DNA of 64,000 nucleotides from an uncultured Microbulbifer sp. (lineage in GTDB: Bacteria; Pseudomonadota; Gammaproteobacteria; Pseudomonadales; Cellvibrionaceae). Shown here one piece after another: positions 1-64,000 of the stretch. The position numbers and the translations under genes were made by a program. Below the pieces are notes generated by a model. The model saw nothing but the letters and a program-made list of their open reading frames with translations, did no database searches and was not told the DNA's origin. Positions within the stretch are counted from its first letter, which is position 1. Each line of letters starts with the position of its first letter. The stretch is from contig NZ_CANLDD010000008.1 in assembly GCF_947489355.1 (NCBI RefSeq), positions 1-64,000 on the forward strand, read 5' to 3'.

Positions 1-68
1 AAGGAACGTTAGTTCCGTACAGACCGCTTTGAGCGGTTCACGATTAAAGCCACCGGCTTTGCCGGTGG
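1..68. repeat. Three consecutive hairpins, possible IS200/IS605-type end
   Basis: Three short perfect stem-loops follow one another: GGAAC/GTTCC (3-7 with 12-16), ACCGCT/AGCGGT (23-28 with 32-37) and CCACCGGC/GCCGGTGG (50-57 with 61-68). Strings of subterminal hairpins are typical of the ends of IS200/IS605 elements, which are mobilised as single strands. The left part lies outside the window, so no transposase can be seen. The IS assignment is an inference from the hairpin style; a REP-like element is the main alternative. Confidence 0.35.
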
Positions 69-102
69 ATATTTACTGAGGGCAAAGTGATTGGGTTGTT
101 GG

Positions 103-131
103 AAAAATAAAAAAAGGGCGCTGGTGCGCCC
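103..131 (-). terminator. Rho-independent terminator of the ompW-like gene
   Basis: On the minus strand a 6-bp stem GGGCGC/GCGCCC (116-121 with 126-131) and loop ACCA are followed by a long T tract interrupted once by A (complement of 103-115). It lies 20 bases past the stop codon of the OmpW-like gene and closes that single-gene transcript. Confidence 0.85.
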
Positions 132-150
132 TCTTTTAAAGCGAATTTGA

Positions 151-984
151 TTACCAGTGGAAATCAAACTTGTAGCCGACACCTATATTGAATGACCAGG
201 GATCATAGAGATAATCGCCACCGAATCGGTGGAAATAGAGATCCCCGGTACTGGCATCGGTAAAGAAGGTACTTACTTCAATATCAGTATCTACGTCGTA
301 AAAGACAGCAGCAACATTAATTAACCAGCTGCTATCATGACCAAAGTTGAAGTCAACACCAATCTGCCAGGAGTATCCCCAGCTGTATCCCAGGCTCAGG
401 TCGCCAGAAAAGGGGAGAAATATTGAGGTTGCCGGATCAACCCACCCCCAGTCCCTGAGATCCTCGTCACTAAAGTCGGTATAATTTATACCGACCCCCA
501 TATAAGGCTGCACTAAGCAACTGGGGTCCAAAGGATACCAGTTTAGATATAGCGCCGTAAATTCGGGCTCCCAGCGGGCAAAGTCGCCGCGATGGCGGTC
601 AAAAAAGTCTCCATTGTTAAAGCGGCGAAGCCAGGGTCTGCGATTGCCTCCATCGTGGCGATCTCCATCGGTGTAGCTTAACGATACACTGAAGTGATCC
701 ATTGGTTTCCATTCGCCGCTAATAAACCAGCCCCACTCCTCATCCGGGTCCACATTGGCTCGAAAAGCACCCCAGTCAAATAAATCTTCCGGCCATATGA
801 GCGCTGCATCAGAAAAGGTGACATAGTCGGAATTTGGTGAGACATAGGCCCCGCCGATACGAAACTTAATTTCCTGGGTGGGCGGCGGAGGTGGGGCATA
901 GCCAGAGGGTCCTGCCGAAGCGACACTAGAGATTGCTAAGGCGAGGGGCGTCATTACAGGGATCAAAATACGCGTCATCTTCAT
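151..984 (-). CDS. OmpW-family outer membrane beta-barrel protein
   Basis: Small outer-membrane barrel of the OmpW/AlkL family, thought to form a channel for small or hydrophobic molecules. An N-terminal signal peptide (a hydrophobic run ending near SVASA) is followed by a proline stretch (PPPPP) and alternating strand sequence. The barrel segment QPYMGVGINYTDF and the aromatic C-terminus YKFDFHW, ending in an aromatic residue, fit the family. The start at 984 is preferred over an in-frame ATG at 999, because the GGAG ribosome site overlaps the 999 codon and sits 9 bases before 984. It is longer than E. coli OmpW (about 212 residues), with an acidic tryptophan-rich insertion in the middle. 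The gene stands alone with its own terminator. The substrate is unknown. Confidence 0.85.
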   Translation of the reverse strand: MKMTRILIPVMTPLALAISSVASAGPSGYAPPPPPTQEIKFRIGGAYVSPNSDYVTFSDAALIWPEDLFDWGAFRANVDPDEEWGWFISGEWKPMDHFSVSLSYTDGDRHDGGNRRPWLRRFNNGDFFDRHRGDFARWEPEFTALYLNWYPLDPSCLVQPYMGVGINYTDFSDEDLRDWGWVDPATSIFLPFSGDLSLGYSWGYSWQIGVDFNFGHDSSWLINVAAVFYDVDTDIEVSTFFTDASTGDLYFHRFGGDYLYDPWSFNIGVGYKFDFHW

Positions 985-1344
985 TTGTGGTAACTCCATT
1001 CATATTCAGCAGATCAAACAGCAATCAGCCCAATCAATGGTCAGTCTAGTCGCACGAAATCACGGGTGTAGAAAAAAGGTCAAATGTTGGCGTCTAAAAA
1101 TATATTTATTGTTATCTGGCATGAAGGTGGTCTTTTGGCGTATATATTTCCTGCTGAAGACTCGATTAGGAGAAAAACCATACGCCTCTGGTACATATTT
1201 TCATGTTTCTGTAAGTTGGTGTTAATAAATAAAAAAAGTCCATGTGGCTGTGAAGCAGAGAGGAGAAAGCGATATAAAGTGGAGCCGGTACGATTTCTGG
1301 TAAGGATGAACCCCGCGATTGTAGCTATCTAATTTCTCTGTCAT
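985..1344. other. AT-rich stretch without a recognisable gene
   Basis: The sequence is clearly AT-richer than the core genes of the window. Two short overlapping open frames on the plus strand show no recognisable protein, no good ribosome site and no family signature. It probably holds the promoter of the OmpW-like gene and degraded sequence next to the IS remnants. Confidence 0.4.
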
Positions 1345-1779
1345 TTGATGGTTATGGCTGTAGAGATACTGGAGCCCAAGGGGTCTGGCCGCATCCGTCT
1401 GAGCCGTATATCCAAAGACTCCGTCTCACATGTTATTCCATTCGTTCAGGAGGTCGTAGAAGCTGGGACCAGAGTCCGCACAGACGTTTCGGCAGCCTAC
1501 CGATCACTGACTGAACTGGGTTATGTGCATCAGCCCATCGTCATGCTGGGGTCCGAAATACCTGCTCATCAGTCGATGGCCGGAGTGCATCGGGTGGCGG
1601 CGCTCGTGCAACGATGGATTTTGGGAACGCACCATGGATCGGTACAGCTCGAACATCTGGATGCCTATCTGGACGAGTTTGCATTTCGTTTCAATCGTTG
1701 TACATCCCGATCCCGCGGCTTGCTGTTTTACCGACTTCTACAGCAAGCTGTCGTCACGGCAGCGGTGACTGACTCATGA
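1345..1779 (+). pseudogene. IS1595-family (ISXO2-like) transposase, 3' fragment
   Basis: This encodes only the C-terminal half of an ISXO2-like DDE transposase. Visible family signatures are EPKGSGRIRL, the TDVSAAY segment around a catalytic aspartate, the VHRVAALVQRWILGTHHG stretch with the conserved GTHHG, and the closing YLDEFAFRFNR...SRSRGLLFYRLL. The N-terminal zinc ribbon and first catalytic aspartate are missing: the frame is closed by a stop at 1330 and similarity begins around 1345. The 3' end looks intact. It is a decayed copy, different in sequence from the second IS1595 remnant that follows, so the two came from separate insertions. Confidence 0.8.
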
Positions 1780-1830
1780 GGTCGCGGGGAAGGCTTGATT
1801 GTTTCTACGGTTGTACTAAAATGAGCGAGC

Positions 1831-1850
1831 TGCTGTTTATATATACAGTG
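1831..1850. promoter_or_regulatory. LexA-type SOS box without an attached gene
   Basis: TGCTGTTTATATATACAGTG fits the gammaproteobacterial LexA consensus: CTG at 1833-1835, ten A/T bases, and CAG at 1846-1848. A weaker copy, CCT-N10-CAG, lies at 1878-1893. No intact gene starts just downstream on either strand; the site lies between two IS1595 remnants. It may have served a gene since lost, or a short unrecognised SOS transcript. Confidence 0.6.
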
Positions 1851-1962
1851 TCTGTGTAACTGGAGCAAAAGGATACCCCTTATATAAATACAGTTATCAC
1901 TTTGATCTGCAAGGAAATTCGCCATCACCCGCAACAAGATACAGTTCTAGAGGGGCACCAGT

Positions 1963-2771
1963 TTGAGCGAATTCATCAATCAGTATGGCAGCGAAGAGAG
2001 GTGCTTTAACGCTCTCTATCAATGGCGATGGTCAGAGGGCTTTCGTTGCCCTCACTGTGGTCACGGCCAGTGCTGCCAACTCACCCACCGCAAGCTACAG
2101 CAGTGCAACCGCTGCCGTTGGCACACTTCGACCACTGCCGGCACCATATTCGGTTCCAGCAATCTGTTCCTTACTATGTGGCTCCTGGCCATCTATCTCA
2201 TCACCCAGGATAAGATGGGTATCTCCAGGATGAAGCTGGCCCGCCATTGGGTATCACCTACAACGCTGCTTGGCGCATGAAACAGAAGCTCATGCAGGTG
2301 CTGCTGGCGCGAGACCAACAATACAGGTTGTCCGGCTTCATCAAGTTGGACGACGCCTATCTTGGTGATGAGTGCACCGGATGTAAGCCGGGGCGTGGTG
2401 TTGAGGGCAAAAGACCCTTCGTGGCCGCCGTTGAAACCACCAAGGAAGGCCATCCTACCCGAGTCAAACCCTCCTTAGTCAAAGGTTTCCGCAGTGATGA
2501 AATCGCCACATGGAGCAAGTGCCACCTGAGCAAAGGCAGTACCGTTATTTCGGATGGTCTCGCGTGCTTCAATGCCATCACTGAGGCCGGGCGTGATCAC
2601 GACAAAATCGTCTGCGGTGGCGGCCGGACCTCCGTTGAGGAGCCCGAGTTCTACTGGGTGAGCACGGTGTTCGGCAACTTAAAGAGCGCATTGCGTAGTA
2701 CCTACCACGCGATACGGCCAAAATATGCGCAGCGTTATCTCAATCTCCTCGATGGTCTGCGCTCGCGGTAA
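1963..2771 (+). pseudogene. IS1595-family transposase, frameshifted and 3'-truncated
   Basis: The first reading frame (from a TTG at 1963) carries the N-terminal zinc-ribbon part: QYGSEERCFNALYQWRW, then CPHCGHG and CNRC cysteine pairs. The second frame (from about 2247) carries ITYNAAWRMK, the LDDAYLGDE segment with the first catalytic aspartate, a GRGVEGKRPFVAAVET stretch and SDGLACF. The frames join at CAT/TTGGGT (2245-2252), where restoring one T recreates the family sequence RHLGITYN, so a single-base deletion is the simplest explanation. After KYAQRYL (about 2742) the expected C-terminal FNRR segment is replaced by unrelated sequence. This copy cannot make an active transposase. Confidence 0.85.
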
Positions 2772-2782
2772 GTCGGTGTAAA

Positions 2783-3076
2783 CTCGGCGCAGGTACGGAG
2801 GCCGCGGTTTTCGCCCTGGCCATTTTACTGGGCGGGCGCTTTGCCGGTGCTATCGGCAGGCAGGCGACGCAAATGGCGTTGTTAAAACGGAACACCTACA
2901 AGGCCATCCTGGAGACCAATGCCCTGGGGCAAGTGATCAGGCGCACTACCATCTCCACCCGCGCCGCCGCCGTGGCTGCCACCGGATTAAAAAACGCCTT
3001 TGCGTTTCCGGGTGGTCCTGTGGGCGTTATTACCGGCCCTAGGCGCAGGGGTGGGGCGTTTGTGGCCAGGAGGTAG
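2783..3076 (+). pseudogene. Fragment of an unrecognised protein after the IS remnant
   Basis: An open frame runs from the broken 3' end of the IS1595 remnant to a stop at 3076. It reads as a hydrophobic Ala/Gly segment (VFALAILLGGRFAGAIG) followed by a basic, Ala-rich tail ending in RRRGGAFVARR. The first ATG is at 2873 (67 codons) and has no good ribosome site. It looks like the surviving C-terminal end of a protein cut by IS-linked rearrangement. I do not recognise the family, and it may be non-functional. Confidence 0.3.
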
Positions 3077-3145
3077 CCATAAGGGTCAGGGGACGTGAGT
3101 TAACTGCGGTTGGCAAGGCGGTCTTGAGTAGTCATCTTGAAGGCG

Positions 3146-3928
3146 TCAGAGTTGCCCGCGAAAACTGATCAGCGCGGCGGTTACCGCCACGTTCAGGCTC
3201 TCCACTCCGTTATTCATAGGAATGCGCAGCAGGCGGTTACACTGCTTTGCCGCGTCGTCGGAAACCCCGTGGGTTTCGTTGCCCAGTACAAAAATCCTGG
3301 GTACTTTGCCGGTGATCTCTGCCAGCGTTATCGGCCCGTGGGAGGAGAGACCAAAGATTTTGGTGCCGGCTTTGCGGAAATTTCCCAGGGTATCCGCCAG
3401 GGTGTCACAATGGAGGATGCGGGTTTTGAACAGGGTACCGGTGCTGGCCTTGATCACCAATGGGTCTATCTGAGCGCACCCCTTGCGCGGCAGAATAATT
3501 CCGTCCATACCACCGGCGCAGGCGGAGCGGATAATCATACCCAGATTTTGCGGGTTGGTAATACCATCCAGTGCCAGCAGTTCATAGGGCGTTTTTTCAG
3601 CACTGGTCCTTTGCTGGAGAATAAAGGCGTCGCAGGTGCCGTAGTGGGGCAGGGCTAGGTCCAGCGCCACTCCCTGATCCTGGCGGGCGTTCTTGGAGAT
3701 ACGGGAGAGACCTTTGCGATCCCAGCGGGCAATTTCGATATGGCGCGCCTCTGCCAGTGCCTCCATACGGCTGATCATTTGGTCACGTTGGTTGCTGCTC
3801 GCCATGTGCAGCTTATACACCGGCAAGGATGGGTTCTGCAGGGCTTCCAGCACGGGCTTGCGCCCATAAATGGTCAGTAGGCTGTTGTAGAAGGCCTTTT
3901 TTGTCAGATACTCAGGGGTGTCTTTCAC
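3146..3928 (-). CDS. TrmH/SpoU-family RNA 2'-O-ribose methyltransferase (RlmB-like)
   Basis: Predicted S-adenosylmethionine-dependent methyltransferase acting on a ribose 2'-OH of tRNA or rRNA, with the trefoil-knot SPOUT fold. The three SpoU motifs are present: NPQNLGMIIRSA with the catalytic Asn/Arg, FVLGNETHGVS, and LRIPMNNGVESLNVAVTAAL. The N-terminal part (IYGRKPVLEAL) resembles the substrate-binding domain of RlmB. At 260 residues it has RlmB-like length. It overlaps the upstream DUF2520 gene by four bases (3925-3928), so translation is probably coupled. The exact RNA target cannot be read from sequence. Confidence 0.85.
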   Translation of the reverse strand: MKDTPEYLTKKAFYNSLLTIYGRKPVLEALQNPSLPVYKLHMASSNQRDQMISRMEALAEARHIEIARWDRKGLSRISKNARQDQGVALDLALPHYGTCDAFILQQRTSAEKTPYELLALDGITNPQNLGMIIRSACAGGMDGIILPRKGCAQIDPLVIKASTGTLFKTRILHCDTLADTLGNFRKAGTKIFGLSSHGPITLAEITGKVPRIFVLGNETHGVSDDAAKQCNRLLRIPMNNGVESLNVAVTAALISFRGQL

Positions 3929-4794
3929 CGTGATGGCTCACTTAGCAATTCGATCAATCTGGACGCACTTTCCTCCGACAGCGGTCCGCGCCGTGCCAGG
4001 GCTACACAGGCAAGGCCCAGGTGGCGATAACAGCACGCCAGTTGAGGGTCTACTGAGACCAGGTTTTCCACCTGTGCGGTCACGGTTTCCAGGTCACCCC
4101 GGGCAATGGGGCCGGTGAGGGATTTTTCCGGCCCCAGTGTCATATTGTTCTGTGCGGTTTGCAGTACGATCGGTTCTAGCAGTTTGAGCGCGCTGCTGCG
4201 CTCAATACCCGCTGCGGCAAAGCTGCGCAGGCTGAGGTCAACCAATGTAGTGAGGTAATTGCAGGCGATCACCGAGCCCGCGTGATAGAGGGACTTATGC
4301 CGAGCTTCAATGGTAATAATTTTACAGCCGATCGCGCTGAAGGCGTCTCCCAGCGCATGGGTTGCAGGGCCGTCCCCCTCCAGCGCCACGCTGCTGCCGG
4401 GAAGACTGCTCAGAGAGCGCAATGGGTCGGCAAAGCTGTGTACCGGGTGAGCACTGGCGATAGAGGCCGGGCGCAGTTTGTCGAGCACTTCGGAGCTGAG
4501 CGCGCCGCTGCAGTGGAAAAAGACAGTCCCTTCGCGGTTGTCCGGCCTCTTGGAGAGGCGTTCGGCAAGGGCGCTGATTTCACTGTCGTGACAGGTGATC
4601 AGCCAGTAATCGGCTTCAGCCATGGACTGTAAAGTGTCGCAAGCTCGCCCTGCGCCGATAAATTCCCGTGCAGCCTGACCACTTCGCAGGGTGCGATTAT
4701 GGATGGATTGAATCCGAAACAGGCCGGTTTGGTGCCATAGGCGTCCGAGGGTCTTTCCCAAATGGCCCGCGCCAATAATATTGAGGGTCTGCAT
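3925..4794 (-). CDS. Rossmann-fold DUF2520-domain protein
   Basis: The N-terminus MQTLNIIGAGHLGKTLGRLW is a dinucleotide-binding Rossmann motif (GAGHLG), as in pyrroline-5-carboxylate or 6-phosphogluconate dehydrogenases. The middle has HCSGALSSEVL and SAHPVHSFADP, typical of DUF2520 proteins, and the C-terminal half is helical. It is probably an NAD(P)-dependent oxidoreductase of unknown substrate. Its ATG overlaps the pdxJ stop by one base (TGATG) and its end overlaps the SpoU methyltransferase start, so it is the middle gene of a tight minus-strand operon. Confidence 0.8.
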   Translation of the reverse strand: MQTLNIIGAGHLGKTLGRLWHQTGLFRIQSIHNRTLRSGQAAREFIGAGRACDTLQSMAEADYWLITCHDSEISALAERLSKRPDNREGTVFFHCSGALSSEVLDKLRPASIASAHPVHSFADPLRSLSSLPGSSVALEGDGPATHALGDAFSAIGCKIITIEARHKSLYHAGSVIACNYLTTLVDLSLRSFAAAGIERSSALKLLEPIVLQTAQNNMTLGPEKSLTGPIARGDLETVTAQVENLVSVDPQLACCYRHLGLACVALARRGPLSEESASRLIELLSEPSR

Positions 4795-5552
4795 CAGTTG
4801 CCGGCGAGGCAGTTCAGGTAGGCTTTTACCGCGTTCTCCAATCCCATGCCTATGGCATCCACGGTCAGGGCATGGCCGATAGAGACCTCCTGCAGCCCAG
4901 GCAGGGTGCGGTAACGGGGCAGGTTGACCAGGTTCAGGTCGTGGCCCGCGTTGACACCCAGGCCCAGCTGGCGGGCGTGTTCTGCCGCGGCGCAGTGGGC
5001 CGCAAAGATGTCGTTCATATCCCGGTGCTGTGCGGAGACGGCTTGTGCATAGGGACCGGTGTAGAGTTCAATGCGGTCCGCGCCCACATCCCTGGCCAGG
5101 CTGATCTGCTCCAGGTCCGGGTCCATAAACAGGCTGACCCGGATACCGGCGCTTTTCAGTTCTGCAACCAGGGGCAACAAACGCGCGCTGTCGAGCTTGA
5201 GATTGAAGCCGTGGTCAGAAGTCAGCTGGTCGCTGCTGTCCGGAACCAGGGTGCACTGTTCCGGCAGGGTCTCCAGCACCAGTGCCATCAAGCCCGGGTA
5301 GTCGCCCGCGGGTTCGGCAAAGGGGTTGCCCTCTACGTTAAACTCCGTGTCTTGTCGCTCCCGACAGAGGGCAGCCAGGTCGCGCACATCGCCGGGGCGG
5401 ATATGGCGCTGATCCGGGCGCGGGTGCACGGTCAGGCCCTGGGCGCCGGCGTCCAGGCAAACCCGGCCGTGGGCGGTAACGTCGGGGAAGTTGCCCTCCC
5501 GGGCATTGCGAATCAGGGCAATTTTGTTGAGATTGACGCTGAGCGCTATCAA
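4794..5552 (-). CDS. pdxJ: Pyridoxine 5'-phosphate synthase PdxJ
   Basis: Catalyses the last ring-forming step of de novo vitamin B6 synthesis: condensation of 1-deoxy-D-xylulose 5-phosphate with 3-amino-2-oxopropyl phosphate to give pyridoxine 5'-phosphate. It is a cytosolic TIM barrel. The sequence shows VNLNKIALIRNAREGNFPD, then GLTVHPRPDQRHIR with the phosphate-binding His/Arg residues, RIELYTGPYA, and the C-terminal NAGHDLNLVNLP and VSIGHALTVDA segments. The N-terminal LNKIALIRN form is that of the second PdxJ subtype rather than the E. coli DHVATLRQ form. It starts 12 bases after the cyclophilin gene and ends overlapping the DUF2520 gene. Confidence 0.93.
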   Translation of the reverse strand: MIALSVNLNKIALIRNAREGNFPDVTAHGRVCLDAGAQGLTVHPRPDQRHIRPGDVRDLAALCRERQDTEFNVEGNPFAEPAGDYPGLMALVLETLPEQCTLVPDSSDQLTSDHGFNLKLDSARLLPLVAELKSAGIRVSLFMDPDLEQISLARDVGADRIELYTGPYAQAVSAQHRDMNDIFAAHCAAAEHARQLGLGVNAGHDLNLVNLPRYRTLPGLQEVSIGHALTVDAIGMGLENAVKAYLNCLAGN

Positions 5553-5564
5553 GGCCTGCTCTCC

Positions 5565-6146
5565 TCAGCTTTTGTTGGCAGCGGTGCTGTCGCCGGCGTC
5601 AATGCGCCTGGCATCGAGGATGCGCACGGGCGTATTCGGTGCACTCGGATACTGGCGATGAAGGCCGCGGGGCAGCTGCACGATTTTTTCCACAACATCC
5701 ATGCCCTCCACAACTTTGCCGAATACGGCATAACCGGGCTTGTTCACGCCGGCATCGAGGCGGGTGTTGTCCACCAGGTTGATAAAAAACTGGGAGGTCG
5801 CGCTGTGCGGATCATCGGTCCTGGCCATAGACAGGGTGCCGCGCAGGTTTTGCAGGCCACTGGCGGACTCATTGGCGATGGCATTGCGGGTTTCCTTCTT
5901 CTGAAAATCAAAGGTAAAGCCACCCGCCTGGATCACGAATCCCGGCACCACCCGGTGGAAGATAACCCCGTTGTAAAAACCACTATCTGTATAGGCGAGG
6001 AAGTTCTCCACTGTGACGGGCGCTTCGCTGGAGAAGAGCTCGACGCGGATCACACCCAAATCGGTTTTAATCGCCACCTGGGGATTTTTCGCCAGTGCGG
6101 GCAGTGTAAGCAGTGTACAGAGAAGAAAAGCAGAGAGTTTACGCAT
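5565..6146 (-). CDS. Secreted cyclophilin-type peptidyl-prolyl isomerase
   Basis: Cis-trans proline isomerase assisting protein folding, predicted to be periplasmic (PpiA-like). The start at 6146 gives a clean Sec signal peptide (MRKLSAFLLCTLLTLPALA) and has an AAGGA ribosome site; the open frame runs further upstream but without signal-peptide character. Cyclophilin active-site segments FHRVVPGFVIQAGG and TSQFFINLVDN are present. The mature domain of about 170 residues is of usual size. It lies just upstream of pdxJ in the same direction. Confidence 0.9.
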   Translation of the reverse strand: MRKLSAFLLCTLLTLPALAKNPQVAIKTDLGVIRVELFSSEAPVTVENFLAYTDSGFYNGVIFHRVVPGFVIQAGGFTFDFQKKETRNAIANESASGLQNLRGTLSMARTDDPHSATSQFFINLVDNTRLDAGVNKPGYAVFGKVVEGMDVVEKIVQLPRGLHRQYPSAPNTPVRILDARRIDAGDSTAANKS

Positions 6147-6274
6147 CGTCCTTGTCCTTATGGGTTTGCCCAACTTGCGATACAACAGCGCAGTAGATGT
6201 GGTGAATTGCGGGAGCAGCCGAAACGCGGCCCCTGAGAGCCTATAGTATGCGATTTTTGAGCTACAGGGGGAGA

Positions 6275-6964
6275 TCAGTTTGCCCACTCGGTATGACGCT
6301 TACGGGGGCGCATATGGGGTGCGATCATCGCGAGCAGAGCGCCCAGCCCCACAGACAGGGCGCCGTACAGATACCACTTGTGGGACTCGCTGCCGGAAAG
6401 GCGTTGGATTTCGGCCTCTGCCATGGTCTTTTCCTGCTTGAGCAGTTCGTATTGGTGCAAAAGTTTCTGGTGGCGCTCGTTGAGATTCAGCGCATCCGCA
6501 GACAGGGCTTTCAGTGCTTTCAGCTCAATGGTCAGCGTTTGGTTCTGTGTTCGGGCGGAATTCAGGGAGGTGTTGAGAAGACCGTTTTCCTCCTCCAAGC
6601 GTCGAACTTCCCCGCCCAGGTTACCCTCCATCTGTTCGAAGCGGGCCAGATTGTTCTCGGCCTGAGCCAGCTTGAGCTTTGCCACGGGTTCCGGGATCAG
6701 GTATTGGCGCCTCACCCAGCCTTCAGTGCCTTTGGGGGTGCGGATGCGCGCCCAACCTTCTGTAGGTACATCTTCGAGGAGTTCGAGCTGGGTACCGCTG
6801 GGTAGGCCGCGGTGCAGGATGCGAAACTCGTTGCCCATGCCCGAGCGCACAGGTACATGCAAAAGGTCGGTGATATAGCGGGTCTCTGCGCTCAGGGTCG
6901 TCGGTGCCGCAATGGGCAGTGCGGCGGTGAGCAGATAGGGCAGTAAATTCTTCATTTTGGACAA
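6275..6964 (-). CDS. TIGR04211-type SH3 domain protein with coiled coil and C-terminal membrane anchor
   Basis: Signal peptide to about residue 26 (ending TLSA), then a bacterial SH3 domain (VPVRSGMGNEFRILHRGLPSG ... GWARIRTPKGTEGWV). A long coiled coil follows at about residues 95-195, then one transmembrane helix (WYLYGALSVGLGALLAMIAP) and a basic tail. This is the layout of the YgiM/TIGR04211 family, an envelope protein of unclear role that may contact the cell wall. It is encoded between a YciI gene and the cyclophilin gene on the same strand. Confidence 0.85.
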   Translation of the reverse strand: MSKMKNLLPYLLTAALPIAAPTTLSAETRYITDLLHVPVRSGMGNEFRILHRGLPSGTQLELLEDVPTEGWARIRTPKGTEGWVRRQYLIPEPVAKLKLAQAENNLARFEQMEGNLGGEVRRLEEENGLLNTSLNSARTQNQTLTIELKALKALSADALNLNERHQKLLHQYELLKQEKTMAEAEIQRLSGSESHKWYLYGALSVGLGALLAMIAPHMRPRKRHTEWAN

Positions 6965-6990
6965 GCTTTTGCTTTGTAGGGTAGTGTTTA

Positions 6991-7290
6991 TCAGGGCGAT
7001 ACAAGCTTGAACGGCTTGACGGTCATCGTGGCATAGACACCGGCTTCGAGATAGGGGTCGCTGCCGGCCCAGGCCTCGGCATCCGCCAGAGACGGGAATT
7101 CAGCGATCACCAGGCTGCCGCTGAATCCTGCCTCGCCGGGCTCCTCGCTGTCTATAGCCGGATGCGGGCCCGCGGCCAGCAAGCGGCCCTCGTTTTTCAG
7201 GTGGTCGAGTCTGGCCAGGTGACCCGCTCGCGCTTTTTTGCGCAGGGGGAGGCTGTCGCGAACATCCTCACTGATGATGGCGTACCACAT
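6991..7290 (-). CDS. YciI-family protein
   Basis: A 99-residue ferredoxin-like-fold protein starting MWYAIISEDV, with the conserved HLARLDHLKNEGRLLAAGP segment including the His used as a putative catalytic or ligand-binding residue, and GSLVIAEFPSLADAEAWAGSDPY. Family members are small cytosolic dimers; some act as dehydrochlorinase-like or muconolactone-isomerase-like enzymes, but most have no assigned reaction. It is 46 bases from the VC0807-type membrane protein gene upstream. Confidence 0.85.
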   Translation of the reverse strand: MWYAIISEDVRDSLPLRKKARAGHLARLDHLKNEGRLLAAGPHPAIDSEEPGEAGFSGSLVIAEFPSLADAEAWAGSDPYLEAGVYATMTVKPFKLVSP

Positions 7291-7336
7291 TGATATTTAT
7301 GCTCTTGTCCGTTGGTTGTAAAAAACAATCTATGGA

Positions 7337-8068
7337 TTATCGGGCGATCATCACCTCTTCCAGTTTCAGCCCGGTCAGCTTGCCGATGCGGTAAAACAGA
7401 AAGAAGAGCACCAGCATCAAAATAATGGTTGCCGGCAAGGCGATTACCGGGTAACTGAGCGCGGTCATTTTGCCCAGTTCCTGATTAAATGCCTCGGTGC
7501 CGGGAGGGCTCTGCACAATCATTTTGGCGAGCAGGTAGTTGAGGGCGGAGGATAGGAAAAAGGACCCTGCGATCATCCAGGAAGCCTGTTGCAGCGCGCG
7601 GTCGAATGCCCCCTGGTTGCCTTTGCTTGCCAAACTCTGAGCAATCTTTGCCGTATCCAGAATCTGGTCGTTGTACAGCAGGGTTTTAACCAGTGGCCAG
7701 CGGGTATAGAGGGAGATGACAGTGGCTATACCCAGCAGGCCGGGGATGGCGGCTTCCTTGATGGCGATATATTGCGGGTCCAGCTCCAGCAGGCTGATAC
7801 CGCCGGTGAGCAGGATGCTGATAATGCCCAGCGCCGAGAAAAAATTGACCTTACCCGAGCGAATCAAATCGCGCAATCCATAGCCCAGGGGAAAGGCCAG
7901 TGCAACGACCAGGGCCCACTTGGTGCCCAGCCAGTCATCGCCGGACAGTTTGGTCAGCACCAGGGTGGGGATCACAATATTCAGGAGCAGGTTGCCCAGC
8001 AAGCCCTCTTTCTTCTCGGGCTTTGGCCGGGGTGCTGGCGTGGTCGAATTCGTTTCGGTCATACTCAA
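7337..8068 (-). CDS. VC0807-type integral membrane protein (septation protein A-like)
   Basis: A 243-residue protein with a short charged N-terminus and about six hydrophobic helices, visible at LLLNIVIPTLVLTKL, WALVVALAFPLGYGL, VNFFSALGIISILLTG and the last one, IALPATIILMLVLFFLFYRI. The pattern fits the VC0807 family, distantly related to YciB/IspZ septation protein A. Its neighbour YciI supports this, as yciI and yciB genes often sit together. The function of the family is not established. Confidence 0.7.
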   Translation of the reverse strand: MSMTETNSTTPAPRPKPEKKEGLLGNLLLNIVIPTLVLTKLSGDDWLGTKWALVVALAFPLGYGLRDLIRSGKVNFFSALGIISILLTGGISLLELDPQYIAIKEAAIPGLLGIATVISLYTRWPLVKTLLYNDQILDTAKIAQSLASKGNQGAFDRALQQASWMIAGSFFLSSALNYLLAKMIVQSPPGTEAFNQELGKMTALSYPVIALPATIILMLVLFFLFYRIGKLTGLKLEEVMIAR

Positions 8069-8215
8069 TTCCGGTGATAATGCCCGCTGGAAGCTTCCTG
8101 GCCAGTCATGCCGGGATGGCCTGTCTGTACAAAATACTTCCCCACTGACAATACTGCTGTCAGACTCCGGGCCTTTGGTGCCGCCATTGGCTGACTTCAG
8201 GTCCGGGCCTTATCC

Positions 8216-9250
8216 ATGAAAACGCCAGGTGCGGGTGAGACATCCGCGTCGGCTGATTGTTCCAAAATAACGCATTCTGCGCCATCATTCCTTGCAAACC
8301 GAGTGGGAGCCCTGTTGTTGAGAACCCTTTCAACAGACCTGAATACAGATCTGGTCGATCTGCACAGTCACAGTACCGCCTCGGATGGTATTTTAAGTCC
8401 TGTACAACTGGTGTCGAGAGCTAAGTCTCTGGGTGTGACGTTGATGGCGCTCACCGACCACGATACAGTCGATGGTGTGGCACAGGCACAGTGTGCCGGT
8501 GTGCAGGCGGGTATTGCCGTGGTGGCAGGCATCGAATTTTCCACGCTCAGGGGGCGGCGCCCGATACATATTTTAGGGCTCAATATCGAACCGGCATCGG
8601 CGCCCTTGCAGCGGGCCATCGAGTTGCGCCAGGCGCTGCGCAGTGAGCGCGCCGAGCGGATCGCGCGGCAACTGCATCAGTGCGGTTTTCACGGGGCTCT
8701 GGAGGGCGCTCGCGCGCTTGCCGGGAGTGCTGTGCCGGGTCGCCCGCACTTTGCCCGCTGGCTGGTGGAGGCGGGACATGTGGCGGATTCTGCGCGTGCG
8801 TTCAAACGCTATCTTGGGGCAGGCAAGGTGGGCGATGTGCGGGTCGAGTGGCCACAACTGGCCGAGACCATTGACACCATCCATGCAGCGGGAGGCTGTG
8901 CTGTGCTGGCACACCCGCTTAAATACCGTCTGACCCGCACGCAATTGCTGCGCCTGATCAGCGAATTTTTACGCAGTGGTGGAGATGCGCTGGAGCTGCT
9001 TTGCGGCCGCCAGAATCCGGTGCAGACCAGGGAACTGAGCACCCTGATTACTTCGGGGGCGAAGGTGGCGCAGCGACCCGTGCCGCCATCTTCATTGGGC
9101 AGCGATTTCCATCAGCCCGGGCAAGCCTGGCGGGAGTTGGGCTGTGTGCGTCTGCCGCAAGGCGTCGAGCCGGTGTGGAATCTGTGGCACACTCTGCACC
9201 GGGACTTGCAGAGCCATACACCACCGCTCTGTTCGCGTAGCGGGCTCTGA
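8216..9250 (+). CDS. rnm: PHP-domain phosphoesterase (RNase AM / nucleoside bisphosphatase-like)
   Basis: Metal-dependent PHP hydrolase; E. coli Rnm (YciV/TrpH) removes 3',5'-bisphosphates and trims RNA 5' ends. The metal-binding motifs are DLHSHSTASDG, LTDHDT, GIEFST, GRPHFA, AHPLKY and GSDFHQPG. The start is uncertain. The ATG at 8216 lacks a good ribosome site and gives about 45 non-conserved residues, whereas in-frame TTG codons at 8315/8318 follow GGGAG and would start close to the conserved domain. Its last bases are followed by yciO, an arrangement shared with other gammaproteobacteria. Confidence 0.85.
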   Translation: MKTPGAGETSASADCSKITHSAPSFLANRVGALLLRTLSTDLNTDLVDLHSHSTASDGILSPVQLVSRAKSLGVTLMALTDHDTVDGVAQAQCAGVQAGIAVVAGIEFSTLRGRRPIHILGLNIEPASAPLQRAIELRQALRSERAERIARQLHQCGFHGALEGARALAGSAVPGRPHFARWLVEAGHVADSARAFKRYLGAGKVGDVRVEWPQLAETIDTIHAAGGCAVLAHPLKYRLTRTQLLRLISEFLRSGGDALELLCGRQNPVQTRELSTLITSGAKVAQRPVPPSSLGSDFHQPGQAWRELGCVRLPQGVEPVWNLWHTLHRDLQSHTPPLCSRSGL

Positions 9251-9317
9251 GCCCCCTGGTGGGCTTGTGTGTATCCGCTGTGAATTTTTCCATTCAGTAA
9301 AGGCTTGGGGGGCTTTT

Positions 9318-9941
9318 GTGGCGCAGTTTTTTCAGATTCATCCGGAAAATCCTCAGGGGCGTCTGATCAGTCAGGCCGCTGACATTGTGACCCGTGGAGG
9401 CGTTATCGTTTTTCCCACGGACTCGGCTTATGCGATTGGGTGCCGTTTGGGGGAGAAACTGGCGGTGGAGCGGATTCGCGCACTGCGCCAACTGGACAAA
9501 CAGCATAACTTTACCCTGATGTGCCGGGATCTCTCAGAGCTGGCCACTTACGCAAAAGTGGATAACCAGATGTTCCGTCTTTTAAAGAATCATACGCCGG
9601 GCCCCTATACATTTATTATGCCGGCGACAACGGAAGTGCCTCGGCGCCTTATTCATCCAAAGCGCAAAACCATCGGCATCCGTGTCCCGGACAACGCGGT
9701 TGCCCTCGCTTTGATTGAGGCGGTGGGCGAGCCCCTGATGAGTTGTAGTCTGATTATGCCCGGCGACGAGCAACCGCTCACCGATCCTTACGATATCCGC
9801 GATATGCTTGAGCATCAGGTGGAGCTGGTGATAGACGGGGGCTTTTGCGGACTGGAGGCGACTTCCGTCATTGATCTTACCGGGGACAAAGCTCGGCTGG
9901 TTCGCCATGGGTGTGGCGCTATTGGCGGGATGCTGGGCTGA
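9318..9941 (+). CDS. yciO: Sua5/YciO/YrdC-family protein, YciO type
   Basis: Paralogue of the threonylcarbamoyl-AMP synthases TsaC/Sua5, which act in making the tRNA modification t6A; YciO itself has only weak activity of that kind in E. coli. The GTG at 9318 is chosen because it yields the usual N-terminus VAQFFQIHPENPQ and a family-typical 207 residues, and follows a G-rich ribosome site. The frame is open further upstream but overlaps the PHP gene there. Conserved segments are VIVFPTDSAYAIGC, KHTPGPYTFI-type NHTPGPYTFI, and GIRVPDN. It sits between the PHP gene and scpA. Confidence 0.88.
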   Translation: MAQFFQIHPENPQGRLISQAADIVTRGGVIVFPTDSAYAIGCRLGEKLAVERIRALRQLDKQHNFTLMCRDLSELATYAKVDNQMFRLLKNHTPGPYTFIMPATTEVPRRLIHPKRKTIGIRVPDNAVALALIEAVGEPLMSCSLIMPGDEQPLTDPYDIRDMLEHQVELVIDGGFCGLEATSVIDLTGDKARLVRHGCGAIGGMLG

Positions 9942-9995
9942 TTGAAGCCGTGCTGATGTATAATTGGACGTTTGCACTTTTAAAGGCGGGGCAGG

Positions 9996-11084
9996 GTGTC
10001 CAATAAAGCAAAAGCGCTGGCAGCCGATAGGGAAAAGCGGGAATTCGCCGGTATTGCAGCGGGTGAGGTCGGGTCGCCTGCGCAGCCCGGCGCCGGCCTT
10101 ATGGACAGCCCGGAGGGGGTGCCCCTGGCTTTGGTACAGGGAGAAGCTTTTACCGATCTACCGACAGACCTCTTTATTCCGCCAGATGCTCTGGAAGTGG
10201 TCCTGGAGGCTTTTGAAGGGCCTCTGGACCTGCTCCTTTATCTGATCCGGCGCCAGAACCTGGACATTCTCGAGATCAATGTCGCAGACATCACCCGTCA
10301 ATATATGGCGTATGTGGAAATGATGACGGCGATCCGTTTCGAGCTGGCAGCGGAGTACCTGGTGATGGCGGCGATGCTCGCGGAAATCAAATCCCGTATG
10401 CTCTTGCCGCGCCCCCCGCATGTAGAGGAGGAAGAGGGTGAAGATCCCCGTGCGGCACTGATCCGCCGCCTGCAGGAATACGAGCGGTTCAAGACCGCAG
10501 CGGAAGAGCTGGGCGAAATTGCGCGTATAGGCCGCGATGTTCACCCGGTTAGTGCCGATGGCCCCGACCGCAATAGTACCCGCCCGGACCCGGAGGTGGA
10601 TCTCAAGGAGGTACTGGTGGCACTGGCGGATGTGCTGCGGCGTGCGGATATGTTTGAAAACCACCAGATAGAACGGGAAAAATTGTCTACCCGCGAGCGT
10701 ATGACCCAGGTTCTGGAACAGATGCGCCACCGCCAGTTTGTGCCTTTTGTGAGTTTGTTCACCGTGAAAGAAGGGCGCCTCGGGGTTGTAGTCACCTTTC
10801 TCGCGGTGATGGAACTGGTCAAGGAATCCCTGGTGGAACTGGTCCAGAATGAGGCATTTGGTCCCATTCATGTGCGCGCCGCGGGTCACAGCGACGAAAA
10901 TGCTGTGGATGCTGAAGGCGGAGAGGAGGATGAAACTGGCGGGGGTGAGAGGCTCGCCGGAAGGGAAGCGAATCCTGAAGCCGGCAAACCGAGAGCGGCC
11001 GGGTTGGCGGTGTCCCAGGAAACAGTATTAGCGGGAACCATGGAAAATGTCCGTGAAGGACCAGAGCTAGAAACGAAGAGATGA
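9996..11084 (+). CDS. scpA: Segregation and condensation protein A
   Basis: Kleisin subunit that bridges SMC heads, together with ScpB, and acts in chromosome compaction and segregation. The kleisin core is recognisable from about residue 65 (LEAFEGPLDLLLYLIRRQNLDILEI) through EYLVMAAMLAEIKSRMLLPRP and the C-terminal winged helix (FVPFVSLFT, VVTFLAVMELVKE). A GTG start at 9996 follows an AGG-rich site. About 60 residues at each end are outside the core: the first holds a low-complexity Gly/Ala/Pro stretch and the last is Glu/Gly-rich. The final ATGA overlaps the scpB start. Confidence 0.92.
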   Translation: MSNKAKALAADREKREFAGIAAGEVGSPAQPGAGLMDSPEGVPLALVQGEAFTDLPTDLFIPPDALEVVLEAFEGPLDLLLYLIRRQNLDILEINVADITRQYMAYVEMMTAIRFELAAEYLVMAAMLAEIKSRMLLPRPPHVEEEEGEDPRAALIRRLQEYERFKTAAEELGEIARIGRDVHPVSADGPDRNSTRPDPEVDLKEVLVALADVLRRADMFENHQIEREKLSTRERMTQVLEQMRHRQFVPFVSLFTVKEGRLGVVVTFLAVMELVKESLVELVQNEAFGPIHVRAAGHSDENAVDAEGGEEDETGGGERLAGREANPEAGKPRAAGLAVSQETVLAGTMENVREGPELETKR

Positions 11085-12262
11085 CAATCGCATCGGAATT
11101 ACTGCACAGAATCCTGGAGGGTGCGCTGCTGGCGGCGGAGCAGCCCCTGAGTGAAGAAAAGCTGTTGTCGCTGTTGCATGGGGAGGAGCAACCCTCCAGG
11201 GTGACCTTGAGAGAGGCACTGGAAGATATAGCGCAAAGCTGTGCCGGGCGCGGGTTTGAGCTCAAGAAAGTGGCCAGTGGCTGGCGCTTCCAAGTGCCCG
11301 AGGACCTGGCGCCCTGGGTGAACCGCCTGTGGGAGGAAAAAGCGCAAAAGTACTCCCGTGCAACCCTGGAAACCCTGGCCATCATCGCCTACCGCCAGCC
11401 CGTAACCCGCGGTGATATTGAAGAAATCCGCGGTGTCGCAGTGAGCTCCCAGATTGTCAAGAGCCTGTCTGAACGGGGCTGGATCAAAGTGGTTGGCCAG
11501 CGCGATGTGCCGGGAAAACCGTCTCTTTATGCAACTACCCGAGAATTTCTCGACTATTTCAATCTCTGTTCCCTGAATGAACTGCCGACACTGGCGGAAA
11601 TTCGCGATTTAGGAAATCTGAACCAAGGGCCGAATCAGGACAGCCCGTCCGCTGGTGTTGGTGGGGGTGAATGCGTAGAACTGGATAAAGTGGCCGCTGA
11701 ATGGCGAGACACGACTGGGGAGGGAATTTCAGACGATCCGGGGAACTCCCCTGAAGGGACCGGCAGTGAGGGCGGGGCTGACGACGCCCTGATTGCGGCG
11801 CTGGCCGAGGAAATTGTGGCGAAGGCAGGCGTTGCGGCTCCTGTAGCCCCCCTTGAGACCCTGCCCGAGAGCCGATTGCGCACCAATGCAAAGACCGCGC
11901 AAAGACAGGGTGCGGAGGACCCTGTTGAGGCCGCGGCGTCTGCGGTGGCCCTTGAAATGGAGACCGGGGCTATACAGGCTCCTGCAGCAACGCCACCAGA
12001 GGCATTGCTTGTTGACATTGATGCTGTGCCAACAAAAGCAGAAACGCCAACTGCCCAAGAGGCAGGGGACGGAAGCGACGATGACCGCTCCGAAGAACCA
12101 CAGCGCAAAGCACATTCTCTGGCGGCGATGCCGCCTGCGCACAGCATCGGCGCTGATGGCAGTAACAGGGATGAGTCAGCTGCAGAAACTGGGGCTGAAG
12201 GGGATGCTGGAGCCTGTGATGATTCCGAACAAGTAGCGCAAGTGGAAAACACCACCCCATGA
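11081..12262 (+). CDS. scpB: Segregation and condensation protein B with long acidic tail
   Basis: ScpB dimerises through two winged-helix domains and binds ScpA. The conserved part is residues 1-178, with [25 protein letters not shown] and [28 protein letters not shown]. Residues of about 180-393 form an Ala/Glu/Asp/Pro-rich, probably disordered extension that more than doubles the usual length of about 180-200. Four-base overlaps with scpA before it and rluB after it show a coupled operon. Confidence 0.92.
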
Positions 12263-13116
12263 ATGATGGTATCTCGCCTACAGGCGAAAAATTGCAAAAA
12301 GTATTGGCGCGCGGCGGCCTCGGATCGCGCCGTGAGATGGAGCGTGCGATCAATGCCGGTCGCGTGACGGTGAATGGTCAGGTGGCGGAACTCGGCGAGC
12401 GTGTGACCGGGCGGGACCGCATAGAGTTTGATGGCCGGTGCCTGCCTTCGACGGAGGAAAATCGCTGCCGGGTTTTACTCTATAACAAGCCGGTTGGTGA
12501 GATTTGTTCCCGTCAGGATCCTGAGGGACGCCCCACAGTATACGACCGACTGCCGCACTTGAAGAGCGGCCGTTGGATCTCTGTCGGGCGGCTGGATTTC
12601 AACACCAGTGGCCTGCTGCTGTTTACCAATAGTGGCGAATTGGCCAACAAGCTGATGCACCCGTCCTCGGTTATCGATCGTGAATACCTGGTGCGTATTC
12701 AGGGGAATGTGGACAGCGATATGAAGCAGCGCCTGTTCAAGGGGGTACTGCTGGATGACGGACCTGCGCGCTTTACCGATATTGTGGAGAGTGGCGGCGA
12801 GGGCAGGAACCGGTGGTTCTACTGTGTGGTGATGGAGGGGCGCAACCGCGAAGTGCGCCGCTTATGGGAATCGCAGGGGGTGCGTGTAAGCCGTCTCAAA
12901 CGGGTGCGCTATGGCAGTGTCTTTATTCCCTCTCATGTGTGCGTGGGCCAGTGGATTGAGATGGAGCCCCGGGAGATTGACGATCTTTGTGTTACCGCCG
13001 GATTGCCCAAGTTGGGTCAGCGCCCGCTGACCCAGGGAGAGAAGTCGACCCTGGAACGCCAACGTCGCAAGCTGCGCAAGTCCTCGCTGCCGCCAGCGCG
13101 CAGATGGAAATCGTAA
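12259..13116 (+). CDS. rluB: 23S rRNA pseudouridine(2605) synthase RluB
   Basis: Isomerises a uridine of 23S rRNA helix 93 to pseudouridine. It has an N-terminal S4 RNA-binding domain ([32 protein letters not shown]) followed by the RsuA-type catalytic domain with [27 protein letters not shown], which contains the catalytic aspartate in GRLD. The basic C-terminal tail is shorter than in E. coli RluB. It is the last gene of scpA-scpB-rluB, a conserved gammaproteobacterial order. Confidence 0.93.
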
Positions 13117-13337
13117 GGCCGGAAAGCTGCGGGTTTTTTGACCGGGCTAATATTACCCCGTCAGTTCAATCCGTTTTCTGTGGCCCAGTTGATGGTCGCA
13201 GGTGAAATAACGGTGCATGTACACAGGGCGACGTGTTTTTCAAGGCCCCCGCCGGCCTGAGACCGGTGGGGCGCACTTGGTGTTCCATTCTCTATCCACA
13301 CAAAAAGCTAAGCGGATGTATTGGCTTGTCTGGGCTT

Positions 13338-14012
13338 CTATTCGTTTTCCGATGTCTCTCCGGCCTCTTCCTGCTGCTGGTTCTGTATTGCCGAGGGCAC
13401 ACCCTGAGGGCCGGCTCCCATGGCATCATCGACATCCGAGGGAATATCCGAGACAGAGTTGGTTGTGTCGCTGGCAGGCCCTGGTGCGCTGGTGGTGGTT
13501 TCCAGCAGATTTTTCAATTCCGCAAGCCCTTCCTCGTAGGATTGGCCCACCATCTTCTTCACCGCCAGGCCCATCCAGCGCTCCCCTGGGCCGCCGCCAG
13601 TGTCACTTCTAAAGCGCCAGGTCACCTGTGTGCCGCCGTTTTGTGGCTGCAGCTGGAACTCCGCCAGGGCCTGGGTGCCATCGCCAAAGTTGAGCTTGGT
13701 GCGCACCAAGGTATCCGGATCGCTTGCGGTAATGGTTTGAGTGCCGCTACCCGCCTTGGAATCCTCGCCGTGCCAGCGCATTTCAGCACCGACCCCCTGC
13801 TCAGGTCCGCTGTACTGGTATTGCACTGAGGGATCGACATGTCGCCAGGGAGACCAGCTGTTGAATTTGCGGAAGTTGTTGACGTAGGGGAAAACAGCCT
13901 GGGGCGGTTTGTCGATATAAATGCTGCGATCCAGCATCACCTCGCGGGGAAACAAATAACCGGCGAGCAGCAACAGTACCAGAAAAATCAGAATATAGAA
14001 TATCCAGCGCAT
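13338..14012 (-). CDS. Membrane-anchored SRPBCC (START-like) family protein
   Basis: One N-terminal transmembrane helix (WIFYILIFLVLLLLAGYLF) is followed by a helix-grip SRPBCC domain: DRSIYIDKPPQAVFPYVNNFRKFNSWSPW is the typical start of the polyketide-cyclase-like group, and TQVTWRFRSDT and the later amphipathic helix complete it. The last 60 residues are Ser/Gln/Glu-rich and probably unstructured. Such proteins bind hydrophobic ligands; no ligand can be named. It is single-gene and convergent with rluB. Confidence 0.8.
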   Translation of the reverse strand: MRWIFYILIFLVLLLLAGYLFPREVMLDRSIYIDKPPQAVFPYVNNFRKFNSWSPWRHVDPSVQYQYSGPEQGVGAEMRWHGEDSKAGSGTQTITASDPDTLVRTKLNFGDGTQALAEFQLQPQNGGTQVTWRFRSDTGGGPGERWMGLAVKKMVGQSYEEGLAELKNLLETTTSAPGPASDTTNSVSDIPSDVDDAMGAGPQGVPSAIQNQQQEEAGETSENE

Positions 14013-14100
14013 AGCGGGTCCCTTTTGTTATTTGTACATGCGATATGGTGATCGCCAAGGACGGTTGACGATAGGCATGGTTATAGCATGTCAGCGCCGA

Positions 14101-15480
14101 TTAATCGTCAGTGATGTGCAATAGTGGCAGTTTTATTTCGACGCATAAACCTGCCCGGTCGCTGTTAAACGCGGTAATGGTGCCCCCGTGGTGCAAAATG
14201 GTCCGCTGGGCTATGGCCAGTCCCAGGCCCAAGCCGCCGCTTTCCCGGGTGCGTGCACTGTCGGTGCGGTAGAAGGGGCGGAAGATGGCTTCGAGTTCAT
14301 CCTCCGCTACGCCGGTCCCGGAGTCGATCACAGATATCCGGCAGGCATCGCCGGAGGTTTTAACCTGTACCCGGACCAGGCCGTCATCGGGGCTGTATTT
14401 AATGGCGTTTCGCAGGATGTTTTCCAGTGCCGCAGTGAGGGAGCTGCCCCGCGTGGCCACCAGTGACTCGACGCTGTTGGTACTGACATCGAAGCTCAGG
14501 CCCTTTTCTTCCGCCTCAATGTGCAAGTCGTCGATCAGGGCTGAGAGCAGGGCGTTGAGTTCCACCACATCGTCCAGAGGGCGCTGCTCGGGGCTGCTGA
14601 CGGGCAGGGACAGTACATCGGCGATGATGTCCTCCAGGTAGTCCGCGGCTTTGCCGATCTTGTCCAGTTCAGGGTCCAGCGCGGTTAACTGCTTTTGCCG
14701 TGCAATGGCCAGGGCTACCTGCAGCCTTGCCAGGGGGGAGCGCAGTTCGTGGGATACATCCTTGATCAGGCGGCGCTGCTCGGACATTGACTCCTGCAGC
14801 TGTGCGGTCATCGAGTCGAAATCCAGTGCCAGGCCGGTCAGTTCATCGTTGCGGGTGTGCAGGCTGGGGGCAACCCGGTAGTCCAGCTCTCCGGCGGCGA
14901 CCCGCTTGGTGGCGGCGCGCAGTTGATCCAAGGGGCGGCTCAGGTAGCGCGCCAGCCAATAGCAGGCGACTCCCGAAGCGATCATGGAGAGCAACAGCAT
15001 GGGCCAGAAATTGCGCCACAGGAAGCGCAGCAGCAGCCCTTCCTTGCTGCTCCCGGCTATCAACGCAATGCGCAGTGGATTTCCACTGCGCATGGGCAGG
15101 AAGAAAGCCACGGTAGGCTGGTTGTCCACCAGCATGTACGCCTCGCGGTTGCGGTAATTCAGGCTGTTGATCAGCGGCTCCATGCTGGCGGGGATCGGGC
15201 GGCCGAGTAAATCCCTGCCCTGCCGGTCTAAGGCGTAGACCCGGCGTTGCACTTTCTTGGGTGCGCGTTCGAGCCAATGCTGGAAATGCTCTGGTCCGTG
15301 GCGGCGTGTGATCCGCATATTGCGCATCACCTCACGAAACAGGGTGCCCTCCCAGCGTTCTTTCTGGCGAGGATCGCCGAACTCGCCAAAATGGGTAATG
15401 TAAATGGCAGCCACCACCATCACCATGGCGGTAACCCAGGCACCGAAGAACATTTTCCAGAACAGGCTGCGCATCTTCAC
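14101..15480 (-). CDS. CpxA-like envelope-stress sensor histidine kinase
   Basis: Inner-membrane kinase with a first transmembrane helix at about residues 8-30, a periplasmic domain to about residue 155, a second helix (about 158-180), then a HAMP linker (ARYLSRPLDQLRAATKRVAAGELDYRV). The dimerisation domain has His244 in KDVSHELRSPLARLQ. The ATPase has N-box ENILRNAIKYSP, DSGTGVAEDELEAIFRPFYR and GGLGLGLAIA. Together with the adjacent OmpR-type regulator and the divergent Spy/CpxP gene this is a CpxAR system by synteny. It starts 6 bases after the regulator stop. Confidence 0.87.
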   Translation of the reverse strand: MKMRSLFWKMFFGAWVTAMVMVVAAIYITHFGEFGDPRQKERWEGTLFREVMRNMRITRRHGPEHFQHWLERAPKKVQRRVYALDRQGRDLLGRPIPASMEPLINSLNYRNREAYMLVDNQPTVAFFLPMRSGNPLRIALIAGSSKEGLLLRFLWRNFWPMLLLSMIASGVACYWLARYLSRPLDQLRAATKRVAAGELDYRVAPSLHTRNDELTGLALDFDSMTAQLQESMSEQRRLIKDVSHELRSPLARLQVALAIARQKQLTALDPELDKIGKAADYLEDIIADVLSLPVSSPEQRPLDDVVELNALLSALIDDLHIEAEEKGLSFDVSTNSVESLVATRGSSLTAALENILRNAIKYSPDDGLVRVQVKTSGDACRISVIDSGTGVAEDELEAIFRPFYRTDSARTRESGGLGLGLAIAQRTILHHGGTITAFNSDRAGLCVEIKLPLLHITDD

Positions 15481-15486
15481 GAGGGC

Positions 15487-16194
15487 CTAACGGTTGCCTT
15501 GGGTAAGCATATAACCGGCACCGCGGATATTAATAATCAGGTCACGGCTGGCGCCCTTGTCGGCCAGCTTTTTGCGAATATTGCTCACATGTACATCAAT
15601 GGAGCGGTCGTAGGGCATCAGCTTGCGCCCCAGCGCGCGCTCGGTTAGGACCTCTTTGCTCACCACGTCTCCCGAGTGCTGCACCAATACCTTGAGGACG
15701 GCGAACTCGGCACCGGTGAGAGACAGGGCCTGGTCGCTCCAGTAGCCCTGGTGTTTTGCGGGCAGCAGGCGCAGCTGACCGCTGCTCAGGCTGTCATCGC
15801 TGTCCTCCGCTTCCTCGACCCGTCCCCGGCGCAGTATCGCGCGCAGGCGCGCCGCCAGTTCGCGGGGGTTGCAGGGTTTGGGCAGGTAGTCATCGGCGCC
15901 CATCTCCAGACCCACGATACGGTCCACGGTATCGCCCCTGGCGGTGAGCATGATGACGGGCAGGAAGCGGTTTGTGGGGGAAGCCTCTTCGCGCAGCTTG
16001 CGCAACACCTCAAAGCCATTGTGCACCGGTAGCATTACGTCCAGTATCAGGGCATCGAAATTCAGGCTCTGTGCCAATTCCAATCCGCGACCGCCATCGT
16101 TCGCCGCGGTCACGTCAAATCCCTCGCCACCCAGAAATTCCTGCAGCAGGTCGGTCAGTTCGGTATCGTCATCAATCAGAAGGATGCGGCTCAT
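15487..16194 (-). CDS. CpxR-like OmpR-family response regulator
   Basis: Receiver domain (residues 1-120) with the acidic cluster D8-D10, phospho-acceptor Asp52 in LILDVMLP, the switch Thr in VIMLTARGD and Lys in YLPKPCNP. The C-terminal winged helix contains LTGAEFAVLKVL and the recognition helix region DRSIDVHVSNIRKKL. It is predicted to bind tandem direct-repeat half-sites, and five such sites lie in the region in front of it. It is the first gene of the regulator-kinase operon. Confidence 0.88.
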   Translation of the reverse strand: MSRILLIDDDTELTDLLQEFLGGEGFDVTAANDGGRGLELAQSLNFDALILDVMLPVHNGFEVLRKLREEASPTNRFLPVIMLTARGDTVDRIVGLEMGADDYLPKPCNPRELAARLRAILRRGRVEEAEDSDDSLSSGQLRLLPAKHQGYWSDQALSLTGAEFAVLKVLVQHSGDVVSKEVLTERALGRKLMPYDRSIDVHVSNIRKKLADKGASRDLIINIRGAGYMLTQGNR

Positions 16195-16265
16195 GGGAAA
16201 CTCTCGATGGCTGTGAAGCCATTATATGCAAAGCGCTGGCGTTTATTACTCCTTTTGCTCCGGTT

Positions 16266-16311
16266 GTTTACGGTTCTTAACAAATGTTTACCGCGGTTTT
16301 CCCCCGTTTAC
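16266..16311. promoter_or_regulatory. Phased array of CpxR-type half-sites
   Basis: GTTTAC occurs at 16266, 16286 and 16306, exactly 20 bases apart, and related hexamers fill the midpoints: CTTAAC at 16276 (4 of 6) and GTTTTC at 16296 (5 of 6). Read on the other strand this is GTAAAC every 10 bases, matching the known CpxR consensus GTAAA-N5-GTAAA. The array lies between the divergent regulator and Spy/CpxP-like genes, so both may be controlled from it. Confidence 0.7.
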
Positions 16312-16362
16312 ACAGGCTGCACTTACCATGTAGTGGTTGAATACAAACGAGAGGACCAAACG

Positions 16363-16833
16363 ATGAAAAACTGGAAACTGGCGATGGGCAGCCTGGCATT
16401 GGCTGGCATGTTGGCCGCTCCTGCGACAACCCTCGCTTTTGGTGGTGGAGAAGGCCACCGTGGGCATGGATTTGAGCATATGGCCCGCGAACTGCAGTTG
16501 ACCGAGGGGCAAAAGGCGCAGCTGAAATCCAACCGAGAGAGCACCAGAGAGGCGAGAAAGGCCCTGCGCAAACAACTGAAAGAGCTGCGCCAGCAAATGC
16601 ATGCCGCTATAGAGCGCGGTGCCGACCAGTCTACCCTGGACCAGTTTGGTGCGGAACTGGGCGGGCTGAAAGTACAGCAGATGCAAAGCCATTACCAGAT
16701 GCGCCAGCAGTTCGAGGCGATTCTTACTGATGAGCAAAAGGCCAAATTTTCTGAGCTGAAAGCCAAGCGCAAGGAAAGCCGCCGGAAACAACAGGGTCAG
16801 GGGCGTGGCGCGCGGGGTGCCGGCGAGTCCTGA
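16363..16833 (+). CDS. Spy/CpxP-family periplasmic chaperone-like protein
   Basis: The ATG at 16363 follows GAGGA and gives a signal peptide (MKNWKLAMGSLALAGMLAAPATTLA), so earlier in-frame starts are rejected. The mature part is helical and very rich in Lys/Arg/Gln, with two LTxxQ-like segments (LQLTEGQKAQLK and ILTDEQKAKFSEL) typical of the Spy/CpxP/LTXXQ family. Known members are periplasmic chaperones or inhibitors of the CpxA sensor. Its position opposite the kinase/regulator genes across CpxR-type sites supports stress-induced expression. Confidence 0.87.
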   Translation: MKNWKLAMGSLALAGMLAAPATTLAFGGGEGHRGHGFEHMARELQLTEGQKAQLKSNRESTREARKALRKQLKELRQQMHAAIERGADQSTLDQFGAELGGLKVQQMQSHYQMRQQFEAILTDEQKAKFSELKAKRKESRRKQQGQGRGARGAGES

Positions 16834-16867
16834 AACTCCTTAGATACCAGTCTTAGTCCCCGCTCAT

Positions 16868-16893
16868 GTGCGCCTTCCCTGGCGCACCCTTTC
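16868..16893 (+). terminator. Possible terminator after the Spy/CpxP-like gene
   Basis: A perfect 7-bp stem GTGCGCC/GGCGCAC (16868-16874 with 16881-16887) with a 6-base loop lies 35 bases after the stop. The following CCCTTTCC is only a weak T tract, so termination may be partial. Confidence 0.45.
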
Positions 16894-17060
16894 CGATAAA
16901 TTCGACGGGTTGTGACCCCTTTTCCCCCACTCCATGCGGGGCTTTTCTGTCGTTTTACACCCCCTTAGACCCGCTTGCCGCGCCTGGTGATTGCTGGGAG
17001 AATACGCCGCCTCCGCAAAAGGTATCTGGTGTGACCCGGCATGGGCAAAGAGGAATGACT

Positions 17061-17612
17061 GTGAGCAAAATCGGCTTGTTTTATGGCAGCGATGAGGGCA
17101 ATACCGAATCCGTTGCCCTGCGTATCCGCACCCGCTTGGGTGAAGACCGGGTAGACCTGTTCGATATTGCCGATGTCACCCAACTGGAGATCGCCAACTA
17201 CAGGCAGCTGATTTTTGGTATTCCCACCTGGGATTTCGGCCAGATTCAGTCCGATTGGGAGGAGTTTTGGGAAGATGTGCAGGAGATGGATTTTACTGAC
17301 AAGGCGGTCGCGCTGTTTGGCCTGGGTGATCAATTTGGCTACGGCGACTATTTCCTGGATGCCATGGGCATGCTGCACGACGCTATCGTCGAGCGCGGGG
17401 CCACCATCGTTGGCCACTGGCCTATTGAGAGTTACGAGTTTGAAGCGTCAAAAGCGGAAATTGAAGGTGAGGGCCGGTTTGTCGGTTTGGCTATTGACGA
17501 AGACCAGCAGGAGGACATGACTGCCGAGCGTCTCAATCGCTGGTGCAGGCAGATTGCCGAAGAATTTGACCTTAAGGGGGGTGCGCACAGCGTTATTGCG
17601 CTGGAAGATTAA
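17061..17612 (+). CDS. Long-chain flavodoxin
   Basis: FMN-binding one-electron carrier of the cytosol. The FMN phosphate loop is GSDEGNTE near the N-terminus; PTWDFGQIQSDWEEF and GLGDQFGYGDYFLDAMGML are the two ring-contacting loops, and the insertion expected of the long-chain class is present (about 183 residues). The GTG at 17061 (MSKIGLFYGS) is preferred, because AGAGGA lies 6 bases before it; an in-frame ATG at 17055 is almost on top of that site. A small conserved-looking gene follows after 5 bases. Confidence 0.9.
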   Translation: MSKIGLFYGSDEGNTESVALRIRTRLGEDRVDLFDIADVTQLEIANYRQLIFGIPTWDFGQIQSDWEEFWEDVQEMDFTDKAVALFGLGDQFGYGDYFLDAMGMLHDAIVERGATIVGHWPIESYEFEASKAEIEGEGRFVGLAIDEDQQEDMTAERLNRWCRQIAEEFDLKGGAHSVIALED

Positions 17613-17617
17613 AGTTC

Positions 17618-17908
17618 ATGCAGCAGACCATCCCGTTTAAAGTGTTTTGGCCCTGGCTCACGGAACATCCCGATTGTATTCTCCGGGCTGGCAGTGCCGA
17701 TTCGGTGGTGTATGATGACGATGACTATCACTGGTGTTTTACCGAAGAGGATGCTTGCACATTGCTTGTGCAGGTTATACGCGGCAAGCGCCTTGTGGCG
17801 GAACTCTTTATCGAACTGGCCCATATTGCATTTGTGCGCATGACCTCGGGGGAAAGAGGGCGTTCAATTTCGACCTGGTTTCGGAAGTTCAGGGACAATC
17901 GCAGGTAA
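17618..17908 (+). CDS. Small hypothetical protein after flavodoxin
   Basis: A 96-residue protein beginning MQQTIPFKVFWPWLTEHPDC, with an acidic patch (YDDDDYHWCF) and a basic C-terminus (WFRKFRDNRR). It has no signal peptide or membrane helix and no domain I recognise. Close spacing to the flavodoxin gene suggests co-transcription. The codon pattern looks coding, but the ribosome site is poor. Confidence 0.5.
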   Translation: MQQTIPFKVFWPWLTEHPDCILRAGSADSVVYDDDDYHWCFTEEDACTLLVQVIRGKRLVAELFIELAHIAFVRMTSGERGRSISTWFRKFRDNRR

Positions 17909-18053
17909 TATACTACTTTGTGCTTTCTCATGGATTTGAACAGTCTGCTGAGCAACCGGCTAAAGTCAGCCAGAGCTCTGATCAGCTGCATTAGCGTTCC
18001 GGGAAAACGGCCTTTGTGCCTTGTAATCTCTATTGGTTTAGTCTGTATGCTAG

Positions 18054-18090
18054 CCCCAAGATCAGGCGGCATCGTTACCGGATCTTGGGG
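18054..18090. repeat. 10-bp perfect inverted repeat
   Basis: CCCCAAGATC (18054-18063) and GATCTTGGGG (18081-18090) are exact reverse complements separated by 17 bases. It lies in the gap between two convergent genes, so it could be a bidirectional transcription stop, but neither side has a T tract. A protein-binding site is the alternative. Confidence 0.6.
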
Positions 18091-18115
18091 GATACAAGGT
18101 ATTTCTGTGTATAGT

Positions 18116-20077
18116 TTACCCTTGGCCGGATTGTTGCTCGGAAGCGCCAACACCGATGTGTTGATCCAGAAATCGCAATAATTCTGTATAGAATTGTAGA
18201 TTGTTTTCCTCACTGTAAAATCCGTGTCCCGCGTTGGAGATGATAAGGGATTTTACCGGTTTATGCTCTTTCTTTAATTGTTTCAACAGGAGTTCGGCGT
18301 GTTCTACCGGTACACGCTCATCTTGCTCGCCGTGAACAATCATTAGCGGAAGATTGAGTTTGCTGGTGTTGTGTAACGGTGAATTTTCCTTGAGAAAATG
18401 CTTATCTTTGCTCAATTCCCTCTTTAGATAAGCGAGACCCCGGTCACGTCGTTTGATATCGCCTTTCTTGTACATCATCTCCAGGTCATATACCCCTACG
18501 TGCCCTATGGCACATTGGTAGAGGTCGGGATATCTTATGGGGTTCATTAAAGCGGAATAGCCACCAAAGCTTCCTCCAAAGATGCAAATCCGTTCGGGGT
18601 CTGCATACCCTTTCTCAACTGCCCAGTTCACCGCGTCGAAGATATCGCGCTGAATTTTTCCACCCCACTCAAGCCGGCCAGCGTCATAGAAGTGATCTCC
18701 ATAGCCCGTAGAGCCGCGAAAGTTGACCTGGAGCACCAGGTATCCGTTTTGAGACAATATTTGCGCTTTTTGATCATAACCCCAATAATCACGGGCGTGA
18801 GGCCCTCCGTGGGGTACGACCACCATGGGTAGCTTATGTTTATGACCGCTAGGGAATGTGAGATAAGTACCAATCCTAAAGCCATCTTCGGTGATAAAAG
18901 CATCTGCCTGCATAGGGTTAAGTTGCTTTGGGTCAAGCCATTCAGATGAAGAGGCTAGAAAGTCTACTTTCTTGGTGGTCATGTTTGCTAAAAAATAGTC
19001 GCCGGGGAGTCGGTCTCCACTGACTTTGAGAACCCCCAAATCGCCATCGGAAGTAAAGCTTGTGAATTGGATGTCATGGCCCTCGAAGGCTTTTTTTAGG
19101 CCTCTAAAGTAAGCGGCAAAGCCATCTCCTTCATCAAAAAAATACTCTTTTGGGTAATCTGGGTTTAGGTGGACTCCCAATGGTTTATTGGAGACTGGAT
19201 GGTATATAATGCCACTGATATCCGAAATGTCGTCTTCAAAGACAGGTGTATATTCAGCGCCGCTAATCTGCATTTTAACCAATTGTTCTGTTTTTCCTTT
19301 GCGATTTATCTCAAGATAAACCTCCCCAGTTTCGCGATCAATGCCGACGGGTTTGCTGCGGTTTAGGGTGTTATCCTTGACTTTGCTCCAGCCATTTTTT
19401 TCTTTTTTATACAGTTGGGGGAGCGCCTCCTTGTTTGTTCCGCGAGCAAAAAGGAGGTTGCCGTTGCCATCTGTATAGGCCCGGCCATTGGCAATAGGTA
19501 ACCCTGTGATTCGCTTTTTTACACCGCTATAAATATCGATCTCGAGAACCTCTCCGGGGTTTTCCCAGTTATTAGCCCAGGGGCGGGTTGAAACCAGTAT
19601 TTTATTTTTTTTTTCCGGTAGGGGATCAATTATAACTGCATGTGCTAGTGTGGGTTTGGCTTTTTTTATGCGTGCCCCCAATTGTTTTTTCTTTCTGCCA
19701 GTCAAGTAGCCAAAAATATATTTTCCCTGTGCGCCATCATTGTTGATCGCGTACAGGGAACCATAAAAAATCGGAGCTTCCAGGCCAGCCTTGCGTGATA
19801 ATACTTCAATGACTACTCTTTCATCGTTGGCCCAGTAGAAATTCCCTGCCTCCTCTTTGCCTTTAAAGCGAATTCCACCAGTGATTGCGAGAGGTTTCAT
19901 CGACATGATAGCGATGATTCGCTCCCCGTTATCTTGCTTTCGTATAGCTAGATGGGTACCGGTAGGGGAGATTTTCACTTCTTCGATATCTGCATGGCGT
20001 ATCAAGTCTGACAGGGGAATTTGGTTGCCAAGCACAAGCACTGGCCAAAGCAAAAAAATGAGTAGGAGCTTATGCAT
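18116..20077 (-). CDS. S9-family prolyl oligopeptidase-type peptidase
   Basis: Predicted secreted serine peptidase of the dipeptidyl/acylaminoacyl-peptidase group. A short signal peptide (MHKLLLIFLLWPVLVLG) precedes a beta-propeller-like region (to about residue 400) and a C-terminal alpha/beta-hydrolase domain. The triad is visible: Ser503 in FGGSFGGYS, Asp586 in HGEQDERVP and His618 in NAGHGF, with the oxyanion segment VPHGGPHARDYWG before it. At 653 residues it matches the family. Its sequence is visibly AT-richer than the surrounding genes, as is the non-coding stretch upstream, which suggests it was acquired as a unit. Confidence 0.9.
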   Translation of the reverse strand: MHKLLLIFLLWPVLVLGNQIPLSDLIRHADIEEVKISPTGTHLAIRKQDNGERIIAIMSMKPLAITGGIRFKGKEEAGNFYWANDERVVIEVLSRKAGLEAPIFYGSLYAINNDGAQGKYIFGYLTGRKKKQLGARIKKAKPTLAHAVIIDPLPEKKNKILVSTRPWANNWENPGEVLEIDIYSGVKKRITGLPIANGRAYTDGNGNLLFARGTNKEALPQLYKKEKNGWSKVKDNTLNRSKPVGIDRETGEVYLEINRKGKTEQLVKMQISGAEYTPVFEDDISDISGIIYHPVSNKPLGVHLNPDYPKEYFFDEGDGFAAYFRGLKKAFEGHDIQFTSFTSDGDLGVLKVSGDRLPGDYFLANMTTKKVDFLASSSEWLDPKQLNPMQADAFITEDGFRIGTYLTFPSGHKHKLPMVVVPHGGPHARDYWGYDQKAQILSQNGYLVLQVNFRGSTGYGDHFYDAGRLEWGGKIQRDIFDAVNWAVEKGYADPERICIFGGSFGGYSALMNPIRYPDLYQCAIGHVGVYDLEMMYKKGDIKRRDRGLAYLKRELSKDKHFLKENSPLHNTSKLNLPLMIVHGEQDERVPVEHAELLLKQLKKEHKPVKSLIISNAGHGFYSEENNLQFYTELLRFLDQHIGVGASEQQSGQG

Positions 20078-21047
20078 AATTTGTTGCCCTTAATGTTTGT
20101 TATTTAAAATTTTGGTTGCACTTACAAGTGAGGCATCCAGAACGAAGGGTAATCTCAAAAGCGACCCCGCTTTCTGTATCTTTATGGATTTGAAAGCACG
20201 CAGGAAAGGCAAAGCGCAAATTACCTCGGGCGCAAAGGTATCAGATTTTTCCTCTGCTACACAAATGGCAGCATCTGCTGTGCCAGAAGCGAAATGGCGG
20301 GCCGGCAAGTACTGACCCCCGGGGCAAATTACTTTAGGAGTATTCTGGGTTTTGGGGTTCTGAAATGCATCATCCACCAGAGTGCTGTATTGCCAGTGAT
20401 AAAGCGGTTCAAATGGGATCTGAAGGCGGTCTTGCACAGAGGCAGGGGGTGGCCAATCCATCAAGCGGTAGAAATTCACTGATTGGTGGCATTGTCATTT
20501 GGAAAAGCCGCTGTGGATTCACAGGGTGTAATCGCAAATCCAGACAAAGTACAGGATATGGCTGGGTTCCACCCACAAAGGACAAGGCCCGGTGGTTTGT
20601 GCGGTCGTGCATGCGGAGAAATCTCGGTCATCGCTCGTGAATCAGGAGCTGGCGAGGAGGTGCGTTGACCGGGTCGGCCTGGTGTCGTTGGTGGGTAACA
20701 ATTCGCGACAAAAATGGACAGCCTGAATCACTCAGGTACGAAGTCTTTTAAATATTGATGCGGGAGGGCAGTGGGGACTAATCCATTCTATAGCCCGATT
20801 TCTCTGGAAGCGGAGTCAATGTGGCTAATTCCCCGGTTAACCCTTGCGTTTTCCGAGATTCGGCAGGTCCTACGGAGATGGCGCATTTCAGCTAAGGCAT
20901 CCAGTTAGTTTAATATATTCGATCATTATGCTAGTAAGCGCTTGCTTAAATTCAATGAATTACAGTCGGGGTTCCTGCGCCATTGCCCGTATTTCCTTTG
21001 TAGGCCGCGGATTTACAGGGGGTATGGGGACTTTGCAGTCTATTTCC
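20078..21047. other. Nearly 1 kb without a credible gene
   Basis: Several overlapping short open frames exist on both strands but none has a recognisable protein, a convincing ribosome site or steady codon bias. A palindrome TAAGC-GCTT-GCTTA (20935-20948) contains AAGCGCTT, the core of many LacI-family operators, but no target gene is next to it. The stretch looks like decayed sequence between an acquired peptidase gene and the dcw cluster. Confidence 0.4.
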
Positions 21048-21075
21048 TTGACTTTGTGTTGACCAGTTTTATAGT
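21048..21075 (+). promoter_or_regulatory. Sigma-70 promoter of the dcw cluster
   Basis: TTGACT (21048-21053), a 16-base spacer and TATAGT (21070-21075) form a good -35/-10 pair. Transcription would begin at about 21082, just at the first MraZ box and about 160 bases before mraZ. Confidence 0.65.
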
Positions 21076-21082
21076 GTGAAAA

Positions 21083-21116
21083 GTGGGGGAAAGTGGAAAA
21101 TCGTGGAATTTTGTGG
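21083..21116 (+). promoter_or_regulatory. MraZ operator, four GTGG repeats at 10-base spacing
   Basis: GTGG occurs at 21083, 21093, 21103 and 21113, exactly one helical turn apart (GTGGGGGA, GTGGAAAA, GTGGAATT, GTGGTTTA). E. coli MraZ binds tandem TGGGN repeats with 5-base spacers in front of its own gene, so this is the expected autoregulatory operator, here with four units and placed just after the predicted start site. Confidence 0.8.
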
Positions 21117-21240
21117 TTTAGTGTTCTGTAGTGAGTGAGTAATTACATTGTTTGGATCACGTTTGAGCTTCCCCTCTATGGGTCCATCAGAGCGGTGTCT
21201 GCTGTGATAAGCGGGATCTGCAGCGAGCAAGTACCACGAA

Positions 21241-21684
21241 ATGTATTTGGGCAGCCATGCAATCAATATGGACGCCAAAGGGCGTCTGGCCATACCGGCG
21301 CGCGTCCGCGACAAGCTGCTGGAGGCCTGTGCCGGATGTCTGGTGGTGACTGCTCACACGGAGGAGCGCTGCCTACTGATGTATCCGGCGCCCCAGTGGC
21401 AGCAGATATTGCCAAAAATCGAGGCCCTGCCCAGTTTCAACAAGGTGGCACGCCGCGCCCAGCGTCTACTGATCGGTTATGCCTGCGAACTGCAAGTGGA
21501 TGGCAATGGGCGAGTGTTGATACCGCCAACCCTGCGGGAATACGCCGGGCTGGAAAAGCGGTTGATGTTGGTGGGGCAGGGCAAAAAACTGGAGCTTTGG
21601 AGCGAAGCGCACTGGATGTCCTGGCTCGATGACAGTGAAGGCGATGAGGGCATGCCAGGGGAAATGGCATCCCTCTCTTTATAA
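21241..21684 (+). CDS. mraZ: Transcriptional regulator MraZ
   Basis: DNA-binding protein made of two SpoVT/AbrB-like repeats, each with the DxxGR signature: [15 protein letters not shown] near the N-terminus and [15 protein letters not shown] in the second half. It forms ring-shaped oligomers and represses the dcw promoter in E. coli. It is 147 residues, near the usual length. It is the first gene of the dcw cluster, and the GTGG repeat operator lies 125-160 bases upstream. Confidence 0.95.
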
Positions 21685-21696
21685 GGAGTTCGCCGG

Positions 21697-22629
21697 TTGT
21701 CTCAGGAATTGCATCGCAGTGTGTTGTTGCGCGAGGCCGTGGACGCCTTGGTAACGGACCCCGACGGTTTCTATATTGATGGCACCTTTGGTCGCGGAGG
21801 CCACAGCGCAGCCATCCTGAAACAGCTGGGCCCCGGCGGGCGCTTGCTGGCGGTGGATAAGGACCCCCAGGCCATTGCGTATGCCAGGCGGCATTTTGGC
21901 ACTGAGCCGCGGTTTTCTATCTGGCATGGCTCCTTTGCGGATATGGACCTTGCCGCCGGGGAGCAGGCGGGCCAGGTCAGGGGAATACTGCTGGATCTGG
22001 GTGTGTCCTCTCCGCAACTGGATCAGCCGGAACGCGGTTTCAGTTTTATGCGGGATGGACCGCTGGATATGCGAATGGATACCAGTCGCGGCATCAGCGC
22101 TGCCCAATGGGTGAACACCGAGGCCGAGACCGAGATGGTTCGGGTGTTTAAGGAATACGGAGAGGAACGCTTTGCCCGGCGTATAGCCGCCGCCATAGTG
22201 CGCCGCCGAACAGAGAAACCCTTCGTGCGCACGCGCGATCTGGCCGAGGTGGTCAAGGCCGCCAACCCCGCCTGGGAGAAAGGCAAACACCCGGCCACCC
22301 GGGTTTTCCAGGCCATTCGCATCCATATCAATGGAGAGCTGGATGACCTGAAGAGTGTGCTGGAGAAGTCGCTGGCGCTGTTGGCACCGGGTGGGAGACT
22401 GGTCATTATCAGTTTCCACTCTCTGGAAGACCGCTTGGTGAAGCGGTTTATTCGCGAGAAGGAACGGGGGCCGCAGCTGCCCCGCGGGCTTCCGATCATG
22501 CACAGCCAGATTGCAAGGTCATTGCGTGCCGTGGGCAGGGCGATAAAGGCGGCTGCGTTTGAAACAGAGGACAATCAGCGCTCGCGCAGCGCGGTGATGC
22601 GCGCTGCGGAAAAGCTGGGCGGGGCCTGA
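21697..22629 (+). CDS. rsmH: 16S rRNA (cytosine(1402)-N4)-methyltransferase RsmH
   Basis: Methylates N4 of C1402 in the 16S rRNA decoding centre using S-adenosylmethionine. SAM-binding segment [16 protein letters not shown], the [19 protein letters not shown] motif and the C-terminal [15 protein letters not shown] are all present. The start is a TTG at 21697 preceded by AAGGAG, 12 bases after mraZ. At 310 residues it is of normal size. Confidence 0.95.
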
Positions 22630-22634
22630 ACGGG

Positions 22635-22910
22635 ATGTACCGCAAGACGCTGATTGGTGCGGGGCTCTTGTGGCTGGCGACGCTGGTGTCGGCTCTCACC
22701 GTGGTTTATTCCACCCAGCTCAGCAGGGAACTCACGGCAGAATTGGGCAAGGCGCAAAAAAACCGCGATGAGTTGCGCTATGAGCAGGAGCGCCTGCTGC
22801 TGGAGAAGGGCGCCTGGTCTGCTTACGGTCGCGTGGAGAAGGTGGCGAGAGAAGCGTTGGGAATGCATGTACCAGCACCTGCTGAGCAGGTGCTGGTGCC
22901 GAGTGAGTAA
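22635..22910 (+). CDS. ftsL: Cell division protein FtsL
   Basis: Small bitopic division protein, partner of FtsB and FtsQ. A short cytoplasmic N-terminus, one transmembrane helix (LIGAGLLWLATLVSALTVVYST) and a periplasmic coiled coil (LTAELGKAQKNRDELRYEQERLLLEKGAWS) fit FtsL, as does its place between rsmH and ftsI. The last codons contain a perfect 13-bp inverted repeat. A 190-base gap to ftsI follows. Confidence 0.9.
   Translation: MYRKTLIGAGLLWLATLVSALTVVYSTQLSRELTAELGKAQKNRDELRYEQERLLLEKGAWSAYGRVEKVAREALGMHVPAPAEQVLVPSE
22871..22897. repeat. Perfect 13-bp inverted repeat at the 3' end of ftsL
   Basis: ACCAGCACCTGCT (22871-22883), a single G, and AGCAGGTGCTGGT (22885-22897) form a nearly uninterrupted palindrome inside coding sequence, ending 13 bases before the end of the ftsL stop codon. 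There is no T tract, so a simple terminator is unlikely; an RNA hairpin that pauses ribosomes or protects the transcript is possible. Confidence 0.7.
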
Positions 22911-23100
22911 TCTGATAAAGGCCGGTGTGGCGAGCGCGAACCAGCAGTAGTTTTCCGTGGCTTTGCGCATTTAAGGTCTGCAATGCCGGCGAATAATCGT
23001 AAATCCTTGCGTATTTGCGCGGTGTTTGGGGGCGGTGATCAAACGGCCCTCAGGGAGAGTTTTGGTTTCGGGGTGAAAACGTAACGCCAATTGGAAAACC

Positions 23101-24867
23101 ATGGGTGCAGTCAAGAAAAAACAGACCCAACCGGGCATTGCCCGCTGGCGCTTTGTGCTGGTGGCGGCCCTGCTGTGTCTGCTGGCCCTGGCACTGATCC
23201 TGCATTTGGCCCGCCTGCAGGTATTGCCCGCTGCCGAGCATGGCTATCGGTTCCTTCAGGATCAGGGGCGGGCGCGCACCATTCGCACAGAGGAGATCGC
23301 CGCCTACCGGGGTTCCATCGTCGACCGAAATGGCGAGCTGCTGGCGGTCAGTACACCGGTACACAGCCTCTGGGCTAACCCCAGGCTACTGAGGAAGAGC
23401 GGTGCCGAGCAGGTGGGCCAGTTGGCCAGAGCGTTGGCTCTAGAGCCGGACAAACTTGCCGCGCGCTTGGAGAAGTATCGCAACAAGGCCTTCATGTACC
23501 TGCGTCGCCACCTGACACCGGAACAGGCCGGTAAGGTACTCGATCTGGAGCTTGTCGGGGTTTACAGCAAAAAGGAATACCGGCGCTTTTACCCTGCGGG
23601 TGAAGTGGTTGCACAGCTTCTGGGTTTTACCAATATCGATGATCGCGGCCAGGAGGGGCTGGAACTCGCCTACGACGACTGGCTGTCCGGTCAGCCCGGT
23701 GCCCAGCAGGTGGTCAAGGATCTGAAGGGCCGCACGGTGCAGGATCTGGCGATCCAGCGCGAAGCGCGACCGGGGCACGACTTGCGCCTGTCTATCGATA
23801 TGCGCCTGCAGTACCTGGCCTACCGCGAATTAAAGCGCGCTGTGGCCGAGAACGGTGCCGCCTCCGGTTTTATGGTGATTCTGGATACCCGCAGCGGCGA
23901 TGTCCTGGCGATGGCCAATCAGCCCTCGTTTAACCCCAACAACCGCGAAGGGGTAAAAGCGGCAGCGATGCGCAACCGCGCCCTGATCGACCAGTTTGAA
24001 CCCGGCTCCACAGTGAAACCCCTGACGGTGCTGGCTGCGCTGGAGAGCGGTCGCTATAGACCCCATACCCAGATCGATACCAATCCCGGTTATATCCGCG
24101 TACCGGGGAAAACCCTGGTGGACCCCATCAACTATGGAAAGCTGGACCTGACCGGCGTTATCACCAAATCGAGCCAGGTGGGTATCACAAAAATTGCCCT
24201 GGATCTGGAACCAAACGGTTTGCGTGCACTCTTTTATCGACTGGGTCTGGGGGCGGCGGTTGGTAGTGGTTTTCCCGGGGAGACCCCGGGCATCCTGCCC
24301 AGTCGCAGTCGCAGTCGCTGGCACCCGATCGAGCGGGCCAATTTCGCCTTTGGCTACGGTTTAACCGTGAATGGGGTGCAACTGGCCCAGGCGTATGGCG
24401 TACTGGCCAATGCCGGGATCAAGCGCCCGGTTTCCCTGGTTCTGTCTACAGATACAATCACGGCAGAGCCCGAGCGGGTGATTGCAGCGCCCCTCGCAGA
24501 GCAGGTGTCCGCCATGCTGGAAACCGTCATCAGTTCCCGCGGTACGGGGCGCCTGGCTGCAGTGCAGGGATACCGTGTGGCGGGCAAGACCGGTACGGTA
24601 CACAAAGTTGGTAGCAGTGGCTATGCGGACAACCGTTATCGTTCGGTTTTTGCGGGGTTTATTCCTGCGAACAACCCGCGTTTGGCCGCGGTAGTCGTAA
24701 TCGATGATCCCAGCCAGGCCAAGTATTATGGCGGGGAAGTGGCTGCGCCGGTTTTCGCTTCGGTGATGGCCGGGGCCATGCGCCTGCTGCAGGTACCCCC
24801 TGAGCGGGTGGAATCGGCAGAACGCCAGTTAACCGCGCAGTTAAGCGAGAGAGGTACAAAATCGTGA
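23101..24867 (+). CDS. ftsI: Peptidoglycan D,D-transpeptidase FtsI (PBP3)
   Basis: Septal penicillin-binding protein that cross-links peptidoglycan with FtsW. One N-terminal membrane helix (FVLVAALLCLLALALILHLARL), a non-catalytic domain, then the transpeptidase domain. The catalytic serine lies in GSTVKP (SxxK) and the third motif is GKTGTV. The second motif reads SSQ (TKSSQVGITKIA) where E. coli and Pseudomonas have SSN. An in-frame stop at 23074 limits the start to 23101. It overlaps murE by four bases (GTGA). Confidence 0.95.
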   Translation: MGAVKKKQTQPGIARWRFVLVAALLCLLALALILHLARLQVLPAAEHGYRFLQDQGRARTIRTEEIAAYRGSIVDRNGELLAVSTPVHSLWANPRLLRKSGAEQVGQLARALALEPDKLAARLEKYRNKAFMYLRRHLTPEQAGKVLDLELVGVYSKKEYRRFYPAGEVVAQLLGFTNIDDRGQEGLELAYDDWLSGQPGAQQVVKDLKGRTVQDLAIQREARPGHDLRLSIDMRLQYLAYRELKRAVAENGAASGFMVILDTRSGDVLAMANQPSFNPNNREGVKAAAMRNRALIDQFEPGSTVKPLTVLAALESGRYRPHTQIDTNPGYIRVPGKTLVDPINYGKLDLTGVITKSSQVGITKIALDLEPNGLRALFYRLGLGAAVGSGFPGETPGILPSRSRSRWHPIERANFAFGYGLTVNGVQLAQAYGVLANAGIKRPVSLVLSTDTITAEPERVIAAPLAEQVSAMLETVISSRGTGRLAAVQGYRVAGKTGTVHKVGSSGYADNRYRSVFAGFIPANNPRLAAVVVIDDPSQAKYYGGEVAAPVFASVMAGAMRLLQVPPERVESAERQLTAQLSERGTKS

Positions 24868-26390
24868 TACAGCGCAAACAACAGGGTATTTCCCTGCGGG
24901 AATTGGTGCCCGGATACGCGGGAATCCCCGATGTGCCCGTGACAGGCGTTGCACTGGACAGCCGCCGGGTAAAAACCGGCGATGTCTTTATGGCATTGCG
25001 CGGCTCTGTTGTGGATGGGCGTGAATATATCGATGCGGCGATCGCCGCCGGTGCCGCTGCGATACTGGCCGACAGTGACAAGCTGGAGTGTATTAACCGC
25101 GGCGATATCCAGGTGGTCAGCGTGCCCGGTCTGGCCAAGCGCGTCGGTGAAATTGCCGCGCGCTTTCACGGCAACCCCAGTGGACATATGCACCTGGTGG
25201 GGGTGACCGGTACCAATGGTAAAACCACCTGTGCCTATCTGATTTCCCAGTTGCTGGCGCATCACTTTGGCAGTGCGGCACTGATCGGTACTATCGGCAA
25301 TGGCATCTGGTATAACCGGACGATCGAACTGCAGGAAACCGGGCTGACAACACCGGACCCCGTGCGTCTGCAAGCGGACTTTGCCGACTACCGCGAGCGC
25401 GGTGTGCCCGCCGCGGCCATGGAAGTATCCTCCCACTCCCTGTCCCAGGGACGCGTACATGGATTGGTTTTTGACACGGCGATTTTTACCAATCTGTCGC
25501 GGGATCACCTGGATTATCACGGCAATATGGCCGCCTACGGGATGGCCAAGGAAAAGCTGTTCGGGCTGCCCCAACTCAAGCGCGGCATTATCAATCTGGA
25601 TGATCCTTTCGGTGCCCAACTGGCTGAGCGCTGCAAGGTGCGCGGCCTGCAGGTATTGACTTACGGACTGCAGGCGGGAGACCTGCACGTCACTGACCTG
25701 TGCCGTCACGAGAAGGGGTTTTCTGTTGAACTCAAGGCGCCCTGGGGGCGCGGCGAACTGCAGGCCCCGTTGATCGGCGACTTCAATATCTATAACGCGC
25801 TGGCAGTGGTAGCCGCTGTAGCGTCTGCGGGCATGCCCTTTGAAGCGATTCTGGCTGCCTTTCCTTCCATCCAGGCGGTGCCGGGCCGTATGCAGCGGGT
25901 TCGGGTTGCGGGCGCTGATGATGTCGGCGTGCTGGTGGATTATGCCCATACCCCCGATGCCCTGCGCGCGGCCTTGGCTGCCGCACGCCCCTATTGTCGC
26001 GGCAATCTCTGGTGTGTGTTCGGCTGTGGTGGTGAGCGGGATAGAGGCAAACGCGCTGCCATGGGACGAATCGCCTCGGAGATGGCCGATCGCGCCATTG
26101 TGACCAGTGACAACCCGCGCAGTGAAAAGCCGCAAAAAATTATCGACGATATCCTTCAAGGTGCGGCCAGCACGATTGAGGTGGAGATTGATCGGGCCGA
26201 AGCGATTGCCCGGACAGTCGCAGCGGCGCGACCAGGTGATATTGTCATTATCGCCGGCAAGGGCCACGAAAATTATCAGATTGTTGGCGGTGAAAAAAAC
26301 CACTTCTGTGATCATGAACATGTGGCAGCAGCGCTGAGACGGCGCCTGGGTGCGGGCGCCGGGAGTGGTATGGAAGGAGAGGTCTGGTGA
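24864..26390 (+). CDS. murE: UDP-N-acetylmuramoyl-tripeptide synthetase MurE
   Basis: Cytosolic Mur ligase that adds the third stem-peptide residue, in gammaproteobacteria meso-diaminopimelate, to UDP-MurNAc-L-Ala-D-Glu. The ATP-binding loop VTGTNGKTTCAY, the SSHSLSQGRVHG segment and the C-terminal DNPRSEKPQ motif are present; DNPR is the DAP-recognition sequence, so the DAP-adding type is supported. A GTG start overlaps the ftsI stop. Confidence 0.95.
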   Translation: MIQRKQQGISLRELVPGYAGIPDVPVTGVALDSRRVKTGDVFMALRGSVVDGREYIDAAIAAGAAAILADSDKLECINRGDIQVVSVPGLAKRVGEIAARFHGNPSGHMHLVGVTGTNGKTTCAYLISQLLAHHFGSAALIGTIGNGIWYNRTIELQETGLTTPDPVRLQADFADYRERGVPAAAMEVSSHSLSQGRVHGLVFDTAIFTNLSRDHLDYHGNMAAYGMAKEKLFGLPQLKRGIINLDDPFGAQLAERCKVRGLQVLTYGLQAGDLHVTDLCRHEKGFSVELKAPWGRGELQAPLIGDFNIYNALAVVAAVASAGMPFEAILAAFPSIQAVPGRMQRVRVAGADDVGVLVDYAHTPDALRAALAAARPYCRGNLWCVFGCGGERDRGKRAAMGRIASEMADRAIVTSDNPRSEKPQKIIDDILQGAASTIEVEIDRAEAIARTVAAARPGDIVIIAGKGHENYQIVGGEKNHFCDHEHVAAALRRRLGAGAGSGMEGEVW

Positions 26391-27766
26391 TCCGCACGTT
26401 ATCTCTTCAGCAGTTACAGAGTCGTTTTGGCGGTGCGTTGATCAATGGCTCCTGCGAGTTTTCGCGCGTTTGTACCGACACCCGCAAACTGGATCCCCAG
26501 GCCCTGTTTGTTGCCCTGGTGGGTGACAACTTTGATGCGCACGATTTTGTCGGTGGGCTGGATGGCCAGGTTCTGGGGCTGGTGGTGGAGCGTGAAGTGC
26601 CCGGTTGCCACCTGCCTCAGTGGCGCGTGCAAGATACCACGATAGCACTCGGACAAATTGGCCTGTTGTGCCGTGAGCAGTTTGAGGGGCCGGTCATTGC
26701 CATTACCGGTTCCTGCGGCAAGACCACGGTCAAAGAAATGTTGTGTGAAATTTTTTCTCTGCACCACACACCCTGTGTGACCAGGGGGAATTTAAACAAT
26801 CAGTTCGGTCTGCCGATGACCCTTTTTGCGCTCTGTGGGCAGCACGATGTTTTGATTCTGGAGATGGGCGCCAACGCCCCGGACGATATCGGTTATCTCT
26901 GCAGTATCGGCAAACCCCAAGTGAGCGCGATCACCAATGTCATGCCCGCGCATGTGGAAGGGTTTGGTTCGGTAGATGCCATCGCAAAAGCGAAAGGGCA
27001 GGTTTATACCTGCCTGGGTGTCGGTGGTACCGCGGTGATCAATGCCGATGACGGCTACGCGGATTACTGGCGCGGGCGGATGCCCGAGGGGGTTCGGACC
27101 CTGGAGGTGGGTCTCAGCAACCCCTGTGCCATTCATGCGGAGAATATTGCCTTGGATGAAAGTGGCTGTGCCACGTTTGATCTGGTGATTGAGGGGGTAT
27201 CCCACCCGGTGGCGCTGCGGTTACTCGGCGAGCACAATGTGCACAACGCCTTAATTGCCGCCGGTTGCGCATTCGCCAGCGGTATTCCGGCTGTGGACAT
27301 TGCGCGCGGTCTTGCCGGTCTCGGTGGTGTGACCGGGCGCCTGCAGGCGCACCAGGGCATCCTTGGTGCGACGGTCATCGACGATAGCTACAACGCAAAT
27401 CCAGGCTCTGTGGGTGCGGCCATTGAATTGCTGGCGCAGCGTCCGGGCAGGAAAATCCTGGTGCTCGGTGATATGGCTGAGTTGGGGCCGGATGCGGAAG
27501 GGCTGCATCGCAGTGTCGGTGTCCTGGCGCGCAAACGCGGCCTCGATGCCCTGTTTACTCTGGGGCCGCTGGGCACAGCCGCCAGTATGGCCTTTGGCGC
27601 GGGCCATCATGATGCCCTGCATAATTACCGGGAGAGAGCACCGCTGATCGCGGCGGTGTCCCGCGAACTGGACAAAAATACCACCGTATTGGTGAAGGGT
27701 TCACGCAGCGCGCGCATGGAACTGGTGGCTCAGGCACTGCTCGGCAACAGCAGGGGAGAGAAGTAA
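26387..27766 (+). CDS. murF: UDP-N-acetylmuramoyl-tripeptide-D-alanyl-D-alanine ligase MurF
   Basis: Adds D-Ala-D-Ala to the UDP-MurNAc tripeptide using ATP. The loop [14 protein letters not shown], the [13 protein letters not shown] segment and [12 protein letters not shown] are MurF signatures. GTG start with a four-base overlap on murE; its TAA overlaps the mraY ATG by one base. D-Ala-D-Ala must come from a ligase encoded elsewhere, because no ddl is seen in this window. Confidence 0.95.
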
Positions 27767-28851
27767 TGCTGCTTTGGCTGGCAGAAATATTGCAAAAATA
27801 TGTAAGCGCCTTTGCGGTCTTCAACTACCTGACGGTGCGTGCCATTCTGGCGGCACTGACCGCCCTGGGTATTTCCCTGGTTGTGGGGCCGCGTATGATC
27901 AACTGGTTGAACCAGTTGCAGGTAGGGCAGGCTATTCGCGATGACGGCCCGCAAAGCCACCTGAGCAAATCCGGTACGCCCACCATGGGCGGCACACTGA
28001 TCCTCGCCTCGATTTTTTCCTCGGCACTGTTGTGGTCGGACCTGGGCAACCGCTATGTCTGGGTCACGCTACTGGTGACTTTTATTTTTGGTGCGGTCGG
28101 ATTTGTGGATGACTACAAAAAAGTTGTGCACAGAAATCCCCGTGGCCTGATTGCCCGCTGGAAGTATTTCTGGCAGTCCATCGCCGGGCTGGGCGCGGCG
28201 ATCTATTTGTATATGAGTGCGGTAAGTCCTGCTGAGACACAGTTTTTTGTGCCTTTTTTCAAAGACGTTGCCATCAATCTGGGTCCGGTTAGTTTTGTTC
28301 TGCTGACGTATTTTGTGGTGGTGGGCTCCAGCAATGCCGTGAACCTGACCGATGGCCTCGATGGCCTGGCGATTATGCCCACGGTCATGGTGGGGGGCGC
28401 CCTGGGCGTTATCGCCTATTTGTCCGGGCATGTGGAGTTTGCCAATTACCTGCATATACCCGCGATTGCCGGTGCCGGGGAACTGGCGGTCATTTGTGCG
28501 GCTCTGTGTGGCGCGGGGCTCGGGTTTTTGTGGTTTAACACCTATCCGGCGCAGGTGTTTATGGGGGATGTGGGTGCGCTGGCTCTGGGCGCGGCACTGG
28601 GGATTGTCGCGGTAATCACCCGCCATGAAATCGTGTTGTTCATCATGGGTGGGGTGTTCGTTATGGAAACGGTATCCGTCATCCTGCAGGTGGCGTCGTT
28701 CAAACTAACCGGCAAACGTATTTTCCGCATGGCGCCGCTGCACCACCATTTTGAACTGAAAGGCTGGCCGGAACCGCGGGTGATTGTCCGTTTTTGGATT
28801 ATCACCGTGATTCTGGTGCTGGCCGGGCTGGCGACGTTGAAACTTCGGTAA
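27766..28851 (+). CDS. mraY: Phospho-N-acetylmuramoyl-pentapeptide transferase MraY
   Basis: Integral membrane enzyme that transfers phospho-MurNAc-pentapeptide to undecaprenyl phosphate, forming lipid I. About ten transmembrane helices; catalytic signatures include [19 protein letters not shown] and [15 protein letters not shown], plus the HHHFELKGW loop. 361 residues, standard length. It is translationally coupled to murF. Confidence 0.96.
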
Positions 28852-28859
28852 ATGACACA

Positions 28860-30239
28860 ATGAGCCTGATCGCAACTTCGCAGCGGGAACTGGTAATCGG
28901 ACTGGGTGCTACCGGAAAATCGGTGGTGCGCTACCTGCTGCGCAATGGTTATGCCCCGGTGGTTGCCGACAGCCGCGACCATCCGCCGGGACTCGGGTCC
29001 TTCCGCCGGGAGTTTCCGCAGGTCCCTGTGGAAACGGGATCACTGAGCCCTGATACGGTACTTGCGGCCAGTGAAATTATTGCCAGCCCCGGCATTGCGC
29101 TGGCCGAGCCCGTATTGCAGCGCGCCATTGACGCGGGTATCCCGGTGATCGGGGACATCGAGCTGTTTGCACGGGCGCTCGCCAGGGAAAAATCATCGCT
29201 AAAGTTGGCAGCGGTCACCGGTTCAAATGGCAAAAGCACGGTGACCACCCTGCTTGGCAGAATGGCAGAGGCGGCTGGCAAAACGGTGCGTATCGGTGGC
29301 AATATCGGTGTGCCGGTGCTCGATCTGTTACAGGAACCGATACCGCAACTGTATGTGTTGGAGCTGTCCAGCTTTCAACTGGAGACCACCTACTCGCTGA
29401 CGCCCACAGTGGCCACCGTGTTGAATCTGAGTGCGGATCATATGGACCGCTACCCCGGCATGGTGGAATACCACCGGGCCAAACAGCGGATTTACCGCCA
29501 TGCACAGCAGTTTGTCATCAACCGAGCGGACCCGCTGACCCGGGCACCTCTATCCCGGGGCAAATGCGAGTGGAGTTTTGGTCTGGACCAGCCCGACCTG
29601 AATCAGTTCGGGGTGCGCACTGTCGGCGGACAGAACTGGCTGGCACAGGGTGCCAAAGCCCTGTTGCCGGTCGATGCGCTGGCGATGGTTGGCAGACACA
29701 ATGTCGCCAATGCGCTGGCTGCTTTGGCGATGGGTAATGCTGTCAGTCTGCCCATGGACGCCATGTTGTCGGTACTGCGCACTTTCAGGGGGCTGCCCCA
29801 TCGCTGTGAGCGGACCGCTGACCTGGATGGCGTTGTCTATGTAAACGACTCCAAAGGCACCAATGTCGGCGCAACGCAGGCGGCGCTGGATGGATTGGCA
29901 ACAGCCACCCGCAAGATTGTGCTGATCGCCGGCGGCGATGGCAAAGGGGCAGATTTTTCCGCGTTGAGCAACAGCGCTGCCGCGCTGCGCGCAATGATAT
30001 CCATTGGGTCAGACGGTGACAGGGTCGCCGAGGTTTTTGCGGGTAAGTGTACAATCCGCCGTGCGGCCAGCATGACCGAGGCAGTGGCACTGGCCCGATC
30101 CCTGGCACACAGTGGCGACTATGTACTCCTGTCCCCGGCCTGTGCCAGCTTCGATATGTACCGCAATTTTGAAGCCCGCGGTGAGGATTTTCGCCAGGTA
30201 GTAGCGGCGCTCTGCGAAAGCGCTGGAGGTGCGGGGTGA
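28860..30239 (+). CDS. murD: UDP-N-acetylmuramoylalanine-D-glutamate ligase MurD
   Basis: Adds D-glutamate to UDP-MurNAc-L-Ala. N-terminal Rossmann-like domain (ELVIGLGATGKSVVRYLL), ATP loop VTGSNGKSTVTTLL, and NDSKGTNVGATQAAL in the C-terminal domain. The start at 28860 (MSLIATSQREL) is chosen because the longer open frame runs back into mraY. The last four bases overlap the ftsW GTG start. Confidence 0.95.
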   Translation: MSLIATSQRELVIGLGATGKSVVRYLLRNGYAPVVADSRDHPPGLGSFRREFPQVPVETGSLSPDTVLAASEIIASPGIALAEPVLQRAIDAGIPVIGDIELFARALAREKSSLKLAAVTGSNGKSTVTTLLGRMAEAAGKTVRIGGNIGVPVLDLLQEPIPQLYVLELSSFQLETTYSLTPTVATVLNLSADHMDRYPGMVEYHRAKQRIYRHAQQFVINRADPLTRAPLSRGKCEWSFGLDQPDLNQFGVRTVGGQNWLAQGAKALLPVDALAMVGRHNVANALAALAMGNAVSLPMDAMLSVLRTFRGLPHRCERTADLDGVVYVNDSKGTNVGATQAALDGLATATRKIVLIAGGDGKGADFSALSNSAAALRAMISIGSDGDRVAEVFAGKCTIRRAASMTEAVALARSLAHSGDYVLLSPACASFDMYRNFEARGEDFRQVVAALCESAGGAG

Positions 30240-31459
30240 ATGCGTTGACGCCTTCGCCTCACAAGCGCGAACTCCTCGATAGGCTTTTACCCTTTAGTGT
30301 GCTGGCACTGGTCAGTATCGGCGTGGTGATGGTGGCCTCGTCCTCTATTGCCTTTGCCTCCGATATATACGCAGACCCCTGGTACTTTCTCAAGCGGCAC
30401 CTGGCTTTCCTGGCGATCGGTGGCGTGGTGGCATTGGTTGTGAGCCAGATTCCCCTGGCGATTTGGTCGCGCCTATCCTGGCCATTGCTGCTGTTTGCCT
30501 GTCTGTTACTGATTGCAGTGCTGGTACCGGGTATTGGCCGGGAGGTGAATGGTAGCCAGCGCTGGCTGATGTTTGGCGGTATCACCATTCAACCTGCGGA
30601 GGTGGCCAAGTTCTGTATGCTGGTTTTTTTCGCCAGTTTTTTGACCCGCCGCAACAGGCAACTGCATCACTGGAGCAGCTTTATGGTGCCGGTGACGGTG
30701 CTGGGGATCTTCGCGCTACTACTGCTGTTGCAACCGGATTTTGGCTCGGTTGTGGTGTTATCCGGCACGGTACTGGCGATGGTTTTTCTCGGCGGTGCGC
30801 GTCTGCCCCATACCTTTTTATTGGTGCTGGCGGCGGCCAGTGGTCTGGCGCTGATGGCCCTGATGAGCCCCTACCGCTTACAGCGATTGCTGACATTTCT
30901 GGATCCCTGGGGGGATCAATTTGCCAGTGGCTACCAGCTCACCCAGTCGCTGATCGCTTTTGGTCGCGGAGAATGGTTTGGGGTTGGCCTGGGTAACAGT
31001 GTGCAGAAACTGTTTTACTTGCCCGAGGCGCACACGGATTTTATTTTTGCCATTCTCGCCGAGGAGTGGGGTATGTTGGGCGGCTTGGTTGTGATCGGCC
31101 TCTTTGTGGTGCTGACCTGTTCACTATTGCGACTGGTGCGCATGGCCCTGGTGCGGCAGAATTTTTTTGCCGCTTTGCTGGCTTTTGGCATGGCGTTTCT
31201 GTTGGCAGGGCAGGCGTTTGTGAATATGGGTGTGGCCTCGGGCCTGCTGCCCACCAAGGGATTGACTCTGCCGTTTGTCAGTTCCGGCGGCAGTAGTCTG
31301 GTTGTGTGCTGCGCGCTGTTGGGATTGGCAGTGCGTATAGGCGGCGAAATGCGCCCGCAGGACGAAGGCGGTGGTGCGCGCCAGGGGCTTTGGCAGCAAC
31401 TGCCGGTATTTGCCCGGCGCCGGGCCGGGAGACGGGTACACAGTGGGGGGGCGGTTTGA
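30236..31459 (+). CDS. ftsW: Septal peptidoglycan polymerase FtsW
   Basis: SEDS-family lipid II glycosyltransferase that works with FtsI at the septum. Ten predicted membrane helices; conserved stretches REVNGSQRWL, QPAEVAKF, LQPDFGS, and the late AHTDFIFAILAEEWGMLGG and PTKGLTLPFVSSGGSSLV. GTG start in a four-base overlap with murD. Its stop overlaps the murG ATG (TGATG). Confidence 0.95.
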   Translation: MNALTPSPHKRELLDRLLPFSVLALVSIGVVMVASSSIAFASDIYADPWYFLKRHLAFLAIGGVVALVVSQIPLAIWSRLSWPLLLFACLLLIAVLVPGIGREVNGSQRWLMFGGITIQPAEVAKFCMLVFFASFLTRRNRQLHHWSSFMVPVTVLGIFALLLLLQPDFGSVVVLSGTVLAMVFLGGARLPHTFLLVLAAASGLALMALMSPYRLQRLLTFLDPWGDQFASGYQLTQSLIAFGRGEWFGVGLGNSVQKLFYLPEAHTDFIFAILAEEWGMLGGLVVIGLFVVLTCSLLRLVRMALVRQNFFAALLAFGMAFLLAGQAFVNMGVASGLLPTKGLTLPFVSSGGSSLVVCCALLGLAVRIGGEMRPQDEGGGARQGLWQQLPVFARRRAGRRVHSGGAV

Positions 31460-32574
31460 TGTCCCGGGAGAGAAACACCTTTTCGGGTAAACGTTTTTTA
31501 CTCATGGCGGGTGGCACCGGGGGACATGTCTTCCCGGCACTGGCGGTGGCGCAGGCTCTGCGGGAGCAGGGGGCCAGAGTCGAATGGCTGGGCACCAGGC
31601 AGGGTATTGAAGCGCGTCTGGTGCCACCGGCCAATATCCCGTTGCACTGTATTGCAGTTGAAGGGCTGCGCGGTAAAGGCAGACTGGCCCTGCTGAAGGC
31701 GCCTGTGCAGATTGCACGCGCTGTGCGTCAGGCGCGTGCGGTGATCGGGAAGGTGCAGCCCGATGCTGTACTCGGGTTCGGCGGGTTTGTCACCGGCCCC
31801 GGCGGCGTGGCGGCACGCCTCAGTGGCAGGCCGCTGATTATTCACGAGCAAAACGCCGTGGCCGGCACCACCAATAAGCTGCTTTCCCGTATTGCCAACC
31901 GGGTGCTGGAGGCGTTTCCCAGCGGTTTGCCGCGGGCCCGGCAAGTGGGCAATCCGGTGCGTCGTGAAATTGCCCAACTGCCGGCGCCGCAATTGCGTAT
32001 TGGTACTGAGTTGCCACTGCGTCTGCTGGTGCTAGGCGGCAGTCTAGGGGCTGCTGCCATTAACGCAATGGTGCCGGAGGCCATTGCCCTGCTGCAGCCG
32101 TCACAGCGTCCAAATGTGGTGCACCAGGCCGGTGAAAGTCACTTGGTACGGGCACGGGAGGCCTACCGGGCCGCCGGCGTAGCGGCAGAGGTTGTGCCTT
32201 TTATCGGCGATATGGCCGAGGCGTATAGTGCTGCCGACCTGATACTGTGCCGTGCGGGAGCGCTCACGGTATCGGAAATTGCCGCGGCCGGCATCGGTGC
32301 GATTATGGTGCCTTTTCCCTTTGCGATAGACGACCACCAGACACGCAATGGACAGTGGTTACAGGATGCGGGGGGGGCGATTGTGGTTCAGCAGCGCGAG
32401 ATGGATGCGCAAAAACTGTCAGAACTTCTGCAAAAATTATTGGCGGACCCGCAGAAACTACTGGAGATGGCGCAGGCCGCGCGGCGTGTAGCGAAAGTCG
32501 ATGCAACACAGCAGGTGGTGGCCGCCTGTGCAGAGGCGCTGGCGAGACAAGAGAGGCCAATGAGTGAAGGTTGA
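31459..32574 (+). CDS. murG: Lipid II synthase MurG
   Basis: Peripheral membrane GT-B glycosyltransferase adding GlcNAc to lipid I. N-terminal glycine-rich loop [18 protein letters not shown], the second loop [28 protein letters not shown], and the UDP-GlcNAc site [16 protein letters not shown] with [13 protein letters not shown]. The start at 31459 fits the family length (371 residues); upstream in-frame codons lie within ftsW. Confidence 0.95.
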
Positions 32575-32578
32575 GAGC

Positions 32579-34042
32579 ATGTCTTTTGAGTGGGCAAACG
32601 CAGATCAGGGTTACGCTGTACCGGCGATGCGCCGTATCCGCCGTATTCACTTTATCGGTGTGGGCGGTGCCGGGATGAGTGGCATCGCGGAGGTATTGCA
32701 AAATCAGGGATACGAGGTTTCCGGCTCGGATCTGCGCGAGTCCCCACTGACCGAGCGACTGCGCAAGCTGGGTGTCAGGGTGGCAATCGGACACAGCGAG
32801 GACAATATCAGGGATGTGGATGTTGTGGTGAATTCATCGGCGATCCAAGCTGACAATCCGGAGCTGGCTGCGGCCCATGAAAAGCGGATTCCGGTGGTGC
32901 GCCGTGCTGAAATGCTCGGGGAATTGATGCGCTACCGCTACGGTATTGCCGTGGCGGGCACGCACGGTAAAACCACCACCACGAGCCTGATTGCGGCCAT
33001 TTTTGCCGCGGATGAAAAAGATCCGACCTTTGTGATCGGGGGCCTGGTCAATGCAGCCGGCGCCAATGCGGCGCTCGGCGAGAGCCGCTACCTGATCGCA
33101 GAGGCCGATGAGAGCGATGCGTCATTTATCCACCTGCAGCCCATGGTGACGGTGATTACCAACATCGATGCGGATCATATGGAGACCTATGGGGGGGATT
33201 TTGAGCGAGTAAAGCAGATCTTTATTGATTTCGTGCACAACCTGCCGTTTTACGGATTGGCGGTAGTCTGCGGTGATGAGGCCAATATCCAGGAAGTTAT
33301 CCCGAAATTTTCCCGCCCGGTACTGACCTATGGATTTGCTGAGGGCAATGACTTCCGTATCGTCGAGGTCAATCAGGAGCCGTTGCGCAGTCACTTTAGC
33401 GTGCAGCGCCCCGGAGGGGATCTGCTGCGGGTATCGGTGAACACGCCGGGTATTCACAACGTGCTCAATGCCACAGCGGCGATTGCTGTGGCTGCGGAGG
33501 AGGGGATCAGTGACGAGGCTATTTGCCGGGGTCTGGAGGGTTTTCAGGGCGTGGGTCGCCGCTTTCAGATTTTTGGACATTTTTCCATAAGTGACGACAG
33601 CAGCGCGGCAAAAGTGATGCTGGTGGATGACTATGGTCACCATCCACGGGAAGTGGCCGCAACCATCAAGACGGTGCGCGATGGCTGGCCGGACAGGCGC
33701 CTCGTGATGATCTACCAGCCGCACCGTTATACCCGCACCAGGGATCTGTTTGAAGATTTCGTTCAGGTTCTGTCTGGCGTGGACAAATTAGTTTTGCTGG
33801 ATGTATACAGCGCGGGCGAAGCGCCAATAGCCGGTGCCGATGGACGCACCCTGGCGCGCAGCCTGCGTAACCGCGGCCAGGTCGATCCGGTTTTTGCCGA
33901 AACAATCGATCAGGTGCCGCCAGTACTGGCGGACCTTCTCGAACCGGGCGATGTGGTGTTGACCCAGGGCGCGGGCAATGTGGGTGCCTTGTCTCAAAAG
34001 CTGGCGCAGTGGCGTCTGGGTGAAAAACTCTCTGAGGCCTGA
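32579..34042 (+). CDS. murC: UDP-N-acetylmuramate-L-alanine ligase MurC
   Basis: First Mur ligase of the stem peptide; joins L-alanine to UDP-MurNAc. N-terminal [19 protein letters not shown] loop [24 protein letters not shown], and [13 protein letters not shown] are diagnostic. The ATG at 32579 gives MSFEWAN; a GTG five codons earlier (32564) within the murG end is possible. About 487 residues. It is followed by ftsQ without an intervening ddl. Confidence 0.95.
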
Positions 34043-34073
34043 GGGCAGGGTGGAGTCCACAGGAGAGAAGCCT

Positions 34074-34859
34074 GTGAAGAAAAAAAGCAGATCTTTACGC
34101 GGGGCGCGGCCTTTAGGGGCGCGGGAGTCTGCTGCCGGTATTTCCCGGCGCTCCGGGTTGATGTTGGTATTCGTTGTGAGTCTGGCCTGCGGGCTGCTTA
34201 CTGGTGGTCACTGGTTGTGGCAGAGACTTCAGGCGGTGCCACTGGGGAAAATGGATGCACTGGAGCAGGTAGAGGTCCGCGGGGTTTTTAACGCGGTGCG
34301 TGAGGCGCAGTTAAAGGAAATATTGCTGCCTTATTTGCAGGCCGGTTTTTTTTCCGCGGATATCCGTGCGATGCAATCGGCGCTGTTGGCCAATCCCTGG
34401 GTTACCTCGGTGTCGATCCGCCGGCGCTGGCCGAGCGGGGTTCTGGTGGAGATTGCGGAAGCACAGCCTCTCGCGGTATGGGGAGGTGACCGGTTGCTGG
34501 TTGCGAGTGGGGCATTGTTGCCGAGACCGGTATACATGCGCGTGAAAGCACTCCCCGAGCTCGCCGGGGATGAGTTGCTGGTGGGACAGATTATGACACA
34601 GTACCAGGCCCTTGCGGGCATTCTGACTACCCGGGATATGGAGGTCAAGCGGTTGTCATTTGACGACCTGGGCGGTTGGCGCCTGGAATTGGTATCGGGA
34701 ATTGCATTAAAACTGGGGCATGATGCGCTGTTGGAACGTGTCAACCGCTTCCTTTTCCTGAGCCGCGGATTGCTCGCGCCGCATTTGCACAAAGTGGCCG
34801 GGGTGGATACCCGTTACGGCAATGCGGTAGCGGTTCAGTGGAAGAATGGGCAGGAGTGA
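34074..34859 (+). CDS. ftsQ: Cell division protein FtsQ
   Basis: Bitopic division protein linking early and late divisome parts. Basic cytoplasmic N-terminus, one transmembrane helix (LMLVFVVSLACGLLTGGHWLW), POTRA domain beginning EQVEVRGVFNAVREAQLKEIL, and the FtsQ beta domain (PWVTSVSIRRRWPSGVLVEIAEAQPLAVW and GVDTRYGNAVAVQW). A GTG at 34074 follows AGGAGAG and is chosen over an earlier frame overlapping murC. Confidence 0.93.
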   Translation: MKKKSRSLRGARPLGARESAAGISRRSGLMLVFVVSLACGLLTGGHWLWQRLQAVPLGKMDALEQVEVRGVFNAVREAQLKEILLPYLQAGFFSADIRAMQSALLANPWVTSVSIRRRWPSGVLVEIAEAQPLAVWGGDRLLVASGALLPRPVYMRVKALPELAGDELLVGQIMTQYQALAGILTTRDMEVKRLSFDDLGGWRLELVSGIALKLGHDALLERVNRFLFLSRGLLAPHLHKVAGVDTRYGNAVAVQWKNGQE

Positions 34860-34971
34860 ACAGGGAGGCGGAGAGACTGCGGTTGAAAATGCGGTTGAAA
34901 AGCGAAGGTGGTATTTCTGCGGGATTTCATTGGCGAGGCCGGGCACACAGCCCTGCGAGGTTGGTAGCAAC

Positions 34972-36207
34972 ATGACACAAGTATCCGATCAGCGCATGAT
35001 GGTGGGACTGGATATCGGCACCTCCAAGGTGGTCGCCATTGTGGGCGAGGTTTCCGCTGGTGGCGAACTCAATATTGTCGGTATTGGCTCCCATCGCTCC
35101 ACCGGCATGAAAAAGGGTGTGGTGGTGAATATCGAATCCACCGTGCAATCCATTCAGCGCGCGGTGGAGGAAGCGGAACTGATGGCGGGTTGTGAAATTC
35201 ACTCCGTCTATGCCGGTATCGCCGGCAGCCATATTCGCAGTCTGAATTCCCACGGTATTGTCGCCATCAAGGACCGGGAGGTGACCCAGCAGGATCTCGA
35301 CCGGGTAATAGATGCAGCGCGGGCAGTCGCAATCCCGGCGGACCAGAAGATTCTGCACACACTCCCCCAGGAGTATCTGATCGATAACCAGGAGGGGGTC
35401 AAAGAGCCACTGGGAATGTCCGGGGTGCGCCTGGAGGCGAAAGTGCACCTGGTCAGCGGTGCGGTTAATGCCGCGCAGAATATTGAAAAATGTATCCGCC
35501 GCTGTGGCCTCGAGGTTGAGGATGTCATTCTGGAGCAACTGGCCTCCAGCTATGCGGTGTTGACCGAAGATGAGAAAGAGCTGGGGGTGTGCATGGTGGA
35601 TATCGGTGGGGGTACCACCGATATCGCCGTGTTCACCGGCGGCTCGATTCGCCACACCGGGGTGATACCCATCGCCGGAGACCAGGTGAGCAACGATATC
35701 GCCATGGCCCTGCGTACACCGACACCGCATGCAGAGGAGCTGAAAATCAAATATGCCTGCGCGCTGGCCAAACTTGCCCGGGAGGGCGAGACCATCAAGG
35801 TGCCGAGTGTGGGCGACAGGGCGCCCAGGGATTTATCCAGGCAGGCGCTGGCGGAAGTGATAGAGCCCCGTTACGACGAACTGTTTACCCTGGTGCAGGC
35901 CGAACTGCGCCGCAGTGGTTTTGAGGACCTGTGCGCGGCGGGCGTGGTGTTGACCGGTGGCTCCCCGAAGATGGAGGGTGCCGTTGAACTGGCCGAGGAG
36001 ATTTTCCATATGCCAGTGCGGCTTGCCGTGCCCCAGGGAATTTCCGGACTGACCGATATTGTGAACAATCCAATCTATTCCACCGGGGTTGGATTATTGA
36101 TGTACGCGATGCAGCAGGAAGAGGCCGCAGAAGGCAAAATGCAGCCCGCGCGCAACGAAAACCAGTGGTGGGACAAAGTGAAGCACTGGTTTCGCGGCAA
36201 CATGTAA
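34972..36207 (+). CDS. ftsA: Cell division protein FtsA
   Basis: Actin-like ATPase that tethers FtsZ to the membrane. Phosphate-binding GLDIGTSKVVAIVGEV, the second loop MVDIGGGTTDIAVF, adenosine site GVVLTGGSPKMEG, and the C-terminal amphipathic membrane-targeting helix WWDKVKHWFRGNM. The ATG at 34972 gives a usual 411 residues; the longer in-frame extension upstream is not family-like. A gap of 112 bases separates it from ftsQ. Confidence 0.95.
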   Translation: MTQVSDQRMMVGLDIGTSKVVAIVGEVSAGGELNIVGIGSHRSTGMKKGVVVNIESTVQSIQRAVEEAELMAGCEIHSVYAGIAGSHIRSLNSHGIVAIKDREVTQQDLDRVIDAARAVAIPADQKILHTLPQEYLIDNQEGVKEPLGMSGVRLEAKVHLVSGAVNAAQNIEKCIRRCGLEVEDVILEQLASSYAVLTEDEKELGVCMVDIGGGTTDIAVFTGGSIRHTGVIPIAGDQVSNDIAMALRTPTPHAEELKIKYACALAKLAREGETIKVPSVGDRAPRDLSRQALAEVIEPRYDELFTLVQAELRRSGFEDLCAAGVVLTGGSPKMEGAVELAEEIFHMPVRLAVPQGISGLTDIVNNPIYSTGVGLLMYAMQQEEAAEGKMQPARNENQWWDKVKHWFRGNM

Positions 36208-36294
36208 TAGCGTGCAACCAGAATTAGCCGTTTCGGAAGGGATTTTTTTCCGCACGGCAGTAGAATTCGACATGAGCAAGAAAGGGGAACAGCA

Positions 36295-37515
36295 ATGTTC
36301 GAACTAGTTGATAGTGTACAGGACAAACCTGTCATCAAGGTAATTGGTGTCGGCGGAGGCGGCGGCAATGCCGTGAAGCAGATGATTGCCAGTAATGTGG
36401 AGGGCGTGGACTTTATCTGCGCAAACACCGACGCCCAGGCCCTGAAAGATATCCAGGCACAAACCATCCTGCAATTGGGCAGTTCCATCACCCGCGGTTT
36501 GGGTGCCGGCGCCAACCCGGATATCGGTCGGCAATCGGCTCTGGAGGACCGCGACCGGATTGCCGAGGTGTTAAGCGGCGCGGACATGGTGTTTATCACA
36601 GCGGGCATGGGCGGCGGCACCGGAACTGGCGGCGCACCAGTGGTTGCCGAGGTCGCAAGAGAGCTCGGCATCCTCGCCGTAGCGGTTGTCACCCGCCCGT
36701 TCAAGATCGAGGGGCGCAAGCGCACCGTGGTGGCCGAGGAGGGTATCCTCGAGCTGCGCGACAAGGTCGACTCGCTGATCACTATTCCCAACGACCGCCT
36801 GCTGGAGGTACTGGGCAACAAGATCACCATGAAGTCCGCCTACAAGGAGGCCGACAACGTATTGCTCGGTGCGGTGCAGGGCATTGCCGACCTGATGATC
36901 CGCCCGGGGATTATGAACGTCGACTTTGCCGATGTGCGCACCGTAATGTCCGAAATGGGCATGGCCATGATGGGCTCCGGTTCCGCCATCGGCGAAAGCC
37001 GCGCGCGCGAAGCCGCGGAAAAAGCCGTGCGCAGTCCGCTTTTGGACAATGTCAACCTGTCTGGTGCCCGCGGTATTCTGGTTAACATCATCACTGGCAG
37101 CGAAGAGTCCGGTTGCCAGGAGCTGACCCTGGGTGAGTACTCTGAAGTTGGAGAGATTGTTCAGGAGATCGCTTCCGACGAAGCCACCGTGGTGATCGGT
37201 ACTGCGGTAGACGACAAACTCGGCGATGAGATGCGTGTGACGGTTGTCGCAGCGGGTCTGGGAGAGGGCACCTCGTCGGCGCGCCCTGCCAAAGTGGTGG
37301 ACAACGGCCGCCGTGGGGAGGCCCGCGAGCCCCGTGAAGCCCGCGAGATGCGCGAGCCCCACAGTGCTACCGGCCTGTCCCCGCGGGAGAGTGCGGATCC
37401 CCGTCCGCGCCTGGACGTCGAACGTCCCAGACGCCCGGCACCGGCGCCGAGCCCGGCGGATACGGATATGGAGTACCTGGATATTCCGGCCTTCCTGCGC
37501 CGCCAGGCCGACTGA
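36295..37515 (+). CDS. ftsZ: Cell division protein FtsZ
   Basis: Tubulin-like GTPase that forms the Z ring. N-terminal IKVIGVGGGGGNAV, GTP-binding tubulin signature GMGGGTGTGGAPVVAEVA (Gly where E. coli has Ala after GTGTG), and NVDFADVRTVM of the T7 region. A variable Arg/Glu/Pro-rich linker (about 325-390) leads to the conserved tail YLDIPAFLRRQAD that binds FtsA and ZipA. It is the last gene of the dcw cluster proper. Confidence 0.96.
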   Translation: MFELVDSVQDKPVIKVIGVGGGGGNAVKQMIASNVEGVDFICANTDAQALKDIQAQTILQLGSSITRGLGAGANPDIGRQSALEDRDRIAEVLSGADMVFITAGMGGGTGTGGAPVVAEVARELGILAVAVVTRPFKIEGRKRTVVAEEGILELRDKVDSLITIPNDRLLEVLGNKITMKSAYKEADNVLLGAVQGIADLMIRPGIMNVDFADVRTVMSEMGMAMMGSGSAIGESRAREAAEKAVRSPLLDNVNLSGARGILVNIITGSEESGCQELTLGEYSEVGEIVQEIASDEATVVIGTAVDDKLGDEMRVTVVAAGLGEGTSSARPAKVVDNGRRGEAREPREAREMREPHSATGLSPRESADPRPRLDVERPRRPAPAPSPADTDMEYLDIPAFLRRQAD

Positions 37516-37978
37516 GTGTCGGCACCGCAGAGGCACACCGCTCATGTCTACCCGGCCCCAGGGCCGGGTGCCGCCTCTGTGGTGGGGCTTTCCCGGGCCC
37601 CGAACGGATCCGGGAAGGGTATTTTTGCGCTTTGAGGCAGAGTCCTGGATCGGTGGGCCGAAAACTGAAACGGCATCCCCGGCAGCCCGATCGGGCTTTT
37701 ATGACCGAATTGCATGGCCACTCCGTGCCATATTTCCCCGGAAATCCTCGCTGCCGATGAATAATTAACAATTTTTTACAGCGCTTGAGGCACTCAAGCT
37801 CATAGAATGTTGTCTTATTGCGAAATGATGTGGCGCTCCAATCCTTGCTTGACCTATCCTCAAAGGGTGGCAGCGGCGTGTTGAAATGACCGCCTGCCCG
37901 GAATTGGTATTGGCGTCGCAATTATGCTAGCATCGGCCGCTTGCCGCTTGGCCCACCGACCGGGGAAAACACAGTTTC
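37516..37978. other. ftsZ-lpxC gap with hairpins, no gene
   Basis: No credible gene is present. A perfect GC-rich stem ACCCGGCCC/GGGCCGGGT (37550-37558 with 37561-37569) has only a 2-base centre and no T tract. A second palindrome AGCCCGATCGGGCT (37684-37697) is followed by TTT and may act as a weak terminator after ftsZ. The lpxC promoter must lie in the AT-richer right half; TATGCT at 37923-37928 is a possible -10 box without a clear -35. Confidence 0.5.
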
Positions 37979-38890
37979 ATGATCAAACAGCGCACGCTTA
38001 AGAATGCTATCCGCGCCACTGGTGTAGGTCTTCACTCTGGCAAAAAAGTGGTTCTCACGCTCAAACCCGCACCCGTAGACACTGGCATCGTGTTCCGCAG
38101 AACCGACCTGGACCCGGCGGTGGAGATTGAGGCCCGGGCAGAAAATGTGGGCGACACCCTGCTGTCCACAACGCTGGTGAAAGATGGTGTACGCATTGCG
38201 ACCGTAGAGCACCTGCTCTCGGCAATGGCGGGGTTGGGCATTGACAATGCCATTGTCGAGCTGTCCGCCCAGGAAGTGCCGATTATGGATGGCAGTGCCG
38301 GTCCCTTTGTCTTCCTGATCCAGTCCGCCGGCATCCAGGAGCAGTCTGCAGCGAAAACATTCCTGCGCATCAAAAAACCGGTTACCGTTGAAGAGGGCGA
38401 CAAAGTCGCCAGCTTTATGCCGTTCGATGGCTTCAAGGTGACCTTCACCATCGACTTTGATCACCCGGTATTCCAGGGGCGCAACCTGACCTCCTCGGTG
38501 GACTTTTCCAGTACCTCCTTCGTCAAGGAAGTGAGCCGCGCGCGCACTTTCGGCTTTATGCACGAAATCGAGTACCTGCGTTCCAAGGGCCTGGTGCAGG
38601 GCGGTTCCGTCGACAACGCCATTGTGATCGACCAGTACCGCATTCTGAACGAAGGTGGTTTGCGCTATGAAGACGAATTTGTGAAACACAAGATCCTGGA
38701 CGCCATTGGCGATCTGTACCTGCTGGGCACCAGCCTGATCGGTGAGTTTAAGGCCTTTAAATCCGGTCATGCGCTCAACAACAAGTCCCTGCGTCACCTG
38801 ATGGCGCAGGAAGATGCCTGGGAAATGGTGACCTTCGAGAGTGAGCAGGAAGCGCCCATCTCCTATGTAAAGCCGATACTGGCAGTTTGA
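37979..38890 (+). CDS. lpxC: UDP-3-O-acyl-N-acetylglucosamine deacetylase LpxC
   Basis: Zinc-dependent deacetylase, the first committed step of lipid A synthesis. Zinc ligands lie in [16 protein letters not shown] (His) and [11 protein letters not shown] (His and Asp), and the general-base region is [12 protein letters not shown]. It starts [24 protein letters not shown], as expected, and has the usual 303 residues. It follows ftsZ at 463 bases and probably has its own promoter. Confidence 0.96.
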
Positions 38891-39033
38891 TCCTCCGGTG
38901 GGAAGCGGGCATGATAAGGTCGGCTTTTTGCTTGACGACAGCTAACACCGCCGGTGATCGGCGTGCGCTGCAGCGCCGGGGCTCCTGGCAGAAATAATCA
39001 AAATTATAGAATGTCGAATTTCCCCCGCTTGCT

Positions 39034-39969
39034 ATGAAAATCATTCTGGTCAACGAACGCGGCGCAACCCGCAGCTTCAATTTTGGCGGCCTGAGTAAAG
39101 CGCTGCTGGGACTGTGCCTGCTCGGCCTGCCGGTGGGTGCTTTTTTACTCGGGACCAATCTTTCGGTGGTCGAGACCGATCTGTTCGATGCGCGCACCGC
39201 CAAGGCGTGGGAGCGGGCGCTGCGCAAGCAGCAGGAGGAAATCGGGGCGGCCGACCGGGTGGCGCGGGAGCAACTGGTGGCGCTGACGGTGAAACTGGCG
39301 GAGTTGCAGGCACGCCTCACCCGTCTCGATGCGCTGGGCGAGCGCCTCACCGCCGTCGCCAATCTGGATGAGGGGGAATTCCAGTTCGGCACCCCGCCGG
39401 CGCTTGGGGGTCCGGAAGACCCCCAGATAGCCGGTGCCTCCGAGCTGCCCTACCAGTCCCCCGGATTCCTCGATGTGATCGATGACCTGTCTCACCAGAT
39501 AGATGACCGGCAGATGCAGCTTGAGATGCTCGAGTCCCTGATGGCGAACCTCAAGCTCGAGGATGAGCAGTTTATCGCCGGGCGCCCGATTACCAAAGGG
39601 TGGATGTCGTCCCGCTACGGCTATCGTACGGACCCCTTTAGCGGGCGCCGCACCTGGCACAAAGGGGTAGATTTTGCCGGCAAAATGGGCTCCGATGTGG
39701 TGTCCGTCGCCGCCGGTGTGGTGACCTGGGCCGATGAGCGCCACGGCTATGGCCAACTGGTGGAGATCAACCACGGCAACGGTTATTCGACCCGCTACGG
39801 CCACAACAGGGCCCTTGAGGTCGGCCTTGGCGACGTGGTGAGAAAGGGGCAGGTTATTGCCCAGATGGGTTCCAGTGGGCGCTCCACCGGCCCCCATGTA
39901 CACTTCGAAATCTTCAAGAACAACCGCGCGGTCGACCCGGCCAGCTACATCCGTCGCACCGGCAGATAG
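39034..39969 (+). CDS. M23-family peptidase (LytM-like), membrane anchored
   Basis: Predicted periplasmic cell-wall endopeptidase or divisome regulator. One N-terminal membrane helix (LLGLCLLGLPVGAFLLG), a coiled-coil stretch (about residues 55-110), then the LytM domain from about 200: zinc ligands in TWHKGVDFAGKMGSD (HxxxD) and GPHVHFEIF (HxH). It sits between lpxC and secA, a place where many gammaproteobacteria carry such a gene. All catalytic residues appear present, so it is probably active. Confidence 0.9.
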   Translation: MKIILVNERGATRSFNFGGLSKALLGLCLLGLPVGAFLLGTNLSVVETDLFDARTAKAWERALRKQQEEIGAADRVAREQLVALTVKLAELQARLTRLDALGERLTAVANLDEGEFQFGTPPALGGPEDPQIAGASELPYQSPGFLDVIDDLSHQIDDRQMQLEMLESLMANLKLEDEQFIAGRPITKGWMSSRYGYRTDPFSGRRTWHKGVDFAGKMGSDVVSVAAGVVTWADERHGYGQLVEINHGNGYSTRYGHNRALEVGLGDVVRKGQVIAQMGSSGRSTGPHVHFEIFKNNRAVDPASYIRRTGR

Positions 39970-40131
39970 CAACTACGCTTCCCATACGCGCAATCGCGGG
40001 CAACTGGCATCAGAGTTGCCAGCGCCAGCGCCTTCCTGTTTACTTGCACCCCTCGCATAAAGGCGCATCGGTGCAGCACACTGCCCAGCATTCACACCGA
40101 CAGTGCAAATAAGATAAGTGGTTTCTAGACA

Positions 40132-42891
<2,760 letters not shown>

Positions 42892-42923
42892 CGCCGTGAA
42901 GGGATGAGGGCAGAAAGCCGGTT

Positions 42924-42952
42924 AAAAACCCCCGCAAATGGCGGGGGTTTTT
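42924..42952. terminator. Bidirectional terminator after secA
   Basis: AAAAA then CCCCCGC (42929-42935), loop AAATG, GCGGGGG (42941-42947) then TTTTT. The stem is perfect and flanked by A and T tracts, so it works for secA and would also stop transcription from the other side. Confidence 0.92.
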
Positions 42953-43113
42953 AGGGATAGGATCAGCATAATCTGCGGATAACCTCAGAAATTCCACAGA
43001 AGTTTTCGATTGTGGCTTGCCAGCCGCCGGTATCACTTTGATAATGACGCCTTTTTATGCCCCTGCCGCCCCTCACAGGCCCTGCGCCGGGGCGGCCCTC
43101 GAGTGTGATCGCC

Positions 43114-44316
43114 ATGTCCCAATCACTACTGCCCTCTGTGAAGGGGATTCGCCTTGCCAGCGTCCCGGCCGGTCTTCGGGACTGGCAGCGCGATGACCTG
43201 CTACTGGTCGAAATCGACCAGGGGGCCGCTGTCTCGGCAGTGTTTACCCAGAATCCCTTTTGCGCAGCGCCGGTAGTGGTGGCCAGGGAGCATCTCCTCC
43301 GGGGGCGGGTTCGCGCCCTGCTGGTGAATGCCGGCAACGCCAATGCGGCCACCGGGGCGCGCGGGCTCAGTGATGCGCGGGCCTGCTGCGCGGCCGTGGC
43401 CAAAGCCCTGGCTGTTCGCCCGGAACAGGTGTTGCCTTTCAGTACCGGCGTGATCGGCGAGCAGCTGCCGCTGCAGAAACTGCTGGACGCTATACCCCCC
43501 GCCGCCGCGCAGTTGTGCCACCGCGGCTGGGACCGCGCCGCACAAGCGATCCTGACCACCGACACCCGCGCCAAAACCGCCAGCCGCACCCTGGAGGCCA
43601 ACGGTGAGCGGATCACCGTTGCCGGCATCGCCAAGGGCGCCGGCATGATTCAGCCAAATATGGCGACCATGCTCGCCTATGTCGCCACCGATGCGGCCAT
43701 TGCCCGGCCCCTGCTGGATACCCTGCTGAACGAGGCGGTGGGGGCCTCCTTCAACCGCATCTGTGTGGACGGGGATACCTCCACCAACGATGCCTGTGTC
43801 CTGATTGCCACGGGCGCGGCGGGCAGGCCGGTTAAAACGCCCGGGGGTGCGGGCTATAGCGCCCTGCGCCAGGCCATCACAGAGGTCCATATCGCCCTCG
43901 CCCAGGCGATTGTGCAAGACGGGGAAGGGGCCAGCAAGTTTGTCACCCTGCAGGTGGCGGAGGCGGAGAGCCCCGAGGAGGCTCTGCGGGTGGCCTTTGC
44001 GGTGGGCCGCTCGCCACTGGTCAAAACCGCCCTCTACGCCTCGGACCCCAATTGGGGGCGGCTGGTGATGGCCATTGGCAACGGCATACAGGGCGGGCTG
44101 GATACCCGGCGGGTGCATATCACCCTGGACGGGGTGCCGGTGGTGAAGGCCGGCTGCCGCGCCCCGGATTACCGGGAGGCCCAGGGTGCGGCGGTGTTCG
44201 CCAAAGCGGCCTTTACCATCCGCATTGCATTGGGCCGCGGCCACTGCAGCGAACATATCTGGACCTGTGACTTCTCCCACGGGTATGTCACCATCAACGC
44301 CGAATATCGGTCTTAA
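43114..44316 (+). CDS. argJ: Bifunctional glutamate N-acetyltransferase / amino-acid acetyltransferase ArgJ
   Basis: Transfers acetyl from N-acetylornithine to glutamate, closing the cyclic arginine pathway. The self-processing site is in GAGMIQPNMATMLAYV, where cleavage occurs before the nucleophilic Thr of ATML. The N-terminus (RLASVPAGLRDW ... AVFTQNPFCAAPV) and the end SHGYVTINAEYRS are diagnostic. The ATG at 43114 gives a family-like 400 residues; an ATG at 43057 adds 19 proline-rich residues. It follows the secA terminator and precedes mutT by 9 bases. Confidence 0.93.
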   Translation: MSQSLLPSVKGIRLASVPAGLRDWQRDDLLLVEIDQGAAVSAVFTQNPFCAAPVVVAREHLLRGRVRALLVNAGNANAATGARGLSDARACCAAVAKALAVRPEQVLPFSTGVIGEQLPLQKLLDAIPPAAAQLCHRGWDRAAQAILTTDTRAKTASRTLEANGERITVAGIAKGAGMIQPNMATMLAYVATDAAIARPLLDTLLNEAVGASFNRICVDGDTSTNDACVLIATGAAGRPVKTPGGAGYSALRQAITEVHIALAQAIVQDGEGASKFVTLQVAEAESPEEALRVAFAVGRSPLVKTALYASDPNWGRLVMAIGNGIQGGLDTRRVHITLDGVPVVKAGCRAPDYREAQGAAVFAKAAFTIRIALGRGHCSEHIWTCDFSHGYVTINAEYRS

Positions 44317-44325
44317 GGAGTCAGC

Positions 44326-44766
44326 GTGGATGAAGCGATTCATGTCGCGGTCGGGGTAGTGGTGCGCAGCGACGGCAAAATCCTGATCGCCCGCCGCCCC
44401 CGGCACCAACATATGGGCGGCTACTGGGAGTTTCCCGGTGGCAAGGTGGAAGCGGGGGAAAGCGTACAGCAGGCTCTTTGCCGTGAGCTGCGCGAGGAGG
44501 TGGCCATCGCGGTGCGCACACTGCAGCCGCTGGTGGCGATCCGCCATGCCTACCGGGAAAAAATCGTATTGCTGGATACCTGGCAGGTCACGGCGTTTTC
44601 CGGCCAGGCCGTGGGCCGGGAGGGCCAGGCAACTGCCTGGGTGGCACTACAGGCGCTGGACCAATACCGCTTTCCCGATGCCAACCGGGGGATTATCGAT
44701 GCGCTCAAAACGGCGCAACAGGGCAGTGTAGACAGCGGCCAGGGGCGGCAATCAGGCCGCTTGTGA
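44326..44766 (+). CDS. mutT: 8-oxo-dGTP diphosphatase MutT (Nudix)
   Basis: Cleans oxidised dGTP from the nucleotide pool. The Nudix box is complete: GGKVEAGESVQQALCRELRE followed by EVAI, with the GX5EX7REUXEEXGU pattern. A GTG start follows AAGGAGT nine bases after argJ, so the two are co-transcribed. 146 residues; the last 15 are Gln/Ser-rich and not conserved. Confidence 0.9.
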   Translation: MDEAIHVAVGVVVRSDGKILIARRPRHQHMGGYWEFPGGKVEAGESVQQALCRELREEVAIAVRTLQPLVAIRHAYREKIVLLDTWQVTAFSGQAVGREGQATAWVALQALDQYRFPDANRGIIDALKTAQQGSVDSGQGRQSGRL

Positions 44767-44782
44767 ATCCCTTGGGCTCGGG

Positions 44783-44998
44783 TTAGTGGTGGGGCTGGTC
44801 CGGGTTCGGCTCATCCCCCGGCATATCACCGTAGGCCGGCTCGCCCGGTATCCTGTGCCCTTCACTGGCCCATTCGCCCAGGTCGATCAGCTTGCAACGC
44901 TCGCTGCAAAACGGCCTGAAGGGAAACCGGTCGTTCCACGCGATGGGTTTTTTGCAGGAGGGGCAGTTCAGGGACGGGGTGGCTGTACGCTTGGTCAT
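44783..44998 (-). CDS. yacG: DNA gyrase inhibitor YacG
   Basis: Small zinc protein that binds GyrB in E. coli. The four zinc cysteines are visible: CPSCKKP and [14 protein letters not shown], the latter being the signature. 71 residues, normal. It is the last gene of pilB-pilC-pilD-coaE-yacG on the minus strand and converges with mutT. Confidence 0.92.
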
Positions 44999-45046
44999 GG
45001 AGACTTGGATACCGGTAATTTGCAGGCTGGTTATTTGAATCGGTGG

Positions 45047-45649
45047 CTAGGGTGTGGCTGCGGCCATTTTCACATACTGGTTGTGCAGGGTTTCCACCTG
45101 GGTCTGCAGTGCCGCTAACCCGGACGAATTATCCAGCACATCGTCGGCTTTTTCCAGGCGTTGTTCCCGGCTCAGCTGCGCCGCCATCACCTTGCGGATA
45201 TGCGCCCCATAACAGTTGTCCCTGGCGCTGGCGCGGGCAATCTGCAGCGGTTCGGGCAGGTCGATCACACAGACCCGGTGTACCAGTTGATCCTGGCCCG
45301 ACTCTATCAGCAGGGGGGACTCCAGTATCACGTAGGGCCCCGGACTATGGGTGAGCGCGGTGATGATTTCCTCCCGGATCAACGGGTGCAGCAACTGCTC
45401 CAGCCAGGCCCGTTCGGCGGGATCGTCAAATACCCGGGTGCGCAATCCGGCCCGGTCGAGGGCGCCGTTTTCAAGCAGTATGGCGCTTCCAAAGTGCCGG
45501 GCGATCTCCGCCAGGGCGGGTTGGCCGGGCTGCACCACCACCCGCGCGGCCCAGTCCGCATCCACAACCGAGATACCCAATGCGCGAAAGCACCCGGCAG
45601 CGGCCGACTTGCCACTGCCGATACCACCGGTCAGACCAACCCTAAACAA
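45047..45649 (-). CDS. coaE: Dephospho-CoA kinase CoaE
   Basis: Last step of coenzyme A synthesis, phosphorylating the 3'-OH of dephospho-CoA. P-loop GLTGGIGSGKSAAAGCF at the N-terminus, then VDADWAARVVV, HPLIREEI and the LIESG and CVIDLPEPLQIARA segments. The start is taken as a TTG at 45649, placed 8 bases after GGGGAG, giving 200 residues; the longer frame to 45736 runs into pilD. Confidence 0.9.
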   Translation of the reverse strand: MFRVGLTGGIGSGKSAAAGCFRALGISVVDADWAARVVVQPGQPALAEIARHFGSAILLENGALDRAGLRTRVFDDPAERAWLEQLLHPLIREEIITALTHSPGPYVILESPLLIESGQDQLVHRVCVIDLPEPLQIARASARDNCYGAHIRKVMAAQLSREQRLEKADDVLDNSSGLAALQTQVETLHNQYVKMAAATP

Positions 45650-45716
45650 GGCACTGTCTCCCCATGCGAAATCCGGGGGCCAGTGTACGGCAAGTTGCCG
45701 GGCCTGCCCAACGGCA

Positions 45717-46589
45717 TCAGCGGCCGAGGCCGGCAAAGTTCAGGTACCAGCGCAGGATCTGGTCCCCCCACAGCATGGCCATCCAGCCGGCGCCCGCCAG
45801 GTAGGGGCCAAAGGCAATGGGCAGGTTGCGGTCGCGCCCCGCCACCAGGCTCCAGGTGATCCCGGCCACAGCACCCACCGCCGCCGAGAGCAGGATCACC
45901 ATGGGCAGCATCTGCCAGCCAAACCAGGCCCCGATGGCGGCTAGAATCTTGAAATCCCCGGCGCCCATGCCCTCCTTGCCGGTGGCCAGCTTGAAGCCAT
46001 GGAAAACCAGCCACAGGCACCCGTAGCCCGCTGCAGCCCCGATCACCGCATCCTCCAAAGGCACAAACAGGCCCTGGAGATTGACCAGCAGCCCCGCCCA
46101 CAGCAGCGGCAGGGTGATACTGTCCGGCAACAACTGCTTGTCGAAGTCGATCCCGGTCAGGGCCACCAGGGCCCAGGTCAACCCACAGCCTGCCAGCGCC
46201 TGCCAGGTAAAGCCCAGCTGCCAGACCACAACAGCGGTCAGAACTCCGGTGATCAGTTCTACCAGAGGATAGCGCCCGGCGATGGCGGCACCGCAGGCGC
46301 CGCACCGGCCGCGCAGGAACAGATAGCTGATCACCGGAATGTTCTGCCAGGGTTTTATTTCTGCGCGGCAGTGGGGGCAGCAGGAGTGGGGGCGCATCAG
46401 GTTGAACGGGGTAGTGAGGGCTTTCTGCTCCGCAGTATTCAACTGGATATCAAAGTAGCGGTAACATTCCCGCTTGTAGTCCCGCTCCATCATCACGGGC
46501 AAACGGAGAATCACCACATTGAGAAAACTGCCGATCAGCAGGCCCAAAAGGAAAGCCCCGCTTAGGAGCAGTGCTATATTATTAACCAA
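45717..46589 (-). CDS. pilD: Type IV prepilin peptidase / N-methyltransferase PilD
   Basis: Inner-membrane enzyme that cleaves the prepilin leader and methylates the new N-terminus. The methyltransferase loop has two Cys pairs (CPHCRAEI and CGACGAAI); the aspartyl protease residues are in GIDFDKQLLPD and GMGAGDFKILAAIGAW. Eight membrane helices. It is 290 residues, standard, and lies between pilC and coaE. Confidence 0.94.
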   Translation of the reverse strand: MVNNIALLLSGAFLLGLLIGSFLNVVILRLPVMMERDYKRECYRYFDIQLNTAEQKALTTPFNLMRPHSCCPHCRAEIKPWQNIPVISYLFLRGRCGACGAAIAGRYPLVELITGVLTAVVVWQLGFTWQALAGCGLTWALVALTGIDFDKQLLPDSITLPLLWAGLLVNLQGLFVPLEDAVIGAAAGYGCLWLVFHGFKLATGKEGMGAGDFKILAAIGAWFGWQMLPMVILLSAAVGAVAGITWSLVAGRDRNLPIAFGPYLAGAGWMAMLWGDQILRWYLNFAGLGR

Positions 46590-46609
46590 GGTGTGTTACC
46601 TATCTATCC

Positions 46610-47824
46610 TTAAATTACATTTCCAAGATTGAAAATTGGTAGGTACATAGCAATCATTAGACCACCGACCAGGACGCCAAGAACCGCCATGATCATAGGT
46701 TCAAGGAGGGTGGTGAGGTTGTCAATCAAATTGTCTACGGCTTCTTCATAAAAGTCAGCGGCTTTAGAAAGCATTTCGTCTAGAGCGCCAGACTCTTCAC
46801 CGATCGCTGTCATCTGAACTAGCATAACTGGGTAAAGCCCAGACTCGCGCATGGCAATGTTGAGAGGAATACCAGTGGCAACAGAATCCCTGATTTTAAG
46901 CGTTGCTTCTTCATAAATAGAATTTCCCGTTGCTCCAGCAACGGACTTAAGCGCATCAATCAGAGGGACACCGGCGGCAAATGTAGTTGACAGGGTACGG
47001 GCAAACCGAGCGGCAATAGAGTTATAAGTGATATTGCCTAATATGGGCAGCTTGAGCACAAGCCTGTCAAAAGCTTCTGCGATGCGCTTGTTGCGTTTTT
47101 TGGCTTCAATTAAGCCACCTATAAGACCAACCGCCACAAGTAAAGCAAAGAACCAGTTTGCTTGCATCCACTCGGATAAGCTTACGACTAAAAGGGTAAA
47201 GGCGGGAAGGTCGGCACCAAAACCAGAAAAGGTATCGGCAAATTGTGGGACTACTTTGATTAATAGAATTGAAGTGACAATAATTGCTACCAGAATAACA
47301 GCAATGGGGTAGGTCATTGCCTTTTTGATTTTTGCTTTCAAAGACTCAGTCTTTTCTTTATAGGTGGCGATGCGATCCAGCATTGTTTCCAGAGCGCCGG
47401 ACTGCTCACCAGAAGCGACAAGATTGCAAAATAGGTTGTCAAATTGAAGTGGGTGTTTACGGAGTGCATCGGCAAAGGCGGTGCCCGAGGCCACATCGTC
47501 TCGAATTTTAAAGATCAGCTCTTTCAAGCCCTGGTTATCCAGGCCATCGGCGACGATCTCAAAGCTCTGTACCAAGGGTACCCCCGCTTTCATCATGGTG
47601 GCCAACTGGCGGGTAAACAGAGCGATATCCGCGGGCCTGACTTTTTTCTTGCCGCCGCCAAACCACGGTTGGGGTTTTTTGTGCACACGGTTGGCAATAA
47701 TGCCCTGCTTGCGCAATTGCGCCTTGACCAGCGCCGGGCTGGTACCGCTGATCTCCCCCTGGACTCTGGCCCCCTTGCTATCCATGCCTTTATAGAGGTA
47801 GGCGACCGCTGTGGCATTGGCCAT
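46610..47824 (-). CDS. pilC: Type IV pilus inner-membrane platform protein PilC
   Basis: Polytopic platform protein on which PilB and PilT act. Two repeats of the T2SF-F domain: first from ALFTRQLATMMKAGVPLVQSFEI, second from ARFARTLSTTFAAGVPLIDALKSV, each followed by a membrane helix pair; a final helix pair ends LEPMIMAVLGVLVGGLMIAMYLPIF. 404 residues. The stretch from about 46610 to 47550 is AT-richer than the first 90 codons and than pilB and pilD. Confidence 0.94.
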   Translation of the reverse strand: MANATAVAYLYKGMDSKGARVQGEISGTSPALVKAQLRKQGIIANRVHKKPQPWFGGGKKKVRPADIALFTRQLATMMKAGVPLVQSFEIVADGLDNQGLKELIFKIRDDVASGTAFADALRKHPLQFDNLFCNLVASGEQSGALETMLDRIATYKEKTESLKAKIKKAMTYPIAVILVAIIVTSILLIKVVPQFADTFSGFGADLPAFTLLVVSLSEWMQANWFFALLVAVGLIGGLIEAKKRNKRIAEAFDRLVLKLPILGNITYNSIAARFARTLSTTFAAGVPLIDALKSVAGATGNSIYEEATLKIRDSVATGIPLNIAMRESGLYPVMLVQMTAIGEESGALDEMLSKAADFYEEAVDNLIDNLTTLLEPMIMAVLGVLVGGLMIAMYLPIFNLGNVI

Positions 47825-47986
47825 AAATGTTCTTCCTGCTTTTTATTTGAGTGTGGCAATCAAAATTCCGGCACAACTGTGCGGTGTAGGATTGCTCGCC
47901 TGGCGCCGGTGACCAGGGCATCCGGCTTTTTACGGTAACGTATCCAGCCCTTTGTGCGGCAGAAGGCGCAATCGGGGGGGTATAGT

Positions 47987-49705
47987 TTAATCCTTGGTCA
48001 CCCGGTTGGCCTCCTCCAGGCTGGTAATCCCCATCGCCACCTTGCGTAAAGCCGAGGTCCTCAGATTGTTGAAGCCCTCCTCGCGGGCCTGATCGGCAAT
48101 CTGAATCGAGTTGCCGCCCTCCATTATAATTCTGGAGATGCCATCGGTAATGCGAACCACTTCATACACGCCCACGCGACCCTTGTAGCCTTTGGAGCAG
48201 TGTTCGCAACCCACCGGCTGGAAGAGGGTCCAGGTGTTCTTGGGAGTGGTCACCGCGGAAAAGCCCTCCTCTGCCAGCACCTCACCGGGTAGTGTGACCG
48301 GTTTCTTGCACTCTTTACATAGCCGCCGCGCCAATCGCTGGGCGATAATCACACTCACCGAGGTGGCGATGTTAAAGGTGGGCACGCCCATATTCATCAG
48401 GCGTGTGAGGGTTTCCGGGGCCGAATTGGTGTGCAGGGTGGACAGCACCAGGTGCCCGGTCTGCGCAGCCTTGATGGCGATCTCGGCGGTTTCCAGATCG
48501 CGGATCTCCCCCACCATCACGATATCCGGGTCCTGGCGCAAAAAGGAGCGCAGGGCTTCGGCAAAGTCCAGCCCCACCTTGGCGGCGACATTTACCTGGT
48601 TGACCCCTTCCAGGTTGATTTCCACCGGGTCTTCCGCCGTGGAGATATTGCGCTCCGGGGTGTTGAGAATATTGAGCCCGGTATAGAGGGACACGGTCTT
48701 GCCGGAACCCGTGGGGCCGGTCACCAGAATCATGCCCTGGGGCTGGGCCAGGGCATCCATATACAGTTGCTTTTGATCCTCTTCATAGCCCAGGGCATCA
48801 ATACCCAGTTGGGCGGAAGAGGGGTCCAGAATCCGCAGCACGATTTTTTCCCCCCACAGGGTGGGCAGGCTGTTGACGCGGAAATCGATGGCCTTGGTTT
48901 TCGACAGCTTCATCTTGATGCGCCCATCCTGGGGGACACGCCGCTCGGAGATATCCATTTTCGACATCACCTTCAGGCGCGCGGAGAGGCGGGGCGCCAA
49001 TTGGATGGGGGGTTTGGCCACTTCGTGCAGTACGCCATCGGTGCGGAAGCGGACCCGGTAGGTTTTTTCGTAGGGCTCGAAGTGAATATCCGAGGCCCCG
49101 CTGCGGATCGCATCGAGAAGCACTTTGTTCACAAAGCGCACCACGGGGGCTTCATCACCACCGGGGGCCTCGTCGTCCCGCGCCGGTTCGTCGTTGCCCA
49201 CCTCCAGGGCTTCCAGCTCCTCGTCGTCCATGCCTTCCAGGCCCGCACCCATATCGTCGCTATGGGACAGGTAACTCTCGATGGCTTTCGCCAGCTTGTC
49301 CGCCTCCACCAGCACCGCGTCGGTACTGAGGCCGGTATTGAAGTTGATCTCATCCAGCCCCGCCAGGTTGGTGGGGTCTGCCACGGCCACGAACAGGCGG
49401 TTGCCGCGCTGGTGCAGGGGCAGCGCAAAGTGCTTGGCGATGAGTTTTTCATCGACGATCTCCCTGGGGATCAGCTCGAAGTTGTAGCTGCCAAGCTCGA
49501 ACAGGGGCGTGCCAAAGGCCCGGGCGGCAATCCCGGCCAGTTCGCGGGCCTTGACCAGTTTGGCCTCCACCGCATGTTGGGCAAAGGTCTGGTTTTCCCG
49601 CCGCGCCGCCTGGGTCGCGGCAGTGGCCGTGGTTGCGTCGAGAACCTGGTCTGCCACCAGGCGCTTGGCCAGGCCGCTAAGAGAAGGAGCTGTCATGGAA
49701 TACAC
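47987..49705 (-). CDS. pilB: Type IV pilus extension ATPase PilB
   Basis: Hexameric ATPase powering pilus growth. N-terminal MshE-type domain (to about residue 150), Walker A GPTGSGKTVSLYTGL, Asp box and Walker B DIVMVGEIRDLETAEIA, His box HLVLSTLHTN, and a C-terminal zinc site (CKECKKP with CEHC). 572 residues. An acidic insertion (DDEELEALEVGNDEPARDDE) lies between the two halves. It is divergent from pilA. Confidence 0.95.
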   Translation of the reverse strand: MYSMTAPSLSGLAKRLVADQVLDATTATAATQAARRENQTFAQHAVEAKLVKARELAGIAARAFGTPLFELGSYNFELIPREIVDEKLIAKHFALPLHQRGNRLFVAVADPTNLAGLDEINFNTGLSTDAVLVEADKLAKAIESYLSHSDDMGAGLEGMDDEELEALEVGNDEPARDDEAPGGDEAPVVRFVNKVLLDAIRSGASDIHFEPYEKTYRVRFRTDGVLHEVAKPPIQLAPRLSARLKVMSKMDISERRVPQDGRIKMKLSKTKAIDFRVNSLPTLWGEKIVLRILDPSSAQLGIDALGYEEDQKQLYMDALAQPQGMILVTGPTGSGKTVSLYTGLNILNTPERNISTAEDPVEINLEGVNQVNVAAKVGLDFAEALRSFLRQDPDIVMVGEIRDLETAEIAIKAAQTGHLVLSTLHTNSAPETLTRLMNMGVPTFNIATSVSVIIAQRLARRLCKECKKPVTLPGEVLAEEGFSAVTTPKNTWTLFQPVGCEHCSKGYKGRVGVYEVVRITDGISRIIMEGGNSIQIADQAREEGFNNLRTSALRKVAMGITSLEEANRVTKD

Positions 49706-49869
49706 CGCCGCATACAGTTACTGAACCCCTAGCATAAAGCACACTGCTTTTTCCTATCACTGCCGTGCGGGAACGCCAGGGTTCGGGACCAATATAGCGA
49801 AAGAATCCCTGCCAGCCAAATCAACCCGAATGAATTTTCCGGCAAAAATTCAGCGCTACTTGCTTAATA

Positions 49870-49886
49870 GTGACAAATCTTGTCAC
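49870..49886. promoter_or_regulatory. Palindrome upstream of the pilA promoter, possible PilR site
   Basis: GTGACAA (49870-49876), ATC, TTGTCAC (49880-49886) is a perfect 7-bp inverted repeat about 110 bases before the -24 element of pilA. Sigma-54 promoters need an upstream activator; TGTC-containing sites are known for PilR in Pseudomonas. The assignment to PilR is an inference from place and sequence. Confidence 0.5.
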
Positions 49887-49994
49887 CGACTGATGGTTTT
49901 GGTCAGCTTGTACCGACCGGGAAAAGGTGGAAAACAAGGTAAGTGATACAGATCCCATTTATGCCACAGGCCCGCCGGTTTTGCTTGCGGAAAT

Positions 49995-50010
49995 TGGCAC
50001 AATACTTGTA
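49995..50010 (+). promoter_or_regulatory. Sigma-54 (RpoN) promoter of pilA
   Basis: TGGCAC (49995-50000), five bases, TTGTA (50006-50010) matches the -24/-12 consensus TGGCAC-N5-TTGCA with one change, and keeps the spacing. Transcription would start near 50022, about 50 bases before pilA. Major pilin genes of Pseudomonas type are RpoN/PilR dependent. Confidence 0.8.
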
Positions 50011-50073
50011 TCTTGTTTTGTGATTTCCTCACGGGATTCACCTTAAAAACAAGTTTGTATGGAGACGGTTACA

Positions 50074-50550
50074 ATGAAAAAGCAACAGGGTTTTACTCTT
50101 ATTGAATTGATGATTGTGGTGGCGATTATCGGTATTCTCGCCGCGGTGGCCATCCCGCAGTACCAAAATTATGTGGCTAAGTCCCAGGTTAGCCGTGTTA
50201 TGCAGGAGACGGCAGCTTTGAAAACAGCGATTGAAACCTGTTTACTGGAGGGGATTGTCACTGAGGCCGGTTGTGCGCTTGGTTGGACCGAAAGCAATCT
50301 GTTACTCGGTGATGGTGAATCCAGCCGGACTACTAACGTAGAGGGATTAAAAATAGCAATGGCTGGCTCTGGTATAGCCAGTATTACGGCAAATTTTGGC
50401 CAGCAAGCAGCAACTGCTTTAAGTAGTAAAAATCTGGTCTGGAGCCGTGACGCCAAAGGAGTTTGGAGCTGCAGCACCAATGTAGATCCGGACTACCGCC
50501 CCGCAAGCTGTGGTGCTGCCGCAGCGGAGGAAACTCCAACCCCCTCTTAA
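50074..50550 (+). CDS. pilA: Type IV major pilin PilA
   Basis: Structural subunit of the type IV pilus. The start at 50074 follows GGAG by 9 bases and gives a six-residue leader MKKQQG, then mature [20 protein letters not shown] with Glu5, the class IVa signature cleaved by PilD. The C-terminal part has four cysteines: a pair in [13 protein letters not shown] and the D-loop pair in [16 protein letters not shown]. 158 residues. It lies opposite pilB with its own promoter and terminator. Confidence 0.93.
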
Positions 50551-50610
50551 GTTATAAGTGCTGAGGATCTGTAGTATCGAATATTAATACTGCTGCCAGC
50601 ATCTAATGAA

Positions 50611-50635
50611 GGGCACCTATGGTGCCCTTCTTTTT
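50611..50635 (+). terminator. Rho-independent terminator after pilA
   Basis: GGGCACC (50611-50617), loop TAT, GGTGCCC (50621-50627), then TTCTTTTT. A strong stem and T tract 60 bases after the pilA stop, separating pilA from the serine hydrolase gene. Confidence 0.92.
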
Positions 50636-50651
50636 GGGGCGCCATGGTGGG

Positions 50652-51827
50652 ATGGAAGTGTTAAAAAGAAGCTTACTGTATGGTTTGATAGTGGTTTTTG
50701 CGGGTTTGTCTACGCATTTATGGGTAGCGCACCGACTTGAAGTCAAGAGAGCTTTCTACCCGGTAGAGTCCGCAGCAGCTTATTTTACGATTACCTGCTC
50801 AGAGACGGCGCCAGAGTGGATGTATGAAGCTTTGAAGCATGCAATTTTTGAGGAGTGGGCACTTGCCAATCAGCTTGCTTATATCTCTCCCAAAGGCGCT
50901 GTGCATCACTGTGAAAGTGGCTGGCAGGGCGCACTACTATTCTCACCTAGGGTAAATAAAGACACTCGTTTTCGCTATGCAAGTATGTCCAAATTATTTG
51001 TGGTAGATAGTGTGCTGGCGCTCGTTAATAATGAGAGACTGACATTGGATGATACTTTGATGAAGTTTCTCCCTGCACTGAGTGGGGCGCAGGATCTGCG
51101 GATTGCACAGATCAAGGTGCAGCACCTCCTTACGCACTCAGCGGGTTTTGACCGCAGAAAGGGTGGCGATCCAATGTTTTCCCCTTGGCGAAAGCCATGG
51201 TGTCCCTACCAGCCCGAGAAGTTGAATAACCTTACATTGGATTTTTTACCGGGCGCAGGCTTTGCCTATTCAAACTTGGGGTACTGTTTTCTTGGTGTTG
51301 TACTGGAGCGTGTGTCGGGGCAGACCTATAAAGATCTGGTATCGGATAGCTATGCGATAGAAAAAAAACGGATACTTTTTGTTGAGGATGAGTATTATCC
51401 CGATGAGGTAGAATATGACTTTCGCAACAGTGATTTCTTCGGGAGAGAGTATACTGCAAGTTTTGATTTTTATGCCTTAGCCTCATCAGCCGGATTGAGT
51501 GGAAGTGCATCTGCACTTGCTGATGAGGTGCGCATTATGCTGTCGCGGAAGCCGTTGAATTTGCTGTCTGGATTTCCCGTCAAAAATTGTGAAATTGGGC
51601 ACTTAGAAAGCTGCTTTGGGTACGGCGTGTTTGAATATCGTCCGAATAAACAGGCTTTGTCTGTATATATTCAATCAGGTCATTTATTTGGGGTGGCGGG
51701 TTCTGTGGTAATTGATGGATTTGGGGGAGTGACAGTCCGGTTGGGAAATGGGGCACCAGATGGCCCTGCAAATGATGGCATGAATACATTTCTGTATGGG
51801 GCATTAGCCGGCTATTATAAGCAATGA
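50652..51827 (+). CDS. Beta-lactamase-fold serine hydrolase, membrane anchored
   Basis: Class C beta-lactamase/esterase-type hydrolase. One N-terminal membrane helix (LLYGLIVVFAGLSTHLWVAH) would hold it at the periplasmic face. Catalytic Ser111 and Lys114 lie in the SMSK motif, Tyr206 and Asn208 in YSN, and a late HLFG segment stands where the third motif is expected. The ATG at 50652 is chosen because an earlier in-frame start lies in the pilA terminator. It is AT-richer than its neighbours. Substrate unknown: an esterase, a peptidoglycan-related peptidase or a beta-lactamase are all possible. Confidence 0.8.
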   Translation: MEVLKRSLLYGLIVVFAGLSTHLWVAHRLEVKRAFYPVESAAAYFTITCSETAPEWMYEALKHAIFEEWALANQLAYISPKGAVHHCESGWQGALLFSPRVNKDTRFRYASMSKLFVVDSVLALVNNERLTLDDTLMKFLPALSGAQDLRIAQIKVQHLLTHSAGFDRRKGGDPMFSPWRKPWCPYQPEKLNNLTLDFLPGAGFAYSNLGYCFLGVVLERVSGQTYKDLVSDSYAIEKKRILFVEDEYYPDEVEYDFRNSDFFGREYTASFDFYALASSAGLSGSASALADEVRIMLSRKPLNLLSGFPVKNCEIGHLESCFGYGVFEYRPNKQALSVYIQSGHLFGVAGSVVIDGFGGVTVRLGNGAPDGPANDGMNTFLYGALAGYYKQ

Positions 51828-52311
51828 ATGAACCCGCCAGGCGGTTGTCTTACCTCTTTCCTCCCCTCATCTGGACGGTTTAAGGGCATAGTGGTTCACT
51901 GGTTTTCGTATTGCTCAGAAATTTGATGCAGGATGGGATGGAAAGCCGGTTGGTGCATGGCTATTCCATAAGTAAGCGCAAACCGATGCCGTACCAGTCC
52001 TTTGCGGGTATCCATACTCTGAATATTTGGAAAGACTCTGGCCAAGGAAACGCTGTGAGGCTGGTTTGTCAGCTCAAGGTGCGCGGCGTGGATGGTATGG
52101 GTGTCATTTCTAATGATGAGGTTACCGATTAGGGTTTGTGAAAGGTGATGGATTTGCAGGGAGAGTCCATTGGATGAGTGTAGAGAAGCGAAGTGAAACT
52201 AATAAGCAGGCTCCAGAACTGGAAAAAACAACGATTTCCCCAAATTTGAAGATTGAGTGCGCGTGTTGGCATGATACCGTGAGTACAAGAATCAGTCTTT
52301 AAACCGCAAAG
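51828..52311. other. Gap between serine hydrolase and imuB
   Basis: No confident gene. Two short frames were considered: 51911-52132 (73 codons, no recognisable protein) and 52174-52302 (42 codons, starting MSVEKRSETNK after a GGGAGAG site). The second has a fair ribosome site but no homology that I recognise. Confidence 0.35.
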
Positions 52312-53805
52312 TCAAGAAAAAATTCCCTGTAAAAACCACGCCCTGGAAGTCAGATCCTGAAACACCCAGTAGAGCCCACCGTCCTTGTCTCTCGCCATAT
52401 AATAGTCCCGGCTGTGATGGCCGTGTTGCCACCAGTAACCGTCGATTTTTTCTGGGCCCTGCAGCAGTTGCAATTCTCCGCGGTAAAACAGCTTGTGACC
52501 GCGGTGTGGTAATGGGCTGGGGCGGGGCAGCAGCCAGTTGGGGCGGGGAGGGTGACAAGGCGGGGGCGGTGGGCACTTTTGCGCACCATTGCCTGGCAGG
52601 GATGAGATACCGGCGCGCTGCCAGGTCTGCTCAGGCAAGCCACTTCCCGTCAGGGCAATGGTGGACAGGGCCTGGTGGCCCAGGCGGGCTTTGAGCTTGT
52701 TGAGTAGCGCCTGGCTGCCCTGGTTAAACAGTGCCTCTGCGGGTTTTTCCTCGGCCGGGGGCTCTGGCTGGCTGCACGTCAAACGCAGTGTCCGCACGGG
52801 CTCAGGCGCTGCTTGTTCCCGTTGCCGTCTGGTCAATGCCAGCAGGCGTTGGGACGCCAGCGGAGCGCGGGAGACTGCCCCGGTGTAGCTGTGACTTCTG
52901 CCCCGGCCAAAATCCCGTTGCCAGTGCAGCTGGCGGGGATAGCACTGGCGGCGCTGCAGCTGCTGGTAGAGTGCCCTGAGCAGGTGGTTGGCGGGAAACT
53001 GCAACGGCTCACTGTGTTCCGGGGGCCTGCGAAAATACAGCGCGGTAGGGTATTGGGCGGGGGGGTGGTCGCTGGAGACCGGGTCCTGCCGGCTGCCATT
53101 CAAGCGGGTGAAATACTCCACAAAAGAGCGGCCAAAGCGGGAAGTCACCTCGGACAGGGGCATGGTGCGTAACTGACGCACCTGCCTGATGCCACAGGCA
53201 TAGAGTTGGGTAATGGTGTGATGGTCGCAGTCGAGCAGTTTGCTCGGGGCAGTACCGATCCACTGTTGCCACTGCTGTGGGCTGGGGACGGTATGGGCTT
53301 GCGCCAGCCAACGCCGGTGCGCCGGCAACTGGCTGAGCAGGCGTGCGGCACTGGGGCTCTGGCCGAGGCCCATAAACCCGCTGAGGCTCATCTGCGCCAG
53401 TGTCTGTTGCACCTGATCCAGCAGGGCCCTGAGCCCGCCGTTGGTCTTCAGGCTGCCGCTCAATTCCAACAGCAGGCAGGCCGGGCGGCTGTCCCCGTCC
53501 CGTATCGGGCCTGCGGCCTGGGCGGAGACCAGCGGGGTAAAGCGGTAGCTCCAGCGGGCCAGTTGCGCCAACTGCTGTTGCTCCTGTGCCCGGTCCCGTT
53601 GCAGCAGATGAAGACCCCTATTGCGCGCGCGCGCCGTGGCGCTACTGAGCCCGACCGCCACACCGCGCTCTGCGGCGGGGCGGTTGCGGGCAACAATCCG
53701 CTGCTGTTCAACCACCCCCAGGGCCCCGGTCTGTTTACCTGCTTTGAGGGTTCGGGTGAGGACTTCCAGGGGCAGTGTGGGCAATTGAATGCAGAGCCAG
53801 AGCAT
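52312..53805 (-). CDS. imuB: ImuB, catalytically defective Y-family DNA polymerase homologue
   Basis: Part of the SOS mutasome. ImuB proteins resemble UmuC/DinB polymerases but lack the catalytic acids and act as a hub binding the beta clamp, ImuA and DnaE2. The N-terminus MLWLCIQLPTLPLEVL and ALGVVEQQRIVARNRPAAERGVAVG fit; the usual DxD/DE acidic residues are absent there. The C-terminus (GYWWQHGHHSRDYYMARDKDGGLYWVFQD) is the ImuB-specific end. It starts 24 bases after imuA. No dnaE2 follows in this window. Confidence 0.9.
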   Translation of the reverse strand: MLWLCIQLPTLPLEVLTRTLKAGKQTGALGVVEQQRIVARNRPAAERGVAVGLSSATARARNRGLHLLQRDRAQEQQQLAQLARWSYRFTPLVSAQAAGPIRDGDSRPACLLLELSGSLKTNGGLRALLDQVQQTLAQMSLSGFMGLGQSPSAARLLSQLPAHRRWLAQAHTVPSPQQWQQWIGTAPSKLLDCDHHTITQLYACGIRQVRQLRTMPLSEVTSRFGRSFVEYFTRLNGSRQDPVSSDHPPAQYPTALYFRRPPEHSEPLQFPANHLLRALYQQLQRRQCYPRQLHWQRDFGRGRSHSYTGAVSRAPLASQRLLALTRRQREQAAPEPVRTLRLTCSQPEPPAEEKPAEALFNQGSQALLNKLKARLGHQALSTIALTGSGLPEQTWQRAGISSLPGNGAQKCPPPPPCHPPRPNWLLPRPSPLPHRGHKLFYRGELQLLQGPEKIDGYWWQHGHHSRDYYMARDKDGGLYWVFQDLTSRAWFLQGIFS

Positions 53806-53829
53806 GGCAGCGTCCGCGTTTTGCCCGGC

Positions 53830-54531
53830 TCAGTGCAGGGGCTGGGCGCAGTGCGCCGGGTAGGCTGCGCGGGCCAAAGACAGGCGCCGGCCACTGGCAC
53901 CACCGGGCTGTTGCAGCCGTTCCAGCACCAGCTGCGCGCCATTGCTGTGCAATTGCAGGCGCAGGCTGGCGGGGGAGGGGCTGAGGGATTCGGTGTGGGG
54001 GCGAAAATGAAAGTGCAGACAGTTTCCCCTCTGGGCGGCCAGTTGCAGGCGCTGCAGGTGTTTGTTCGTGAAGGTGTGGTGGCCCTGCCAGCTGACCAGG
54101 GCCGCGCAACTGCCGGAGCAGAGGGATTGCTCGATCGCCCAGCGGGTGTTTTGCGGCCCGCGGGGATGCACGAGCCACAGTTTGTCCAGCGCAATGCCGC
54201 TGCGGGCGAGGGCGGGGGCAAAGGGGGCCCAGGGCGGGTTGACCAGCAGTACCTGCCCGCCGCACCGGGTGAGCCTGGCGAGGGTGGGCAGCAGCAGGGA
54301 GAATTCACCAATCCCGGCTCCCTTGGGCAGCAGTTCGGTGCTGGCGCCGCGGGGCCAGCCGCGCTGTGGCAGCAGGGCATCCAGGCTGGCGTAGCCGGTC
54401 GGGATGCCGGAGCATTCGCGCCCCCCGGCGGTCGGCGGGCTGGCTGTGTCAATGCGCCGGTATTCCGGCCGCTTGTCCGGGTCGCGGTCCTGCTGTAGAT
54501 TTATCGTGCTGCCCAAGTCTCCCTCCCCCAA
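53830..54531 (-). CDS. imuA: ImuA, SOS mutagenesis RecA-like protein
   Basis: RecA/SulA-like accessory protein of translesion synthesis. Visible parts are IPTGYASLDALLPQRGWPRGASTELL, typical of the family start, and GEFSLLLPTLARLTRCGGQVLLVNPPWAPFAPAL. The first 40 residues are not conserved. Two LexA boxes lie 30-70 bases upstream of its start, so the imuA-imuB operon is expected to be induced by DNA damage. Confidence 0.88.
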   Translation of the reverse strand: MGEGDLGSTINLQQDRDPDKRPEYRRIDTASPPTAGGRECSGIPTGYASLDALLPQRGWPRGASTELLPKGAGIGEFSLLLPTLARLTRCGGQVLLVNPPWAPFAPALARSGIALDKLWLVHPRGPQNTRWAIEQSLCSGSCAALVSWQGHHTFTNKHLQRLQLAAQRGNCLHFHFRPHTESLSPSPASLRLQLHSNGAQLVLERLQQPGGASGRRLSLARAAYPAHCAQPLH

Positions 54532-54561
54532 TCCCGACCCCCGGCTCGATCAGGGGGTGGT

Positions 54562-54600
54562 TTGTATTTTTATACAGTGATACTGTGAATTTATACAGTA
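54562..54600 (-). promoter_or_regulatory. Tandem LexA boxes in front of imuA
   Basis: TACTGTGAATTTATACAGTA at 54581-54600 matches the full LexA consensus TACTG-N10-CAGTA. A second, weaker site, TTG-N10-CAG (54562-54577), lies with its centre 21 bases away, two helical turns, on the imuA side. Both are 30-70 bases from the imuA start and also within 160 bases of dcd, which reads the other way. Confidence 0.85.
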
Positions 54601-54717
54601 CCTGGCTACTGGCCGCAAGTGTCGACAGGGAGGATCGCCACTTTTGTGCCCAGTGCAAACCCGCTATGATTCCGCCTTCTTTTACCGATTTCGGATCATT
54701 CTATTCAAGGGGGTGCA

Positions 54718-55287
54718 GTGAGTATCAAGTCCGACAAGTGGATTCGCCGGATGGCCGCGCAGTACGGCATGATCGAGCCTTTTGAGCGGGGCCAGGTGCG
54801 CCATGGCAAAGCGGGCGAGCGGCTGATCTCCTATGGCACTTCCAGTTACGGTTACGATGTGCGCTGTGCCGGCGAGTTCAAAATCTTTACCAATGTGCAC
54901 TCCGCCACGGTGGACCCGAAGACCTTTGACGAAAACAGTTTTGTGGATGTGGAAGGGGACTACTGCGTGATCCCGCCGAATTCTTTCGCGCTGGCACGCA
55001 CGGTGGAATATTTTCGTATCCCGCGCTCGGTGCTCACCATCTGCCTGGGCAAGTCCACCTATGCACGCTGCGGTATCATCGTCAATGTGACCCCGCTGGA
55101 GCCGGAGTGGGAAGGCCATGTCACGCTGGAATTTTCCAACACCACCAATCTGCCGGCCAAGATCTACGCCAACGAGGGTGTGGCGCAGATGCTGTTTTTC
55201 GAGTCCGACGAGGTGTGTGACGTGTCCTACGCGGACCGCGGCGGCAAGTACCAGGGCCAGCGCGGCGTTACCCTGCCGCGCACCTGA
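54718..55287 (+). CDS. dcd: dCTP deaminase
   Basis: Converts dCTP to dUTP, the main source of dTMP precursor in gammaproteobacteria. [13 protein letters not shown] at the start, SYGYDVRC, the catalytic region [19 protein letters not shown] (Glu), and the C-terminal [19 protein letters not shown] are as in E. coli Dcd. A GTG start at 54718 follows a GGGGG site. 189 residues, normal. Confidence 0.96.
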
Positions 55288-55306
55288 TACCCTGGCTTGC
55301 GGGGTT

Positions 55307-55372
55307 CAGCATCTGCGATGCTGCCGCCCGCCCAGTGGAGTCCGACGCGCACAGGGTGCCGCCCCGGACTCC
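55307..55372. repeat. Two inverted repeats after dcd
   Basis: CAGCATC/GATGCTG (55307-55313 with 55317-55323) and GGAGTCCG/CGGACTCC (55337-55344 with 55365-55372) lie between the convergent dcd and glycine-zipper genes. Neither has a T tract. They may slow or stop transcription from both sides. Confidence 0.45.
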
Positions 55373-55384
55373 GGCTGCCTCAAC

Positions 55385-55654
55385 CTAATAGCGATAGTAA
55401 CGGCCGCGATAGCGGTAGTGATCCCTGCGCTTTCTCTCCCGGTCGTAGAGGTAGCCGGCACCGGCACCGATCACAGCACCTGCGGCGGTGCCACCGGGGC
55501 GTCCGCCACTGATCAGTGCCCCTGATACGGCACCGATGCCGACCCCGGTACCGATACGGCGGTCCGTATCGCTCATATTGGCACAGCCCTGGCCCCCGAG
55601 GCCCGCAGCCAATACCGCGGCCAGGCTGAGATGTTTGATGGCTTTGCGTCGCAT
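55385..55654 (-). CDS. Glycine-zipper lipoprotein-like protein
   Basis: Small envelope protein. The ATG at 55654 (MRRKAIKHLSLAAVLAAGLGGQGC) follows GAGG and gives a signal peptide ending in a cysteine, a plausible though not perfect lipobox. A glycine-zipper membrane segment follows (GTGVGIGAVSGALISGGRPG and GTAAGAVIGAGAGYLYD), then a Tyr/Arg-rich tail (YRYRGRYYRY). Such proteins resemble YMGG/OsmB types. Role unknown. Confidence 0.7.
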   Translation of the reverse strand: MRRKAIKHLSLAAVLAAGLGGQGCANMSDTDRRIGTGVGIGAVSGALISGGRPGGTAAGAVIGAGAGYLYDRERKRRDHYRYRGRYYRY

Positions 55655-56168
55655 AGACACCTCTGTCATAGGTTGGTGGAGGGTGATGGTGTCGGCGGAT
55701 AGGGCCGAACAATGTCGCAGCCAGTGTAGGGTGGGGCCATGGCAGCAACAAATTGTGCTCAATCCGGGGCCTGTTGGAGTACAAAATACGAGCCGGGCAG
55801 GGGGATTGTTCGCCGCCGCCTGTACCGGCGGATTGAAGGGATTTGGATTAGGGGTGTCGCGAGACTATTATTTGAGTGCCGAGGCGTGCTTTGCGGAGCA
55901 AAGCCCAATAAAAAGCGGGCCGTAACGGAGACTGGACTAACCCGGAAATACGCCCACAGCGGGTGACCACTGGTCTGGATGATTTCAGCGAGGTGACAGC
56001 GGGAGTAGAGCCAGTCAGCTTAAAGAGGGAGCGGTCGAAATGAATTCGGCCGCAAATTATTTTTGACCGGATGTTTTTTACTCCCACCCTGGATTTCCTT
56101 TCCCCTCTTTTCTGCATTGCTGCCCGGTTGCGGGTCTGTGCGGTCGCCGTATCACAAACGGTGCGATC
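55655..56168. other. Gap without a gene
   Basis: Overlapping short frames on both strands have no recognisable product and weak ribosome sites. No clear hairpin or promoter pattern was seen apart from what must be the promoter of the glycine-zipper gene on the left. Confidence 0.4.
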
Positions 56169-57821
56169 TCAGTGGTCCCTGGTGTAGACCTGTTCCCCTT
56201 CCACCCAGGTTTCCAGCACCTGCGCGCGCCAGATTGCCTGTGGGTCTATGGCAAAAATATCCCGGTCCAACAGGATAAAGTCAGCAAATTTACCCGGCGT
56301 GAGGTTGCCGATCACCGTTTCCTGGTGGCTTGCATAGGCGGCGTCCAGGGTGAAAGCGCGCAGGGCCTGTTCAAGAGTCATGGCTTCCGCTGCGCGCCAG
56401 CCCCGCGCGGGTGTACCCTGGCGGTCGCGGCGGGTGACTGCGGCGTGCAGGCCGAAGAGCGGGTTGGCCGGCTCCACCGGGAAATCCGAGCCGGCGGCAA
56501 TGGGGGTGCCCTGTTTCAGCAGGGTCTGCCAGGCATAGGCGCCGGTCAGGCGCGCTTCGCCGAGGCGCGCGCCGGCCATATTTTTATCGCTGGTGGCGTG
56601 TGTGGGCTGCATGGAGGCGATCAGGTTGAGACGCTGGAAGCGGGGGATATCCTTCACTTGGAGGACCTGGGCATGCTCTACGCGGTGGCGGTGGTCTTTC
56701 TGGCTGCTGGCCTTGTGCAGGGTTTCCAGGTGATTCAGCACGATATGATTGGCGCGGTCGCCAATGGCATGCACATTGACCTGAAATTGGTTATCGCTGG
56801 CGAGTTTTAGCAGCGACAGCATCTTCGTTTCCGGGTAGAGCAACAGCCCTTTCTCCTGCGGGCGGTCGTGGTAGGGTTCGAGCAGTGCGGCGCCGCGGCT
56901 GCCGAGAGCGCCATCGGCGGACAGTTTGATACTGCGCATATAGAGCCGCTCGGAGGGACTGCCGATATGCCCCGCGCGCAGATGTTTGGCGTAGTTGTGG
57001 CTGTTTACCGAAAGCATCGGGTACATCCGCAGGGGGATCGCGTTTTCCTGTGCGAGTTCGCGGTAGGCCCGCAGGGTCTGTTCGTTGATTCCGGCATCGT
57101 GCACACTGGTCAGCCCCAAAGCCAGCGCCTGCGCAAAGGCATCCTGCAGGGATTTTTTATCCTGGGCCAGGGTGGGCTTGGGGATCGCCCGCTGCAACAG
57201 ACCCATGGCATTGTCGATCAGTATGCCGGTGGGCTCGCCCTTGGCGTCGCGCAGGATTTCCCCGCCCTCGGGGGCTGCGGTGTGCCGGTCGATACCGGCG
57301 AGGCGCAGCGCTTTGGAGTTGGCCCAGCCCGCGTGGCCGTCCACGCGCCGCAGCCAGATGGGCTGGTCGATGTCCAGGGTATCCAGTTGTGCGCGGGTGG
57401 GAAATTGTTTGCCGGGCCAGGTGACCTGGTTCCAGCCGCGCCCGAGCAACCACTCGCCGGGCGCCAGCTGTTTGGCATACTGCTTGATGGATACCCGTGC
57501 GCTGTCGAGGGATTGGTCGCGCAAATCCAGCATCCGGTTCAACTGGCCGAGCCCCAGCATATGTCCGTGGGCGTCGATCAGCCCGGGCAACAGGGTTTTA
57601 CCCTCTGCATCGATTTTCTGCGCCTGGGGATACTGCCGCTTGAGCTGTTGGAAATCGCCGGTGGCCAGCACCCTGCCGCGGTCAAAGGCCAGGGCATCGA
57701 AGCGGACCAGGGCATGGTCCGTTGTCTGGTACCCGGAAACATTATGTATCAGCGTGGTGGCCTGGGCTCCCATGGCGGCGGTGGCAACCAGTGCGGCTGC
57801 CAGTGTGCGGAGAATCTGCAT
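56169..57821 (-). CDS. Secreted YtcJ-like amidohydrolase
   Basis: Metal-dependent hydrolase of the amidohydrolase-3 group. Signal peptide MQILRTLAAALVATAAMGAQA, then LLPGLIDAHGHMLGLGQL with the HxH metal pair, VDGHAGWANSKAL, HAIGDRANHIVLN, RVEHAQVL and GSDFPVEPANPLFGLHAAVTR with the last metal aspartate. 550 residues. Export of such enzymes is common in marine bacteria; the substrate (an amide, ester or carbamate) is unknown. It lies downstream of the TonB receptor gene, behind a terminator. Confidence 0.88.
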   Translation of the reverse strand: MQILRTLAAALVATAAMGAQATTLIHNVSGYQTTDHALVRFDALAFDRGRVLATGDFQQLKRQYPQAQKIDAEGKTLLPGLIDAHGHMLGLGQLNRMLDLRDQSLDSARVSIKQYAKQLAPGEWLLGRGWNQVTWPGKQFPTRAQLDTLDIDQPIWLRRVDGHAGWANSKALRLAGIDRHTAAPEGGEILRDAKGEPTGILIDNAMGLLQRAIPKPTLAQDKKSLQDAFAQALALGLTSVHDAGINEQTLRAYRELAQENAIPLRMYPMLSVNSHNYAKHLRAGHIGSPSERLYMRSIKLSADGALGSRGAALLEPYHDRPQEKGLLLYPETKMLSLLKLASDNQFQVNVHAIGDRANHIVLNHLETLHKASSQKDHRHRVEHAQVLQVKDIPRFQRLNLIASMQPTHATSDKNMAGARLGEARLTGAYAWQTLLKQGTPIAAGSDFPVEPANPLFGLHAAVTRRDRQGTPARGWRAAEAMTLEQALRAFTLDAAYASHQETVIGNLTPGKFADFILLDRDIFAIDPQAIWRAQVLETWVEGEQVYTRDH

Positions 57822-57969
57822 GGTGATTTGCCTCTCTGTTGGACTTTTTTGTGCGTATTGTATCTGTTTATGGGGCTGTGTGCCGCCTCTGCCCCCGGCA
57901 CAGGGCGCGCGGGTTTTCCCCGGGTTTGCCGGCTCTCACAATAGGGCTTTGGGGGCTTTTTTCCCGCAT

Positions 57970-57993
57970 AAAAAAGACCGCACGGGGGCGGCC
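57970..57993 (-). terminator. Terminator after the TonB-dependent receptor gene
   Basis: On the minus strand GGCCGC, a 6-base loop, GCGGTC (one G-U pair in RNA) and six T residues. It starts 32 bases past the receptor stop, so the amidohydrolase gene behind it is probably transcribed separately. Confidence 0.75.
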
Positions 57994-58025
57994 AAAAGAG
58001 ACTGGGTGAAGCGTGGGAGGGGAAA

Positions 58026-60194
58026 TTAAAACGCGTACCGGAGCGATGCGGAAAAGGTGCGCCCCGGCGCGGCGTTGACCGAGAGATCGCGGACCGCGTC
58101 GCGACCCGCAACGTTCAGGTAGGGCACATAGTATTTGTCGAACAGGTTGTTGACCGCCAGATTCACGGACAGCTGATCCAACAGCTGGTATCCCAGTACC
58201 CAGTCCACTGTGCCGAAGCCGGCGGTTTCCGTCTCGTTGTCATTCACCAGGTGCATGCGGTTTGCCCAGCGCAGCAGCAACTGGCTGGTGAGACTCGCGC
58301 TGCTGTAGCTGGCCCCGACTACCCCGGAGAGCGGGCTGATGCTGGTGAGGTAGTCGCCGGTGGCGTCATCCTTACCGTGCTGGTAGCTGGCATTGGCAAA
58401 CAATTCAAAGGCCGGGGACAGAGGCCAGCTTGCAGCGAGTTCCACTCCCTTGATGGTGACGGACTCGATATTCTGGTACTGGTACTGCTCCAGGTCGTGG
58501 GAGAAATTGCCTGCGTCGTCGAATATCCGCGCACTGTTGACCAGGGCGGCCTGCAGGAAATCGTCGTATTTTGTATAGTAAAAGGCGCTGCTGAAGGCCA
58601 GGGGACCCAAGTGCCCGCGCAGGCCCAGTTCGAAGGTGTCGCTGGTTTCCGGTGCCAGGTCATCGGCGGGCAGTATCTGGTAAATGTAGTCCGAGAACTG
58701 CTGCTCGTGTTCGATATAGGCCAGATCGTAGGCCGGTACCCTGAAGCCCTGGCCGTACTGGGCAAAGGCGGACAGGTGCGTATTGATTCTGTACAGGGCA
58801 CCCAGGTTGAGGGAGAGATTGCTCTCCTCAATGGTGGTGTAGGGGGTGCCGTCCGATTTCAGGGCACCCTCGGGATCCATTTCGTACCAGTCGTACCGGA
58901 GTCCCGGTGTTACCGTGAGCCGGCCGGCGGCCAGGGTTATCTCGTCGTTCAGGAACAGGCCGGCACGGCTTACCGTGTTTTGCGGGAATTTATCCGTGCT
59001 CAGATCCCGCGTGGTAGTCGCTTCCACTTCCCGGTACTGGTGAACCGTGCGGCGGCTCTCGGTGCGCTCCAGGTCCAGGCCGTAGCCCAGGGTATGGGTG
59101 TCGTTGAGGGCTTTGCTGGCATTGGACAGCAGGCCGAGAGTGTCCTGGCGGTAGAGACCGGTTTCCCACATGTCGCGGATTTCGAATACGCCGAATCGGG
59201 GCGCATTGATATCCAGGCGTGCGTACTGTTCGTCTTCCTGTTCAGACGCGTTGCGGTACAGGCTGATGTTCAACTGGTCGTAGATGGCACTGGGGGTTTC
59301 GCTGTGGTAGCGCAGCTGATACGCGCGGTTTTCCTTGCTGGAAACCGTCTGTTCTTCCACGATGTTGTAGCCGAAACTGGCTAAGTGACGGAAGTTGCTC
59401 AGGAGGCCATTGGCGCGCCCACCCTCGGTTTCCTGTTTCCAGTGCTCGATGCTGAAGCCGATAAAATCCTCGCCACCCAGATTGTACCTGGCCTTGTACA
59501 GCAGACTGTCGGATTCAATCTGGAAGGGCGTCCGGGTCTCGTTGTAATTTTGCTGTTCCTCGCCATCGCGGTAGGCCATCTGCAGCAGTTGCTCAAAATT
59601 GCCCGCGCGGTGGGCCAGGGTGGGGGAGAGATGTGCCTGGCGGGTAATGCCGGTGTAGCCCGTTTTAAGGGCCCCGCCGAACTGCGCCCCACCCTCCAGG
59701 TAGTCGCTGGCGTCCTTGGTCACAAAGACCACAATGCCCGCCAGGGCATCGGAGCCGTACAGGGAGGACGCGGCGCCCTTGGCCACTTCCACCTGTTTCA
59801 GGGTGTCCACCTCGATAAAGCCGCGCCCCACAATATCGTTCAGGCCATTTGCGCCGTAGCCCTCATTGACCCGCATGCCGTCTTTGATGATCAGCACGCG
59901 GTCTCCGCCCATACCGCGCACCAGGATATTCTGCGCACCGCCCACCATGCCGGTGACATCGACGCCCGGCTCGTATTGGAACAGCTGGTTCATATCGTTG
60001 AGTTGCAGCTGTTCGATTTCATCACTGGTGACCACGGAAATACTGCCGGTAACGTCTTTCAGCGGCTTTTCCGCGCGGCCGCTGACAACAACCAGCTCCA
60101 GGTCATCGGCGGAGGAGGCGGGTACAGTCTCTGCGTAGAGATGGGAGGAGGAAGCCAAGCCCAGTAAGGCCGCTGCGAGTGGGCGAAGTTTCAT
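58026..60194 (-). CDS. TonB-dependent outer-membrane receptor, probable heme receptor
   Basis: Signal peptide (to about residue 21), a TonB-box-like segment (DDLELVVVSG), plug domain (about 45-165: GSISVVTSDEIEQLQL, ILVRGMGGDRVLIIKDGMRVN, EVAKGAASSLYGSDALAGIVVF) and a 22-strand barrel ending in FSASLRYAF. Between FRVP (484-487) and PADDL (509-513) lies His496. Heme receptors of the HmuR/ShuA type have FRAP and NPDL boxes flanking a heme-binding histidine, so a heme substrate is likely. A strong promoter, a Fur-like box and a long leader precede it. It faces the operon with the CobN-like gene. A cobalamin or other metallotetrapyrrole receptor is the alternative. Confidence 0.85.
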   Translation of the reverse strand: MKLRPLAAALLGLASSSHLYAETVPASSADDLELVVVSGRAEKPLKDVTGSISVVTSDEIEQLQLNDMNQLFQYEPGVDVTGMVGGAQNILVRGMGGDRVLIIKDGMRVNEGYGANGLNDIVGRGFIEVDTLKQVEVAKGAASSLYGSDALAGIVVFVTKDASDYLEGGAQFGGALKTGYTGITRQAHLSPTLAHRAGNFEQLLQMAYRDGEEQQNYNETRTPFQIESDSLLYKARYNLGGEDFIGFSIEHWKQETEGGRANGLLSNFRHLASFGYNIVEEQTVSSKENRAYQLRYHSETPSAIYDQLNISLYRNASEQEDEQYARLDINAPRFGVFEIRDMWETGLYRQDTLGLLSNASKALNDTHTLGYGLDLERTESRRTVHQYREVEATTTRDLSTDKFPQNTVSRAGLFLNDEITLAAGRLTVTPGLRYDWYEMDPEGALKSDGTPYTTIEESNLSLNLGALYRINTHLSAFAQYGQGFRVPAYDLAYIEHEQQFSDYIYQILPADDLAPETSDTFELGLRGHLGPLAFSSAFYYTKYDDFLQAALVNSARIFDDAGNFSHDLEQYQYQNIESVTIKGVELAASWPLSPAFELFANASYQHGKDDATGDYLTSISPLSGVVGASYSSASLTSQLLLRWANRMHLVNDNETETAGFGTVDWVLGYQLLDQLSVNLAVNNLFDKYYVPYLNVAGRDAVRDLSVNAAPGRTFSASLRYAF

Positions 60195-60448
60195 GGTGTT
60201 GTCCTTGCGTTGTTTTTGCGCATGCCAGCAGGCCTGGGTGGTGCGCCGGTACTGTGTCCACCGTATTGGCCCGGTGTCGGCCTGACCACCAACAGCCCTT
60301 CTGTGACCTGTTGGGTGGTCGCCCCCGAAAACTGGCGCAACTGCGAGGAATTGCGGGCGTTTCGGGGCCCGTGCCAGCCTGTGACCGGCAGCGGCAGCTC
60401 CCTGTGCCGCAGCAAACCGACAACCGGATTGGTTGCCGGCTTGACCGG
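60195..60448 (-). promoter_or_regulatory. Long structured leader of the receptor gene
   Basis: From the predicted transcription start near 60448 to the receptor ATG there are about 250 bases. Several stems can be drawn: CAACC/GGTTG (60421-60435), GCGGCA/TGCCGC (60391-60410), CCCCGAAA/TTTCGGGG (60323-60330 with 60360-60367) enclosing CGCAA/TTGCG, a 12-bp stem with one bulge (60284-60295 with 60308-60320), and CACCG/CGGTG (60259-60276). No gene fits in it. I could not find the B12 box or the other conserved cobalamin-riboswitch strings, so the class is open. Confidence 0.55.
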
Positions 60449-60454
60449 AAGCGG

Positions 60455-60482
60455 ATTATAGGGATTGGATGAATAATGTAAA
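60455..60482 (-). promoter_or_regulatory. Sigma-70 promoter of the receptor gene
   Basis: On the minus strand TTTACA (complement of 60477-60482), 16 bases, and TATAAT (complement of 60455-60460). The -10 is perfect and the -35 differs at one base from TTGACA. The start would be near 60448. Confidence 0.75.
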
Positions 60483-60483
60483 G

Positions 60484-60502
60484 CTAAATGATAATCAATT
60501 TT
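60484..60502. promoter_or_regulatory. Fur-like box
   Basis: CTAAATGATAATCAATTTT matches the 19-base Fur consensus (GATAAT-GATAAT-C-ATTATC) at 13 positions, with the central GATAATC perfect. It abuts the -35 element of the receptor promoter and lies about 100 bases before the divergent operon, so iron could repress both. Confidence 0.55.
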
Positions 60503-60596
60503 AATTAGATTAAATTTGACGCTATCGGATTGTTCAGGTACTTTTCGCGGCCTTTGGTACAGAACGAAAACAGCCGGGCCGGGGAGGCTTGCCGTG

Positions 60597-61124
60597 ATGA
60601 TTGCAACGATTGAAAACCTGATGGCGAATGTGGCCGATGTGCTGATGACCCCGGTGCTGCTCATAATCCTGGTCTTGTTTGCCTATGCGCTCTACGCCGT
60701 GGGGCGCTTTGTTGCCCTGTGGGCACTGCGCCGCCGCAACGCCGTGACCTATCGACTGGCGCTGAAGCAGGGGCGGGCGGAGTGGCTGCCGGGGTACCAG
60801 GTGCACAACTACTTTGTGCGTCACCCCGCGGCCTGTGAAGACGAACTGGAAGTATTCGCGCTGAAAAAACTGGAAACGCTGCGCATGGCCACCCGCCTCG
60901 CCCCCATGCTGGGATTGATTGCCACCATGATCCCCATGGGACCGGCGCTGCGCGCCCTGGCCGATGGCAATATTCAGGGCATCAGCGATAACCTGATCAT
61001 TGCCTTTGCCGCAGTGATCTGGGGCCTGGTGATTGCCACACTCACCTTCTGGCCCGCCTCGGTGAAGAAGCGCTGGTTTGCCGCCGAGCTAATCAATATC
61101 CGCAAGTTGAAGGAGCCCGCCTGA
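60597..61124 (+). CDS. MotA/TolQ/ExbB-family proton channel protein (HmuU-like)
   Basis: Inner-membrane subunit of a proton-driven energy-transducing complex. Three hydrophobic helices: VLLIILVLFAYALYAVGRFV near the N-terminus, then after a cytoplasmic loop MATRLAPMLGLIATMIPMGPALRAL and NLIIAFAAVIWGLVIATLTFW, the paired helices of the MotA/TolQ/ExbB fold. ATG at 60597, with a GTG at 60594 equally possible behind GGGGAGG. A possible promoter TTGACG-N17-TACTTT lies at 60516-60544. Its stop overlaps the DUF2149 ATG. Known Bacteroidetes heme loci carry such a protein as HmuU. Confidence 0.85.
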   Translation: MIATIENLMANVADVLMTPVLLIILVLFAYALYAVGRFVALWALRRRNAVTYRLALKQGRAEWLPGYQVHNYFVRHPAACEDELEVFALKKLETLRMATRLAPMLGLIATMIPMGPALRALADGNIQGISDNLIIAFAAVIWGLVIATLTFWPASVKKRWFAAELINIRKLKEPA

Positions 61125-61471
61125 TGCGCTTTCTGGATGAAGATGAAGAACTCAATCCGATTCTGAGCGCGGTCAACCTGATTGATGTCTTCCTGGTGAT
61201 CATCGCTGCACTCCTGATCGCCATCGCGCAAAACCCTTTAAATGTCTTTTCCAATGAAAAAGTCACGGTAATCAAGAATGCCGGCGAGCCCAATATGGAA
61301 GTCATCGTAAAAGATGGTGAGGAAATCAGGCAGTACAAGTCCAACGGAGAGATCGGCTCGGGCGAGGGGACCCGTGCGGGGGTTGCCTACCAGATGGCCG
61401 ATGGCAGCCTGGTGTATGTACCGGAAGGAAAAGAAGTGTCCTCAAAAAACAACGCTGGCGGGGGTAAATAG
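61124..61471 (+). CDS. DUF2149-family protein with ExbD-like membrane helix (HmuV-like)
   Basis: A 115-residue protein with an acidic N-terminus (RFLDEDEELNP), a single membrane helix NLIDVFLVIIAALLIAIA, and a periplasmic tail (KNAGEPNMEVIVKDGEEIRQY). Asp21 at the start of the helix sits in the pattern N..D..LV, as the proton-carrying aspartate of ExbD and TolR (FIDVMLVLL) does. It is therefore a good candidate for the ExbD-type partner of the preceding gene, with which it overlaps. In Bacteroidetes the equivalent gene is hmuV. Confidence 0.8.
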   Translation: MRFLDEDEELNPILSAVNLIDVFLVIIAALLIAIAQNPLNVFSNEKVTVIKNAGEPNMEVIVKDGEEIRQYKSNGEIGSGEGTRAGVAYQMADGSLVYVPEGKEVSSKNNAGGGK

Positions 61472-61473
61472 CC

Positions 61474-64000
61474 ATGCAAAAAAAATATTGCTTGCGCTTG
61501 ACGGGTATTGTTCTGCTGGCTCTTTATACAATGGTGGTACAGGCCGGTGATAGGCCCAAAGTATTACTGATGATGTCCAGCCACACTGCCAAGGCCAAGG
61601 GAGACTTGCTTTCTGACTTGGCTGCAGAGCAGCCGTTTACCCTGGAAATTTTTAACAGCAAGGGGAAGAGTGAAAAACAAATGGCGCAGGCCTGGGCCTC
61701 CTCAAGCCTGGTGATGCTCGATGGTATCAATCCGGCGTTGTCCCGGTTTATGTTTGGAGAATTCCAGCCATTGCTGGCGCAATATCCCAAAGTGCCGGTG
61801 ATTTCCCTGGGGGATGCCGATAACGAATCCATGAATCAGGGGCTGTCTTCCAGGCAGCACAAGGCCATCGCTGCCTACTTCAACAATGCCGGGCGCCAAA
61901 ACTACCGGCAATTGATGCAGTTTCTCTCCACCGAAGTCTTTGACCTCTCTGCGCTTTCCGTAGTTGAGCCTATTATTGTGCCCAAGGTGGGTTTTTATCA
62001 TCCAAGCCTGCCGCAACTGGTCACCGATAGTGAAGAGGATTTCTTTAAGTGGCTACAGGCATCCGGTCAGCAACCGGTCATTGCCTTGGCTATTCACCGT
62101 TCGGTGGTGGATTACGAGCAGCAGCAGGTAGTTGATGCCATCCTGGATGGTCTGGAAGAAAAAGGGGCGAAAGCCTTTGCGTTTTTCTTCGAGGGTGAGG
62201 ACTTGCCACTTTCCTACCCCGATCTATTGCAGGATGGGGCAGGGCAAACTCGTATCGATCTGATGATCAATTACCGCGCCCTGCACTATGTGAGTAAGCG
62301 CCGCACCGAGTTCGAGAAACTGGGGGTGCCGGTTATACATGCGCTGAACTATACAGAGGGTAGTGAAGCGGATTACTTTGCCGATAACAGCGGGGTGTCC
62401 CCATCATTAACGCCTTTTTTCCTGGTGATGCCTGAAGATACCGGCAGTATCGACCCGGTAATCATCGCCGCCAGTGAAGGTGGCAACAAAGTGGTGATGG
62501 CAGATCAGCTGGATGCGCTGGTGGAGCGCGCCTGGCGTCATGCCTCGTTGGGTTACAAACCGAATACCCAGAAAAAAGTCGCTACCTTTATTTGGAACTA
62601 CCCCCCGGGGGAAAAGAATATTGGTGCGGCCTTTCTCGATGTACCTTCCTCTATTGAATCAATTGCCAAGGCCATGGCGGAACGTGGCTATCAGGTGGAG
62701 CAGCGGGATGCCAATACCCTGATCGACTGGGCCGGCCAATTGCTGCGCCCCTATTATCGACGCGAAGATAGTGCCGCACTGATTGATCAAGGTCTGGCGG
62801 ACTGGATGCCGCTTTCTACCTATGTCGACTGGTTCGATACCCTGCCGGCCACAGTGCGCGACCCCATTGTGGCGCGCTGGGGCAAACCGGAAGACAATGC
62901 CATGCTGGCAGATCATATGGGTGAGCGGGCGTTTGTGATCCCACGTATGACGCTGGGCAACCTGATAGTACTACCCCAGGGTGTGCGTGCGGATAATGCC
63001 AAGGAGCATTCATCGCTCTATCACGATATGAAAACCCCGGTGAACCACGCTTACCTGGCGGTTTATCTCTATGCCCGCGAGACTTTCGGAGCCGATGCCT
63101 ATATTCACCTGGGCACCCACGGTTCCCAGGAGTGGCTCACCGGCAAGGAGCGCGGCCTGTCGGTGTACGATGCGCCCAACCTGGCTCTGGGCAATATTCC
63201 GGTGTTCTACCCCTATATTATCGACAATGTGGGCGAGGCCATGCAGGCCAAGCGCCGCGGCCGCGCCACCATGATCAGCCATCTGACACCGGGCTTTGCC
63301 AAAGCGGGCCTCTATGCAGAAGTGGCAGAGCTTTCCGAGTTGATTGGCAACTACCTGATTTTGGAGGAGGGGCAGACCCGGCTGAATACCCGGGAGCGCA
63401 TTGTCGCCCAGGCAGACAAGCTGAATATGCTCAAGGATCTCGAAATCAGTACTGAAACTTTGCAGGCGGATTTCGATGGCCAGCTCAGCCGTCTGCAGGA
63501 CCACCTGGGCCAGTTGGCAGAAATGAGCCAGCCACTGGGTATCCACCGCTTCGGCCAGCTGCCCAAGTCCGAGCATCTCACCAGCACCATGTTACAAATG
63601 CTGGGCGAGCATTTCATTTCGGTTGCCGGGCAATACGAAGCGGAGCAGAAGTTGAGCCTACCGCAGGAGCAGGTACGCGATAAGCGCAATGTCGTTGCCC
63701 TGGAAGCCCAGCCGGGTTACCAGCTACTGGATGCCTACCTGGCCGGGCGCAAGCTACCTGGCTTGTCCGAAGAGCTGCAAAACCATCTGCAGCAAGGCCG
63801 GGCGTATGCGGATAACTTTGCCAATATCGCCGAGCTGCAAAACCTGATGTCTGCGCTCGACGGCAATTATATTCCGGTGAGCCATGGGGGTGACCCCATT
63901 CGCAATCCACAGGCTGTGCCCACAGGGCGCAACCTGATCGGATTCAACCCGGCCAAGGTACCCTCCAGGGAAGCTTACGAAGCCGGTGTGCAGCTCATGG
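61474..64000 (+). CDS. CobN/ChlH-type chelatase homologue with Sec signal peptide, cut by window edge (HmuS-like)
   Basis: Starts 2 bases after the DUF2149 stop, behind a GGGGG-rich site, and stays open to the window end (at least 842 codons; CobN proteins are about 1100-1400). The first 24 residues (MQKKYCLRLTGIVLLALYTM, ending VVQA) form a Sec signal peptide, unlike cytosolic CobN. Family signatures: LTPFFLVMPEDTG-like central part, HLGTHGSQEWLTGKERGL at about residue 545 with the HxGxHG metal/tetrapyrrole motif, and YPYIIDNVGEAMQAKRRGRATMISHLTP. HmuS of Bacteroidetes is a CobN homologue implicated in removing iron from heme. Here a periplasmic dechelatase, or a chelatase, is inferred. Confidence 0.85.
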   Translation, partial: MQKKYCLRLTGIVLLALYTMVVQAGDRPKVLLMMSSHTAKAKGDLLSDLAAEQPFTLEIFNSKGKSEKQMAQAWASSSLVMLDGINPALSRFMFGEFQPLLAQYPKVPVISLGDADNESMNQGLSSRQHKAIAAYFNNAGRQNYRQLMQFLSTEVFDLSALSVVEPIIVPKVGFYHPSLPQLVTDSEEDFFKWLQASGQQPVIALAIHRSVVDYEQQQVVDAILDGLEEKGAKAFAFFFEGEDLPLSYPDLLQDGAGQTRIDLMINYRALHYVSKRRTEFEKLGVPVIHALNYTEGSEADYFADNSGVSPSLTPFFLVMPEDTGSIDPVIIAASEGGNKVVMADQLDALVERAWRHASLGYKPNTQKKVATFIWNYPPGEKNIGAAFLDVPSSIESIAKAMAERGYQVEQRDANTLIDWAGQLLRPYYRREDSAALIDQGLADWMPLSTYVDWFDTLPATVRDPIVARWGKPEDNAMLADHMGERAFVIPRMTLGNLIVLPQGVRADNAKEHSSLYHDMKTPVNHAYLAVYLYARETFGADAYIHLGTHGSQEWLTGKERGLSVYDAPNLALGNIPVFYPYIIDNVGEAMQAKRRGRATMISHLTPGFAKAGLYAEVAELSELIGNYLILEEGQTRLNTRERIVAQADKLNMLKDLEISTETLQADFDGQLSRLQDHLGQLAEMSQPLGIHRFGQLPKSEHLTSTMLQMLGEHFISVAGQYEAEQKLSLPQEQVRDKRNVVALEAQPGYQLLDAYLAGRKLPGLSEELQNHLQQGRAYADNFANIAELQNLMSALDGNYIPVSHGGDPIRNPQAVPTGRNLIGFNPAKVPSREAYEAGVQLM

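Follow-up and report, generated by a model that had tools for sequence, protein, structure and literature searches.

The window, by which we mean the whole stretch of 64,000 nucleotides analyzed here, carries on its minus strand a gene for a TonB-dependent outer-membrane receptor of the heme/hemoglobin type (positions 58026 to 60194; 722 amino acids), divergent from three plus-strand genes (60594 to 65427) that encode an ExbB/TolQ/MotA-like inner-membrane protein homologous to HmuU (60594 to 61124; 176 amino acids; Pfam MotA_ExbB, 33.9 bits), a DUF2149 protein homologous to HmuV (61124 to 61471; 115 amino acids; Pfam DUF2149, 102.5 bits), and a probably exported chelatase of the CobN/ChlH superfamily (61474 to 64000 and on to 65427; 1317 amino acids; Pfam CobN-Mg_chel, 1036 bits). 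A preliminary description of this DNA had claimed these four neighboring genes, and all are present according to the Pfam matches and to direct matches of Bacteroides finegoldii HmuR to the receptor (E = 2.7e-23), HmuU to the ExbB-like protein (E = 1.3e-18), and HmuV to the DUF2149 protein (E = 4.8e-22). The start of the ExbB-like gene is best placed at the GTG at 60594, which aligns with the start in sister species; the list of open reading frames had used a TTG at 60516. Extension to the right, which the description had called for, completes the CobN-like gene beyond the window, at position 65427 of the 113651-base contig, and the gene is followed on its 3' side by genes for a BamI-like protein, an M12B-type metalloprotease, and an Lrp-type regulator. 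No HmuT- or HmuY-like protein was found at an E value of 0.1 in six-frame translations of the window and of 8.6 kb past the CobN-like gene; the HmuT query is an insensitive one, with only the two Bacteroidales members of five control proteins from the HmuT position matching each other.

The receptor has the Pfam plug and barrel domains and exceeds the cut-offs of both heme receptor models (TIGR01786, 399 bits against 324; TIGR01785, 383 bits against 317), while siderophore and B12 receptor models stay below theirs (110 bits against 600 for B12), in agreement with the heme-receptor features originally proposed. Its best sequence match in the PDB is PhuR (8the; E = 1.4e-60), and it belongs to the same family as the heme receptors PhuR and ShuA, with which it shares an FRxP loop, FRVPAYDLAYIEH, in which Tyr493 is conserved in 15 of 15 aligned receptors and His496 in 14 of 15. 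Tyr493 aligns with residue Tyr532 in the numbering of the PhuR chain, which we take to be heme ligand Y519. The other PhuR heme ligand, presumably H124 in the plug, is not conserved, and the window receptor has a glycine at that position.

The control region shared by the divergent genes holds a Fur-like box on the plus strand (60487 to 60505, AATGATAATCAATTTTAAT) that agrees with 14 of the 18 bases of what we take to be the Fur box consensus. When the 405 intergenic bases were shuffled 1000 times (first order), no shuffle reached this score, and the interval between the receptor and exbB genes contains a box of 13 to 14 of 18 in all 10 Microbulbifer genomes compared, so that the box noted in the preliminary description holds up. 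In the same genome, positive-control promoters beside a heme oxygenase and beside a receptor score 15/18 each. The pattern GATAATGATAATCATTATC had no match in the window with up to three mismatches, and the box is thus an imperfect one. Judged by this match and its conservation, the locus is putatively Fur controlled. Zur-like sequences (GTTATANTATAAC, up to two mismatches) are missing from the window, and a longer Zur consensus reaches at best 10/16 in the control region.

The CobN-like protein is the only CobN in its source genome, and no CobT was found in that genome with the PF06213 profile, for which a Caulobacter control was positive. A signal-like stretch at the N terminus, recognized by eye, and a hydrophobic stretch at the C terminus make the protein look exported and membrane anchored. 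Its tail carries a conserved VxGQ(K/I)LE motif. Among solved structures it ranks HmuS first (9d26; 436 bits), followed by a small margin by CobN (409 bits) and ChlH (367 bits), whereas a control CobN without an export signal favors CobN over HmuS (1191 versus 338 bits). The best NCBIfam model is NF004644, "cobaltochelatase subunit CobN", at 1316 bits and above its cut-off. A tree rooted with three homologues, from which five sequences that were too short had been left out (L095, L099, L139, and L153 of the 80 loci, and L058), separates 103 exported forms, HmuS included, from cytosolic CobN with a support of 0.989 and places the window protein in the group that is sister to the HmuS of Bacteroidota.

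At the level of residues, His549 in the motif HLGTHG is the counterpart of HmuS His538 in HFG(T/A)HG; since this column is a histidine in 110 of 110 sequences, it is a feature of the superfamily. The four cytosolic CobN proteins compared have HxGKHG at this site, and the three root homologues share GTHG with the window protein. The counterpart of the HmuS motif LSLDHxxEFMGG is MTNDDPFQYFGG, where Asp1062 and Gln1065 replace His1209 and Glu1212; CobN likewise has an aspartate at the position of His1209. The Met-rich insertion of HmuS (domain IV) is missing: the aligned region (residues 705 to 790) has 85 residues and 2 methionines, compared with 140 to 329 residues and 7 to 31 methionines in three Bacteroidota HmuS proteins. 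The heme-contact residue His254 of HmuS aligns with an alanine, with a histidine two residues further on, in a part of the alignment that is uncertain. The absence of two HmuS features and the sister-group position indicate a branch of its own and not an hmu operon that has lost parts; the proposal that this bacterium carries a "reduced version" of the hmu loci of Bacteroidetes is therefore not upheld. By its sequence, the four-gene system is related to the Hmu system of gut bacteria without being a copy of it, and the label "Hmu-like" is apt for its likely function but not for its membership.

Related loci fall into an Asp form, like the window protein, and a His form, which appears in two clades of the tree with 15 and 3 members; Microbulbifer donghaiensis is among the species that carry the locus. 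Fur-like boxes occur at 53 of 69 Asp-form loci and at none of 14 His-form loci (Fisher's exact test, 5e-8, uncorrected for relatedness), at a threshold of 13 that was chosen after a scan against random background windows, mostly coding. This comparison omits 14 of 97 loci that had no usable receptor promoter, includes several near-duplicates (e.g., L083/L070 and L115/L069), and counts the window itself as a miss, since the fixed 300 bases do not reach its box and score 10/18 at best, compared with 14/18 for the whole intergenic stretch. Measured against shuffles of each promoter, a Fur-like P value of 0.05 was reached by 74% of Asp-form and 0% of His-form loci. Zur-like sites passed the same level at 2 of 14 His-form loci (L133 and L076), for which they are only suggestive, and at 1 of 69 among the Asp forms (L075 from Microbulbifer, in which the genes are ordered as in PA1922-PA1925). 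A cobalamin riboswitch was found in none of the seven His-form loci scanned out of 15 selected. Heme-type receptors are not general within the Asp-form group: among the receptors of nine relatives scanned against the heme cut-offs only that of L120 passes, and those of the Asp-form loci L100 and L122 fall below.

The explanation we favor, with somewhat better than even confidence, is a Fur-controlled system that imports heme or a close iron tetrapyrrole and demetallates it in the periplasm. Under iron shortage the receptor would be made and, to judge from its family and control, would carry the ligand across the outer membrane. On the periplasmic side, the ring would bind in the central cleft of the CobN-like protein, which is probably anchored in the membrane and would take out the iron there, with His549, the homologue of the essential HmuS His538, probably acting at the metal site. 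The ExbB-like/DUF2149 pair would work alongside the chelatase and may power the enzyme, the receptor, or both. Where HmuS has its second axial histidine this enzyme has Asp1062, so that substrate, iron redox state, or chemistry probably differs. The explanation draws on the heme-receptor profiles and PhuR as the best solved relative; on the Fur-like boxes in the 10 Microbulbifer genomes, above shuffles, and at most Asp-form relatives; on HmuS as the best PDB match, with the cytosolic control preferring CobN; and on the signal-like start, the hydrophobic tail, the single CobN without CobT, and the exported clade of the tree. Iron and a heme-like ligand are suggested by the Fur box and the receptor type, and heme itself is a putative substrate. 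Counted against it are the missing Met-rich insertion and the loss of His1209 and Glu1212, the CobN model as best NCBIfam match together with the small lead of HmuS, and the glycine at the PhuR plug-ligand position with the rarity of heme-type receptors among the relatives scanned. FeoB, described as the route for released iron in Bacteroides fragilis (PMC6460266), was detected neither in the source genome nor in any of 40 genus genomes that include it, and the source genome also encodes a heme oxygenase beside exbB-exbD-tonB; both points likewise weigh against the favored explanation. Heme oxygenase occurs in 4 of the 40 genus genomes, and the 10 that have a window-type locus account for 3 of these; the counts are too small for a claim that dechelatase and heme oxygenase complement each other in the genus.

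Compared with Bacteroidota Hmu (HmuYRSTUV), the window locus shares the receptor, the ExbB-like and DUF2149 proteins, iron-type control, and a CobN-superfamily enzyme that, like HmuS, would lie on the outer face of the inner membrane. It differs in its divergent layout, in holding four rather than the six genes of the hmu operon, with no HmuY or HmuT found, in the enzyme features and sister branch set out above, and in a genus without detected FeoB and a genome with a heme oxygenase.

Other substrates have to be weighed against this. The same four gene families form the cluster PA1922-PA1925 of Pseudomonas aeruginosa, whose genes are 44- to 147-fold upregulated in a znuA mutant and which has a Zur site upstream (PMC4542158), and PA1925 is a DUF2149 protein (PMC9431628); by analogy, the window locus could import a zinc complex under Zur control, with the CobN-like protein freeing the metal. 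A PA1922-like gene order also occurs in four Microbulbifer genomes, one of which (G005) has a window-type locus as well and carries both the Asp and the His form. These loci are of the His form in three of four cases, and the one receptor scanned among them, that of L076, is CirA-like and under the heme cut-offs. The P. aeruginosa cluster differs from the window in its order (receptor, CobN-like, ExbB-like, DUF2149), in a receptor annotated as CirA, and in Zur control. Many Asp-form loci combine the PA1922 order with Fur-like boxes (e.g., L120), so that gene order alone is not decisive. Because all 10 Microbulbifer relatives compared have Fur-like boxes and the control region has no Zur-like site, the zinc reading was dropped for this locus, where we regard it as quite improbable.

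Corrinoid salvage, in which the receptor would import cobamides and the CobN-like protein remove or exchange cobalt, is unlikely here, even though module relatives lie with cobalamin genes (CbiZ at L200, CbiD at L201, and CbiB at L202 and L205, and on a Trichlorobacter lovleyi plasmid) and a hmu-like operon of B. fragilis has a cobalamin riboswitch (PMC10100974). The window has no Rfam match anywhere and no cobalamin gene was seen adjoining the locus, and the Fur-like box and the receptor's low B12 score also argue against it. The T. lovleyi cluster (cobN-exbB-exbD-tonB, pSZ77/pGLOV01) does share the receptor, ExbB-like, DUF2149, and CobN-like proteins (the last at 33% identity) but has a DUF2162 protein, a second, classical exbB-exbD-tonB set, and cobamide-gene surroundings. 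Least probable of all, and very much so, is an ordinary cytosolic cobaltochelatase subunit CobN that lies beside the receptor by chance: the NF004644 score fits it, but the signal-like start, the hydrophobic tail, the tree, HLGTHG in place of HxGKHG (a motif variant that the root homologues share), the ranking of HmuS, and the lack of CobT in the genome all speak for an extracytoplasmic enzyme. CobNST and ChlHID are cytosolic (PMC13227078), while the window enzyme is probably exported.

Chelatases of the cytosolic kind are served by AAA+ ATPase subunits, CobST and ChlID. The small motor proteins of the window locus appear to belong with the metal-stripping enzyme and not with the outer-membrane receptor, and we infer that the ExbB-like/DUF2149 pair and the chelatase act as one module. 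We tentatively suggest that the pair may drive the CobN-like enzyme as a proton-powered motor in the periplasm, a compartment that offers no ATP, and so take the place of the AAA+ subunits, with a general ExbB-ExbD-TonB system serving the receptor. This possibility adds to the favored explanation of iron tetrapyrrole import and does not exclude it. DUF2149 occurs in 18 of 274 gammaproteobacterial genomes, and in each of these both an ExbB-like and a CobN-like gene lie no more than about 4 kb away (the CobN open reading frame is a fragment in two of them, L058 and L203); a profile search (E = 1e-3) of the stretch around the pair detected no receptor in 7 of these 18 genomes. Across 74 loci, after removal of up to five near-duplicates (L083, L097, L107, L115, and L157) and of loci in which a gene was missing or no receptor lay within 7 kb, the distances among CobN proteins correlate with those among their partners at 0.736 for ExbB, 0.653 for DUF2149, and 0.283 for the receptor, with bootstrap 95% intervals of 0.31 to 0.58 and 0.21 to 0.51 for the differences; receptors may diverge faster, and taking the nearest receptor also lowers its correlation. 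Three loci with enough flanking sequence (L101, L103, and L110) have a receptor and a CobN-like gene but no pair, and all three genomes carry an unlinked pair without an adjoining CobN, which also means that receptor and CobN are what stay together there; seven further pairless loci (L095, L099, L117, L134, L135, L139, and L141) are short or cut by a contig end. T. lovleyi keeps the pair and a separate exbB-exbD-tonB within one cluster, the source genome has seven ExbD genes above cut-off elsewhere, and Methanosarcina acetivorans, which lacks an outer membrane, is matched by both DUF2149 and the CobN family.

Against this motor role, the published reading (PMC12583661, PMC10100974) is that HmuU and HmuV drive HmuR, and recombinant HmuS alone with NADH is described in the former as yielding protoporphyrin, though with only one to two turnovers. 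The resemblance of DUF2149 to ExbD is weak as well (probability 19%). A conserved core surrounds PMLGLxATMIPMGPAL in 86 homologues of the ExbB-like protein, and in DUF2149 Asn18 and Asp21 are present in 80 of 80 homologues, Asp21 in at least 90% of 52 when more distant rows are included. Asp21 falls in the one predicted membrane helix (residues 12 to 36) of a low-confidence model (pLDDT, 64). HmuV is predicted to resemble ExbD in structure according to PMC10100974, which also places HmuS and HmuV homologues in Proteobacteria and HmuV in Methanomicrobia. Our comparison with four ExbD sequences gave an hhalign probability of 18.6% (E = 0.0013) over the membrane helix only; with this and the low model confidence, an ExbD fold is no more than a candidate for DUF2149. 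More broadly, and again as a doubtful but possible view, extracytoplasmic class I chelatases may form a proton-powered family in which the pair, fixed to a membrane-anchored CobN-like enzyme, powers the removal or insertion of metal in place of the ATP-driven CobST/ChlID and receptors and regulators are swapped for each metal. As part of that joint view, Fur control and an Asp site would go together in many Proteobacteria, Zur control, a CirA-type receptor, and a His site in Pseudomonas-like systems, and cobamide or nickel neighbors elsewhere. In the literature searched, we found no paper giving the motor role or the gammaproteobacterial branch.

If marine Proteobacteria, which live with oxygen, carry a sister branch linked to Fur, the known range of HmuS-type chemistry would widen. 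What the second axial ligand does could be approached by comparing the Asp and His forms, which are natural variants, and the linkage data raise the question of how a chelatase is powered in a place without ATP. Finally, the enigmatic zinc operon PA1922-PA1925 gains a mechanistic relative.

The four genes said to lie side by side are all present: a TonB-dependent receptor of heme type (positions 58026-60194, minus strand) and, on the plus strand, an ExbB-like gene (60594-61124), a DUF2149 gene (61124-61471), and a CobN-like gene that starts at 61474 and continues beyond the end of the window, stopping at position 65427 of a contig of 113,651 bases whose first 64,000 form the window. The three plus-strand genes overlap or are separated by no more than 2 bases and look like one operon. 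Near relatives of the genome are Microbulbifer. A six-frame search, with a query that was weak for HmuT, recovered no HmuT- or HmuY-like protein. Genes 3' of the CobN-like gene encode a BamI-like protein, a metzincin-type protease, and an Lrp-type regulator; the BamI-like match is weak (22.9 bits), and the metzincin, a relative of Mep72, scores 249 bits and stays under cut-off; the two are a possible inhibitor-protease pair (contig positions 65759-67500; 10760-12501 of fetched locus L002). Elsewhere in the window, two ORFs (52312-54531, minus strand) have translations that resemble ImuB and ImuA, and would then be a putative SOS mutasome pair.

The CobN-like protein matches the Pfam CobN/Mg-chelatase family at 1036 bits, and its top NCBIfam model, over cut-off, is "cobaltochelatase subunit CobN," the label that automatic annotation would give it. 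It is nevertheless very improbable that the protein is an ordinary cytosolic cobaltochelatase subunit: by eye and a simple count, its start is hydrophobic and signal-like, ending in VQA, and its tail carries a hydrophobic stretch; it is the sole CobN-family match in the genome, where no CobT was found; and among solved structures it ranks the heme dechelatase HmuS (436 bits) over Mycobacterium tuberculosis CobN (409) and ChlH (367), with a control CobN without an export signal scoring 1191 against CobN and 338 against HmuS.

The preliminary description read the locus as a reduced Hmu-like system of heme or tetrapyrrole uptake and demetallation. The EMBO J paper PMC12583661 lists as marks of the HmuS family a Met-rich insertion, the residues Met79 and His254, and body motifs such as LSLDHxxEFMGG with His1209 and Glu1212; His538 is common to the superfamily. 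In HmuS of Bacteroides finegoldii, Prevotella nigrescens, and Aureibacter, all encoded in hmu-type operons, the motif reads LDHVYEFMGG and the insertion region spans 140 to 329 residues. The window protein instead has NDDPFQYFGG, with Asp1062 at the His1209 position (the Asp form, as opposed to the His form), and 85 residues with 2 Met in that region. His538 is matched, but the same His occurs in 110 of 110 proteins aligned and so does not single out HmuS. A FastTree phylogeny of these 110 proteins, including 103 exported forms and 4 cytosolic CobN, separates the exported forms, HmuS among them, from the cytosolic proteins (support 0.989); the three HmuS fall outside the remaining 100 exported forms (support 1.0), and the window protein sits deep within those 100. 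Because motif and insertion differ and the tree places it there, the protein falls, as judged from sequence, outside the HmuS family by that definition. The part of the Hmu-like reading that survives is functional: the protein probably shares its location and its type of substrate with HmuS, its top solved relative.

A scan of named genomes, from which the best 80 of at least 80 loci were kept, reached Gamma-, Beta-, and Alphaproteobacteria and Campylobacterota by their titles. All four families were present in the fetched stretch at 63 of these best 80 loci; the remaining 17, many at contig ends, had CobN without the ExbB-DUF2149 pair (10) or the pair without a clear receptor (7). The window protein's subclade has 25 tree members (58 to 88% identity to it) from Microbulbifer, Pseudoalteromonas, Shewanella, Colwellia, Thalassotalea, Thiopseudomonas, and two other assemblies, and in all 25 the receptor is divergent from ExbB-DUF2149-CobN, though split into two ORFs at one locus (L094).

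The heme-receptor features claimed for the window receptor are borne out: it passes both curated heme models, TIGR01786 (399 bits; cut-off, 324) and TIGR01785 (383 bits; cut-off, 317), falls below the siderophore model (195 bits; cut-off, 223), the B12 model (110 bits; cut-off, 600), and every remaining receptor model in the NCBIfam listing, and has the Pseudomonas aeruginosa heme receptor PhuR as its top solved relative. The loop GF[KR]VPxYDLAYxxH is kept in 13 of 15 aligned receptors (L091 and L116 deviate), and its Tyr493, present in 15 of 15, aligns to a PhuR tyrosine that we take to be a heme ligand; where the other, presumed PhuR heme ligand aligns in the plug, the window receptor has Gly. 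A heme-type receptor is not general across the family, since only L120 passes the heme cut-offs among nine other receptors scanned; L100 and L122, receptors of Asp-form loci, fall below, as does B. finegoldii HmuR itself.

The Fur-like box described for the shared control region was located at 60487-60505 (AATGATAATCAATTTTAAT), with 14 of 18 consensus bases, a score reached in 0 of 1,000 shuffles of its intergenic stretch. Boxes of 13 to 14 of 18 occupy the same place in 10 of 10 Microbulbifer genomes compared, and in the window's genome the promoters beside heme oxygenase and beside a receptor are 15/18 Fur-like. Across the exported family, boxes of at least 13/18 precede the nearest receptor at 53 of 69 Asp-form loci and 0 of 14 His-form loci, a statistic that ignores kinship; 3.5% of random 350-base windows score as high. 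Loci in four Microbulbifer genomes have the order receptor-CobN-ExbB-DUF2149, as does the P. aeruginosa operon PA1922-PA1925, which PMC4542158 and PMC9431628 describe as being under Zur control. Three of these four loci are of the His form, the sole receptor scanned among them (L076) is CirA-like, and the candidate Zur-like sites of these loci are suggestive. The same order is found at many Asp-form loci that have Fur-like boxes, so gene order alone decides nothing. Within the genus, the window kind occurs in 10 of 37 genomes and the other kind in 4 of 37; one genome (G005) holds both.

HmuU and HmuV are read as the motor of the receptor in PMC12583661 and PMC10100974. Our data point to the chelatase, not the receptor, as the constant partner of the ExbB-DUF2149 pair. 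DUF2149 occurs in 18 of 274 gammaproteobacterial genomes, and in every one of them an ExbB-like gene and a CobN-like gene, the latter fragmentary in L058 and L203, lie no more than about 4 kb away. In 7 of the 18 (L200 to L205 and L208) the fetched stretch gave no match to the receptor profile at a threshold of E 1e-3; a Pfam check of four of those seven recovered cobalamin genes there, namely CbiZ in L200, CbiD in L201, CbiB in L202, and CbiB plus BtuR/CobO in L205. Over 74 loci, CobN distances correlate with those of ExbB at 0.736, of DUF2149 at 0.653, and of the receptor at 0.283 (0.535, 0.435, and 0.051 for distant pairs only). Three loci contain a receptor and a CobN-like gene with no pair beside them. 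All three genomes hold an unlinked pair elsewhere, around which the fetched stretch shows no CobN; a receptor match lies 4.5 and 5.6 kb from that pair in two of them, and G333, one of the three, contains an additional pair next to another, divergent CobN-like gene. A Trichlorobacter lovleyi plasmid carries the pair and a classical exbB-exbD-tonB within one cluster, and seven ExbD genes over cut-off lie elsewhere in the window's genome.

Cytosolic CobN and ChlH require ATPase partners, which cannot act in the periplasm. N18 and D21 of the DUF2149 membrane helix are kept in 80 of 80 proteins, and ExbD keeps N and ID at the matching position. Together with the pair's tracking of the chelatase, these features raise the idea, tentative and rather doubtful, that the pair is a proton-driven motor of the chelatase. 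Against it, the DUF2149-ExbD profile match is weak, the same pattern could arise if the genes share operons and receptors evolve fast, and recombinant HmuS alone performed 1 to 2 turnovers, as stated in PMC12583661.

Several relatives have other surroundings. L200 (G200:C30:22000-34000; 3960-11276) encodes a CobN-like protein with a signal-like start and ExbB-like and DUF2149 proteins, followed by the adenosylcobinamide amidohydrolase CbiZ and a carbon-nitrogen hydrolase, each of which also has a signal-like start. By its gene content, the locus seems to remodel corrinoids outside the cytoplasm. On a Runella slithyformis plasmid (L184, 1740-15998), genes for a receptor, a small membrane protein with weak NicO/DsbD similarity, and ExbB-like, DUF2149, and CobN-like proteins sit inside a hypABFCDE cluster, which suggests a nickel tetrapyrrole as source. 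The T. lovleyi cluster (L183, pGLOV01, 5471-16880), set among cobamide genes, comprises a receptor, DUF2162, ExbB-like, DUF2149, and CobN-like genes alongside another receptor and a second exbB-exbD-tonB of the classical kind. In G333, which also holds fetched locus L101, the divergent second CobN-like gene (L217, G333:C430:1-3000) precedes genes for a hydrophobic protein of 207 aa, an ExbB-like protein, and a DUF2149 protein, an N-T-B-D order that is hmu-like.

FeoB (PF07664) was found in 0 of 40 genomes of the genus (G000 to G036 and G330 to G332); control genomes, including Escherichia coli, matched. The window's genome also has a classical heme route (L197, G000:C1, 1672-8720), in which heme oxygenase is encoded together with exbB-exbD-tonB, a receptor, and a sigma factor of ECF type; the Fur-like boxes there score 15/18. 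Given this heme oxygenase, the two routes may differ in substrate or in the conditions under which they act; the substrate of the window locus would be heme-like. Hmu itself is known from Bacteroidota, and the new element here is what appears to be an iron-linked sister branch of it in marine Proteobacteria.
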